A DNA stretch of 37,657 nucleotides. Source: a virus. Shown here piece by piece: positions 1 to 37,657 of the stretch. The position numbers and the translations under genes are program-made. A model generated the notes under the pieces. That model was not told the origin of the DNA. It saw only the letters and a program-made list of their open reading frames with translations, and ran no database searches. The stretch spans positions 1-37,657 of IMG/VR virus record IMGVR_UViG_3300043434_001186; one strand, 5' to 3'. Every line of letters begins with the position of its first letter. Positions within the stretch are counted from its first letter, which is position 1.

Positions 1-978
1 TTTGTCGCGTCCTATCAGCTGCAGGCACGCCAAGGCACGGGGGACTGGCAAGATTATGGGCGGACCGATGGAACCACCCTTGAGATCCGCGACATCGCGC
101 CGGGCGGCTGGTCTTTCCGTGTCAAGGCGGTCTCGGTGCTTGGGGTCTCATCGAGTTGGCAGACGAGCACCATTGAGATCCTTGGCCTGACGGCACCGCC
201 AGCGCAGCTTGAGAACGTGACGCTGCAAACAGCTGGGGGGCTTGCCATCCTCAAATGGGCGCGCTCGGCCGATCCTGATGTGCGGGTGGGCGGCAATATC
301 GTGATCCGGCATTCCAAGGAGGCGACCGCCACTTGGGCCGACAGTTATTCAATGGACCGGGTCGGCGGCGGTGAGGCGATTGCTGTCGTGCCCCTGAAGC
401 CTGGGACCTATCTTGTGCGTGCCGAGGACAGTGGCGGGCGGGCTGGTCCCGAGGTGCGGGTCTCGACCAAGGGTGCGCAGGTACTGGCCTTCTCGCCTTT
501 GGGCATGCTGCAGGCTGATCCAGGATTTGTGGGTTCAAAGACCGGGCTCAAGGTTGCAACAGGCACTCTGACACTCGCCACGGCAACGGTGAATGGTGTG
601 ACGCAGGTCACGTCGCTGGAGGGGCAGTACGGCTTTGCGGCCGGGCTCGATCTCGGGGCGGTAAAGCGCGTGCGGCTTCGCTCGGAGATCGGTGTGGCAG
701 CTCTGGCGCTCAACGACCGGATCGATGCGCGCACCGCGTTCATGGACACATGGGCGGACTTTGACGGGGCGGCCGGGGCAGAGATCGATGTGCTCTTTGA
801 GATCCGCGAGACCGATGATGATCCGGCCACAATCCCTGTCTGGGGTCCCTGGGGTCGACTGGACACCCACGAGATTGAGGCCCGCGCGGTTCAGGCGCGG
901 GCCATCCTCTCGACGAAGGACGCCTCCTACACGCCCATCGTCACCCAATTGCGGCTTTATGCCGATGAGGTCGCCTGA
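1..978 (+). CDS. Phage tail-tip / host-specificity protein, C-terminal part (partial)
   Basis: The reading frame is open from the first base, so this is the C-terminal 325 residues of a longer protein. The beginning reads like a fibronectin type III strand pattern (YQLQARQGTGDWQDYG, then a GGWSFRVKAVSVLG strand). A second Ig-like domain and a beta-rich tail follow that ends near the stop. This matches the distal part of J-like tail-tip proteins of siphophages, which sit at the tail end and contact the host. The next gene starts on the last base of its stop codon, so the two are translationally coupled. The position in front of tail-fibre and lysis genes supports the call. The family call rests on context plus fold pattern; the catalytic or receptor-binding part is not visible here. 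Confidence 0.75.
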   Translation, partial: FVASYQLQARQGTGDWQDYGRTDGTTLEIRDIAPGGWSFRVKAVSVLGVSSSWQTSTIEILGLTAPPAQLENVTLQTAGGLAILKWARSADPDVRVGGNIVIRHSKEATATWADSYSMDRVGGGEAIAVVPLKPGTYLVRAEDSGGRAGPEVRVSTKGAQVLAFSPLGMLQADPGFVGSKTGLKVATGTLTLATATVNGVTQVTSLEGQYGFAAGLDLGAVKRVRLRSEIGVAALALNDRIDARTAFMDTWADFDGAAGAEIDVLFEIRETDDDPATIPVWGPWGRLDTHEIEARAVQARAILSTKDASYTPIVTQLRLYADEVA

Positions 979-1634
979 TGCCCCAGACTTCCAGCTTCGT
1001 GATTGCCAATGATGCCGGCGCGGCCGTGCGCGCGCGGATCAATGAGGTGATCGCTGCGCTGCAATCAACGAGTGCCGGAGCCTCGGCACCGGTGGCCACC
1101 ACCGCGGGCATGCTCTGGGTCGATACCTCGGTCTCGCCGCCGGTTCTACGCCGTCGGAACGCCACGAACACGGGCTGGGATGCGCTGCTCGATGCGGCGG
1201 GCAATCTGGCGGGGCTTGCAAACACTGCCGTGGCACGCACGAACCTTGGCCTCGGGACAATGGCGACGAAGTCGGCGGCCGATTATGACGATGCGATCGC
1301 CGCAAAAGCGGCGCTCTCCGGGGCAACCTTCACCGGTGTCGTGACGGCCCCAAACTTCGTCTCCTCGTCAGATGCCCGCCTCAAATCCGAGGTTGAAACC
1401 ATCGCAGGGGCATTGGCCATCGTCTCAGCGCTCCGGGGCGTACGCTTCACCATGGATGGCAGTCGCCAGATCGGCGTCATCGCACAGGAGGTCGAGGCTG
1501 TGCTGCCCGAAGTCGTGCGCGTGGGTGAAGCGGGCCAACTCTCTGTCGCCTACGGCAATATCACCGGCCTTCTCATCGAGGCCGTCAAGGAACTCACCGC
1601 CCGGGTGGCGGCGCTCGAGGAGGCACGCCCATGA
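978..1634 (+). CDS. Tail fibre protein with C-terminal S74 intramolecular chaperone
   Basis: This 218-residue protein has an N-terminal tail-associated stretch, a short fibre segment (LGLGTMATKSAADYDDAI and similar, typical of tail-fibre repeats) and a C-terminal peptidase S74 domain from about residue 128. The S74 signature is clear: SSSDARLK at 129-136, then GVIAQEVEAVLPEVV, then AYGNITGLLIEAVKEL. In known S74 domains the chaperone drives trimerisation of the fibre and then cuts itself off just before the Ser of the SDxRLK motif, here Ser131. ATG overlaps the preceding stop by one base, and the following holin start overlaps its stop (ATGA). A paralogue lies at 6204-7166. Confidence 0.85.
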   Translation: MPQTSSFVIANDAGAAVRARINEVIAALQSTSAGASAPVATTAGMLWVDTSVSPPVLRRRNATNTGWDALLDAAGNLAGLANTAVARTNLGLGTMATKSAADYDDAIAAKAALSGATFTGVVTAPNFVSSSDARLKSEVETIAGALAIVSALRGVRFTMDGSRQIGVIAQEVEAVLPEVVRVGEAGQLSVAYGNITGLLIEAVKELTARVAALEEARP

Positions 1635-1945
1635 ATGACGGTGGGTTCATCGACATGATCAACTCGGTCTTCGGAGGCGCGGTGACCACGCTGATCGGTG
1701 CCTTTACGGGACGGCTGATGTGGCATTCAGGCGAGGTGAAGCTCGGCAACCGCCGCTTCTTCGGCAAGGAGCTCCTTTGGGAAATCCCCGTGGCTGTCGG
1801 CATGGCGCTGATCGGGGAGGCGGCGGCGCGCTACATTGGCCTTTCCCAGCCCGTCTCGACCGGGTTTGTGGCCACCCTCGCCTATCTCGGGCCCCGCGGG
1901 GCGGAGGCATTGCTGACCACTTGGATCGGCCGACGCAAACCATAG
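1631..1945 (+). CDS. Phage holin (three-TM type)
   Basis: A small 104-residue protein with three hydrophobic segments at about residues 14-30, 49-71 and 77-99 and a basic C-terminus (GRRKP). The size, topology and position directly before endolysin and spanin genes fit a class I-like holin, which opens the inner membrane so that the endolysin can reach the cell wall. The ATG overlaps the stop of the preceding tail fibre gene (ATGA). The exact holin family cannot be fixed from the sequence alone; a LydA-like or general 3-TM holin is most likely. Confidence 0.7.
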   Translation: MNDGGFIDMINSVFGGAVTTLIGAFTGRLMWHSGEVKLGNRRFFGKELLWEIPVAVGMALIGEAAARYIGLSQPVSTGFVATLAYLGPRGAEALLTTWIGRRKP

Positions 1946-2319
1946 GAAGCGCCGGCCTCTTGGCTCCGCCTTTGTCCAAATCATCAGAAGGCTGCGATCG
2001 ACGTGGAAAACCTGCCGTCGAAGATGCTGCAAGGCTTTTGGAAGCATGGTTTGAGCGCTTGCTTGTGGCCCGGTGGTCCTGACCCCCAAAGGCCAAATCT
2101 GCGGAGCGTTTCGTCGCATGGTGGATCGTGCGGGGGCATCGGGCAGCTGACACGTCACAAAAAGCACAAGCTCATGCTCTAGATTGTGGTCAGGGTTCCA
2201 GCGCTGCCGCGTTCTTGGCGCCATGATCACGATCATAATACCATGAGGCCTGGCTTGATGTCTGGCGGTTGGCAGTGCATCTGGGATGCAATCTTAGGTC
2301 AGATTTGGAGGGTGGTATT
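1946..2319 (+). other. Non-coding stretch between holin and small gene
   Basis: About 370 bases with no convincing gene. Short frames cross it but none has a ribosome binding site or recognisable product. It is less GC-rich than its neighbours towards its right end (around 2160-2300). It could hold the promoter for the downstream lysis genes, but I see no clear -35/-10 pair. Confidence 0.4.
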
Positions 2320-2574
2320 TTGCGACGTCCTGATATTCCAGCCGTGCTCTCGAAACTTGCGGCATCCAGCAATCCCGTCGAGGTGATCCGCGATCTCGTG
2401 CTGCGCACGGGTGGCTTTTGGCAGGACTCCGTGGAGGCGTCTGGCCTCTTTGAGATCCAGTTGGCGGGCATCACGGGCCTTGGATCGTCAGCGCAAGCGG
2501 CGGTCGAGGATTGGGTGATCCAAGCGCGCCGAACAAAGGTGGAGGACCTGCGGGTCGCCCTTGAAGAGGGCTAA
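2320..2574 (+). CDS. Small phage protein of unknown function (TTG start)
   Basis: An 84-residue mainly helical protein that I do not recognise. The open frame extends upstream to an ATG at 2269, but a strong ribosome binding site (GGAGGG, 2307-2312) sits 7 bases before a TTG at 2320, so I place the start there. The sequence begins LRRPDIPAVLSKLA and is rich in Ala, Leu and Val with several acidic residues, suggesting a soluble protein. It is followed by an intrinsic terminator and lies between holin and endolysin, so it probably belongs to the prophage. Function is open. Confidence 0.55.
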   Translation: MRRPDIPAVLSKLAASSNPVEVIRDLVLRTGGFWQDSVEASGLFEIQLAGITGLGSSAQAAVEDWVIQARRTKVEDLRVALEEG

Positions 2575-2611
2575 GGCCGCCCAAGACAACAACAAGAATT
2601 GCACGACACAT

Positions 2612-2638
2612 GGCCGCCCTTGGGCGGCCTTTCTTTTT
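2612..2638 (+). terminator. Intrinsic terminator before the endolysin, with an alternative pairing
   Basis: GGCCGCCC-TT-GGGCGGCC (2612-2629) forms a perfect 8-bp stem with a minimal loop and is followed by TTTCTTTTT (2630-2638). The 3' arm can instead pair with AGGCCGCCCAAG at 2574-2585, a 12-bp perfect match to 2619-2630. Both hairpins end at the T-run. It lies between the stop of the small gene and the endolysin ribosome binding site. Confidence 0.75.
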
Positions 2639-2648
2639 GGAGATCGCC

Positions 2649-3581
2649 ATGACGCCCTTCAACATCGCCCGCAGCTACATCAGAACCAAAGAGGGGCCAG
2701 GCCCCGCTGACAATCCCATCATCATCGAGATGTATGCCTCGGTCGGCCATACTCATGTGGAACATGACTCTGTGGCCTGGTGCGCAGCCTTTGTCGGGCA
2801 TTGCCTTGAGAGGGCAGGGATCCGCTCAACCCGCAAGCTGACGGCGCGCTCCTATCTCGACTGGGGTGTGCCTGTGGACGTGGCGGACGCCCAGCAGGGC
2901 GACATCGGCGTGATCCCGCGCGGCTCATCCAGCTGGCAGGGCCATGTCTTCTTTATCGACCGGATTGAGGGGCAATGGATCTGGGGCCTCGGCGGCAACC
3001 AAGACGACGCCGTCACTGTGAAGCGCTATCCGGTCTCAAAGCTTCTGGGCGTTCGGCGGGCTGGGGATGTCGCGCCGCAAGTGGCGATGTCAGTCGAGGC
3101 CGTCCAGCGCCGACTAAAGGAGCTTGGCTATCACGAGGTGGGTAAGATCGATGGAAAGATCGGGCCCCGCACCCGCGCGGCCATCCTGGCCTTCCGCGAT
3201 GACAACGATCTTGCCCTCGTGCCGATCATCGATGTCGCGCTGACCGACACCTTGGCCGCGGCGCGTCCGAGGACTGTGGCGATCGAGCGCGCGACGGGCA
3301 GGCCTGAGGGCTCGCGTATCTTGGCTGCGTCAAACGCCCAGATCGCGCTCGGGGCCGCAGGTTATGCTGGCATCGCGATCAGCGATGTCGCACCGCTGGT
3401 TGGTCAGGCCGAGGAAGGACGCGATCTTGCGACACGCCTCCTCGACCTCGTGGGGCTCGGAAGCTACGCCCCGGTCATTATGCCCGTACTCGGGGCAGCA
3501 ATCTTCCTCGCAGTCATCGTGCTGGCGTTGAAAGCCCGCGCGGCCAGGATCGAGGACCATCGTACGGGGCGGACGCCATGA
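2649..3581 (+). CDS. Endolysin: NlpC/P60-CHAP-like hydrolase, peptidoglycan-binding domain and C-terminal TM
   Basis: This 310-residue protein has a TIGR02594-like cysteine hydrolase at its N-terminus (Cys45 in VAWCAAFVG, His99 in WQGHVFFID). A peptidoglycan-binding helix bundle follows at about 149-190 (AVQRRLKELGY...DGKIGPRTRAAILAF), with a hydrophobic segment near the C-terminus (about 275-300) and a basic tail. It should cleave cell-wall peptide bonds at lysis. The frame opens at 2610, but ATG 2649 follows a GGAGA motif and gives the domain's normal beginning, while 2610 lies in the terminator hairpin. The C-terminal membrane anchor is less usual for an endolysin and could delay release. 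Its stop overlaps the next start (ATGA). Confidence 0.8.
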   Translation: MTPFNIARSYIRTKEGPGPADNPIIIEMYASVGHTHVEHDSVAWCAAFVGHCLERAGIRSTRKLTARSYLDWGVPVDVADAQQGDIGVIPRGSSSWQGHVFFIDRIEGQWIWGLGGNQDDAVTVKRYPVSKLLGVRRAGDVAPQVAMSVEAVQRRLKELGYHEVGKIDGKIGPRTRAAILAFRDDNDLALVPIIDVALTDTLAAARPRTVAIERATGRPEGSRILAASNAQIALGAAGYAGIAISDVAPLVGQAEEGRDLATRLLDLVGLGSYAPVIMPVLGAAIFLAVIVLALKARAARIEDHRTGRTP

Positions 3582-3835
3582 TCGCCTTTATCAGGCGGCT
3601 CGTCACCGCTTTTGGCCAGCGCGTCGCACTTTGGGGCGCCCTTTGTCTGATCCTGATCACCGCCCTGCGCATCGCCACACGCCAGGGGCGGCATGCTGCT
3701 GAGGCCGAGTATGCCATTCGCACAGCTGAAGCCCGCATCCGCGCGCTGCGCATATCCCGAAAGGTTCGCCATGAGGTCGAGACTTTGCCTGAGGCTGAGC
3801 GTGATCGCCGCCTTGACCGCTGGATGCGCGACTGA
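3578..3835 (+). CDS. Inner-membrane spanin (Rz-like)
   Basis: 85 residues: short basic N-terminus, one membrane segment (about 15-31, VALWGALCLILITALRI), then a charged, helical, Ala/Arg/Glu-rich region that should form a coiled coil in the periplasm. This is the usual layout of an i-spanin, which spans from the inner membrane to the outer-membrane partner and disrupts the outer membrane after endolysin action. The gene overlaps the endolysin stop by four bases and itself contains the start of the o-spanin gene in another frame, a classic Rz/Rz1 arrangement. Sequence identity to lambda Rz is not claimed; the call rests on topology and context. Confidence 0.75.
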   Translation: MIAFIRRLVTAFGQRVALWGALCLILITALRIATRQGRHAAEAEYAIRTAEARIRALRISRKVRHEVETLPEAERDRRLDRWMRD

Positions 3836-3971
3836 TCCCGGCATGATCTCGAGCTGCGACTGGGCAGAGCCGATCCGACCCTCACGGGCGGATCACTTGA
3901 GCGATGGAACGGCACGGCAGATCCTCACCCATAACGAGACTGGCGCGCAGCTTTGTGGGTGGCGGTCATGA
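3771..3971 (+). CDS. Outer-membrane spanin lipoprotein (Rz1-like), overlapping Rz
   Basis: A 66-residue protein starting at an internal ATG inside the Rz-like gene in a different frame. It has a basic N-terminus (MRSRLCLRLS), a short hydrophobic core and a lipobox ALTAGC ending at Cys19, so it should be lipidated and sorted to the outer membrane. The rest is short, with two more Cys (29 and 62) and a few Pro, as in other o-spanins. It overlaps Rz for 65 bases and its stop overlaps the next start (ATGA). The open frame extends upstream to 3693, but that longer form would bury the lipobox. Confidence 0.75.
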   Translation: MRSRLCLRLSVIAALTAGCATDPGMISSCDWAEPIRPSRADHLSDGTARQILTHNETGAQLCGWRS

Positions 3972-4330
3972 CGGGCGTACATGTGCAGGAAGGCCCTGTT
4001 ATCCTGATCGGGTATGAATACCGCCTGCAGCTGCAGGCCGAGGCTGATCTCTTCCCCGAGGGGGCCAGCTTTGCTGGACAGGTGCGCAGCACGATCAGCG
4101 CCTCGGCCGTTCTGGCAGAGGTGTCGACCGCGTCCGCCAGCGTGCTGCGCCTCGATGACCGCACGCTGGAAATCGTTCTGCCCCCCGAGGTGACGGTCAG
4201 CCTCGCGCCGGGTGGGATTGTGCTTGATCTCGTCCGTACCGATCTGGAACTAGACCGGCACCTCGGCTTCGTGCTGGAAATCCCCGTGGTTCTGCCGGTG
4301 ACAAGGCTCCCTGGTGCTGGGGGTCTCTGA
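3968..4330 (+). CDS. Phage protein of unknown function, beta-rich
   Basis: 120 residues, not recognised. It is rich in Val, Leu, Ile and Thr with alternating hydrophobic patterns, and has no Cys, membrane segment or signal peptide. The ATG overlaps the stop of the o-spanin gene (ATGA), so I prefer it to the upstream in-frame ATG at 3953. It stands at the start of the second tail-fibre block, four bases before a collagen-like small gene. A tail-fibre accessory or adaptor role is a guess from position. Confidence 0.6.
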   Translation: MTGVHVQEGPVILIGYEYRLQLQAEADLFPEGASFAGQVRSTISASAVLAEVSTASASVLRLDDRTLEIVLPPEVTVSLAPGGIVLDLVRTDLELDRHLGFVLEIPVVLPVTRLPGAGGL

Positions 4331-4333
4331 ACT

Positions 4334-4561
4334 ATGGCAGCAGCACTTGAACTTCGGCCCCTAACCGGGCCGATCCGTTTGCATTTGAGATCCAGTGAGC
4401 CGATCCGGCTGCGCGTTTTGGCGGGTCCAGTAGCTCTGCGGCTTCTCGGCCAGCCCGGGCCTCAGGGCCGAACGGGCCTTCAAGGTGACAAGGGCGACAC
4501 GGGTGCGCCCGGGGTCACCATTCTTCCGACCAACGCTCCCATCAACGGAGGCTTCTTCTGA
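4334..4561 (+). CDS. Small collagen-like tail fibre protein
   Basis: 75 residues: an N-terminal half with repeated short strands (GPIRLHLRSSEPIRLRV) and a central run of Gly-X-Y triplets (GPQGRTGLQGDKGDTGAPG), followed by a short tail ending in GGFF. Gly-X-Y triplets form trimeric collagen-like stalks and are common in phage tail fibres. The stop overlaps the start of the large fibre gene by one base, so the two are made together. This may be an N-terminal connector or stalk for the fibre at 4561-6201. Confidence 0.65.
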   Translation: MAAALELRPLTGPIRLHLRSSEPIRLRVLAGPVALRLLGQPGPQGRTGLQGDKGDTGAPGVTILPTNAPINGGFF

Positions 4562-6201
4562 TGGCCAATACGATCCAACTCAAACGCCGCGTCTCGGGCG
4601 TGGCCGGTGCGCCAGCTGCGCTCAAGTCCGGCGAGATTGCCCATAACGAGGTTGATGACACGCTCTATGTCGGCAAGGGCGACGATGGGGCGGGCAATGC
4701 GACCTCGGTCATTCCGCTTGCGGGCAAAGGTTCCTTTGTCGATCTTGCGGCTTCGCAAAGCATCGCCGGCGCGAAAACCTTCGCCACCGTCCCGAAATCC
4801 TCCGAGGACGCGAGCGCAGGCCCAGACCTCGTGCGCAAATCGCAACTCGATGCAGGGCTGGCCACGAAAGCGGCTCTAAACCATCCGCATGTGGTCAGCG
4901 ATGTGACGGGGCTGCAATCGTCACTCGACGCAAAGGCGCCGCTTGCCTCGCCCGGCCTGACCGGCACACCGACGGCCCCCACGGCGACAACCGATACCAA
5001 CACCACCCAGATCGCGACGACGGCTTTTGTGCTCGGGCAGGCTTCTGTGACCGCTCCGGGAATGGACGGCACGGCTGCCGTGGGCAGTTCGACGCGCTTT
5101 GCCCGCGCGGATCACGTTCACCCGACGGATACCTCACGTGCGCCGCTGGCCTCTCCCGCGCTGACTGGTACGCCTACAGCACCGACGCCTGCAAACGGCA
5201 CGAACACCACCCAGATCGCCACGACGGCCTTTGTGCGGGCGACCCGGCTGGATCAGTTGGCGGCCCCCGCATCGGATATCGCCTTCGGTGGCTATCGCCT
5301 CACGGGGCTTGGCGATCCGCAGGGCGCGCAGGATGCCGTGACCAAGGCCTATGTCGACCTCACGGTGCAGGGGCTTGAGCCCAAGCAATCGGTGCGCGCC
5401 GCCAGCACGGCGAATATCGCAACCTTGTCTGGCCCGATCACCCTTGATGGCGTGGCGCTGGTCGCAGGTGACCGGGTGCTGGTGAAGGATCAGACGACCG
5501 CCGGCCAGAACGGCATTTATGTCGTGGCCGCCGGGGCCTGGGCCCGCTCTGCAGATGCAGATACCTGGGGCGAGTTGGTCTCAGCCTATGTCTTTGTGGA
5601 AAGCGGCACGGTCAACGCCGATATGGGCTATCTCTCCACAGTGGATCCGGGTGGGACGCTCGGCACCACGGCGGTCACCTTCGTACAGTTCTCGGGGGCG
5701 GGACAAATCCTCGCAGGTGCGGGTCTGACCAAATCCGGCAATACGCTCGATGTGGGGGCTGGGACCGGCATTGCCGTTGCGGCCGATACCGTTGGGCTCA
5801 CGGGTCAAGCACTGGCGGTGCACAATTTGGCGACCAATGGGCTTGTCGCACGCACAGCTGCTGCAACGATGGCGGCGCGCGCGATTGCGGTGAGCGGCAC
5901 AGGCCTTTCTGTCTCTAATGGCGATGCCGTGGCTGGCAACCCAACCTTCAGCCTCACCGCGGCACTCGCCAGTGTCGGAGGGCTGACCCCGGTCGCGGAT
6001 CGGCTCGCCTATTACACCGGTGCCTCAACAGCGGCCTTAGCAACCATCACCGCCTTTGCCCGCACGCTTCTTGATGATGCCGATGCCGCGACGGCGCGCA
6101 GCACTTTGGGGCTTGGGACGCTCGCCAGCCAATCCTCCGCCTCGGTCGCCATTACCGGCGGGACGATCGACGGGATCGCGCTCGATGGCGGGACCTTCTG
6201 A
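4561..6201 (+). CDS. Large modular tail fibre protein
   Basis: 546 residues beginning MANTIQLKRRVSGVAGAP, a tail-fibre head type also seen at the start of the 6204 gene. The body holds repeated fibre modules: the segments starting APLASPGLTGTPTAPT and APLASPALTGTPTAPT are near copies, each ending in IATTAFV. A later region (VRAASTANIATLSG...ALVAGDRVLVKDQTTAGQNGIYVV) is a known tail-fibre/depolymerase-associated module. The C-terminus is repetitive and Ala/Gly/Thr-rich with LGLGTLASQS. There is no S74 chaperone. It lies two bases before the next fibre gene. It probably forms the shaft of a side or central fibre that touches the host surface. Confidence 0.8.
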   Translation: MANTIQLKRRVSGVAGAPAALKSGEIAHNEVDDTLYVGKGDDGAGNATSVIPLAGKGSFVDLAASQSIAGAKTFATVPKSSEDASAGPDLVRKSQLDAGLATKAALNHPHVVSDVTGLQSSLDAKAPLASPGLTGTPTAPTATTDTNTTQIATTAFVLGQASVTAPGMDGTAAVGSSTRFARADHVHPTDTSRAPLASPALTGTPTAPTPANGTNTTQIATTAFVRATRLDQLAAPASDIAFGGYRLTGLGDPQGAQDAVTKAYVDLTVQGLEPKQSVRAASTANIATLSGPITLDGVALVAGDRVLVKDQTTAGQNGIYVVAAGAWARSADADTWGELVSAYVFVESGTVNADMGYLSTVDPGGTLGTTAVTFVQFSGAGQILAGAGLTKSGNTLDVGAGTGIAVAADTVGLTGQALAVHNLATNGLVARTAAATMAARAIAVSGTGLSVSNGDAVAGNPTFSLTAALASVGGLTPVADRLAYYTGASTAALATITAFARTLLDDADAATARSTLGLGTLASQSSASVAITGGTIDGIALDGGTF

Positions 6202-6203
6202 CC

Positions 6204-7166
6204 ATGGCCAACACGCTTCTTGTCAAACGCACGACCGTTGCAGGCCGTGTGCCGACGACGGCACAGCTTGAAGCCGGAGAGCTTGCCGTCAATGTCCCGG
6301 ATGGCAAGCTTTACCTGAAGCAGGAAGGCGCGAGCACCGGCATTGTCGAGATTGGGCCCGTTCGCTCCGTCGCGGGGCGCGCAGGAGACGTCGCGCTGTC
6401 TGTTGGTGACATCTCCGGCGTCGCACCTCTTGCGTCGCCTGCCTTCTCAGGCACCCCGACTGCGCCTACGCCAGGTACGGCCGACAGTTCCACGCGGCTC
6501 GCCACAACCGCCTTTGTGAAGGCGCAGGGCTATGTCACGACGGCGACGGCTGGCGTGAATTCCGTCAGTGGCTCCGCCCCGATCGTCTCCAGTGGGGGCA
6601 CCAATCCATCGATCAGCATTCTCACCGCCACGACATCGGCACCAGGGTCCATGAGCGCCGCGGATAAGGCAAAGCTCGATGGCATTGCCGCCGGCGCCCA
6701 GGTCAACGTGCCAACGAACCTTGGACTATCTGGCGGCACGACCTCTGGGCCAACCATCACCTCCTCGACCGGCAGCAATGTAACCTTGCCTGCGGCCAGC
6801 ACCACGGCCTCCGGTGTTGTGACCACCGGTGCGCAAAGCTGGGCCGGGGCCAAGACCTTCACCGGGGTCGTCACGGCCCCGGACTTTGTCACCACCTCGG
6901 ACGCACGGCTCAAAACCGCGATTGCCCCCATCAGAGATGCCCTCGCCAAACTCCAGCACTTGCAGGGCGTGACGTTTGAACTGGTGGACGACCCCCGGCC
7001 GCGGATGGGACTTCTGGCACAGGACGTCCAAGCCGTCGCGCCCGAGGCCGTCATCGAGACCGAGGGCATCTTGCGCCTCGCTTACGGCAATCTCATCGGC
7101 CTCCTCGTTGAGGCCATCAAAGACCTCGCGCTTGAGGTCGATCAACTCAAGAGGACCAGCCCATGA
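6204..7166 (+). CDS. Tail fibre protein with C-terminal S74 intramolecular chaperone (second copy)
   Basis: 320 residues: fibre head (MANTLLVKRTTVAGRVPTTA), one APLASPAFSGTPTAPT module ending in LATTAFV, a segment MSAADKAKLDGIAAGAQ found in many tail fibres, and an S74 domain from about residue 228. The motif is TTSDARLK with Ser232 as the expected cleavage nucleophile, followed by GLLAQDVQAVAPEAV and AYGNLIGLLVEAIKDL. It is a paralogue of 978-1634; both carry FTGVVTAPxFV just before the motif. The ATG of the next gene overlaps its stop (ATGA). Confidence 0.85.
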   Translation: MANTLLVKRTTVAGRVPTTAQLEAGELAVNVPDGKLYLKQEGASTGIVEIGPVRSVAGRAGDVALSVGDISGVAPLASPAFSGTPTAPTPGTADSSTRLATTAFVKAQGYVTTATAGVNSVSGSAPIVSSGGTNPSISILTATTSAPGSMSAADKAKLDGIAAGAQVNVPTNLGLSGGTTSGPTITSSTGSNVTLPAASTTASGVVTTGAQSWAGAKTFTGVVTAPDFVTTSDARLKTAIAPIRDALAKLQHLQGVTFELVDDPRPRMGLLAQDVQAVAPEAVIETEGILRLAYGNLIGLLVEAIKDLALEVDQLKRTSP

Positions 7167-8077
7167 TCGCCACCGGCCTTTATGCCATCACGAATTGCGG
7201 CGTCCCGCGCCATTACGCGGTCGATGTCAAACCGGACTATGCCGGGCTTGGGGTCTTCGTGCCCGCCAGCGAAGGCGCCACCGCGGGCATGGCAGGTGTC
7301 ATGCTCTGGGCCGATCTGCGCGCCTATCTCGAGACCCCGCCCGATTTTGGCAATGCTGCAGGCTTTGTCGACACACGCCATGACGAGATCTTTGTCCCAG
7401 ACCTGCCTGGCACAGCGCATGGCGGGATCTACAAGGGGCGCTCCTACATCTTCGCCGCCGGCATGAACGGGCTTGATGAGCTCGTCGACTTCTCGCTTCT
7501 TGATGTTGCGGTGGGCCTCAATGCCCAGCCTTTGCCCTGGCGCAACCGCTTCGCCCAGACCGCCCGAGAAAAGGTCGACACCTCCTTCCGGCATCGTGCG
7601 CGCGAGCGCCTCTCCAATGCCATGGTGGTGTTCATGCCGATCGCTGCCCCCTTCGATCAAACTCGAATTGAGGTGCTTTGCGAAGGCGACCCGATCCTTC
7701 TGAATGGCACAGAGCTCGCCGGTCGAGTCCCTGATGCCGACATCCCGAAGGACGGGGTCTGGTTCAAGCAGTTCTACTTCCATGCCGTGGCAGAGGACCC
7801 TGCGGGGGAGGTCCTGCGCGTGCCCGCGGGCGGACGGGCAGAGGTTACCCTTCATCTGCGTTGGAACAAGGACGCAGCTCCTTGTGCCCATGCCATGACA
7901 CTCAAGCTTGAGAGCGATGCGGGCTATCTGCCAAGCCGGCGTCTTGCGACGGATGCGACCGGCCAGGGCCGCTTTGCGGTCGAGGCCTTAGGGCTGACGC
8001 CGAGCGAGCGCATTACCGTCAAGATCAACACCGAGCATTACACCGCGATTGGCAAGATCACCTTGGAGGTCGTGTGA
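7163..8077 (+). CDS. Phage protein of unknown function, linked to the oxygenase/radical SAM block
   Basis: 304 residues, not recognised. The N-terminal part starts MIATGLYAITNCGVPRHYA. The central part contains aromatic- and charge-rich segments, and the last 80 or so residues look like an Ig-like/Invasin-type beta domain (MTLKLESDAGYLPSRRLATDATGQGRF). There is no signal peptide or membrane segment. It overlaps both neighbours (S74 fibre at its 5' end, 2OG oxygenase at its 3' end), so it is co-translated with both. It may be a receptor-binding or fibre protein, and it is a possible substrate of the downstream modification enzymes; this is inference from linkage only. Confidence 0.6.
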   Translation: MIATGLYAITNCGVPRHYAVDVKPDYAGLGVFVPASEGATAGMAGVMLWADLRAYLETPPDFGNAAGFVDTRHDEIFVPDLPGTAHGGIYKGRSYIFAAGMNGLDELVDFSLLDVAVGLNAQPLPWRNRFAQTAREKVDTSFRHRARERLSNAMVVFMPIAAPFDQTRIEVLCEGDPILLNGTELAGRVPDADIPKDGVWFKQFYFHAVAEDPAGEVLRVPAGGRAEVTLHLRWNKDAAPCAHAMTLKLESDAGYLPSRRLATDATGQGRFAVEALGLTPSERITVKINTEHYTAIGKITLEVV

Positions 8078-8820
8078 TGGAGATCGCGACCACGAGCATG
8101 ATGCAGGCGATCTATCCTGCCTTTGTCCTGCACAAGTATTGGGACATGCCTGAGGGCTTTAATGATCGCCTTTACGCGCTGGCGAGAGAGGACACGGAAC
8201 GCAACCGCATCACGGACCCCCGAGATCCGCGCGCCTCAGGGGACATGAGCAATCACCTGGGCCATCTCCGCCACAACTTTCTGATGGACAGCAAAGATTC
8301 TGTGATCGCGATGCTGGCCCAGATGGCAGCGGCTGGGGTGCGCGAATATCTGCAGCTTGCCTACGGTTACGACCATGCCGGAGAAATCCGCATGATGGCG
8401 GACACCTTCTGGCAGCGCCGCGCGCAGCGGGAGAATCTCGGGATTCACACCCACACGCATCCCCAGACGGACATTGTCTGCACCTATTATCCGCGGGTGA
8501 TGCTGGACGAAGGTTGCCCGGACACATCGCTTCATCGCGGCGCGGTCCGATTTTATGATCCGGCGGGGATCGGCAAGCGGCTATGGCCCTGCCGGAACCC
8601 TGCGGCTTACGTTGGTGGGGGCTGGTATTCCGTAGAGCCTCAGACGGGTTCGATGGTGGTCTTTGAGGGGTATGTGCCTCATGACAGCACCTACTTCGAG
8701 GGGGAGGAGCGGATGTGCATTCCGGTCCTGTGCAACCTCGATCGTCCCAATTCTCATTGCAAGGTCGGGCTTCGCGACATTCTCGCGGCTCAAAGAGAAG
8801 GAGGCTCTCATGGCCTATAA
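8077..8820 (+). CDS. 2OG-Fe(II) oxygenase (TIGR02466-like), first of two
   Basis: 247 residues. The core follows the putative 2OG-Fe(II) oxygenase pattern: HTHTHPQTD (residues 124-132) provides the metal-binding His and an acidic position, PQTGSMVVFEGYVPHD (188-203) carries the distal His202, and ERMCIPVLCN follows with an Arg that should bind 2-oxoglutarate. Such enzymes hydroxylate proteins or small molecules using Fe(II), O2 and 2-oxoglutarate. GTG 8074 and ATG 8077 are both possible; ATG 8077 lies 7 bases after GGAGG (8065-8069) and overlaps the previous stop by one base. Its 3' end overlaps the start of the Cys-rich small gene by 11 bases, so expression is coupled. The substrate is unknown; the neighbouring Cys-rich protein or a fibre is the obvious guess. 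Confidence 0.75.
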   Translation: MEIATTSMMQAIYPAFVLHKYWDMPEGFNDRLYALAREDTERNRITDPRDPRASGDMSNHLGHLRHNFLMDSKDSVIAMLAQMAAAGVREYLQLAYGYDHAGEIRMMADTFWQRRAQRENLGIHTHTHPQTDIVCTYYPRVMLDEGCPDTSLHRGAVRFYDPAGIGKRLWPCRNPAAYVGGGWYSVEPQTGSMVVFEGYVPHDSTYFEGEERMCIPVLCNLDRPNSHCKVGLRDILAAQREGGSHGL

Positions 8821-9067
8821 GGTTGGCACCACCATTGTGATCGACGATCAGGGCTTTGTGCCGTGGTCGCGCATCTCTGGGGCACCGGCAGCAGGTTTGG
8901 TGCCGGGCGAGTACACCAAGACCGCCGCAGAATACAAAGTCGTCGGCGTGGGCAATATCTCAAGCACCGCCTATTTGGGTGTTGAATATCAGCCCGACAT
9001 GACATTCCACGATGTCTATGTGACGACCTATTCGAACTGTAATTGCAACTGCAATTGCCGGTGCTGA
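8810..9067 (+). CDS. Small protein with C-terminal Asn-Cys repeat: candidate modified peptide substrate
   Basis: 85 residues. ATG 8810 follows AGAAGGAGG and overlaps the upstream oxygenase gene; the frame also opens at 8663 but without support. The body (MAYKVGTTIVIDDQGFVPWS..., then YLGVEYQPDMTFHDVYVTTY) is beta-rich and begins like a tail-fibre segment. The last ten residues are NCNCNCNCRC: five Cys at 77, 79, 81, 83 and 85, and no other Cys in the protein. The repeat is encoded by two near-identical 12-base units (9035-9058). The gene sits directly between two 2OG-Fe(II) oxygenases and before a radical SAM/SPASM enzyme, the usual layout of a RiPP precursor with its maturases. Alternatives are a metal-binding tail tip or a disulfide/thioether-linked fibre end. 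Confidence 0.75.
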   Translation: MAYKVGTTIVIDDQGFVPWSRISGAPAAGLVPGEYTKTAAEYKVVGVGNISSTAYLGVEYQPDMTFHDVYVTTYSNCNCNCNCRC

Positions 9068-9069
9068 CG

Positions 9070-9759
9070 ATGGAGGTTCATAGCAGGAGCGTCGAGCTTT
9101 GGCCGACCCGCATCAGCTTCTTTGAGACGCCTGTCGATTGGCCGGTGAACCGAGAGCTGGCGGACGAGGCCATTGCAGAGGTTGGCTTGGGCCGAGGCGA
9201 AAAGCCTCAGCTTGGGGACGCGGTCATGGATGGACCAGGTGCGCGGGGTGTGTCACATGCCCGACTTCGGGCGCCTGAGCGCCGGGTGCGCGGCATCTTG
9301 GAAAAAAGCGCTGCCGGCCAGGCCTTGAAGTCCCATCTCTTCGCCTGCGCGCGCGCCGTGCTCGGTCCTTGGGCCCAGTATCTCGATCCCGACCATTGCG
9401 AGAACCGCGCCCTCGTCATCGAGCCCGGTGGCTTCATCTCGACCCACAAGGACAGCCGGGAGGGGGATCTCACTTGCGTGCACTTCCTGACCGGGGGCGG
9501 GGTAGGCCGGCCGGTGAACTCTGTCGGCACGCCGCGTTTTGTGATCGAGGACCCTTCGCGGTACTTCGATGAGGGGCGGCTGCCCTATGAGAGCCGCCAC
9601 GGCTACACGGTCAATCCGCGACCAGGGCTCTCAGTCTTCTTCCCCTCCCACATTCCCCACAACCAGCATCCCTACGAGGGCAGCGCGCCGCATGTACAGA
9701 TTGTCGCGAACTTCCGCGTCAATCTGCCCGTGGCGATCGAAGAAAGGCTTTTTGACTGA
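9070..9759 (+). CDS. 2OG-Fe(II) oxygenase, second of two
   Basis: 229 residues. The Fe(II)-binding motif HKD (His126, Asp128, in GGFISTHKDSREGD) is followed by CVHFLTGG, and the distal His lies in PGLSVFFPSHIPHNQHPY (His197 or His200). These are the marks of a double-stranded beta-helix dioxygenase of the prolyl/aspartyl hydroxylase class. It differs strongly from the oxygenase at 8077-8820 and is not a simple duplicate. ATG 9070 is two bases after the stop of the Cys-rich gene; the frame extends to 9043 but that would overlap the Asn-Cys codons. The stop overlaps the radical SAM start by one base. A role in hydroxylating the Cys-rich protein (for example on Asn) is inference. Confidence 0.75.
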   Translation: MEVHSRSVELWPTRISFFETPVDWPVNRELADEAIAEVGLGRGEKPQLGDAVMDGPGARGVSHARLRAPERRVRGILEKSAAGQALKSHLFACARAVLGPWAQYLDPDHCENRALVIEPGGFISTHKDSREGDLTCVHFLTGGGVGRPVNSVGTPRFVIEDPSRYFDEGRLPYESRHGYTVNPRPGLSVFFPSHIPHNQHPYEGSAPHVQIVANFRVNLPVAIEERLFD

Positions 9760-11003
9760 TGTGGTTTGATTTGACGCTGGAAGCGCGGGATGGCAGCCGC
9801 CATTCCGTCCGCTACAACCCGCACACTTCGGAATGTGAGGGGCTGCCACTGCCTGTTAACCCGGGAACCTTCGCACAGGTCGCCCGTGTGGCCAAAGACA
9901 AGCCTCTGGGCAAATCCCGTGCGCCTCGGGTGCTCAAAATCCAGCTGGGCCTGTCGTGCAACTATGCCTGCAGCTATTGCAGTCAGGCCTTCCAGATTGC
10001 GGATGCCACGGTCTCAAGGCTTGCGGATGTCGAGCACTTCTTGACCGAGCTTGATGGCTGGATTGCTCAAGGCCCGGAGAAGATCGAGCTTTGGGGCGGG
10101 GAGCCGTTTCTGTATTGGGCCAAGATCAAGCGGCTGATCCCGGCGCTGGCGGAGCGGTTCCCGACGGCAGCCTTCTCTATCATCACGAATGGGTCGCTCC
10201 TCGATCGTGAAAAGCTCGACTTCATCGCCGCGCATGACATCGCCATCACGATCTCCCATGATGGGCCCGGCCAGCATCTACGCGGGCCTGATCCGTTTGA
10301 TGATCCGGATAAGCGGCGCTGGATTGAAGCACTGCTGGCGGAGCGGCCGGGAAAGACTGGCTTCAACGCGGTGCTGACGCGGGGGAACCACGATCTCAGG
10401 GCGCTGAAGGCATGGTTCGCTGAAAAGGTCGGGCCGGACATCTTCGTGGGGCTCGAGGGCGTCGTGAATGTCTATGACGCCGCGACTGCGATCGGAACAG
10501 GGCGGTTCGAGCCCGCGGAGCTGAACAGCCTGACGTGGTCTATCTTCGAGGCGCTGGTTGAGGATCCGAACGCCTTCGGTCTCGGAGAGCGCATCAACGA
10601 GTTCTATGCCTCGATCCAGCGCCGGCGCCCCATTGAGGTCCTCGGCCAGAAATGTGGGATGGACAGCCCGGACGCCATCGCCGTCGATCTCCGTGGGCAC
10701 GTCATGACCTGTCAGAACACGGGGGCCAAGGGGGCGCACAAGATCGGTCATGTGGCGGACTTCGACGGGATCGCGCTCGACACTGCAACGCATTTTGCGT
10801 TCCGGGAAGAGTGCATGTCATGCCCGGTCGTTCAGCTCTGCAAGGGGGCCTGTATGTTCCTTGAGGGGGAGTTCTTCAAGCAAAGCTGCGCGAATGAGTT
10901 TGCGTTTAACTTCGGTGTAATGATGGCGGCGGTGTGGCATTTGACGGGGATGGTGGTGGTTGGTGCGCGTTCTTCCGTCATCTCCCGGAAAGACGTAATC
11001 TAA
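9759..11003 (+). CDS. Radical SAM / SPASM-domain peptide maturase
   Basis: 414 residues. The radical SAM cluster motif CNYACSYC (Cys67, Cys71, Cys74) binds the [4Fe-4S] cluster that cleaves S-adenosylmethionine; GGEP follows at 113-116 and the usual TIM-barrel strands (SIITNGSLLD, ITISHDGP) are visible. The C-terminal SPASM region carries seven Cys (299, 318, 352, 355, 361, 365, 377; ECMSCPVVQLCKGAC), enough for two auxiliary clusters. SPASM enzymes mostly modify ribosomal peptides (thioether or C-C links) or serve as sulfatase-type maturases. It is the last gene of the coupled block, starting on the final base of the oxygenase stop. The most likely substrate is the Asn-Cys protein at 8810-9067. 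The C-terminal 35 residues after Cys377 are hydrophobic and may have been altered at the prophage boundary. Confidence 0.85.
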   Translation: MWFDLTLEARDGSRHSVRYNPHTSECEGLPLPVNPGTFAQVARVAKDKPLGKSRAPRVLKIQLGLSCNYACSYCSQAFQIADATVSRLADVEHFLTELDGWIAQGPEKIELWGGEPFLYWAKIKRLIPALAERFPTAAFSIITNGSLLDREKLDFIAAHDIAITISHDGPGQHLRGPDPFDDPDKRRWIEALLAERPGKTGFNAVLTRGNHDLRALKAWFAEKVGPDIFVGLEGVVNVYDAATAIGTGRFEPAELNSLTWSIFEALVEDPNAFGLGERINEFYASIQRRRPIEVLGQKCGMDSPDAIAVDLRGHVMTCQNTGAKGAHKIGHVADFDGIALDTATHFAFREECMSCPVVQLCKGACMFLEGEFFKQSCANEFAFNFGVMMAAVWHLTGMVVVGARSSVISRKDVI

Positions 11004-11086
11004 CTGGCCATGAGCTGGGGACACCGCAGCTGAAAAACTGCTACAGTGTGTGCAAGCCAGTGACCTAAACGAGCACTGGGGGCGGC

Positions 11087-11170
11087 ACATTTATGTGATA
11101 ATATCATATATCAACGGATTCTACAACCAGCGGCGCAATCACGCTGCTCTCGGCTGGAAATCACCGCGGC
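11087..11170 (+). pseudogene. Remnant of an IS3-family transposase (C-terminal end)
   Basis: The + strand encodes YINGFYNQRRNHAALGWKSP, the typical C-terminal end of IS3-family OrfB transposases (the part after the last catalytic Glu). No catalytic DDE region, partner gene or inverted repeats are found around it, so it is a fragment. It sits exactly between the prophage genes and the defence operon and so marks an old insertion or recombination joint. It is unrelated to the intact element at 35990-37187, whose end reads differently ([15 protein letters not shown]). Confidence 0.65.
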
Positions 11171-11232
11171 CTCAGAACAGAGGGCTGCTTAGAATGAGGA
11201 CCCGGCCGGAACGAAACCGGTGCAGGTCCACA

Positions 11233-12975
11233 TCAAATTCCAGCCTCTGTCGTGGTCGGGTAGTCCGATGCCAGCAGCGCAGCAAGCTTCTCGCTAACTA
11301 GAGTGGTCGATCCCGGCAGGAACGGCAAGCCGCCAATCTCCACTTGGCTGATGCTCATGTAGAATTTATGGTCTCGATAGAGCGTTTCGTTCGGATACGG
11401 GAATAGCACCACTGCTCCCGACACCACTCCCTGCTTGTATGCGGTCGGTTTCATTGGATGCGGTATAGCGATGGCGTCGCGGTAGCGGTGCATCGTGTTC
11501 ACATCCTCAGTCGTTGGACCGGGACCGCCATAGAGATTAACGTAGTTGCTGTCGAATTGAATTCGATACTTTGCGTCGAAAATGTAGAGCTTGTCGTCGC
11601 TGGCAAATTGAATGACATTGTCCGGCTTCTGGGCGATAGTGGGCAGACGATTGAATAGCCGATTGTAGACTACATACAGTGGCTTGCCTGTTTGCTTGTG
11701 GGTAAATCGCATCGCCGATGATTTGCCCTTTGACAAGGCCACTGTAGTTCGCAACCTGTTGACTTGGACCACCGTTTGCTCTTCGAGGTCGAAGCGTTCC
11801 CTTAACAGGCCGACGATCTTCAAAAAACACCAATACTCATAGAGAAGTGACGTTTCCTTCATGCCGATGGGGACGATATTCCCTGCGAACGACAGGCCGC
11901 CATTGAGCAATCTGCACAGCTTTTCAAAGCGCGAATACAACGGGTGCTTGTAGAAGACCATTGAATCGGGTCGTGCGGGCGTGACTTCAGCGACCTGCCG
12001 AAGGAATGGGCTTCGAAGCACCGATTCAATCTTCCGTTCCATGCCCTTCAATGTTGGGCGGATGGAGTCGAAAAACTTCTTCTCCGAGTAGCGGTCCGCA
12101 TCCTCGTCGCCGGATTCATCTATGCTTGAAAGCATGCGGATGTTTCTATGGGTAGCCTTGATCAACGCCTTAAAGTAGCGGTTTTCGGGCGTATCGAACG
12201 TTGGCGAGGAAACGCTCTCGTGGATCCTTAGTGGCAATGCGACGCCAAGGCCTGGGATGGCCGCGCCGCCGTTTTGCCGTCGCAGTGCTCGGCTGATCGT
12301 TTGCCTCGACACCCGGCGAGCACGTTCCGTATCCACCGACACTGGATTACGAACCAAGCCGCTATGGGGGCTCTTTGTTATTCCGTTCGTGAGCCTAATA
12401 AAGTCGTCGAAATGCCCTTGCAATAGGGCGAACCACTCGACAAGGGTCGGGTAATGATCCTTCGCGGGTGCAGCCAGTCCAAAGGTCTTCGCATTAGCAG
12501 CCATTGCTAAATTACGAAGCATCGCTGATACATCATCCCGCATGGCTACGTAATCGGTTCGATAGTCAGCCTTGCGCGAGAAGACTTCGAGCCGAAGTTG
12601 CGCCGATCCACTGCCTGTCTTGATTGCGATGTCGGCAAAGCCGACGTTATTGCCGAAGTTTAGGTGGTGGTGTTCAGAACCGGCTCGGATACGTCTGGCT
12701 TCGGCGCCGGGCGGGAGTATCAGGGTTGCCGACGGATCAAGCTTCTCGAAGTGGATGTCGTAGGCTACGGCCTCGAAGAACAGAGGTTCGATCAAGTCGC
12801 CCGCCGCCACAGGCAGCATGCGATTAGACTTGGCGTCATGCCGTTCCATGCAAACGACGCCAACGGTGATGATGGCAGATTTGGTGACGCTTGAGATGAA
12901 GGCGGGCAGCTCGGGCCGCTTGCCAATGATTTCGAGATTCCAGCCTTCTCCGGATGCTTGCAGCAGCAATGGCAC
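11233..12975 (-). CDS. DUF2357/PD-(D/E)XK nuclease-like protein, McrC-position partner
   Basis: 580 residues. The middle and C-terminal parts match the DUF2357-plus-DUF524 type protein found as the partner of McrB-like GTPases: LLYEYWCFLKIVGLL is the typical helix before the nuclease fold, and KLYIFDAKYRI supplies the Asp-x-Lys of a PD-(D/E)XK active site. By analogy it is the nuclease or DNA-contacting subunit activated by the AAA+ ring encoded just upstream. GTG at 12975 directly follows the McrB stop with no gap, so the two are coupled. The N-terminal 100 residues are beta-rich and probably recognise DNA or the partner. It is the last gene of the operon. Confidence 0.75.
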   Translation of the reverse strand: MPLLLQASGEGWNLEIIGKRPELPAFISSVTKSAIITVGVVCMERHDAKSNRMLPVAAGDLIEPLFFEAVAYDIHFEKLDPSATLILPPGAEARRIRAGSEHHHLNFGNNVGFADIAIKTGSGSAQLRLEVFSRKADYRTDYVAMRDDVSAMLRNLAMAANAKTFGLAAPAKDHYPTLVEWFALLQGHFDDFIRLTNGITKSPHSGLVRNPVSVDTERARRVSRQTISRALRRQNGGAAIPGLGVALPLRIHESVSSPTFDTPENRYFKALIKATHRNIRMLSSIDESGDEDADRYSEKKFFDSIRPTLKGMERKIESVLRSPFLRQVAEVTPARPDSMVFYKHPLYSRFEKLCRLLNGGLSFAGNIVPIGMKETSLLYEYWCFLKIVGLLRERFDLEEQTVVQVNRLRTTVALSKGKSSAMRFTHKQTGKPLYVVYNRLFNRLPTIAQKPDNVIQFASDDKLYIFDAKYRIQFDSNYVNLYGGPGPTTEDVNTMHRYRDAIAIPHPMKPTAYKQGVVSGAVVLFPYPNETLYRDHKFYMSISQVEIGGLPFLPGSTTLVSEKLAALLASDYPTTTEAGI

Positions 12976-14463
12976 TTAGGCACCCCAGTAACGAGTTGAT
13001 CCGTCGAGCTTCAAGATTTCGCTCATGCGCGAAACTTTTTGGTGACTGCGCTCAAGCGGACCAGCGAATTCCGATCCGACGCCGGGAGCTGCAACGGCAG
13101 TGTGCGCCGGTGCTTGCAACCACGCGGCTAGCTTGTTCAAGGCATCGGCAAGTACTTCCCCGCTTCCCGACACCTTCGGCAAGACCTTTTGCAGGATACA
13201 GAAGTCCAAAGCCGCACACCCAGCCATGATGTCGGACAGGCCCAATTGCCGCCAGAAGTGCAGGTAAAGCAGGATCGCGTCGCGCGTGCGGTAGCCAAAC
13301 TTGATCCCCGCGGGTGATAGGATGTCTTGGATCTCGCTTAGCTGTTGGGCGATGTGCTCAAACAGTTCCTGATTAACAGCACGCGCTTCCAAGACCGAAA
13401 TGGCGTTGGCAGGATTAATGACGATGTTCGAGAGAATTTCAAAGGTCGCCGATCCAGCGGCCGCTCCAGATGCGAAGGAATTCAGGTCCGGATCGTCGAA
13501 TTCGATGGTGAATGCTCTGTCGAGAACCTTTGGGCTAAACGAGTGAGTGGTCTCGTCCATATTGGCTGTTCCTATCACGCGCAGATTCGACGGAAGCTCA
13601 ATGCCGCGCAAGTCCGCTTCGGGGTCTGCTTGTCCTGTGCCGGGGACTGCGGGCAACTCGATGGGCAACGGGTCAGAACCGATCCGCGTTTCCTTGCGTT
13701 CTCGAGATTCCGCAACGCTGAGGTAGTCGCTGAAATAATGCTCGACTGGCGCGAGGTTCATTTCATCAAGAAGCGCAATCACCAGCTTGTCTGGGTGATA
13801 GTGTGCGTCCCGAAGAGCCATAATCAGTTTGCCCTCGACAAACTTGGTGGGCGAGAGGGTTGGAACGAAGCCAAACAGGTCGCTGTTATCCGACCATTGA
13901 GGTTGAACAGGAATAGGGTGGAACTTCGAGTTGGTGCGCTTGGCGAACTTACGAGGTAGCAGACTTTTGCCCGTTCCTGAAATCCCGGAAAGGATCACTA
14001 GTGGACTGACCGTCATCGCCAAAAAGAAGTTGGCGAGCTCGGCAACCGAAATCAGATAGCCCTCAGCTTCCATGGTTTCTTGCATGGCTTTCAAAGCTTC
14101 GCTTGAGCTCAAAGCACTGGAAGCCGGATCAGTCCCTGCAGGAGCCGCCACCAACACCGCGGTCGTGGGCGCTGTCGTGCCATGGGCAGGCACAAGTCGA
14201 GGACCAAACTCATAGAGATTGGTGGTGCTCCCCGCTCGCGGACCGGACTGAGCCCGCGTCTTCGCGCCGGTATCGCGCAAGTAGCCCTCCTTTACTAGAC
14301 GCTTAGGCTGGTGCGGCTTCTTCGTGGACAGAATTTGGTAGTTCTCCGGAACCTGTTGCCAGATGGCATCGGGCGGGAAGCGGTGATCTGGGCCGAACTG
14401 TTCCAACATCGACTCCAACGCCGTGACTGCAAGGTCGTGAATTTCGTCGTTGTCCGTGATCAT
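12976..14463 (-). CDS. McrB-like AAA+ GTPase of a McrBC-type restriction system
   Basis: 495 residues. N-terminal about 150 residues: a winged-helix/DNA-recognition-type domain plus a low-complexity Ala/Pro/Thr linker. The AAA+ core has Walker A GISGTGKS (160-167), Walker B VIALLDEMN (228-236), the McrB-type sensor GTANMDET (298-305) and LDRA with an arginine-finger candidate (about 316). McrB proteins form GTP-driven rings that move DNA to the McrC nuclease and cut modified DNA. Start ATG 14463 has AGGAGG five bases upstream; the frame runs to 14580 but overlaps the methyltransferase there. A methyltransferase in the same operon is unusual for a strictly modification-dependent enzyme and suggests protection of self instead. 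Confidence 0.85.
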   Translation of the reverse strand: MITDNDEIHDLAVTALESMLEQFGPDHRFPPDAIWQQVPENYQILSTKKPHQPKRLVKEGYLRDTGAKTRAQSGPRAGSTTNLYEFGPRLVPAHGTTAPTTAVLVAAPAGTDPASSALSSSEALKAMQETMEAEGYLISVAELANFFLAMTVSPLVILSGISGTGKSLLPRKFAKRTNSKFHPIPVQPQWSDNSDLFGFVPTLSPTKFVEGKLIMALRDAHYHPDKLVIALLDEMNLAPVEHYFSDYLSVAESRERKETRIGSDPLPIELPAVPGTGQADPEADLRGIELPSNLRVIGTANMDETTHSFSPKVLDRAFTIEFDDPDLNSFASGAAAGSATFEILSNIVINPANAISVLEARAVNQELFEHIAQQLSEIQDILSPAGIKFGYRTRDAILLYLHFWRQLGLSDIMAGCAALDFCILQKVLPKVSGSGEVLADALNKLAAWLQAPAHTAVAAPGVGSEFAGPLERSHQKVSRMSEILKLDGSTRYWGA

Positions 14464-14482
14464 GCTTCCTCCTGATGTCGTG

Positions 14483-15895
14483 CTACTTTTTACGTTTGGA
14501 TGTCGCGGAGCGTGCATCGAGTTGGGCTGCCAAGTGCGTTGCGATGGCCTGCGACAAGTTGGGTGGAACCGCTTCACCAATCATGTCCATGCCGATGCCC
14601 ACGCGAGCCGTGTCGTTGTCATTGGTCATCGAAGTGACAAAGCGAAAATCGTCGTCAAACGACTGCAAGCGAGCGGCTTCACGCATCGTGATGCCGCGCA
14701 GTTCCGTCGGGTGCGAGAAGCGGCCTGATCCAAGAAAGTTGGCGTTGGCGGTAATCGTCAGGGCCGGAGAGTCCCAAGCCAGCCGCGTATAGGCGCTCCA
14801 GTAGTAGTCGCGATAAAAAACCGGGTTGATCGAACCTGTTCGCTCAAGATTGATTTGTGCCTGTTCTTCGCTGACGTCATGGGCCTTTGCATATTTGGTG
14901 ATGGCGCGGGCGTATTTCACTCGCATCCGCTCACTCTCTGAATCCCAAGTCTGGCCTGGCCGCATTTGTTCGATGATGTCGAGCACTGACTTTTTGTAGC
15001 TACGAGTGATGTGATTGAAGGGAAACGCCGTCTTGCTTCGCATGGAGCATGCGTAGGCGCTGGGTTCACTATCATAGAGAGCAATGTCGTGTCCGCCTAG
15101 AGAATCAGCTGCGAGGGGGGGGGCGGGCAAATCGCCAATGGCTTCCCTTACCGTGACCCATGGCAAACGGCCTTCCCTTAACAAAGCCGAGTTTTTGGGG
15201 TCGACATGGCTGGGATTTGGGAGTGATGCCGGACCAATAGAACTGGCAATAAATATCGCCCGTTCGCGAAGTTGGGGTACGCCGTAATCTGCACAATTCA
15301 CAACAGCAACCTCGACCTTGTAGCCCAAGTCTGTCTCAAGCATTTTTATGACGAGTTCGGAAAGCTTGCCCAAACGCCCATCAAAGCCGTGGTTGAGCAT
15401 TTGCGGCACGTTCTCGATCACCAAGAACTTGGGGCGCAAAGCTTCGGCGACTTCCAGATACCGCAGAACCAGATCGTTGCGAGGGTCGTGAGCAAGCTGG
15501 CTGTATCCGCTGAACTTGACAATCTTTCCCTGTTCGCGGTGCTCATTGCGTCGAAGTTGTGAGAAACCTTGGCAAGGCGGGCCGCCAATCATGCAGTCGA
15601 GGTCGCCCTTGCCTATGCCACGTTCCTTCAAAGCATCGTGAATTGTTTGTACGTCCAAGAGGCGAATGTCTTTGCGAACAGTCGCGGGAGGCATGTCGTC
15701 CCAAGCATGGTTGAACTCGAATGTTCGGAGAGCTTCATTCTTGACATCATTGCCGAACGCGACATTGAACCGTCCAGAACGAGTGAATCCTCGGGACGTC
15801 CCGCCGCAGCCGCAGAAGAATTCAGCCAGTGTGTATTTTTTTGAGGTCATGGGCTGTGTTGATACCAAACGGTGTTGCGGTGAAGAATTATTCAT
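14483..15895 (-). CDS. DNA cytosine-5 methyltransferase
   Basis: 470 residues with all main C5-methyltransferase motifs: motif I FFCGCGGTSRGF near the start, motif IV GGPPCQGFS with the catalytic Cys108, motif VI ENV (161-163), motif VIII QLRERAIF, and motifs IX/X (MREAARLQSFDD, IGMDMIGEAVPP). The target-recognition region lies at about 200-380, so the recognition sequence cannot be read. The start shares a base with the stop of the upstream gene (TAATG, 15897-15893). A run of nine C in the coding strand (15115-15123 as G on +, codons 258-261) lies between catalytic motifs and target domain and could make the gene phase-variable. Its job is probably to mark self DNA for the McrB/DUF2357 pair. 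Confidence 0.9.
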   Translation of the reverse strand: MNNSSPQHRLVSTQPMTSKKYTLAEFFCGCGGTSRGFTRSGRFNVAFGNDVKNEALRTFEFNHAWDDMPPATVRKDIRLLDVQTIHDALKERGIGKGDLDCMIGGPPCQGFSQLRRNEHREQGKIVKFSGYSQLAHDPRNDLVLRYLEVAEALRPKFLVIENVPQMLNHGFDGRLGKLSELVIKMLETDLGYKVEVAVVNCADYGVPQLRERAIFIASSIGPASLPNPSHVDPKNSALLREGRLPWVTVREAIGDLPAPPLAADSLGGHDIALYDSEPSAYACSMRSKTAFPFNHITRSYKKSVLDIIEQMRPGQTWDSESERMRVKYARAITKYAKAHDVSEEQAQINLERTGSINPVFYRDYYWSAYTRLAWDSPALTITANANFLGSGRFSHPTELRGITMREAARLQSFDDDFRFVTSMTNDNDTARVGIGMDMIGEAVPPNLSQAIATHLAAQLDARSATSKRKK

Positions 15896-16812
15896 TATTT
15901 CTTTGTTCTTTCTCGCACTTGGTTCGCCTGTTGCCTGATCCAACTATCGATGTCCGCCCGGGAGAAGCGCCACGTGCCGTCCAGCTTAAAAGCGGGAATC
16001 TTGCCTTCGGCCGCGAGGCGGTAGGCGGTGCGCTTGCCAGCCTTCAGGTGCGCGGCGACCTCGCCCAGTGTCAGGATTTCACCTTCCGGTTCTGCCATCG
16101 TCTCGCCCTTGTCGATGATGAGGTCCCAGTAGGAATGCTTCAGCGCGTCCCGGATCTGGTTATCCCGTTTCAGGGTGTCGATCGAGACGATGGACCGATC
16201 AAACTGGTCAAACACATTGTAGTGGGCGGGTATCTTGTTCCGCCTGCGCCGGATTGCGGCGCTGTCGAGTCGGGAGAGCGGGATCGATAAACGCGTCAAG
16301 AATTCCTTCTGGAAATGAGACAGCATAGCCCGGGTCGTAGCTACGAGGATCCGGTCGCCCCTGCCGCGGAGGACGAGCTCCGAGGTTATCAGGCCCGCTT
16401 CAAGGGTCTTTCCGAGACCGACGTCATCCGCGATCAGGAGACGAACCCGGTCCTGCGCCAGTGCCCGCTCCACAGGTAGACGCTGGAAAGTCAGATCGTC
16501 GATTACGGCCCGACCGAGTGTCAGGGGGCGACGCGTCGTGGTCGGCGTCGCCCTAAACGCCGCCGCGAGGTGCAGCTTGGTGTCGATCAGCCCGGAAGAC
16601 GTGTCTGGGACGAGTTTGACGGCCACCGGGTCAAGAACACGCGCCCCTTTCTCAAGATCCCAGACAAAACGGGCCTCCTTGTCACGCACAAGACCACTCA
16701 GCCCGCGGCAATGAACTTCTCGGAAACCTCGCTTCAATGTTGATGTGCCCATCACTTTCCAAGTGGCAGAGCGCAGCTGAATCACTGAACCGGGCTGCGG
16801 GACGGCATTCAC
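15895..16812 (-). CDS. SNF2-type helicase N-terminus truncated at the DEAH box, joined to an excisionase-like HTH
   Basis: 305 residues in two unrelated parts. Residues 1-233 are the start of a superfamily 2 helicase of the kind seen in defence islands: Walker A ADDVGLGKT (128-136), then RILVATTRAMLSHFQKEF, ending at HSYWDLII, exactly where the DEAH box should come. Residues 239-297 are a helix-turn-helix of the MerR/excisionase family (ILTLGEVAAHLKAGKRTAYRLAAEGKIPAFKLDGTWRFSRADIDSW). An internal ATG at 16098, with a purine-rich GGGCGAG before it, could express the HTH alone (67 residues). The helicase cannot act as a motor as it stands. The whole second half has been lost, so this is a deletion or recombination joint. 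It overlaps the WYL gene by four bases. Confidence 0.75.
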   Translation of the reverse strand: MNAVPQPGSVIQLRSATWKVMGTSTLKRGFREVHCRGLSGLVRDKEARFVWDLEKGARVLDPVAVKLVPDTSSGLIDTKLHLAAAFRATPTTTRRPLTLGRAVIDDLTFQRLPVERALAQDRVRLLIADDVGLGKTLEAGLITSELVLRGRGDRILVATTRAMLSHFQKEFLTRLSIPLSRLDSAAIRRRRNKIPAHYNVFDQFDRSIVSIDTLKRDNQIRDALKHSYWDLIIDKGETMAEPEGEILTLGEVAAHLKAGKRTAYRLAAEGKIPAFKLDGTWRFSRADIDSWIRQQANQVRERTKK

Positions 16813-17675
16813 TTCGCGGCCTCCAATACAACCGATCTATTAAGCAGAACTATCTGCTGATCGCTAGGCCTACGAGCGGAAGGATCCGTGTCAAGCCCAA
16901 GCCGCTTTAGCGCATAGAACAACAAAGCTTTTCGAACGACAATCTCGGCTTTGCCATCGACCATCCCGTAGTCCATCTCAATGGCGCGCCGTTGCGTGTC
17001 CGATAGTTCCGGGTGAGGTCCAAGCTCGAGGGTGATCTCAGCAAGCCAGTCGGTATCGTTTTCAGCCGCAGATGTCGCGTCAGCTTGATCCCCGACCTCG
17101 ACAACCCGCGAGAGCAAAAAGTCTTTGAATACACCGTCGTTCTGACAGAACGCCCGGGCATGCCAACGGAACCCGTCAAACGCCAATGCATGCGGCTCAA
17201 TCCACCGAGCCGTTGGTTCTGGTCTGGACATGGACTGATAGGTAACTTGGAGAGCGTTCTTCTCCCGGATGGCCGAAAGAACCTCCCGCAGCACCTCTGG
17301 ATCCACGCCACGAGCGGGGATAGGCGTGGCTGCGGAGCCGGGGAAGAAGCTGATCCAGCTTTGCCCCTCTGAGATCAGGCCATGCTCAACGGCCTGCAGT
17401 TGCGCGAAATACTCGGCGGCATCAGGCTGAAAATACCTCGGCTTGAAGTTCTTGCCGCGCAGATATGTGCGAAGGCGCTTGTCGTAGGTCAGGTTGCTTT
17501 TTCGGCCTTCGATGTAAGCGGCAAAATCTTTCGACGCCTGCTGAACAGAGATCCCGAAGGCCTCCATCAGATCGCTTCTGTTGATGTGTCCCTGCCAATA
17601 CAACCTGAATTCCATGAACTCGTAGCGCCTCTCGACGCTCCAGTTCGCTCCCTTTTTTCCGACGCGTCGACTCAT
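16809..17675 (-). CDS. WYL-domain transcriptional regulator (BrxR/CapW-like)
   Basis: 288 residues: N-terminal winged helix-turn-helix (recognition region about 31-54, INRSDLMEAFGISVQQASKD), a WYL domain at about 130-200 with the conserved segment GFRWHARAFCQNDGVFKDFLLSRVV, and a C-terminal WCX-like domain. Proteins of this build (BrxR of BREX islands, CapW of CBASS) are dimeric repressors that lift repression during phage infection, probably by sensing a ligand in the WYL pocket. It is the first gene of the - strand defence operon and overlaps the next by ATGA. Its start at 17675 lies only about 15 bases from a TATAAT box, so the transcript is nearly leaderless; an inverted repeat overlaps the -35. 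Confidence 0.85.
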   Translation of the reverse strand: MSRRVGKKGANWSVERRYEFMEFRLYWQGHINRSDLMEAFGISVQQASKDFAAYIEGRKSNLTYDKRLRTYLRGKNFKPRYFQPDAAEYFAQLQAVEHGLISEGQSWISFFPGSAATPIPARGVDPEVLREVLSAIREKNALQVTYQSMSRPEPTARWIEPHALAFDGFRWHARAFCQNDGVFKDFLLSRVVEVGDQADATSAAENDTDWLAEITLELGPHPELSDTQRRAIEMDYGMVDGKAEIVVRKALLFYALKRLGLDTDPSARRPSDQQIVLLNRSVVLEAAK

Positions 17676-17689
17676 GTCACGGCCTGCAT

Positions 17690-17731
17690 ATTATACCGCC
17701 TAGATTAAAGCGTCTACTTTGTAGATTGACA
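17690..17731 (-). promoter_or_regulatory. Promoter and likely operator of the defence operon
   Basis: On the - strand a perfect TATAAT (17695-17690) stands 15 bases before the WYL start codon, with GTAGAC (17717-17712) as a possible -35 at 16-bp spacing. The inverted repeat TCTAC-TTT-GTAGA (17713-17725) covers that -35. A TAGATT direct repeat (17701-17706, 17722-17727) flanks it. BrxR/CapW regulators bind inverted repeats in their own promoters, so this is the expected autoregulatory site. A weak hairpin CGCACC-GGTGCG lies further on at about 17747-17763. Confidence 0.55.
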
Positions 17732-17851
17732 CATCATATAGACTGTCGCACCTTTAGGGTGCGCTTGTTGCATGCTACGCCCATTCGGGATGGCTTGACT
17801 AGTGTCTGTTGCCGCTTTTGGGGCAGCATTTAGCCTTTCTTGGGGATATCA

Positions 17852-18454
17852 ATGGGAGATGGCGCATTCTTACTCTTGATGCTGCTCGCAGCGCTTCTTT
17901 TGCTTTGGGTCTTTCTATGGGGCCCGAGAGCAAAGGCAGCCCGCGAGGAGCGCGAGCGACTCGCAGCGGAAGCAAGAGCTCAGCGCGAGGCACAACTGGC
18001 CAAGCTGAAAGCGGAGCGGGAAGAGCTCATGGGAGCTATTCGGTTGCGCGCCCCAGGTTTCATACTGGACGCGCGTCGCGAGTTCGAACGTGAATACCGC
18101 GCCAGAGGGGGCGATGGAATGTTCGGCCACGAGATGTCGCCCTTGGTCTGCTTTGGCTATCGAGTGGGAATAACCAATGGCCGATCGGAAAGTGATCGGC
18201 GGGCGATCCTTGGCTATGCGTTTGCCGCCGACTTTGACGCGACATTGTCTTTTCTCCCCCCCTCGTACCTCGAAGAATGGGGAGCGCCGCTAAGCGGCTC
18301 ACGGTTCAAGCGGATAGTTCAACATCTTCACAACATGGCCGACACCCGGGTCGGACGACGAAACTATGAGGTCGCTGTATCTCATTGGCGGGCTGACATG
18401 TCGTGGTTTCAGGGGGAACAGCGTCCCATCTTGGAGAAATATCGTGATCTTTAA
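17852..18454 (+). CDS. Membrane-anchored coiled-coil protein, unknown function
   Basis: 200 residues. An N-terminal membrane segment (about 6-24, LLLMLLAALLLLWVFLWG) is followed by a highly charged helical region (KAAREERERLAAEARAQREAQLAKLKAEREEL, in parts to about residue 60) that should form a coiled coil, then a globular domain with many aromatic residues. I choose ATG 17852 after GGGGATATC; an in-frame TTG at 17840 is an alternative. It is the first gene of the long + strand operon and overlaps the next by 11 bases. I do not recognise the C-terminal domain. It may anchor the system at the inner membrane. Confidence 0.65.
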   Translation: MGDGAFLLLMLLAALLLLWVFLWGPRAKAAREERERLAAEARAQREAQLAKLKAEREELMGAIRLRAPGFILDARREFEREYRARGGDGMFGHEMSPLVCFGYRVGITNGRSESDRRAILGYAFAADFDATLSFLPPSYLEEWGAPLSGSRFKRIVQHLHNMADTRVGRRNYEVAVSHWRADMSWFQGEQRPILEKYRDL

Positions 18455-19622
18455 GGCCGCCATTTTCTTACTTGGCTTGTCGCCCTCTTGGGGCATGGCG
18501 GAGGAGGCGAAGATATTTGACCACTTCCTTGGGGATCACATTGTGGATTTCCCGGTCGATACTGCAGAAGTGTTGGACAGCGATATCGACGGATACGCCG
18601 GGCAGTCCTTCATTCGGATAATGGCGCCGGAAGCGACCGAGATTGCGCTTACGTTTCAGGCGTCGAGCCGAAAGCTTCACTACATTGAGCACGACTGGAT
18701 TGATCGCTCGAAGACCGCATCGACCGCCCTTGACCTGACCAACACACCTGAGTTTCAGTTTGGTAAAGCCAAGATAAGTGACGTTCAATCGGCACTGGGC
18801 AGCGAAGGGTTTCACTATGCGTGCCGGCGGATTGTGCGGACATCTGATGGTTTTGTAAGTTTTCTTTCGTTCGAGATTCCAAGTCGACCAGAAGCTGTTT
18901 ACACATTTGTATTTGAGCACTCGCCGGACTTAATAGAGCGCGGTTGGGTGGAACCGGTGTCCGAGGACTTTGGCGGGGCTATCCTTGTCGCGACGATTGT
19001 GTTTCGGCCGCATTACGGTGAACAATTCTGGTGCCCCGAACGGGTCGCGTACGACCCCAAGTCAAAGCTGCCGTTACCCCCGGAACAGCAAAGATTCTCT
19101 GATTTTCTTCCCGACGGTCTGGAAGAAGTGGAAACTGATGCTTGGTCTGTGATCACCGAGCCTGTTTTAATGATTGCTAAGAATGGTGCGGTGACTTGGG
19201 GTGACCGCATGCACATCATGCCTGACCCTGTTGATTGCGCGAACGCGGATGTCATGGTGTGGGCGCATACAGTTCAAGATAAGGACCTCTTGAAGTTGAA
19301 GAGGCAGGCGGTTGATGCTGCATTTAACTTGCTGCTTCTTGACGGAGTGCATGCCCCCGTTGAGGCACCTATGACCTTAAGCCATGCGATCTACGCACCA
19401 ATAGACGGTCGCGAATGGCCGCCATTTGCGATCGGTTCCTTCGTCTTCGGGCCGTTTGATTTCAAAACCCTCGCTGAAGCTGAAAATGATCCTGATGTAT
19501 TTGGCTTCTCTCTCGAGTTTGGATCAGATGTCGCTGGTATGCGTGATAACTTCTGGTCGCTCGAAGGCCTGAGTAAGGCGGGGGCTGAAGCTATTCGGCT
19601 TTGTCAGGAGAAAGATAAATGA
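18444..19622 (+). CDS. Secreted protein of unknown function
   Basis: 392 residues starting at GTG 18444 after GGAGA. The N-terminus (MIFKAAIFLLGLSPSWGMA, cut before EEAK) is a good signal peptide; the longer frame from 18366 would hide it. The mature protein is acidic, with few Cys (CRR, WCPE, VDCAN, RLCQ) that could form disulfides, and reads as two beta-rich halves. No known motif was found. It overlaps both the membrane protein in front (11 bases) and the DUF3293 gene behind (ATGA). It is likely periplasmic and made with the membrane protein. Confidence 0.65.
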   Translation: MIFKAAIFLLGLSPSWGMAEEAKIFDHFLGDHIVDFPVDTAEVLDSDIDGYAGQSFIRIMAPEATEIALTFQASSRKLHYIEHDWIDRSKTASTALDLTNTPEFQFGKAKISDVQSALGSEGFHYACRRIVRTSDGFVSFLSFEIPSRPEAVYTFVFEHSPDLIERGWVEPVSEDFGGAILVATIVFRPHYGEQFWCPERVAYDPKSKLPLPPEQQRFSDFLPDGLEEVETDAWSVITEPVLMIAKNGAVTWGDRMHIMPDPVDCANADVMVWAHTVQDKDLLKLKRQAVDAAFNLLLLDGVHAPVEAPMTLSHAIYAPIDGREWPPFAIGSFVFGPFDFKTLAEAENDPDVFGFSLEFGSDVAGMRDNFWSLEGLSKAGAEAIRLCQEKDK

Positions 19623-20038
19623 CCGAAATCCCGAGCGATCTGATTATGGCATACAAAACAACTGATTTTAGGGTGTTGGAGCCACGAGAATTCACGCTAC
19701 GGGTCGGGCAGCACTCCACCGAGTTGCATGAGCTGTACGCCGAACTGGGCGTAACTTGCGCTGGTTATTTGACCGCTTGGAACCCGTTCAGCAAGGAGGC
19801 TTTGGAGCTCGAGAACGAGTACGCGCAGCGGCAGCTGCTTCGGCGACTATCGCTCGAAGGTTTTCCGGCTCTGAACGCCCTCGGCATTAATCCGTCCGGT
19901 GGTTGGCAAGGAGAGGATAGCGTTTTTGTTCCGGGGCTTGATCTTGAGCGCGCGATATCACTGGGAAACGAGTTTGGTCAAAACGCAATCGTTTGGGTGG
20001 GGCACGATGCCATCCCTCAATTGGTCCTGCTGAGGTGA
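19619..20038 (+). CDS. DUF3293 family protein
   Basis: 139 residues. MAYKTTDFRVLEPREFTLRV, the segment GYLTAWNPFSKEALELEN, and IVWVGHDAIPQLVLL follow the DUF3293 pattern (an early Y-x-x-T/S-x-F/Y, then T-A-x-NP-x-S, then N). The function of the family is unknown; it is a small cytosolic protein often found as a stand-alone gene. The ATG overlaps the stop of the secreted-protein gene and a good ribosome binding site (GAGGTGAG) for the next gene covers its own stop. It appears to be part of this operon by spacing only. Confidence 0.7.
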   Translation: MTEIPSDLIMAYKTTDFRVLEPREFTLRVGQHSTELHELYAELGVTCAGYLTAWNPFSKEALELENEYAQRQLLRRLSLEGFPALNALGINPSGGWQGEDSVFVPGLDLERAISLGNEFGQNAIVWVGHDAIPQLVLLR

Positions 20039-20044
20039 GAAATC

Positions 20045-21502
20045 ATGGCGCCAGTACCTAGCAATGAGAACATTGAAAATGGTGAAGCCGCAATTGTCCG
20101 TGAAGACTATGCTCAAGCATTAGCATTCTTCGCTGCCGCGGCCGAGGAAGGATGCGTGCAGGCTCTAACCTACCTTGCATCAATGTACGAGGATGGCCTC
20201 GGTGTTGAACCCGATCAGGAAAAAGTTCTGTCTCTCTTGCACCAAGCAGCCAGTGCAGGAGATGCAGAGGCCTGCGGTAGACTGGGTTATTTGCACGCGG
20301 TCGGCAAATTCGTGGAGCCAAATCCGGGTGCGGCTGTCGAATTCCATAAAATGGCCGCGAAACAGGGGCTGGCAAATTCCCAGTGCGACCTTGGGCGCCA
20401 CTATGCTCACGGCATCGGAGTTCAGCAAAATTTGGCGGAAGCCCAGCGGTGGTATGAACTTGCAGCCGAAGCCGGGCACGATTTGGCCCAGCACAGTTTG
20501 GCAGCCATTTTGTTAAACCTCCATAATCCGCATCGAGATTCAGCGGGTGGAATGAAATGGTTGGAAGCTGCTGCGTCTGGGGGCAACGTTAAGGCTCAGT
20601 ATGAAGCTGGAAGTTTGAAGTTGGGAACAACATTTCCTGAACTGCTGGATTTTCAAGGAGCCGAGTTTTGGTTGACTACTGCTGCAAAAAACGGATCCAT
20701 CGACGCTCTTTATCAAATTGCGAACTGCTTCGAGCACGGGGTGGGCGTCGAGCAAAACTATGAGGCCGCGGCCCATAATTATTTCGAGGCCTGCAAACAG
20801 GGGAACATCGAGGCAGCATTCGCCCTCGGAACCTTGTTTGAGAACGGGCTTGGAGTTGCTCAGGATTATGGGGCGGCTTTGAAGTTTTACGGCCTCGCGG
20901 CAGAAAAATTTCATGTATCTGCTCTGTTCAACATGGGCAGATTCTATCAGTTTGGCTGGGGAGTGCCGGTTGATTATGCGATTGCACATCGCCACTTTCT
21001 TTGGGCAGCTGAGCGTGGGCATTTGATGTGTCAGTTCCTTGTCGGGCAAGCTCTTCTGCGCGGCGTGGAAGATACGCCGGAAGACTTCGAGGAAGGCGTG
21101 GCTTGGATGCGGCGAGCAGCGATGGCAGGATTTGCCGCGGCCCAAGCGGAACTCGGGTTTTGTTACTTAGCGGGCCAGGGCGTGGACCAGGATTACGAAG
21201 AGGCGCTAAGATGGTCGCTTGCAGCTGCTGAGCAAGGCCACGCTTGGGCACAGTATCGTGCTGCTAGCATACTTATTCGTTACGGTTGTCGCGGTGAGAC
21301 GGAATTCGTGGAAGCGGTTAAATGGCTCGTAAGATCCTTTAACCAGGCACAAGAAGAAGGTGAGCGGCGCCAAGACTTAATCAGAGCAGACTTCAATTAT
21401 CTCCAATCTGCTTTGCCCGCGGATGTTTTCGAATCTGCGTGTAGTGAGGCACTCACTTCAAGGGCTCAAGGTCTGGCGACCTCGCTTGGTGGTCACGCGT
21501 GA
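20045..21502 (+). CDS. Sel1-repeat (TPR-like) protein
   Basis: 485 residues made almost entirely of Sel1-like repeats of about 36 residues, with the hallmark patterns A...LG..Y..G.GV.QDY..A..W...AAE.G (for example LGRHYAHGIGVQQNLAEAQRW and LGFCYLAGQGVDQDYEEALRW), at least ten units. There is no signal peptide, so it should be cytosolic, unlike many secreted Sel1 proteins. Sel1 arrays form superhelical scaffolds for protein-protein contacts and often act as adaptors in signalling or stress systems. It ends with GTGA overlapping the next gene. It could assemble the neighbouring enzymes. A second Sel1-repeat gene is cut by the right end of the window. Confidence 0.85.
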   Translation: MAPVPSNENIENGEAAIVREDYAQALAFFAAAAEEGCVQALTYLASMYEDGLGVEPDQEKVLSLLHQAASAGDAEACGRLGYLHAVGKFVEPNPGAAVEFHKMAAKQGLANSQCDLGRHYAHGIGVQQNLAEAQRWYELAAEAGHDLAQHSLAAILLNLHNPHRDSAGGMKWLEAAASGGNVKAQYEAGSLKLGTTFPELLDFQGAEFWLTTAAKNGSIDALYQIANCFEHGVGVEQNYEAAAHNYFEACKQGNIEAAFALGTLFENGLGVAQDYGAALKFYGLAAEKFHVSALFNMGRFYQFGWGVPVDYAIAHRHFLWAAERGHLMCQFLVGQALLRGVEDTPEDFEEGVAWMRRAAMAGFAAAQAELGFCYLAGQGVDQDYEEALRWSLAAAEQGHAWAQYRAASILIRYGCRGETEFVEAVKWLVRSFNQAQEEGERRQDLIRADFNYLQSALPADVFESACSEALTSRAQGLATSLGGHA

Positions 21503-22215
21503 AAATGGTCACTGCTAAAGCTGGCAATCTGATTATTCATGTCCCCCACGCATCGACGTTCATCCCAGAGGATGTCTGGTCAGAATTTCTCGTGCCGCGA
21601 GCTCAAGTTGAGGCTGAAGCCGCCGCTTCTGCCGATCTCTACACAGATGAAATGGCACGCCAAGCATGGCCGCAAGCGAAGATCATTCAGGCACAAGTGT
21701 CCCGCATCGTCGTTGATGTCGAGCGTTATGATGACGACAGCAAGGAAGAGATGGCCGCGGTCGGCCGAGGCGCCCTCTACACTCACGATCATAACCAGAT
21801 AGAAATCCGAAAGAGCCTGTCCGGATCCCGTCGGGAAGAGCTGTTGACGCGCTACCATCGGCCCCACTGGCAGGTTCTACGAGCTCATGCTGCTGGTGCA
21901 ATACTGGTCGACCTTCACACCTATCCTGCCGAGCCATGGATCATAGAGCGTCATGCGCAGGGGCCTCGTCCAGAGATCGACATTGGCTTCACTGAGGCGC
22001 TGACACCTACCGTGTGGGTTTACGGATTAACACGGCACTTCGAGCGGCACGGCTTTATGGTTGGCCACAATACGCCATATACCGGCGTTATCGATGCTGG
22101 CGCTCGGGCCGCCGTAATGATCGAAATTCGCCGCGATGTTGTTGGTCATCCGGGGGCAGATCCGAAGTGGCTTCGCCTTATCGAGGCTTTACGAACTATG
22201 CCGCTAGAGGTCTGA
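21499..22215 (+). CDS. N-formylglutamate amidohydrolase-like zinc hydrolase
   Basis: 238 residues. The N-terminal NLIIHVPHAST (His14 and His17 region), DVERYDDD, LVDLHTYPAEPW and VMIEIRRDV segments follow the N-formylglutamate amidohydrolase family, a zinc peptidase-like fold whose classic members free glutamate in histidine breakdown (HutG). No hut genes are near, so the natural substrate here is open; other N-acyl or peptide-type amides are possible. Start GTG 21499 overlaps the stop of the Sel1 gene; ATG 21505 is an alternative two codons in. It is directly followed by the ADP-ribosylglycohydrolase with no gap. Confidence 0.75.
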   Translation: MKMVTAKAGNLIIHVPHASTFIPEDVWSEFLVPRAQVEAEAAASADLYTDEMARQAWPQAKIIQAQVSRIVVDVERYDDDSKEEMAAVGRGALYTHDHNQIEIRKSLSGSRREELLTRYHRPHWQVLRAHAAGAILVDLHTYPAEPWIIERHAQGPRPEIDIGFTEALTPTVWVYGLTRHFERHGFMVGHNTPYTGVIDAGARAAVMIEIRRDVVGHPGADPKWLRLIEALRTMPLEV

Positions 22216-23163
22216 ATGATGCAAAATCCGCTTAATGAATTTGGTATAGCTGATCGCGCCTTGGGTGCAATCGTTGGGCTGGCTGTCGGGGATGCCCTTG
22301 GCGCCCCGGTGGAGTTCTGCCGGCGCGACACGTTCGAGCCAGTTACTGGAATGCGTGCTGGCGGGTATTTCAAGCTTCCTGCCGGTGCGTGGACTGATGA
22401 CACGGCGATGGCCCTTTGCCTGGCTGAAAGTTTGATCGAACACCCCGAACTTGATCCGAAGGATCTCCTGGATCGCTTCTGCTTGTGGGCTGAGAAAGGC
22501 GCCAACACGAGCACCGGTGTTTGCGTTGGCATCGGACAAAACACGCTTCGAGTCTTGGGCAACTATCATCGTAAAGGCGAGCTTTTCGCCCCCGAAACGC
22601 GCCAAAAATCAGATGGCAACGGGGCGGCCATGCGCTTGGCGCCCGTCGCTGTGCGTCACTGGCGCAACCCTTCTGAGGCACAGCGGATTGCTGAGGCTCA
22701 GAGCCGTACCACGCATTATTCGGACATTTCGGCAGCTGCGTGCGAGGCGCTAGCTGTAATCATGTCCGCCCAGATCAATGGGGTCGGCTGGGAGACGGCT
22801 TCTAAGCCAACCCCCGCAGGGCATTGGCCTGACGCAATAAAAACAATTTCAGTTGAGGACTGGAGCGCGCGTGATCGTGAAAGCATCAGTTCGACTGGCT
22901 TCGTCGTGCACACGCTTGAGGCCGCACTTTGGGCTGTCGACACGACGAGCAGCTTTGCTGCCGCTGTTCTGAAGGCGGTAAACTTGGGAGACGACGCCGA
23001 CAGTGTTGGCGCTGTTGCGGGGCAGTTGGCTGGCGCGCGGTACGGTCTGAGCGCCATCCCGCAAAGTTGGCTGGACGCGTTGATCCATCAGGCTGAAATT
23101 GAACGGATCGGTCGAATTCTTTTCCATGCTGGCTATGCTACCGGGGGATGCGATGCCGTTTGA
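22216..23163 (+). CDS. ADP-ribosylglycohydrolase (DraG/ARH family)
   Basis: 315 residues with the family's metal-binding motifs: GLAVGDALGAPVEF near the start, TDDTAM (60-64) and GDDADSVGAVAGQ (258-270), which hold the binuclear Mg/Mn site. Such enzymes remove ADP-ribose from Arg side chains (DraG), from Ser, or from other ADP-ribosylated targets including DNA and RNA. The gene has no partner ADP-ribosyltransferase in the window, so it might protect the host from a phage or competitor transferase, or work with a remote one. The start immediately follows the previous stop, and the HD-domain gene overlaps its end by 11 bases. Confidence 0.85.
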   Translation: MMQNPLNEFGIADRALGAIVGLAVGDALGAPVEFCRRDTFEPVTGMRAGGYFKLPAGAWTDDTAMALCLAESLIEHPELDPKDLLDRFCLWAEKGANTSTGVCVGIGQNTLRVLGNYHRKGELFAPETRQKSDGNGAAMRLAPVAVRHWRNPSEAQRIAEAQSRTTHYSDISAAACEALAVIMSAQINGVGWETASKPTPAGHWPDAIKTISVEDWSARDRESISSTGFVVHTLEAALWAVDTTSSFAAAVLKAVNLGDDADSVGAVAGQLAGARYGLSAIPQSWLDALIHQAEIERIGRILFHAGYATGGCDAV

Positions 23164-24298
23164 GCCCTCAGAGACGGTTTCGCGGAAGTTCTTTGATTAT
23201 TTGGTGAATTCTCACACGCTTGGCCATGATGGGTTTCATGGAAGAGATCACTGGCTGCGCGTCCTTCACAACGCGCGAGCGATTGCGACAGAGACAGGGG
23301 CGAATCTGCGTGTCATGGAACTGTTTGCAGTTCTCCATGACAGTCAAAGGCAAAACGAAAATCATGACCCTGATCACGGCCACCGAGCGGCAGCCTATGC
23401 GGCAGTGCTTAGAGGCAAATGGTTTGATTTGGCCGATGATGAGATGGAGCTTCTGATCGAAGCCTGTCGCTATCATTCAGACGGCATTGTTGAGGCACAT
23501 CCGACCGTGCAGGCTTGCTGGGATTCCGACCGCTTAGATCTCGGCCGCGTGGGTGTGCGGCCCGATCCACGATTTTTGTGCACCAGCTTTGCAAAGAGAC
23601 CAGAGGTCATTGAGGCAGCCTATCTTCGATCCACTCAGGGGTTGTTGATGCATGCTTCAGATTTAAACCCGTCAGCACTTCAACTCACATTGCAAAAGCT
23701 TCAAAACGATTGGGGAGAGAATTTCCGCGAGTATACGGTCTTGAGCGGGCGTGCCGAGGTGATCAGCGTAGATCCTGCAAACCTCACACGCGTTATTCGG
23801 AGCCACCTGTACCTATTTCCGGATAGCGACAGCTTTGACTTTGCTCGCACTATCCCAACCTCGTTCGTGACGGAAGAATGCGTTTGGACCCTAACGTGGT
23901 CTGATCCAGACGAATTTGATGATCCGAGTGGCTTTACCGAAAGCGATTACGACACCGAAAACCTAGAGATCGATGGGGCGGGTTGGGATGATCCTGATCT
24001 GCCTGACGAAGTGTTTGAGAGAGCGATCGCCCATATCGATTGGTGGGGGACAGGGGAGTGGTTGGACGACTGGGAGCAAAGCAGCGCCCCCAAATTTAGG
24101 GAAGCTCCAGCGAGGCTTCGGCCATATCTGCAGAATGCACTCGCGCTCTACCGCCGCCAAACGCTTGGTCGCAAAGGTTACTGGTTATATCTGGCAGCGC
24201 ACCCAAAGTTTCTTTGGCAGCGGATCAGCCGGCAGAGCATCTGGCGTACCATCACGCCAGAGCAGTTAGGGTCCTTTTCATTTCATAGGAGGTCTTGA
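23153..24298 (+). CDS. HD-domain phosphohydrolase with a novel C-terminal half
   Basis: 381 residues. Residues about 25-180 are an HD domain: HGRDHWLRVLHNA (His29, His33), AVLHDSQR (His62-Asp63), DPDHGHRAA. HD enzymes hydrolyse phosphate esters of nucleotides or cyclic nucleotides. The C-terminal 200 residues are not recognised; they contain a very acidic stretch (DPDEFDDPSGFTESDYD, then WDDPDLPDE) and a basic, aromatic end. ATG 23153 follows GGGGGATGC and overlaps the DraG gene; the frame opens at 23099 but without a site. Coupling to the ADP-ribosylglycohydrolase and the metallophosphoesterase suggests that all three process nucleotide-derived groups. Confidence 0.75.
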   Translation: MPFEPSETVSRKFFDYLVNSHTLGHDGFHGRDHWLRVLHNARAIATETGANLRVMELFAVLHDSQRQNENHDPDHGHRAAAYAAVLRGKWFDLADDEMELLIEACRYHSDGIVEAHPTVQACWDSDRLDLGRVGVRPDPRFLCTSFAKRPEVIEAAYLRSTQGLLMHASDLNPSALQLTLQKLQNDWGENFREYTVLSGRAEVISVDPANLTRVIRSHLYLFPDSDSFDFARTIPTSFVTEECVWTLTWSDPDEFDDPSGFTESDYDTENLEIDGAGWDDPDLPDEVFERAIAHIDWWGTGEWLDDWEQSSAPKFREAPARLRPYLQNALALYRRQTLGRKGYWLYLAAHPKFLWQRISRQSIWRTITPEQLGSFSFHRRS

Positions 24299-24299
24299 G

Positions 24300-24578
24300 A
24301 TGCCTGCTCAGGATTTTGTTGAGCTGACAGCCTACTGGGGCAACGATGATGCTGATAGCACCATCAAGATCAGCGCTAAAAAGTGGGAACAAATCAAAGC
24401 CGGGGCACAGTTTCAGAAAACGGCAAAGTCATATTATGAAGGACAAAAGTACGACATTACCTGGTCGTTTTCTAATGGAGTCGTTTCAATAGATGGTGAG
24501 GATGGCATGCAATGTGTCGTCGACCTTCCAGTTGGGGAATTGATCCTGCATCAGCTCAAGCCTGGGGGGCCGACATGA
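24300..24578 (+). CDS. Small protein of unknown function
   Basis: 92 residues, not recognised. It has a very strong ribosome binding site (AGGAGG at 24287-24292, 7 bases before the ATG), so it is likely made in quantity compared with its coupled neighbours. It is mixed alpha/beta with several aromatic residues, one Cys, no signal peptide and no membrane segment. Its end overlaps the metallophosphoesterase start (ATGA). A partner or inhibitor protein of the phosphatase would fit size and position, but nothing in the sequence proves it. Confidence 0.65.
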   Translation: MPAQDFVELTAYWGNDDADSTIKISAKKWEQIKAGAQFQKTAKSYYEGQKYDITWSFSNGVVSIDGEDGMQCVVDLPVGELILHQLKPGGPT

Positions 24579-25465
24579 CGCGTCATACAGTGATCCCGGA
24601 CATCCACGCAGATTTCGAACGGCTGCAGCAGTCTCTGCAGCATGCTTCAGCCAGTGGCCAAGTTGCCTTCCTCGGTGATTTTATCGACGCAGGCAAAACT
24701 GTAGAAAAGCCTGCCGATTTCCAGGTGCTGGAGCTCGCAAGAACTCTCATTTCAGAGGGGAAGGCGGTGGGCGTGATGGGCAACCACGAGCTAAACGCCA
24801 TTCTGTACCATGCGAAAGGCAACAACGGCGCCCCGATGCGTCAACACAGCCCCAAGAACCAAAAGCAGCACCAGAGTTTTATTGATGAGTTTGGTGTCGG
24901 CACAGGGAGGGCGGTCGAGTGGACAGATTGGTTCTTAGAAGCGCTGCCCCTATGGGCAGAGCTGGACGGGCTCAGGCTAGTTCACGCTTGCTGGTCAGAT
25001 GCCAAGATTGACGAAGTCCGGTGCCGGCGACCTGATGGGTATCTGAAGCGCGAGGACCTTCAAGAGATTGCAGATGAGAGCACAGCGTTTGGTCAAGCAG
25101 TCAAAGCCTTGGTGACGGGCCCCGAGGTTGAACTTCCCCCGGGTTATTCGTTCCACGATTTTCACGGCAATAAACGCAAAGAGGTCCGTCTGGCATGGTG
25201 GAACGCTGACGCGGTAACGTGGCCAGAAGCCACCTTGTCAGTCCCTGATCCGCTCGAACTGCCTCAGGATGCCATGCCGGCTGACGCAAAGTCAGAGATC
25301 TATCAGTCTGACGCATCACCCGTCCTGGTTGGACATTACAAGATGAAGGGCGTGCCGCGGATTGAGCATCAAAAGGCCTCCAGCATCGACTATCCGGGAG
25401 CTCCATGTGTTTATCACTGGTCAGGTGGCAGTCGTCTGAATGCAACCGACCTCGTCACGCTCTAA
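24575..25465 (+). CDS. Metallophosphoesterase (PPP/PrpE-ApaH-like)
   Basis: 296 residues with the calcineurin-like signature: PDIHAD (Asp9, His11), GDFIDAG (Asp35), GNHE (Asn70-His71), then LVHACWSD and VLVGHYKM supplying the last His ligands. This order is that of PPP-type phosphatases and diadenosine tetraphosphatases (PrpE, ApaH). Possible substrates are phosphoproteins, Ap4A-type nucleotides, or 5' RNA/DNA ends. The ATG at 24575 overlaps the preceding gene; the frame extends to 24512 without support. It is one of several phosphate- or nucleotide-hydrolysing enzymes in this operon. Confidence 0.8.
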   Translation: MTRHTVIPDIHADFERLQQSLQHASASGQVAFLGDFIDAGKTVEKPADFQVLELARTLISEGKAVGVMGNHELNAILYHAKGNNGAPMRQHSPKNQKQHQSFIDEFGVGTGRAVEWTDWFLEALPLWAELDGLRLVHACWSDAKIDEVRCRRPDGYLKREDLQEIADESTAFGQAVKALVTGPEVELPPGYSFHDFHGNKRKEVRLAWWNADAVTWPEATLSVPDPLELPQDAMPADAKSEIYQSDASPVLVGHYKMKGVPRIEHQKASSIDYPGAPCVYHWSGGSRLNATDLVTL

Positions 25466-25482
25466 CGCTAGGAGGGGAAACA

Positions 25483-25896
25483 GTGCCAATTGATGAAATC
25501 AGCTTTGCACCACCCGATGATCTCACGTTTCAAAGTCTTGTTTTACGTGCCACACGAGATCAGATTCCGGCCTTCGGCGCGGTCATTCGGACCGAAGATG
25601 TGCGTCTCACCAGAGCTTTTGAAAATCACAGACCTGAAAATATGCCCGGTGGAGCCGAAGTGGTTCGGAAGATGTTTTCGGATTGGCAAGCCGGCAAGCC
25701 AGCACAGCCTTGGCTGTATGCAAAGGGCGATGACTACATCGTGGCAGATGACTACTTTTGGTTGGCTCTCGTTGAAAAAGGGGGGCCGCCAACCTTTTCG
25801 GCGCAAATACTTGGTGAGCCTCTCAGCGCAGGTCTCATTCAGAAGTTCGGTCCATTGGGGCCGGATTTCGTGAAGCGTTCTTTTGGATTTGCGTGA
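25483..25896 (+). CDS. Protein of unknown function (GTG start)
   Basis: 137 residues, not recognised. The start is set by AGGAGGGG (around 25470-25477) just before GTG 25483; the frame opens at 25405 inside the phosphatase gene but lacks a site. It is mixed alpha/beta with a notable aromatic/acidic run (WLYAKGDDYIVADDYFWLALVEKG). There is no signal peptide, membrane segment or Cys. It lies 17 bases after the phosphoesterase and 48 before exonuclease I, so it is part of the operon. Confidence 0.65.
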   Translation: MPIDEISFAPPDDLTFQSLVLRATRDQIPAFGAVIRTEDVRLTRAFENHRPENMPGGAEVVRKMFSDWQAGKPAQPWLYAKGDDYIVADDYFWLALVEKGGPPTFSAQILGEPLSAGLIQKFGPLGPDFVKRSFGFA

Positions 25897-25944
25897 CATG
25901 ATTGAACGTCCGCATTTTTCGAGTGGTCGAAGTAGGTTGGTCTG

Positions 25945-27324
25945 ATGGATTTTGTTTTTTACGACCTAGAGACCACGGGGATCTCGGCTGCGTATGACCA
26001 GCCGCTGCAATTCGCAGCGATCCTGATGGATGAACATTTCGTCGAGAAGCAGCGTGTGAATCTTCGCTGCCGTTTGGCTCCCCATATTTTGCCATCGCCG
26101 CAGGCTTTGGTCGTTACAGGGGTCACGCCAGAACAACTGACGGACCCAAGCCTGCCATCACTTTTTGAATTCTCTCAGAAGGTCGTTGCACTGACAGAGC
26201 AGTGGGCGCCGGCGATTTGGGTTGGCTACAACACAATGAAATTCGACGAGGAGGTGCTGCGGCAAACCTTCTATCAGAACCTATCGCCGAGCATTTACGC
26301 CACTCAGTTCAACGGCAATACGCGCTTCGACATTATGACGGCTGTTTATGCAGCCTACGTGCGAGACCCCGGACTTCTGGCCTGGCCCCAAGATGACGCT
26401 GGTCGGCAGAGCTTCAAGCTCGACCGAATAGCCCCCGCCAACGGGTTCAATGGCCACAACGCTCATGACGCACTTGGAGATGTGGAAGCCACGATCCACA
26501 TCGCCCGCCGGATAGCTGACAGAAACCCAAGCCTCTGGGCGGAACTCTTGTCCAATGCCCATAAAACGGAAGTTCAAGCCAAACTCGAAACCTTTCAGCC
26601 GATGGAGTTGGTCCTTCGCTTTGGAGGGGGCGAACCCCGTGCCTACACGGGGGTCTTTTGCGGCTACACCCAAGGGAACAATACGCGGGCAGCATTCTTC
26701 GACCTCAATGCTGCTGATCCTTCAGAATTTTCAAACGCATCCGACGAGGCGCTCTTTGCGGCGGTTGATGCGTCTCCCAAAGTCATCCGTGGCGTCTCGA
26801 CCAACAAGGCACCGGCGCTCTTGAGCATGGCTGAACCTAGTCCCGAACATCAACGGCGCGCCGCAGTTATCGCAGACGCACCAGAGTTTCGACGCAGGGT
26901 TGGAGAGGCGATGGCTGCGCGCTTTGTTGATGATCCTGAAGCGCCACCGAAGCCGGTTGAGGAACTGATTTACGGCGAGTTTTATTCCAACGCTGACAAG
27001 AACCTGCTCAGCGAGTTTCAGCACGCTGACTGGCCTCGTCGCCAGGAGATCGTGTCCAGCTTGTCAGATCGTCGCCTTCGTCAGCTGGGAAATCGCTTGG
27101 TCGCGTTTCATAGACCTGAACTTTTGACCGCCGAAGAGACCGCACGGTTCAGGGACTATCTGCGATCAAAGTGGTTGCCATCGGCGGAAGAAAAGGCCCA
27201 CTGGATGACCCTTGATCGAGCCGCTGAAGAAATTGCCAACATCCAAGAGCAATACGGGGCAGATGACGCGGTCATAGGTGCCATTCGAGAATTTTTCGCG
27301 GACCGCCGGAGGGTACTTGATTGA
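25945..27324 (+). CDS. sbcB: Exodeoxyribonuclease I (DEDDh 3'-5' exonuclease)
   Basis: 459 residues. The N-terminal exonuclease domain has all DEDDh residues: Asp7 and Glu9 (FYDLETTG), Asp101 (NTMKFDEEV), His174 and Asp179 (NAHDALGDVEAT). The middle SH3-like and C-terminal helical domains match ExoI of Gammaproteobacteria, and the length is close to the E. coli protein (475). ExoI degrades single-stranded DNA 3' to 5' and processes recombination and replication ends. ATG 25945 is the only sensible start, 48 bases after the previous gene. It is the last gene before an intrinsic terminator. ExoI in an alphaproteobacterial accessory operon suggests acquisition; in defence systems such nucleases can act on phage or retron DNA. 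Confidence 0.85.
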   Translation: MDFVFYDLETTGISAAYDQPLQFAAILMDEHFVEKQRVNLRCRLAPHILPSPQALVVTGVTPEQLTDPSLPSLFEFSQKVVALTEQWAPAIWVGYNTMKFDEEVLRQTFYQNLSPSIYATQFNGNTRFDIMTAVYAAYVRDPGLLAWPQDDAGRQSFKLDRIAPANGFNGHNAHDALGDVEATIHIARRIADRNPSLWAELLSNAHKTEVQAKLETFQPMELVLRFGGGEPRAYTGVFCGYTQGNNTRAAFFDLNAADPSEFSNASDEALFAAVDASPKVIRGVSTNKAPALLSMAEPSPEHQRRAAVIADAPEFRRRVGEAMAARFVDDPEAPPKPVEELIYGEFYSNADKNLLSEFQHADWPRRQEIVSSLSDRRLRQLGNRLVAFHRPELLTAEETARFRDYLRSKWLPSAEEKAHWMTLDRAAEEIANIQEQYGADDAVIGAIREFFADRRRVLD

Positions 27325-27463
27325 CGAGGGCGTCGGCTTTTGATGAAATTAAAAGATGCATCAAGAGCTGGGCTGACGCCCGCGCCAACCTGCCAAGACC
27401 GGCAAGGTGGTTTCCCGAGAGGGGATGCGGCCCTAGGCAACTAAAGGTCGTCAGCGTCGTCAG
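27325..27463 (+). other. Possible structured transcript 3' of sbcB
   Basis: This stretch has no gene but several local hairpins: CCAACCTGCC/GGCAAGGTGG at about 27380-27411 (8 of 10 pairs), CCC-GAGA-GGG, and a direct tandem repeat GTCGTCAGC GTCGTCAGC (27447-27464) that runs into the terminator. It may be only the 3' UTR of the operon, or a small RNA ended by the terminator at 27464-27492. I do not recognise it as a known family. Confidence 0.3.
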
Positions 27464-27492
27464 CCCTCCTCGGAAACGAAGGAGGGTTTTTT
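27464..27492 (+). terminator. Intrinsic terminator after exonuclease I
   Basis: CCCTCCT (27464-27470), loop CGGAAACGA, AGGAGGG (27480-27486), then TTTTTT (27487-27492). Seven GC-rich pairs followed by six T make a strong Rho-independent terminator. It separates the eleven-gene operon from the MetK/SNF2 unit. Confidence 0.85.
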
Positions 27493-27540
27493 GTTTTCGA
27501 CCTAACCAGATCAGGCCTCAACTCCTGACCTACCGTAACA

Positions 27541-27605
27541 CATTCGGGCATTTGAACATCAGCTTGTGCGCCCTGCCAGATGGCTAAAGCACTAAAGAGA
27601 GGAAA
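27541..27605 (+). promoter_or_regulatory. Candidate SAM-II riboswitch upstream of metK
   Basis: A short H-type pseudoknot can be drawn in the SAM-II style. P1 is GGGC/GCCC (27546-27549 with 27570-27573), closing a loop that starts ATTTG (27550-27554) and contains GCTT (27562-27565). The 3' strand GCTAAAGC (27583-27590) can pair back to the loop. It lies just before the AGAGG ribosome binding site (27598-27602), as in SAM-II elements that shut translation when S-adenosylmethionine binds. ATTTG and GCTAAAG are the conserved marks as I recall them. P1 is short and the loop pairing is imperfect, so this is a candidate only. Confidence 0.45.
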
Positions 27606-27609
27606 GACC

Positions 27610-28884
27610 ATGAACCAACTTTACCCATTTTCGTCTGAGAGCGTTTCGGCTGGGCACCCAGACAAAGTCTGTGACCAGATTTCAGACGCGATCCTAAGCG
27701 AGTGCCTCCTGCAAGATCCGGCCTCACGTGTGGCGATCGAAGCCTCGATCAAAGATCACACACTTTTTCTCTTCGGGGAAATCACCTCCCGAGCGCGTAT
27801 CAATGCCCCAGAAATCGCCAAAGATATCCTGGTCCGCATCGGTTACGACGATCCTGCTTGGGGTTTGTCGATTGAACGCCTGCAAGTCATCGAGGCGATC
27901 TCCAGGCAATCCGCCGAGATCGCATTCGGCGTCGACGGCGCCGAAACCGGCGCAGGCGATCAAGGCATCATGTTTGGATATGCCTGCAACGAAACGCCAG
28001 AGCTCATGCCTCTTCCGATTATGCTCGCTCATCAGCTTATGCGCGCGCATCACAGTCTGCGGCGGTCTGAAGTCGGCTCGGGACTAGGTCCTGACGCAAA
28101 AGCTCAGGTGACGGTGCTCTACGAAAACGGCCTGCCCCGAGAGGTCACGGACGTTGTCTTGTCAACGCAGCATCGCCATAGCCTTGGCCTCGATGCTTTA
28201 CGCGCACTGGTTACCGAGGCCCTCATTAAGCCAACGCTGGGAGACCTTTGGCGGCCGACTGTAAGGCTGCACATCAACCCCGCAGGGACGTTTCACATGG
28301 GTGGCCCTGCCGCCGACGCTGGCTTAACGGGGCGAAAGATTATCGTGGATACCTACGGCGGATCTGCCCGCCATGGGGGAGGTGCATTCTCGGGAAAAGA
28401 CGCAACCAAAGTAGATCGGTCGGCAGCCTACGCCGCGCGCCAACTTGCCAAGGATGTGGTCAGCCGGGGATGGGCGGACAGCTGCGAAGTACAGGTGGCT
28501 TATGCCATCGGTGAAGCAAGGCCTGTCAGTTTTGCGTTCTTGCCCACCGGCGATGCGAAAGGTCATGAAATTGCCAAGCAATATCAGCTCGAAGGTATTG
28601 ACCTGTATGGCCTCTTCGAACCGGCGCGCATCATCGAGCGTCTGCAACTGCGCCTTCCAAGTTATCTTCGGACGGCCGCATTTGGTCATTTTGGCCGTCA
28701 TGATGTGAGTTGGGAGAAGCCGTTTTATCGGTCGCAGCAGCGAGACCATGTCAGGGAGCTCGCCATCCGCGAACAGGTTTGCGGAATGGGTTTTGTCTCA
28801 GGCTTGGCACTGGACCAGGTGAAAGCGAAGCGCATTGAAGACTACGCGGAGGCCCGCGCGGAGTTCATGGCCAGCCACCTTTAA
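27610..28884 (+). CDS. metK: S-adenosylmethionine synthetase (MetK-like)
   Basis: 424 residues with MetK landmarks: SESVSAGHPDKVCDQISD with catalytic His16, GAGDQGIMFGYACNE, RPDAK-type segment GPDAKAQV, GRKIIVDTYGGSARHGGGAFSGKD, KVDRSAAYAARQLAK. It joins methionine and ATP to form S-adenosylmethionine. The family's SEGHPDK is SAGHPDK here, and the protein has about 40 more C-terminal residues than the E. coli enzyme (after GHFGRHDVSWEKPF). Its sequence is closer to the general bacterial form than to the alphaproteobacterial type I know (SEGHPDKVCDRISD), so it is probably an acquired second copy. Start ATG 27610 follows GAGAGGAAAG; an in-frame ATG at 27580 lies inside the candidate riboswitch. 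It is 16 bases before the SNF2 gene. Confidence 0.9.
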   Translation: MNQLYPFSSESVSAGHPDKVCDQISDAILSECLLQDPASRVAIEASIKDHTLFLFGEITSRARINAPEIAKDILVRIGYDDPAWGLSIERLQVIEAISRQSAEIAFGVDGAETGAGDQGIMFGYACNETPELMPLPIMLAHQLMRAHHSLRRSEVGSGLGPDAKAQVTVLYENGLPREVTDVVLSTQHRHSLGLDALRALVTEALIKPTLGDLWRPTVRLHINPAGTFHMGGPAADAGLTGRKIIVDTYGGSARHGGGAFSGKDATKVDRSAAYAARQLAKDVVSRGWADSCEVQVAYAIGEARPVSFAFLPTGDAKGHEIAKQYQLEGIDLYGLFEPARIIERLQLRLPSYLRTAAFGHFGRHDVSWEKPFYRSQQRDHVRELAIREQVCGMGFVSGLALDQVKAKRIEDYAEARAEFMASHL

Positions 28885-28900
28885 AGACAGGGAGATGAAG

Positions 28901-30577
28901 ATGTCCGCTTTTGTGAAGTCTCTCGCTCAGTCTGCTGCTCAGATTGATAAGGTCGCTTCTGGTAGCCTCTATCCGCACCAATCGGATGGAGTGGCCTTCT
29001 TGCTCTCGAAACGGCGCGTCATCTTAGCGGATGACATGGGCCTTGGGAAAACGCGTCAAGCGATTGTTGCCATGGAAGTCGGCGCCCCTATGGGGAAGAT
29101 CCTGGTCGTGTGTCCCGCGTCGCTAAAGTTGAACTGGAAACGGGAAATCAGGCTCGTTGACCCCGGGGCGTCAATTGAGGTTCTTGGTGTTGACCAAGAT
29201 GCACCCGAGGATGCCCGCTGGATTATCGTGAACTATGATATTCTCGGTAAACATGCCGGGCGCATGCATGGCATAAACTGGTCCGGTGTGATCCTTGATG
29301 AAGCGCATTTCATCAGAAACGCTAGTCAGCGCACCAACCACTGCCTGAAATTGCTCGGTGTTCAAGCTGAAGCTCGAGCTCCAGTCCTTGGTCCGGACTT
29401 CGTATTCCTTTTGACCGGCACGCCGATGACGAACAGGCCGAAAGACCTGTTCAACTTGTTGCGCTGCGTTGGCCACCCGTCAGCAAGATCGTTTTTGTCT
29501 TATGCCAAACGGTACTGTGACGCCTATCGCAACGATTACGGCTGGGTAACGACGGGTGCTTCGAATCTCGATGAGCTGAACCTATTGCTGAAGGAAGTCT
29601 CTATCCGACGGAAAAAGGAAGACGTGCTTGATCTACCACCCAAGATCCGCAGCTGGGTGCCGGTGGATATATCGGGCAGTGCCGCGGCTTTTAGCGCAGT
29701 GGAATCCTTCGTCACTTGGTATTCGGGAACTGACCCGTCAAAGCCCAATGACACGGAGTTTTTGGCTCGCCTGACCAAGGTGAGAACTGCGTTGCACAAG
29801 GCGAAGCAAAAGGCCGTTGAGGAACGCATTCGGGACGTGGTGGCAAGCGGCGAGAAGGTTGTTGTCTTTACATGCTTCAGCGAAGGCATTGAACGACACA
29901 AGGCCAAGCTGGGGGATGCTGCGATCACGATCACTGGTTCTGATTCAGCCGAAAAACGCATGGCTGCAGTTGACCGGTTCCAACAAGACGAAACAGTCAA
30001 AGTCGCCCTTTGCAATATCATTGCAGGTGGCGTCGGGATTACCTTGACCGCTGGCACGCATGTGATCTTTCAAGATTTGGACTGGGCCCCTGCAAACCAT
30101 GCCCAGGCAGAAGACCGCTGCTACCGCTTGGGGCAAACCCGGCAGGTGACTGTCGAGTACTTCACAGCCGACGGCACTCTGGACGGCTATATCGCTACCC
30201 TGCTGGATCAAAAAATGAAGCTTATCGCAGCTGTGGAAGCCGAGGAACTTCCAGACATAAGCATTTTGCGTGAAATCCAAGACGGTCTGCGCCGCCTTGC
30301 ACCCGCACTGATTGAGGAGGTCCGGGCAGCGCGTGCGACTGGCAATGTGGCACAACGGATTGAGAAACTGGCAGCGGCCCAACCGCGTGCCAACGCAGAT
30401 AGCAGTCCTCTTGGAGAAACAGGGCAGTGGGAGTTCACAAGCACAAGGGATCCATCCGCGCGCTACTTGGTCACCTTTGGGCGTGCAGGTCATTTGGAAT
30501 GTACGTGTCAGGGTTTCGTGTACCGCGGCAATTGCAAACATGTGCAGGACGTGCGTGGGAAGATGTTTGATGAATAA
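28901..30577 (+). CDS. SNF2-family helicase with C-terminal SWIM zinc finger
   Basis: 558 residues. Motif I DDMGLGKT (44-51), DEAH (133-136), LTGTPMTNRP (motif III), and the second RecA lobe with VFTCFSEGIERHK, GVGITLTAGTHVIFQDLDW and QAEDRCYRLGQ (motifs V/VI) make a complete SMARCAL1/HepA-type translocase. The end carries a SWIM finger: Cys534, Cys536, Cys545, His547 (CTCQGFVYRGNCKHV), a DNA- or protein-binding element. Such enzymes remodel DNA or protein-DNA complexes, for instance annealing or fork processing. ATG 28901 follows GGGAG; an ATG at 28895 is too close to it. Its coupling to a SAM synthetase is unusual and suggests a SAM-consuming partner elsewhere. Confidence 0.85.
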   Translation: MSAFVKSLAQSAAQIDKVASGSLYPHQSDGVAFLLSKRRVILADDMGLGKTRQAIVAMEVGAPMGKILVVCPASLKLNWKREIRLVDPGASIEVLGVDQDAPEDARWIIVNYDILGKHAGRMHGINWSGVILDEAHFIRNASQRTNHCLKLLGVQAEARAPVLGPDFVFLLTGTPMTNRPKDLFNLLRCVGHPSARSFLSYAKRYCDAYRNDYGWVTTGASNLDELNLLLKEVSIRRKKEDVLDLPPKIRSWVPVDISGSAAAFSAVESFVTWYSGTDPSKPNDTEFLARLTKVRTALHKAKQKAVEERIRDVVASGEKVVVFTCFSEGIERHKAKLGDAAITITGSDSAEKRMAAVDRFQQDETVKVALCNIIAGGVGITLTAGTHVIFQDLDWAPANHAQAEDRCYRLGQTRQVTVEYFTADGTLDGYIATLLDQKMKLIAAVEAEELPDISILREIQDGLRRLAPALIEEVRAARATGNVAQRIEKLAAAQPRANADSSPLGETGQWEFTSTRDPSARYLVTFGRAGHLECTCQGFVYRGNCKHVQDVRGKMFDE

Positions 30578-30689
30578 GATCAATAGCTAAGTCGACGCAG
30601 CAGAGGCATTTGGTGAGTGCGCCGGGCCATCTGGGTTGGCATCTGAGGTCGGGGCATTGTCCGCTGCAGATGCAACTCAAAAAAAGACG

Positions 30690-30749
30690 ACAAGAAATTT
30701 GTTTTGTTTCTTGACGATCGCATAAACTAGACATATTTCTTGTCTAGTT
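30690..30749 (+). promoter_or_regulatory. Promoter/operator with nested inverted repeats before the MerR gene
   Basis: Perfect inverted repeats overlap: AACTAGACA-N7-TGTCTAGTT (30725-30733, 30741-30749), CAAGAAA-N9-TTTCTTG (30691-30697, 30707-30713), and ACAAGAAAT/ATTTCTTGT (30690-30698, 30735-30743). A -35-like TTGACG (30711-30716) lies 17 bases before TATTTC (30734-30739), so the first dyad covers the likely -10. The following gene is a MerR-family regulator, which suggests autoregulation here. Confidence 0.6.
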
Positions 30750-30785
30750 CTTCGAAGGCTAACCATAAAGTGAGGTGCCAGAGCC

Positions 30786-31130
30786 GTGACCCTTTCGGAA
30801 CTTGCCAATTGCTTAGGCATACCTGCACGCCAAATCAGGTTCATGATCGCTGAAGGGATTTTGCCTGCAGCTGCACGAACTGGGCGATCTGCGGATGCTT
30901 ATGATGAGACGCATGTCGCCAAGGGGCAAAGGTACTTGGCGTTGCATAGGATGGGGATGAAGCCCGGATCAATCAAGGTTCTGATGGCCTTCGATGATGC
31001 GGTTCCAATCCTTCAGGAGAATGGGATTGAGTTGCGTGTTGATCCGCAGCTTACCCCCGACGAGTTGGATGTCGACGCGATCATGGCAGCAGTCCAGGGC
31101 GCACTTCGAGCATATACAAACAGAGGATAG
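30786..31130 (+). CDS. MerR-family transcriptional regulator
   Basis: 114 residues beginning at GTG 30786 after GTGAGGTG. The N-terminal MerR-type HTH is clear (LSELANCLGIPARQIRFMIAEGILPAAARTG, then YDETHVAKGQRYLALHRMGM), followed by a helical segment and a C-terminal tail without Cys or other metal ligands. It lacks a long effector domain, so it may sense through a partner or simply bind DNA. It stands behind a dense set of inverted repeats and three bases before the VWA gene, and so is likely to control that unit. Confidence 0.8.
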   Translation: MTLSELANCLGIPARQIRFMIAEGILPAAARTGRSADAYDETHVAKGQRYLALHRMGMKPGSIKVLMAFDDAVPILQENGIELRVDPQLTPDELDVDAIMAAVQGALRAYTNRG

Positions 31131-31133
31131 CAG

Positions 31134-33239
31134 ATGCAGGGCAGGGCACTTGGTCACCGTCTCGACACGCTCCACGACGGACTAACTACCTTTCGAAATG
31201 GCGAACCGGCTCCCATGCCGTTGTTGCATACTGAGATTGGAGTTCGCATCTTGGCGGGCTTGGCCATCGTTCGAACGACACGCAAATTCAGCAATGCGGA
31301 AGAGACTCCGATTGAGGCGATTTTGACGTTTCCAGTTGGCTTCGATGCTACCGTTACAGAACTGGCCGCCACAATCGACGGCCGACGGCTGCTCGGAGTT
31401 GCCAAAGAGGCTGCTGAGGCTCGCGAGACCTATGAGGCAGCGTTAGATGAAGGGCGTCTTAGCGTTCTTCACGAGGAAGCGCTGCGTGGCATCCACGTGC
31501 TGTCTGTCGGAGCACTGCCCCCGGGTTCGCAAGTCGCGATTGAATTGGAGCAAGTGGTTCCGCTATCGAATGTCGGTGGAGCGCCATTTCTTCGGCTTCC
31601 AATGACCGCTGGACAGATTTATGGGACCTCCCCCCTCCTGCCCGCAGATGACCTGGTTTCAGCGCAGGGCGTGCGCCATGACGCGGTGTTGCGCGTCATA
31701 ACTGAAGGCGGGATTGCAATTATGGACGGCAAAGCATTGCCAGTCGACAGCCCCGTTGAGGTGACCCTTGATCATGCGATCGAGTTGCGACTTGACGGGG
31801 GCTTGTTCGGCAGTTTCAACGGCTGTGCAGCAGATGGCCGTTCTGTAGAGGTTTCTTTGCAGGCCGCCGCGGATACTGACGCACCTCTCGATTTGCACAT
31901 TATTGTCGATCGCTCTGGATCAACAAATGGCCAAGTCCGTGACGGTGGAATGTCTGTTTGGGCAGCAATGCGTGCGGGACTGGCTGTCGAACTTGCAGCG
32001 CTCAATTCTCCCGACCGCGTTGCGTTGTGGCAGTTCGATGATGGCTGCGAGTCGCTCGGCGTGGCGCGGGGAACTGAGGCCGCGAGGCTTGTGAATAAAT
32101 TGCAAGGCCCGGGTGGTGGCACTGAACTTGCGGGAGCAATTCGAAAAGCGCTGAGGGCGAGCGCGAAAGACATCCTCGTTCTAACGGATGGCCAGACTTG
32201 GGCTCACATGGTCGATGAACTGAAGGCTGAAGGGCCACGGATATCGGCAATTCTGGTAGGCCCGGGTAGTCTAGATGCAAACATTGGTCATCTCTGCGCC
32301 ATAACGGGTGGGCAGGTTCTCTTCGCGCCGGGCCGCGACGTTGCCTCGTCATTGCGGACAGCGTTCAAAGCCTTGCGCAATCGCGCTCGCGCCATTGAAG
32401 GCAAGACTTCAAATGAGGTCCCGATCTCGCTGACAGCTCGCCGCGGAGGCGTAAACATTAATGTAACCTGGCACGACTCAAAGGTTATTGAAGTTTGCTC
32501 GACAGAGGTGGCCATTGGCCGGTTTGCGGCTTCTCTCGCGCTTCCACTGCTTGACGCCTCAGCGACAGAGGCATGGTCGCGTGCACATAGCCTTTGCACT
32601 CACACAACAAGCCTGGTTCTCGTTGATGAAATCGGCGAGGCATCAGAAGGGTTTTCGCGCATGCGAAAAGTGCCTCTTATGGCCGCTATCGCTCCGGAGG
32701 CGTTGAGCCGTCCTCAATCTGCACTGCATTACAGTAACTCCTCGCGGGGGGGGGCGATGATGCGCGCGAGCGCAATATCTTCCGCACTTGCTTCTCCATC
32801 GGCACAAAGCCGGCGCCACCATTCGGGCCCGCCAGCGGTGTGGCTGCGGACGGATGGTGGCGGTGGGTCGCGGCGACCTATGCAAGACCGCGGCGGGAGC
32901 AAGGGGCTCCTGGCTGGTCTTTTGGCAAAGTTCAGAGGCAAACAACGGCAGCCTGTTGAAGCCTTGTTTTCAGGTTTTGCGTGGGATGTTTGGGGCGATA
33001 ACTTGCTCACTGGTGATATCAGCAGCCTCACTGCGGAGCAGCAGAATGCAGTCTTGGAAATAGAGGATAAGTTACAAGATTTTTGCAGCTCAGAAGGTCG
33101 GGAATTTGATGTCATCTTGCCATTCCGGATTTATGCGCTTGGCTTCATCGCGCGACTTGCAAATGATCGTTTGGGGGACCGCTTTGCGAAGCGGGCTCTT
33201 AAGAACATGCCCGCGTGGCTTGAGGGATGGACTGGCTAA
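31134..33239 (+). CDS. VIT and VWA domain protein
   Basis: 701 residues. A VIT domain lies at about 30-150 (FSNAEETPIEAILTFPVGFDATVTELAATI, then EALRGIHVLSVGALPPGSQVAIELEQVVP, each in parts). A VWA domain lies at about 253-430 with the MIDAS motif DRSGST (Asp259, Ser261, Ser263) and a later conserved Thr/Asp (VLTDGQT). A low-complexity Ser/Arg/Gly linker (about 535-625) and a C-terminal alpha-helical domain follow. VIT-VWA proteins bind Mg2+ and ligand proteins; in bacteria they act as scaffolds in stress and secretion systems. There is no signal peptide, so cytosolic. A run of nine G (32746-32754) lies in the linker and could cause frameshifts. The gene begins after GAGG, three bases after MerR. 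Confidence 0.8.
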   Translation: MQGRALGHRLDTLHDGLTTFRNGEPAPMPLLHTEIGVRILAGLAIVRTTRKFSNAEETPIEAILTFPVGFDATVTELAATIDGRRLLGVAKEAAEARETYEAALDEGRLSVLHEEALRGIHVLSVGALPPGSQVAIELEQVVPLSNVGGAPFLRLPMTAGQIYGTSPLLPADDLVSAQGVRHDAVLRVITEGGIAIMDGKALPVDSPVEVTLDHAIELRLDGGLFGSFNGCAADGRSVEVSLQAAADTDAPLDLHIIVDRSGSTNGQVRDGGMSVWAAMRAGLAVELAALNSPDRVALWQFDDGCESLGVARGTEAARLVNKLQGPGGGTELAGAIRKALRASAKDILVLTDGQTWAHMVDELKAEGPRISAILVGPGSLDANIGHLCAITGGQVLFAPGRDVASSLRTAFKALRNRARAIEGKTSNEVPISLTARRGGVNINVTWHDSKVIEVCSTEVAIGRFAASLALPLLDASATEAWSRAHSLCTHTTSLVLVDEIGEASEGFSRMRKVPLMAAIAPEALSRPQSALHYSNSSRGGAMMRASAISSALASPSAQSRRHHSGPPAVWLRTDGGGGSRRPMQDRGGSKGLLAGLLAKFRGKQRQPVEALFSGFAWDVWGDNLLTGDISSLTAEQQNAVLEIEDKLQDFCSSEGREFDVILPFRIYALGFIARLANDRLGDRFAKRALKNMPAWLEGWTG

Positions 33240-33306
33240 CCCGTTCGGCCAAGACGTAGAAAACAAAGAACCGAAAGTTCGCGACGTGGATCTGTGGAGA
33301 CAAGCA

Positions 33307-34419
33307 GTGAAAAGAACAATAACTCTGGCACTTTTGGGATCCATTTTGGGCTGGTCTTCTCTGGTCCATGCACAGACAGAAGCGGGTACTTCGCCCTTGG
33401 TTTCGTCTATTCCAGAGGAGCTTGCTGCATCCCCAGTCCAAGACGTATCGACCGCAGCGCTCTTGGATCAGATGCATCGATTGAACGCCTCGGGCGGTGC
33501 GGTCGTCATTATCTCTGCGAATTCGGGTCAGATTTTGGCATTAGTCTCGGCGACGCGCGATGGCTCCGGCTCTGAAGCGCTAATGTACGATCGGGCCATC
33601 AACCGGGCTCAAGAAACCGGTTCGGTCATGAGCAGCTTTGCTGTGGCTCAGGCTCTTGAATTAGGTCTTGTGGCAAACGAAGGCACCATGTTGGATACGC
33701 CAAAGTCGTTTTCTGTTGGCGGTCGCACTTACGAGGATGACGCTGAGCGTGCGCCGCAAATGTCCTTGGAGGAAGTGTTCGTTGAGAGAATCCCAGTTGG
33801 CTTGTTTCAACTTCTGAAAATGATTGGCCCCGAGCAACATCTGGCTTTCTTAGCCGACCTTGGTTTTTTCCAACCCCTCCCACTTGAAAATCGGGCTCCC
33901 TCTGATCTTGAGCCACTCATTCCAACCAAAAGCGGAGAACTCATCGGCTTCACTGCCGTACTCGGATATGGGTTCACCAGCAGTCCACTTCAGTTGGCAA
34001 CAGCCTATGCCGCGCTCGTCAACGGTGGCATGCAGGTTACGCCGTCCTTCGAGGCATCTGCAGGTGCGAAAGAACGCATCTTGTCGGAAAAAACGTCAAC
34101 CATCATGCGTTATTTGCTTCGAAAGAACGTGACAGATGGTCTGGCATGGTTGGCGGAAATTCCAGAGCATTCCATCGGGGGCAAAGCCAGTACAGTGGAG
34201 ATGCGCACTCGGGGCGGAGGGTTTTCGCCTGAGCATGTTGTGAACAATTTTGTTGGCGTTTTTCCTGCTGATAAGCCCGAATATGTCATCGCAGTTCTCC
34301 TCGAGGATCCTGCCGCCATTATCGAGGGCGAAGAAAAGCGCACTCCGGGTTGGACCGTTGTGCCGGCCGCAACCGAGATCATCCGGCAGGTCAGTGGTTC
34401 TTTACCCTTCGACAATTGA
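33307..34419 (+). CDS. Exported penicillin-binding-protein homologue lacking catalytic motifs
   Basis: 370 residues. GTG 33307 (after GGAG) gives a clean signal peptide (MKRTITLALLGSILGWSSLVHA, cut before QTEAG). The domain follows the FtsI/PBP2 transpeptidase fold: AVVIISANSGQILALVS, YDRAINRAQETGSVMSSF, and PLQLATAYAALVNGG, the last nearly identical to active PBPs. But the active-site SxxK is SVMS (Ser106 to Ser109, Lys lost), the SxN site is not present, and the KTG box is KAS (293-295). It therefore cannot act as a normal transpeptidase. It may bind peptidoglycan or a divisome partner instead. It follows the VWA gene by 67 bases. Confidence 0.8.
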   Translation: MKRTITLALLGSILGWSSLVHAQTEAGTSPLVSSIPEELAASPVQDVSTAALLDQMHRLNASGGAVVIISANSGQILALVSATRDGSGSEALMYDRAINRAQETGSVMSSFAVAQALELGLVANEGTMLDTPKSFSVGGRTYEDDAERAPQMSLEEVFVERIPVGLFQLLKMIGPEQHLAFLADLGFFQPLPLENRAPSDLEPLIPTKSGELIGFTAVLGYGFTSSPLQLATAYAALVNGGMQVTPSFEASAGAKERILSEKTSTIMRYLLRKNVTDGLAWLAEIPEHSIGGKASTVEMRTRGGGFSPEHVVNNFVGVFPADKPEYVIAVLLEDPAAIIEGEEKRTPGWTVVPAATEIIRQVSGSLPFDN

Positions 34420-34449
34420 GTACATGGTTTCGGGGGAATTCCCAGCGTC

Positions 34450-34821
34450 TTGAACGATACCTCACAGGTGCGAGTGACCAACCAAGTACCCGTCCATGCT
34501 CGCTCTCATGCAATCATCGGTACCACGCTACATTCGTTTGGGAAGTCATCTGCAGGTAGGGCGCTCGTCAATCGCAGCATCAACATCACTACGTCTTTCG
34601 TTAAAGCGTGTATGGCAAAGCAAGCGACCGAATTGGCAAGCAAAACCAGCCCAAACCATTTACCTCACCTGCGCGGTTGCTTGATCTTCGTCGAGCGGGA
34701 GCATCCGGGAAGCACATACATCGCCGTAGAGGCCCCCGACGATCTGACGCTGCATCTCCTTCAGGCACGGCTTCTTGACCTTAGTGAAAATGTGTACATT
34801 AGGATCGAGAAGGCTGCGTAG
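34450..34821 (+). CDS. Doubtful small gene, unknown function
   Basis: A 123-residue frame that starts at TTG 34450 without a clear ribosome binding site. The last 50 residues (GCLIFVEREHPGSTYIAVEAPDD, in two parts, then LTLHLLQARLLDLSENVYIRIEKA) look like real alpha/beta protein, while the first 50 do not. It ends 23 bases before the next gene. It may be a decayed gene or a true gene with a later start. Confidence 0.35.
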   Translation: MNDTSQVRVTNQVPVHARSHAIIGTTLHSFGKSSAGRALVNRSINITTSFVKACMAKQATELASKTSPNHLPHLRGCLIFVEREHPGSTYIAVEAPDDLTLHLLQARLLDLSENVYIRIEKAA

Positions 34822-34844
34822 ACAGCCAGAAATGAGGGTGCAGG

Positions 34845-35525
34845 ATGGTCAGCAAGTATGCGGTGATGGTGGCGGGCCTCTGGGTGATGTTGGTGATTTC
34901 CGGCGGCGCCTCCGCCGAGGAACGCATGGCGGTGGAGCGCAATCTGCTGATTTTCGACCTCTCCGAAAGCTCGGGCCTGCCTGAAGAGGATAGAATGATC
35001 TTGCCGGATGACCACGTATTGTTGGCAGAACTGCTGATGGAGAACCCTGCAGTCGACACAATCGTTGTCTCTGGTGACGGTGGCTTCAATTGGCCTGCCC
35101 ATGAAATGGCGAAAAAGATCGAAAGCTTTGGTCTCCACACGGTCGCCCGCCACACCTGTGCCAGTGCCTGCACGACGATCCTGCTTGGGGGTGTGGAGCG
35201 CAGCATGCAGCCGGGGGCGAGTATCGGCTTCCATCGCATGTCCAACGCTGCAAGCGACCTCAGGGCCACGTACGAGAGGCTAAAGGATGAGGAGGGCTGG
35301 AGTGACGAATTCGCTTTTGCCTCTCACATCTTCGAGAGGGGTGAGATTGCAGCACGCGATTACATTGCTTTCCTTCTCCGCAGAGGTGTGACACCCGAAT
35401 TCGCCCTCACGTCCCTGACCTACAGCAGCATGGACATGTGGTACCCCTCGGAGAAAGAGATGCTTGAGGCTGGGGTCTTGACGCGGAGGCCAAAGACGCC
35501 AGAAGAGGAGGCTGCAGCACCTTGA
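34845..35525 (+). CDS. Exported ClpP-fold protein (COG3904-like)
   Basis: 226 residues with a signal peptide (VMVAGLWVMLVISGGASA, cut before EERM). The ClpP/crotonase-type core is seen in TIVVSGDGGFNWPAHEMA, then HTCASACTTILLGG with the serine (Ser107) between two Cys (105, 109), then GASIGFHRM with His130. In this periplasmic family the C-x-S-A-C serine and the following His resemble the ClpP dyad, but activity has rarely been tested. The C-terminus is Glu/Pro-rich. ATG 34845 follows GAGGGTGCAGG. It is a stand-alone gene facing an interrupted gene on the opposite strand. Confidence 0.75.
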   Translation: MVSKYAVMVAGLWVMLVISGGASAEERMAVERNLLIFDLSESSGLPEEDRMILPDDHVLLAELLMENPAVDTIVVSGDGGFNWPAHEMAKKIESFGLHTVARHTCASACTTILLGGVERSMQPGASIGFHRMSNAASDLRATYERLKDEEGWSDEFAFASHIFERGEIAARDYIAFLLRRGVTPEFALTSLTYSSMDMWYPSEKEMLEAGVLTRRPKTPEEEAAAP

Positions 35526-35985
35526 AGGCGGCTGGAGGTTTAAATCTGAAGAATTTAAAACAGTAGCACTTAGTCTGCCCTAAACGGTTCAAGGTCAATG
35601 CCGCTGCAGTGTCCAGTATGGGGCTTTGGTCCTTCGCACAAGGTGAACTTGAGGCGATCGCCCTCGCCGTCGACGACGACGGTTCCCAAGAAGGGCTGTG
35701 ACTTTTCTCGGTGGAAGATCCACGCGGTGCATTTGGCGACGCCACAGTAGCCATATCCCCCACTATCGCACCGCATACCACTGGCGTCGAGCACCGTAAC
35801 TGGACCTTGTGCCGTAGGGTAAACTGTTATGGCGCCGGGCTTGAGAGTGACGTCCGCGGTGTCAGGATCAGACAAATTCAGCCGATTACGTTCATCTACA
35901 CAGTATTCCGAAAAGTCAGCGAGAACCGTGGCAAGAGTGTCACCGGAAATACTCTGCGCGGCAGCAGGGTATGCGAGTGCCGATG

Positions 35986-35989
35986 CAAC
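35986..35989. repeat. Target-site duplication CAAC (left)
   Basis: The 4-bp CAAC matches the copy at 37188-37191 on the other side of the IS. Confidence 0.85.
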
Positions 35990-36028
35990 GGTAATCTCCC
36001 CATTTTTAACGGGGTGCATCCGTAGAAC

Positions 36029-36997
36029 TTACGCGGCCATTTTCAGTTTCTGTGCGGGTGTTATGCCACCGATGCCCATGTTCGGGCGGTCGTTGTTATA
36101 TGTCCAGAGCCATTGTGTGGCCTGATCCTGTGCCTCCTCGATGCTTTCGATGATGTATTGGTCCAGCCACTCATGCCGAACCGTCCGGTTGTAACGCTCG
36201 ACATAAGCGTTCTGCTGCGGTTGGCCGGGTTGGATGTGCTGGATCGTTATACCCTGCTTCTCAGCCCATATTCTGAGCTTCTCGCTGATGTATTCGGGGC
36301 CATTGTCCACCCGAATGGTGCCGGGCTTACCGCGCCACTCGATGATGCGGTTCAGGCTGCGAATGACCCGCTCTGCGGGCAACGAGAAGTCCACCTCGAT
36401 CCCCAGCCCTTCTCGGTTGAAGTCGTCCAGCACATTCAGCAGCCGAAAGGCACGGCCGTCGCCGAGGCGATCCGCCATGAAGTCCATCGACCAGGTCACA
36501 TTGGGCGCGTCTGGCACCGCCAGGACATCAGGCTTCTCCCGTTTCAGCCGCTTTCGGGGCTTGATCCGCAGGTTCAGTTCCAGCTCGCAGTAGATCCGAT
36601 AGACGCGTTTGTGGTTCCACGGGTGACCTTTGACGTTCCGCAGATGCAGGAAACACAGGCCAAATCCCCATGTCTTGCGCGCGTCTGTCAGCCCCGTCAG
36701 CAGATCGGCGATCACCTCGTTCTCGTCCTTCAGCTTTGGGCTGTAACGATAACAGGTCTCGCTGACCCCGAAGGCCCGGCACGCCAGCGCGATGCTGACG
36801 CCCCGTCGTTCCACCGCCGTTTCGGCCATCTCGCGCCGTTGAGATGGCCGACCTACTTTTTTCCAAGGGCTTCCTTCAACAGATCGTTCTGCATGCTCAG
36901 GTCCGCATACATCCGCTTCAGCCGACGGTTCTCTTCTTCCATCGCCTTCATCTGGCTGACCATCGACGCATCCATGCCGCCATACTTGGCACGCCAT
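36029..36997 (-). CDS. IS transposase OrfB (DDE integrase core)
   Basis: The frame covers 322 codons, but translation normally enters it by frameshift from orfA near 36862. Downstream of that point it reads [19 protein letters not shown], a HTH_21-like segment, then the rve integrase core: [10 protein letters not shown] (first Asp), [10 protein letters not shown] (second Asp), and [21 protein letters not shown] (third, Glu), ending in [19 protein letters not shown]. This is the DDE set of IS3-family transposases. The stop codon lies at the inner edge of the left inverted repeat. Confidence 0.9.
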
Positions 36998-37116
36998 TTG
37001 TAAAATGACGCATCGCTCATACCATGCTCACGGCAAAGCTCGGCAACCGGAACACCGCCTTCGGCTTGCCGCAGGATCGCGATGATCTGCGCCTCAGTGT
37101 ATCTGCTTGTCTTCAT
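36853..37116 (-). CDS. IS transposase OrfA (HTH_Tnp_1)
   Basis: 87 residues: [20 protein letters not shown], then [27 protein letters not shown], a classic Tnp_1 helix-turn-helix, then a leucine-zipper-like helix ([26 protein letters not shown]). It binds the IS ends. At its 3' end the coding strand reads A6G (36862-36856) just before the TAG stop, a -1 slippery heptamer of the A-AAA-AAG kind, which yields the fused OrfAB transposase. ATG 37116 follows CGAGGAGATTTCGA. Confidence 0.9.
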
Positions 37117-37187
37117 TCGAAATCTCCTCGTTCATCTTGCCGAGAAAATTCTACTTTTGCAGCCCCTTACTTTCGGGGGGGATTACC

Positions 37188-37191
37188 CAAC
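37188..37191. repeat. Target-site duplication CAAC (right)
   Basis: This is the second copy of the 4-bp duplication made on insertion; the uninterrupted gene has only one. Confidence 0.85.
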
Positions 37192-37302
37192 GATGAGGAC
37201 AACTGGCGTCCATGTCCGCAAGTTCATCTACTTCTCCGGTTACACTTCGATCACTCTCACCAATAGCATTAATAGGAGCCGATACTATCCAACCTAGGCT
37301 TA

Positions 37303-37657
37303 CTAATTCAAATCATCCCCGACATTCCCCATGGTGCTCCTCGTCGGCCTATGTGTTCGCCATGCCACAACAAGATGCTCCCCCTCGGTGCGCTCTTCGC
37401 TCTTTAGGTCTTTCTCCAACTTCGCCATAGCTGCCTCGGATGCAACTCGCGCGTCCCCTTCGGGCAAGTATTCCAAGGCAAGCTGACACCACTTGAATGC
37501 TTCTGCCTGATTGTCCTGCAAGAATTCGGTGGCATCTTGGATTTCGCACAAAGAACCATAGGCGAAGGGCTCGCCCTGCTCTGCAGACCGCGTAATCCAG
37601 TAAATCGCATCAGCTAGGCTTTGGGGTACTCCACGGCCTACATAATAGGACCAGCCG
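37303..37657 (-). CDS. Sel1-repeat protein, C-terminal part (partial)
   Basis: The - strand frame stays open to the end of the window, so only the last 117 residues are present. A Sel1 unit is visible (GRGVPQSLADAIYWITRSAE followed by QGEPFAYGSLCEIQ), then helical repeats (AFKWCQLALEYLPEGDARVA and EAAMAKLEKDL), then a charged end. It belongs to the Sel1/TPR class of adaptor proteins. The next gene downstream on the strand is the IS-interrupted secreted protein. It is not a copy of the Sel1 protein at 20045-21502. Confidence 0.7.
   Translation of the reverse strand, partial: GWSYYVGRGVPQSLADAIYWITRSAEQGEPFAYGSLCEIQDATEFLQDNQAEAFKWCQLALEYLPEGDARVASEAAMAKLEKDLKSEERTEGEHLVVAWRTHRPTRSTMGNVGDDLN

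What the first reader, a model, noticed from the sequence alone, without database searches (positions are those of the whole stretch)
8077..11003. A RiPP-like modification module inside a phage tail operon: two 2OG oxygenases, an Asn-Cys peptide, and a radical SAM/SPASM enzyme
Four genes with overlaps of 11 bases or gaps of at most 2 bases encode two different 2OG-Fe(II) oxygenases, an 85-aa protein ending NCNCNCNCRC, and a seven-Cys SPASM radical SAM enzyme. This is the architecture of a peptide maturation system, yet it is placed at the end of prophage tail-fibre genes. Phages with a modified Cys-rich tail component made by radical chemistry are not something I know of. If right, the virion would carry a ribosomal peptide with thioether links and/or hydroxy-Asn, perhaps as an adhesive, a metal-capped tip or an injected toxin.
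Basis: partly seen in the sequence, partly recalled or inferred. Interest (0 to 1): 0.9.

Follow-up and report, generated by a model that had tools for sequence, protein, structure and literature searches.

The report
Predicted enzyme-modified phage fibre tip
This prophage, like many unrelated phages, pairs a tail-fibre-like protein ending in alternating cysteines with a radical enzyme that probably cross-links or otherwise modifies that tip, which may be how the phage builds an unusual receptor-touching end.

Summary
The four genes are there as described, and the association is real and wider than the quartet. The reverse scan by enzyme sequence gave 55 further loci; 39 have a CxCxCxC ORF on the enzyme's strand, 2 on the other. 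Array-bearing ORFs fall into 19 groups with unrelated bodies, several recognisable as tail fibres; 107 of 128 nonredundant arrays end within 15 residues of the C-terminus, and others precede self-cleaving-type Hint or S74 domains. The usual order is fibre, Ig-like protein, 0-3 oxygenases, radical SAM enzyme; oxygenases are accessory. The enzyme's closest solved fold is the thioether synthase CteB, and it lacks anSME's extra cluster cysteine. I propose a dedicated fibre-tip modification system: radical SAM chemistry on a Cys/Asn array, probably Asn/Asp-to-Cys thioethers, sometimes hydroxylated. The pairing is strongly supported; chemistry and role are inferred. My open-access searches found no description.

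The parts
6204..7166 (+). tail fibre with C-terminal Peptidase_S74 chaperone domain (upstream neighbour)
   Evidence: PF13884 52.4 bits, PHROG tail families
7163..8077 (+). Ig-like partner protein ('upB', 304 aa, no named family); frequent partner of the array fibre and enzyme
   Evidence: single-linkage cluster that includes it is present in 116 of 172 enzyme-bearing loci; model pLDDT 81, residues ~205-304 an Ig-like sandwich of invasin/intimin type
8077..8820 (+). putative 2OG-Fe(II) oxygenase 1 (accessory)
   Evidence: PF13759 29.9 bits (cut-off 27), phrog_81; invariant H126, H128, D132, H202, R212 in 26 sequences
8810..9067 (+). 85-aa fibre-like protein, predicted substrate
   Evidence: conserved ends, variable middle in 26 sequences; no Pfam family above cut-off, no PHROG or NCBIfam match
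9035..9064 (+). C-terminal array NCNCNCNCRC, predicted modification site
   Evidence: sequence; arrays of this kind in 150 enzyme-bearing loci, 128 nonredundant
9070..9759 (+). putative 2OG-Fe(II) oxygenase 2 (accessory)
   Evidence: phrog_81 3.3e-05, PF13759 below cut-off; invariant HxD (H126, D128), H194, H197, R216 in 26 sequences
9759..11003 (+). radical SAM/SPASM enzyme; its last codons appear to lie beyond the prophage end
   Evidence: PF04055, phrog_1802; model pLDDT 91, best fold CteB Z 23.2
10955..10965 (.). approximate right end of the prophage, inside the radical SAM gene
   Evidence: read by eye from 24 printed flanks: common similarity stops at about ...LTGMVVVG, after which the flanks fall into several unrelated classes

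Best explanation
A phage tail-fibre tip modification system. Shown: a fibre-like protein ending in alternating Cys residues (mostly Asn-Cys) is genetically tied to one radical SAM/SPASM family across many unrelated phages, usually with an Ig-like protein and optionally 2OG oxygenases or a flavin halogenase-like enzyme. Inferred: the enzyme acts on the array. Inferred, less sure: it joins Cys sulfur to Asn/Asp (overlapping N-x-x-C units, as in the ranthipeptide NxxcA), and the oxygenases hydroxylate residues of the array or its surroundings. Inferred, least sure: in a trimeric fibre the alternating Cys face inward, and cross-links and/or bound metal make a rigid distal tip that touches the host receptor.
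For: Two-way association: of 96 C-terminal NCNCNCNC ORFs 75 have a same-strand ORF matching the enzyme profile (E<=1e-3), 19 of 21 misses have <4 kb downstream; of 24 other occurrences 2 have it, both in-frame arrays followed by more protein. From the enzyme side 39 of 55 loci have a same-strand C.C.C.C ORF, 2 of 55 an opposite-strand one; per ORF 44 of 2472 vs 2 of 2933, and 1 of 7416 shuffled ORFs. With >=3 kb upstream, 39 of 47 have a full array and 6 of the other 8 a shorter or variant Cys tail (two contigs counted twice). 19 groups of unrelated bodies share the array. 107 of 128 nonredundant arrays end within 15 aa of the C-terminus; of the other 21, 10 are followed by a Hint-like sequence (by eye; JWF's passes Pfam, PF05203 47.5 bits, cut-off 32.1; three tested others score below cut-off) and L218's by S74. 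Carriers include collagen-like and other tail fibres. Enzyme: best fold CteB; anSME's extra Cys between the first two SPASM Cys is absent, as in thioether enzymes with an open cluster site (PMC8326336, passages). [ND]xxC in 123 of 128 arrays; NxxcA joins Cys23 to Asn20.
Against: No biochemical data. No named peptide-maturase family is reached: the NCBIfam maturase scores are far below cut-off. Fold scores of CteB (23.2), ChlB (22.2) and anSME (21.0) are close. Array positions are not always Asn/Asp: Ala is common (15% in the enzyme-driven set), and L218 and L222 have long Lys-Cys arrays, so the acceptor is unsure. The window's small protein has no recognised fibre domain, some array carriers match no family (L213), and virion location is not shown. 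Many contigs are related, so the counts are not independent events.
Confidence: 0.62

Rival explanations
1. The enzyme is an anSME-like or other Cys-oxidising maturase: array Cys become formylglycine or another oxidised group, giving reactive carbonyls that glue the fibre to the host surface.
For: anSMEcpe is among the best matches by sequence and fold over the SPASM region too; JWF's copy is annotated as a sulfatase-maturating enzyme.
Against: The extra Cys of anSME between the first two SPASM Cys is absent; NCBIfam anSME model 35.8 bits vs cut-off 349. The arrays do not look like the sulfatase target motif (motif recalled).
Confidence: 0.1
2. The radical enzyme epimerises alternate residues (as in polytheonamide-type peptides), turning the two-residue repeat into a D,L helix; oxygenases hydroxylate it.
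For: Strict two-residue period; radical SAM plus 2OG oxygenase pairs occur in that pathway (recalled); the epimerase EpeE (YydG) is a weaker match.
Against: EpeE ranks well below CteB (Z about 14 vs 23.2). A two-residue period is also what a beta-strand with one Cys face gives.
Confidence: 0.1
3. The array is simply a metal- or disulfide-binding needle, like HxH needles of T4 gp37, and the radical enzyme acts on something else (host surface, another virion protein, or a small molecule).
For: HxH iron sites are known at fibre tips (PMC11705849, passages); CxC could bind metal without modification.
Against: It does not explain why unrelated fibres with arrays mostly carry the enzyme and the reverse.
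Confidence: 0.15
4. A free RiPP toxin or bacteriocin cassette (moron) parked behind the tail genes, as the first reader also considered.
For: Small gene, peptide-maturase-like enzymes.
Against: In many relatives the array sits on larger proteins with collagen, S74 or Hint parts. I saw no exporter or immunity gene among the neighbour-cluster representatives printed, though no dedicated search for them was run.
Confidence: 0.03

Closest known systems
CteB / SCIFF and NxxC-type ranthipeptide synthases
   Same: Radical SAM core plus SPASM domain; closest solved fold (CteB Z 23.2 over 355 residues); Cys-rich substrate; N-x-x-C spacing as in NxxcA (PMC8326336, passages)
   Different: Proposed substrate is the C-terminus of a phage fibre protein, not a leader-core peptide; encoded in viral tail operons; far below the NCBIfam maturase cut-offs
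QhpD (quinohemoprotein amine dehydrogenase maturase)
   Same: SPASM enzyme that installs Cys-Asp/Glu thioethers in a protein rather than in a free peptide (PMC8326336, passages); NCBIfam TIGR03906 is among the better-scoring models
   Different: 47.4 bits vs cut-off 453; different substrate and context
Anaerobic sulfatase-maturating enzyme (anSME)
   Same: SPASM fold, Z 21.0; name given to the JWF copy
   Different: lacks the extra cluster Cys; no sulfatase seen among the window proteins scanned or in the JWF and 2-1 gene tables
T4 gp37-type HxH iron needle tips
   Same: alternating metal-ligand-type residues at a fibre tip (PMC11705849, passages)
   Different: Cys instead of His, usually at the extreme C-terminus, with linked enzymes
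phrog_1802 and 'radical SAM' cassettes in host-recognition clusters of pelagimyophages
   Same: same PHROG as the window's enzyme; the pelagimyophage paper notes radical SAM cassettes in the host-recognition cluster (PMC7029224, passages)
   Different: nothing that I saw of either source links the enzyme to a Cys array or a fibre substrate

Membership tests
Radical SAM/SPASM peptide maturases | CxxxCxxC radical SAM motif | tested here: met
   C67 and C71 invariant, C74 at least 90% in 33 sequences; PF04055 above cut-off
Radical SAM/SPASM peptide maturases | 7-Cys SPASM pattern CX(9-15)GX4C...CX2CX5CX3C...C (pattern recalled) | tested here: met
   C299-X13-G313-X4-C318, C352-X2-C355-X5-C361-X3-C365, C377, all invariant in 33 sequences; TIGR04085 29.4 bits vs cut-off 27
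Named NCBIfam maturases (PapB, nif11, QhpD-type, SCIFF, HxsB and others listed) | score over the family cut-off | tested here: not met
   best PapB 66.5 vs 340, nif11 63.3 vs 518.7, QhpD-type 47.4 vs 453 (best 25 of 53 families shown)
Ranthipeptide/sactipeptide synthases | thioether bond made on the substrate | not testable with these tools
   needs mass spectrometry
Ranthipeptide/sactipeptide synthases | N-terminal RRE domain | tested here: inconclusive
   model shows only short strands E3-8, E14-20, E25-27 before the barrel, yet the fold alignment to CteB starts at residue 1
anSME | extra Cys that completes the first auxiliary cluster (role recalled) | tested here: not met
   no conserved Cys at that place in the profile
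2OG-FeII_Oxy_5 (PF13759) | score over Pfam cut-off | tested here: inconclusive
   oxygenase 1 met (29.9 vs 27), oxygenase 2 not met (16.4 vs 27)
2OG-Fe(II) oxygenases | HxD...H metal triad | tested here: inconclusive
   oxygenase 2 has invariant H126xD128 and H194/H197; oxygenase 1 has H126xH128, D132, H202 instead
Phage tail fibres | recognisable fibre domain in the array protein | tested here: inconclusive
   relatives: S74, collagen, PHROG tail families, but L213 matched nothing in either library; window's own 85-aa protein: no family
RiPP (free modified peptide) | leader removed and core released or exported | not tested
   no dedicated search for a protease or exporter was run
HxH needle | HxH motifs in the tip | tested here: not met
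   none in the window's 85-aa protein

The most novel reading that the evidence does not exclude
Many tailed phages build a covalently cross-linked, enzyme-made tip on their fibres: a radical SAM enzyme stitches a Cys/Asn array, possibly between the three chains of the trimer, and optional oxygenases or halogenases decorate it; Hint or S74 domains expose the tip by cutting themselves off. In the boldest form the finished tip is a ribosomally encoded metal chelate that passes for a siderophore and docks on host iron-uptake receptors.
Probability: 0.3. Interest if true: 0.95.

Novelty: new variant of a known kind. Interest (0 to 1): 0.85.

Why it matters
Virion proteins are usually treated as unmodified gene products apart from cleavage and glycosylation (my general knowledge). 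A common gene cassette that modifies the part of the phage that meets its host would change how receptor binding is modelled, explain orphan phage radical SAM and 2OG oxygenase genes, and give new protein-stapling enzymes. It is directly testable, because two cultured phages (Achromobacter JWF and 2-1) carry an array fibre and the enzyme.

Tried and rejected
A Mu-type transposable prophage was considered, because many loci differ in the DNA after the enzyme. But on rereading the flanks fall into classes that several loci share (for example L017, L154 and L159; L152 and L155; L003 and L006), PF09299 found nothing in 7 records although its control did not ring either, and a relative carries a large serine recombinase near its other end; so I claim only the shared end point. 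Cultured-phage hits: of 23 records (15 Campylobacter, 5 Erwinia, 3 Achromobacter) I looked beyond Achromobacter at one, Campylobacter CP220, which has no (xC)3 array in the 12 kb around its enzyme; the other Campylobacter, the Erwinia and the weak faecal-phage hits were not followed. tblastn of the small protein, a T4-like array protein and an Ig-like protein found nothing in cultured phages. A pattern search of five genomes returned 0 of 5 because my pattern wrongly excluded the Arg codon at the last array position. Alphaproteobacterial genomes rarely have the enzyme (2 of 385 in the class, 7 of 394 in the family, the centre genome in both), which fits a mobile element. One neighbour cluster that I labelled oxygenase by eye (cluster 15) has no Pfam match; leaving it out did not change the conclusion. 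The fold of the first 200 residues of the Ig-like protein is undetermined: the fold tables are filled by its C-terminal domain. Literature; only PMC open-access papers are held, so absence from print is not shown. Papers were seen as listings or passages only, none whole.
Full report
What is in the window. The spacing from that protein onward (overlap of 1, overlap of 11, gap of 2, overlap of 1) fits one transcription unit.

Close relatives. A scan of viral contigs with the enzyme returned 28 loci. In 25 of them the order is Ig-like protein, oxygenase 1, array protein, oxygenase 2, radical SAM enzyme, a few being cut at the contig end; L025 and L026 are distant variants and L029 a fragment. 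In species genomes 16 loci were found, in genera such as Thalassovita, Marivita, Nereida, Thalassobius and Thalassobacter (Rhodobacterales by recall): 10 carry the set (L157's first gene is cut by the contig end), and 6 hold only part of the enzyme. The array proteins keep their first 11 residues, with one T/S exchange, and their tail, and vary in between.

The motif alone finds the enzyme. In 96 the motif lies within 70 residues of the end of an ORF of at least 60 aa; 75 of these have a same-strand ORF that matches the enzyme profile at E<=1e-3, mostly far better, a few (the T4-like type) weakly. Of the 21 without, 19 have less than 4 kb of DNA downstream, and the other two (L098, L123) are short ORFs that look like chance. 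Of the 24 other occurrences (off-frame, short, or internal) 2 have the enzyme, and both are in-frame arrays followed by more protein. Fisher's test gives 3e-10, nominal because many contigs are related.

The enzyme alone finds the motif. A profile scan built on seven enzymes confirmed 564 relatives before its limit; the best 80 were kept, of which 55 were new loci outside the close quartet type. 39 of 55 have a C.C.C.C ORF on the enzyme's strand, 2 of 55 on the opposite strand. Per ORF it is 44 of 2472 against 2 of 2933, and 1 of 7416 shuffled ORFs. With L025, L026 and the two Achromobacter phages added (59 loci; L025/L208 and L026/L211 are the same contigs), 43 of 59 have a full array. 47 of the 59 have at least 3 kb upstream; 39 of these have a full array, and six of the other eight have a shorter or variant Cys tail (NCNCDCRD in L198 and L206, NCNCNCRD in L224, a Tyr-Cys repeat in L211/L026, an irregular one before a Hint-like sequence in L194). 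L219 and L220 have none within reach. In this set, which was not chosen for Asn, Asn fills 51% of array positions, Asp 15% and Ala 15%.

What carries the array. With the array removed, the 171 array-bearing ORFs of 150 loci fall into 19 groups with no BLAST similarity at 1e-5 (one, L195, may be off-frame). Several are fibres by Pfam or PHROG: collagen repeats, S74, tail-fibre families; L213 matched nothing. 107 of 128 nonredundant arrays end within 15 residues of the C-terminus. Of the other 21, ten are followed by a Hint-like sequence, recognised by eye; JWF's passes the Pfam cut-off (PF05203 47.5 bits against 32.1), while L204, L244 and L228 score below it. In L218 an S74 match starts two residues after a long Lys-Cys array. 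Both domain types are known to cut themselves off (established knowledge), which would leave the array at the mature end. L043, L130 and L222 fit neither.

The cassette. In 172 enzyme-bearing loci the cluster that holds the 304-aa protein appears in 116 (single-linkage clusters). The usual order is array fibre, this protein, none to three oxygenases, enzyme. Of the representatives scanned, five oxygenase clusters match PF13759 or PF13640, mostly a little below cut-off, and a sixth that I had labelled by eye matches nothing. Of 43 enzyme-driven loci with 3 kb upstream, 29 have the partner protein (two of its three clusters assigned by eye) and 19 an oxygenase, with or without the sixth cluster. 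On a quick tree of 80 dereplicated enzymes the oxygenase label changes 9 times by parsimony and at least 5 by well-supported branches; without the sixth cluster, 8 and 6. The careful tree did not finish, and some rows are partial or long-branched. A tryptophan-halogenase-like gene stands in for the oxygenases in a small clade that includes the Lys-Cys arrays (the member tested by Pfam, 105.8 bits, is L076's, which lies downstream of its enzyme). So the oxygenases in the window are accessories to a more basic pair.

The enzyme. The cluster Cys are conserved: C67, C71, C74 (at least 90%), and C299, C318, C352, C355, C361, C365, C377. The model (pLDDT 91) is closest to CteB, a thioether-forming SCIFF synthase (Z 23.2, 355 residues), then ChlB (22.2), anSME (21.0) and TigE (18.1). 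Between the first two SPASM Cys the profile lacks the further Cys that anSME has. A review states that CteB has one cluster with an open site facing the active site, whereas anSME and SuiB clusters are fully ligated (PMC8326336, passages). This favours thioether chemistry over formylglycine, without proving it. The same review describes NxxcA, in which Cys23 is joined to Asn20. An NCNC array is a run of overlapping N-x-x-C units, and 123 of 128 arrays contain [ND]xxC (the set is partly selected for Asn). The NCBIfam maturase cut-offs are not reached, so I do not call it a member of a named family.

The partner protein. Its model (pLDDT 81) has a C-terminal Ig-like sandwich resembling, among many others, intimin, invasin and a phage neck protein, a very common fold. 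It could be a virion part or an assembly aid.

How it may work. Inferred steps: the fibre trimer forms; the radical SAM enzyme modifies the alternating Cys/Asn end; in some phages an oxygenase or halogenase decorates it; in some a Hint or S74 domain leaves. In an extended strand every second side chain faces the same way, so Cys would line the inside of a trimer, much as HxH pairs hold iron in T4 gp37 (described in PMC11705849, passages). Cross-links, metal, or both could then make a stiff tip. The siderophore-mimic version of this is a guess.

Prophage boundary. In the 24 flanks that I printed, common similarity stops near the codons for LTGMVVVG at the end of the enzyme gene; the DNA after it falls into several unrelated classes, some shared by two or more loci, and some contigs end there (read by eye). 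The last residues of the enzyme thus seem to be supplied by the neighbouring DNA. In the window this lies near 10963.

Print. My searches of the open-access library gave no paper on this pairing. The nearest is a note of radical SAM cassettes in the host-recognition cluster of pelagimyophages (PMC7029224, passages).

Verdict. The pairing of array fibre and enzyme is well supported. That the enzyme modifies the array is the best reading (0.62 for the whole explanation). The chemistry and role are open. I rate novelty as a new variant of a known kind, because the enzymes are of known kinds and only the target and setting are new; if the tip modification is confirmed, it may deserve a category of its own.

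Noticed in passing
window ~10955-10965 and the flanks of L002-L163 printed: The prophage's right end seems to lie inside the coding sequence of its last gene, so the radical SAM enzyme's C-terminus is completed by neighbouring DNA; the flanks fall into several classes, some shared between loci.
   Followed up: partly
L261:2067-3389 (minus) and 3386-3940 (minus): A relative's other end carries a large serine recombinase (PF00239, PF07508) next to a DUF2924 gene; several flank classes could mean several integration sites.
   Followed up: partly
L159, L163, L164, L165, L166, L252, L255, L258: Partial copies of the enzyme gene without the full cassette in Roseobacter genomes, likely prophage remnants or pieces cut by contig or locus ends.
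   Followed up: partly
window 11233-14580, minus strand: DUF2357 + PDDEXK_7 protein beside an AAA_5 protein, resembling a McrBC-like restriction pair (likeness recalled) on the far side of the prophage end.
   Followed up: no
window ~11050-11200: Remnant that reads like the C-terminus of an IS3-type transposase (FYNQRRNHAALGWKSP; family name recalled).
   Followed up: no
L218, L219, L220, L222: Tryptophan-halogenase-like gene in place of oxygenases; L218 and L222 have long Lys-Cys arrays, up to 27 repeats.
   Followed up: partly
L038, L044, L079, L103: T4-like-looking contigs with a short protein ..HTH.F.DDY.T.CNCNCNC.. and divergent radical SAM genes, up to four in L038.
   Followed up: partly
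L195:142-447: ORF reading HVHVHV followed by CTCTCTC before the enzyme; may be off-frame, but joins an HxH-like run to a CxC run.
   Followed up: no
L213:6732-7001: A small conserved protein of about 70-90 aa directly before the enzyme in 14 loci, no Pfam family.
   Followed up: no

Follow-up and report, generated by a model that had tools for sequence, protein, structure and literature searches.

Closest described systems

To our knowledge, destruction of S-adenosylmethionine (SAM) is known to date from phages and from one CRISPR branch. The phage SAM lyases, i.e. T3 gp0.3 and Svi3-3, belong to Pfam family PF23780, and the E68Q mutation of the T3 enzyme abolishes rescue in vivo (PMC7877911). 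SAM-AMP lyase is found with CorA-associated type III CRISPR, and residues E71/E69 and Q108/Q104 (SAM-AMP/SAM lyase) are structurally conserved between both enzymes (PMC12255297). The superfamily of SAM and SAM-AMP lyases is characterised by homotrimers whose active site lies between subunits, with a catalytic Glu ending the T-loop and a Gln in the B-loop. Other parts of the locus described here recall the reverse transcriptase (RT)-associated SbcB exonuclease of DRT systems, where, as far as tested, ExoI neutralises DRT9 products and is not the effector (PMC12483538), as well as the Tri1-type ADP-ribosylhydrolase (PDB 6dre) and the tandem SAM riboswitches. In the latter, the first switch carries a terminator, the second lies over the Shine-Dalgarno sequence and both sense SAM, the listed pairs being SAM-II/SAM-V, SAM-II/SAM-I-IV and SAM-I-IV/SAM-II (PMC9481103). 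An earlier note on this DNA knew of no described system with the present gene set; likewise, we found no paper on the cluster, on DUF3293, or on an ADP-ribosylhydrolase (ARH) with an N-formylglutamate-amidohydrolase family protein (FGase).

Gene content and genomic setting

The window, i.e. the whole analysed stretch of 37,657 nt (IMG/VR record IMGVR_UViG_3300043434_001186), contains at 17852-27324 eleven ORFs, all on the plus strand (Table 1), and the close spacing first described for them was borne out, neighbouring ORFs ranging from an 11 bp overlap (-11) to a 48 bp gap (+48). Starts were revised for g02 (GTG, 18444), the HD protein (ATG, 23153), the phosphoesterase (ATG, 24575) and the 137-aa protein (GTG, 25483), and a purine-rich Shine-Dalgarno sequence precedes the majority of the block's starts. 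Judged by gene spacing, one transcript for the block is plausible. As the earlier note had it, a defence island lies alongside: the operon-like block is part of a low-GC bacterial genomic island rich in defence genes, with McrBC-like, 5mC methyltransferase and DISARM-like genes adjoining it. Apart from one chance-like pair, no attachment repeats of at least 13 bp flank this island. A WYL-controlled promoter for the block was considered and rejected, as WYL is part of a DISARM-type operon elsewhere and a clear operator was not found.

Table 1. Features of the eleven-gene block and the region downstream
Feature	Coordinates	Strand	Description
g01	17852..18454	+	200 aa; N-terminal hydrophobic segment; membrane anchor predicted from sequence only
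g02	18444..19622	+	GTG start; signal-peptide-like N-terminus; predicted secreted, on sequence grounds only
g03	19619..20038	+	DUF3293, 139 aa; PF11697 2e-21; predicted SAM-lyase-fold enzyme
g04	20045..21502	+	Sel1-repeat protein; PF08238 2e-62; 8 repeats
g05	21499..22215	+	FGase; PF05013 5e-30
g06	22216..23163	+	ADP-ribosylglycohydrolase; PF03747 3e-72; NCBIfam Tri1-like
g07	23153..24298	+	HD phosphohydrolase domain fused to conserved C-terminal domain (HDC)
g08	24300..24578	+	92-aa protein; 69 % relative after HDC in Tateyamaria
g09	24575..25465	+	PPP-type metallophosphoesterase; PF00149 1.6e-8
g10	25483..25896	+	137-aa protein; GTG start
g11	25945..27324	+	ExoI/SbcB-type DEDDh exonuclease; PF00929 (RNase_T) and PF08411 (Exonuc_X-T_C)
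SAM-I/IV riboswitch	27353..27454	+	Rfam RF01725, 69.7 bits (cut-off 41.1)
Terminator hairpin and U-run	27462..27488	+	Intrinsic; -17.6 kcal/mol
SAM-V riboswitch	27537..27605	+	Rfam RF01826, 42.4 bits (cut-off 41); all core motifs
metK	27610..28884	+	S-adenosylmethionine synthetase; ATG 27610; three S-AdoMet_synt Pfam domains
SNF2 helicase	28895..30577	+	70 % relative adjoins DUF3293 gene in L115

Most of the families first proposed for the block were recovered, i.e. Sel1, FGase, ADP_ribosyl_GH, Metallophos and ExoI by Pfam, and HD by weak, consistent matches (PRK10119; PDB 2pq7, E 6.5e-6), and catalytic motifs are present in every enzyme assigned to a family. The 139-aa product of g03, which the earlier note did not name, belongs to DUF3293. 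The predicted envelope pair matches no family above cut-off in Pfam or NCBIfam, and g02 has weak matches only (26-28 %), on Rhizobium/Agrobacterium plasmids. For g10, no relatives were found. The FGase motifs HxPHAS, VDxH and EIRRD of g05 are also present in a distant relative, and its 30 bits against the HutG N-formylglutamate deformylase equivalog (cut-off 278.75) place it in the broad FGase family only. Like Tri1, whose structure is the closest one solved (full-length homology, E 2e-64), g06 has both metal-binding motifs, WTDDT (residue 59) and GDDAD (258), in a full-length ARH/DraG domain; unlike Tri1, an arginine ADP-ribosylhydrolase, it stays below the equivalog cut-off (290 bits, 490 required), and no ADP-ribosyltransferase toxin was recognised nearby. 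The phosphoesterase g09 carries the motifs PDIHAD, GDFID, GNHE, HACW and GHY, and its identification as an ApaH symmetrical Ap4A hydrolase or cap processor was rejected (19 bits, equivalog cut-off 176). For the suggested action on nucleic acids, ADP-ribosylated or capped, neither the ARH nor the phosphoesterase provides evidence.

DUF3293 and the SAM lyases

The AF2 model of DUF3293 (pLDDT 94.8) was compared with solved structures using VIA-align, and ranks 1-4 were all SAM lyases, i.e. T3 SAM lyase with Z-scores of 8.7, which only just exceeds what a common fold arrangement usually yields, and 8.4, and phage SAM lyase with 6.5 and 6.1. SAM-AMP lyases gave a weaker match (Z around 5), and in a viral structure library phage SAM hydrolases were retrieved at probability 1.00. 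Residues N66, E99 and Q121 are invariant in 19 DUF3293 sequences and align with N27, E68 and Q94, which are invariant in six phage SAM lyases. E99 opens the strand that follows a T-loop-like segment, and Q121 sits in the loop joining helix2 to strand4. Going by alignment and secondary structure, the catalytic Glu and the loop Gln are thus at the same topological places as in the phage enzymes, and E99 and Q121 also occupy the positions of E71/E69 and Q108/Q104. SAM-AMP lyase has the predicted fold class and both signature residues in common with DUF3293, although the window has no recognised Cas10 or CorA. For Tyr58 of Svi3-3 there is no proven counterpart, W96 being a candidate.

Unlike the phage SAM lyases, to which its identity is about 15 %, DUF3293 has about 31 additional N-terminal residues and is found chiefly in bacterial chromosomes and islands. 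Three DUF3293 proteins gave no match to the PF23780 model at E up to 1 (T3 gp0.3, 143 bits), and DUF3293 is therefore not filed in that family. Profile-profile comparison with SAM lyases (hhalign) was weak, with an E value of 0.04 and a score reached by 2 of 200 column shuffles; a Foldseek search of the model against PDB gave no E below 0.17, and the DUF3293 profile had no credible match among the sequences of solved structures. The SAM lyases came to light by fold comparison only, not by sequence search. DUF3293 is predicted to adopt a SAM-lyase-type fold (PII-like/ferredoxin-type) with the catalytic residues, and may be a lyase cleaving SAM or a SAM conjugate.

Recurrence of the block and its core

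Searches for another complete set of the eleven genes drew a blank in 394 genomes at family level (each of three queries run by itself), 385 at class level (the unknown proteins joined into one query) and 398 at phylum level (HDC profile), and likewise in viral contigs and plasmids. What recurs is a small core, which besides the window is found at four loci, including one decayed remnant. The DUF3293-FGase pair occurs in two Rhodobacterales loci, and in Tateyamaria it is accompanied by HDC and the 92-aa protein (67-71 % for the four), HDC there being without an HD domain (L002). A distant alphaproteobacterial island (L114) has HD_4, a stand-alone HDC and FGase, with DUF3293 within 5 kb; its neighbours include a tyrosine-integrase-like ORF and genes resembling type III restriction. 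In L028, DUF3293 adjoins a stand-alone HD gene. An AF2 model of HDC (pLDDT 50.6) was too poor for structure search. The block is thus an operon-like patchwork around a small recurring core.

Riboswitches in the metK leader

The strong terminator that had been taken as the block's own end belongs elsewhere: the hairpin lies 137 nt beyond the ExoI stop and directly 3' of a SAM-I/IV riboswitch in the leader of metK, the next transcription unit outside the eleven-gene operon. It is likely the expression platform of this switch, and transcripts running on from ExoI may be stopped there too. Next comes a SAM-V riboswitch, which lies just downstream and overlaps the metK Shine-Dalgarno sequence. The arrangement is that of known tandem switches; here, the first aptamer is SAM-I/IV, and the SAM-I/IV-SAM-V pair is absent from the list in PMC9481103. 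No SAM-V match was found in 17 Tateyamaria relatives or in the control genomes, and none of four viral contigs with a confirmed SAM-V has it in tandem with another SAM switch. metK may be unrelated to the operon. The earlier note had missed the connection to SAM, which lies in the fold of DUF3293 and in the riboswitches ahead of metK.

Function and competing explanations

All eleven genes may have a joint function, as suggested by nothing more than their adjacency. We tentatively favour, at somewhat less than even confidence, a cargo operon of a mobile island, accreted around a core (DUF3293, FGase-family amidohydrolase, HD hydrolase partnered by HDC, and the 92-aa protein) that would clear SAM or nucleotide conjugates. 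The substrate of DUF3293 would be SAM or one of its conjugates, cleaved at the sulphonium into homoserine lactone and either methylthioadenosine or the matching methylthioadenosine conjugate. Nucleotide adducts linked through amide, phosphate or ADP-ribose would be removed by the amidohydrolase, both phosphoesterases (HD and PPP) and the ADP-ribosylhydrolase. The Sel1 protein and the envelope pair might localise these enzymes, and ExoI might clear single-stranded DNA ends. Retained in islands that also carry genes for restriction and defence, the core could tune SAM-dependent restriction or switch off a nucleotide signal; a fall in SAM would derepress metK and so restore SAM.

It is possible, if on balance doubtful, that the block is accretion only, i.e. 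unrelated island cargo sharing a promoter, with DUF3293-FGase(-HDC) as the sole functional unit. The genes are largely scattered in relatives, an outcome that the earlier note itself had named as speaking against its single eleven-gene system. The phosphoesterase occurs in 37 of 394 family genomes, and none of its neighbours recurs across about 20 loci examined, the HD N-domain of g07 stands alone elsewhere in unrelated contexts, ExoI relatives form HTH-ImmA-ExoI triads on plasmids, and no relatives of g10 were found in plasmids; the contexts of the examined relatives of metallophosphoesterase, ExoI and ARH are mostly unrelated, and the lack of any second complete operon in the genomes, contigs and plasmids searched points the same way. 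Translational coupling is nevertheless tight across the block, loci of Paracoccus and Tateyamaria have a divergent ARH ahead of the phosphoesterase, and in Polaromonas an ARH lies near DUF3293.

An anti-restriction or prophage cargo, in which DUF3293, in the manner of T3 SAM lyase, would weaken SAM-dependent restriction by lowering SAM, with the operon aiding establishment of a mobile element, agrees with the predicted fold, with a prophage-end contig (L130) carrying DUF3293-FGase (59/70 %) just after the prophage lysis gene, and with core loci adjoining restriction or DISARM-type genes. We consider it unlikely, given that 50,697 phage records yielded no DUF3293 relatives at E 0.01, that DUF3293 occurs in ordinary chromosomal contexts too, and that the other enzymes lack a clear anti-restriction role.

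A distinctly long shot is the idea that DUF3293 represents a widespread cellular branch of the SAM-lyase superfamily, and that DUF3293-FGase-HD/HDC is a Cas10-independent neutraliser of a SAM-derived (SAM-AMP-like) signal or adduct in defence islands, with riboswitch-controlled metK as SAM backup.

By score, ExoI falls in the RT-associated SbcB clade, reaching 550.7 bits across the whole PADLOC RTasSbcB model (E. coli ExoI, 178; plasmid HTH-ImmA-SbcB, 310-350). Despite this match and the adjoining defence genes, the stress or anti-phage system that had been envisaged, with ADP-ribosylated or capped nucleic acids as its targets and ExoI as DNA effector, is unsupported and very improbable, as relatives do not keep the gene set together, no RT was recognised among the window ORFs scanned, other enzymes surround ExoI than in DRT systems, the role of ExoI towards DRT9 products is neutralising, and PADLOC otherwise gave only a weak PtuA match to the Sel1 repeats among the operon genes scanned.

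Significance

As an eleven-gene defence system, the block is much weaker than first thought. The SAM-I/IV-SAM-V pair would extend the known tandem riboswitch combinations. Should DUF3293 prove to be a SAM lyase, a growth assay that is simple and already published could be applied to a Pfam family whose function is unknown. Destroying SAM would then be an activity spread more broadly among bacteria, in connection with islands and restriction systems.

Operon layout and genomic setting

The source record is a viral contig of 37.7 kb, in which bases 1-11000 carry prophage tail genes at ~63 % GC and the region from 11 to 37 kb forms an island at ~55 % GC. Within this island, eleven ORFs on the same strand fill the operon region, with joins ranging from an 11 bp overlap to a 48 bp gap and a purine-rich Shine-Dalgarno sequence at most gene starts, in agreement with the compact gene block described in the earlier note. 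The protein families named there were likewise recovered, i.e. Sel1, FGase (N-formylglutamate-amidohydrolase family), ADP_ribosyl_GH, Metallophos and ExoI were confirmed by Pfam, and the HD domain is backed by distant matches. The 139-aa gene encodes a DUF3293 protein, each of the operon enzymes retains its catalytic motifs, and no family match above the cut-off was obtained for the first two genes, the conserved C-terminal domain of the HD protein (HDC) and the 92-aa and 137-aa proteins.

Next to the operon, the minus strand encodes a 5mC methyltransferase and a DUF2357/PD-(D/E)XK protein paired with an AAA partner, together with a WYL gene and a DrmD-like helicase that is truncated. The latter two are the remnant of a DISARM-type system that is intact on Haematobacter and Martelella plasmids (loci L132 and L133), with which their DNA shares 84 % identity.

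Features of the operon, the metK leader and the surrounding region
Feature	Coordinates	Strand	Remarks
2OG-Fe(II) oxygenase and radical SAM protein	8074-11003		prophage cargo between tail genes and island
DUF2357/PD-(D/E)XK nuclease and AAA_5 partner, adjoining C5 cytosine methyltransferase	11233-15943	-	McrBC-like; PADLOC PDC-M26
WYL gene and DrmD-like helicase	15895-17675	-	helicase truncated after ~221 aa, joined to HTH domain
Eleven-gene operon	17852-27324		
SAM-I/IV and SAM-V tandem riboswitches	27353-27605		upstream of metK
metK	from 27610		
SNF2 helicase	28895-30577		
MerR-type regulator, then VIT-VWA protein	30786-33239		
Penicillin-binding transpeptidase-domain protein	33106-34419		after VIT-VWA protein
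IS3-type transposase	36029-37116	-	two ORFs, close to right end of window
Cut Sel1 gene	37303-37656		after IS3-type transposase

Conservation of the gene set

The eleven operon genes are not inherited together. The phosphoesterase occurs in 37 of 394 genomes (one family), and none of its neighbouring genes recurred across the loci inspected, and the plasmid relatives of ExoI are preceded by HTH and ImmA genes; the proposal that the eleven genes form one set is therefore not upheld.

A smaller core, consisting of DUF3293, FGase, the HD hydrolase with its HDC and the 92-aa protein, does recur outside the window. Its DUF3293, FGase, HDC and 92-aa members are preserved at 67-71 % identity in Tateyamaria pelophila, where they adjoin a transposase-like and an integrase-like ORF, and a DUF3293-FGase pair is located at one IMG/VR prophage end. 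In a distant, integrase-bounded alphaproteobacterial island that carries type III restriction-like genes (L114:1395-19825), an HD_4 protein, a stand-alone HDC, FGase and DUF3293 are all found within 5 kb, the last three surrounded by a cluster of small unknown proteins. Since HDC is fused to one HD family in the window and adjoins another in this island, it looks like a partner of HD proteins. Elsewhere, DUF3293 adjoins a stand-alone HD gene, while in Polaromonas an ADP-ribosylglycohydrolase (ARH) gene lies near it. At L115:1774-4110, close to an integrase-like ORF, a DUF3293 gene is directly adjoined by an SNF2 helicase with 70 % identity to the one in the window.

Two HTH-ImmA/IrrE-ExoI triads, located on Pseudosulfitobacter and Rhizobium plasmids (L044:12571-14892 and L046:9178-11398), adjoin nucleotidyltransferase/SLATT or ThiF/multiubiquitin genes and are possibly defence modules.

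Resemblance of DUF3293 to SAM lyases

The structural model of DUF3293 was confident (pLDDT 94.8; input alignment of 16 sequences), and in a comparison with PDB entries the top four structural matches were all SAM lyases, i.e. T3 SAM lyase with scores of 8.7 and 8.4, then phage SAM lyase entries with 6.5 and 6.1, followed by SAM-AMP lyases and other SAM lyases near 5. In a viral structure library, the model matched phage proteins annotated as SAM hydrolases with a probability of 1.00. Judged by alignment and secondary structure, an invariant Glu (E99) is predicted to begin the strand, and an invariant Gln (Q121) to lie in the loop, that carry the corresponding conserved residues in SAM and SAM-AMP lyases (PMC12255297). 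When the profiles of DUF3293 and of six phage SAM lyases are aligned, N66, E99 and Q121 pair with N27, E68 and Q94; in T3 SAM lyase, the E68Q substitution abolished in vivo rescue (PMC7877911). The profile score is weak by itself, being reached by 2 of 200 column shuffles, Foldseek returned no significant match to the model in PDB, and the Pfam SAM-lyase model did not match DUF3293. We therefore term DUF3293 a predicted SAM-lyase-like protein outside PF23780.

Riboswitches in the metK leader

The strong terminator with which the operon had been thought to end has to be reassigned, as the hairpin is found 137 nt downstream of the ExoI stop codon and directly 3' of a SAM-I/IV riboswitch (69.7 bits) upstream of metK. 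Next after the hairpin comes a SAM-V riboswitch, scored at 42.4 bits against a cut-off of 41, whose 3' end falls on the Shine-Dalgarno sequence of metK. The natural reading is a two-level control of metK by SAM, the first riboswitch acting on termination and the second on translation. A 2022 survey of tandem riboswitches reported the pairs SAM-II/SAM-V, SAM-II/SAM-I-IV and SAM-I-IV/SAM-II (PMC9481103), whereas the SAM-I-IV/SAM-V pair of the window is absent from it. Among 13 viral contigs chosen by a SAM-V core pattern, SAM-V was confirmed in four, none of which showed a tandem arrangement.

Possible function of the core

Computation went no further than gene layout, homology, fold and the placement of residues; all biochemical steps are inferred. 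The main rival to a role in clearing SAM or its conjugates, doubtful yet worth serious consideration, is accretion of the genes without a joint task. An anti-restriction role is unlikely, and an anti-phage operon with ExoI as the DNA effector, as envisaged in the earlier note, is more improbable still; both rank below accretion and below removal of SAM or its conjugates. It is the latter that we tentatively favour, i.e. the core may be a module that would clear SAM or SAM/nucleotide conjugates, which ARH, the phosphoesterase and ExoI would have joined later.
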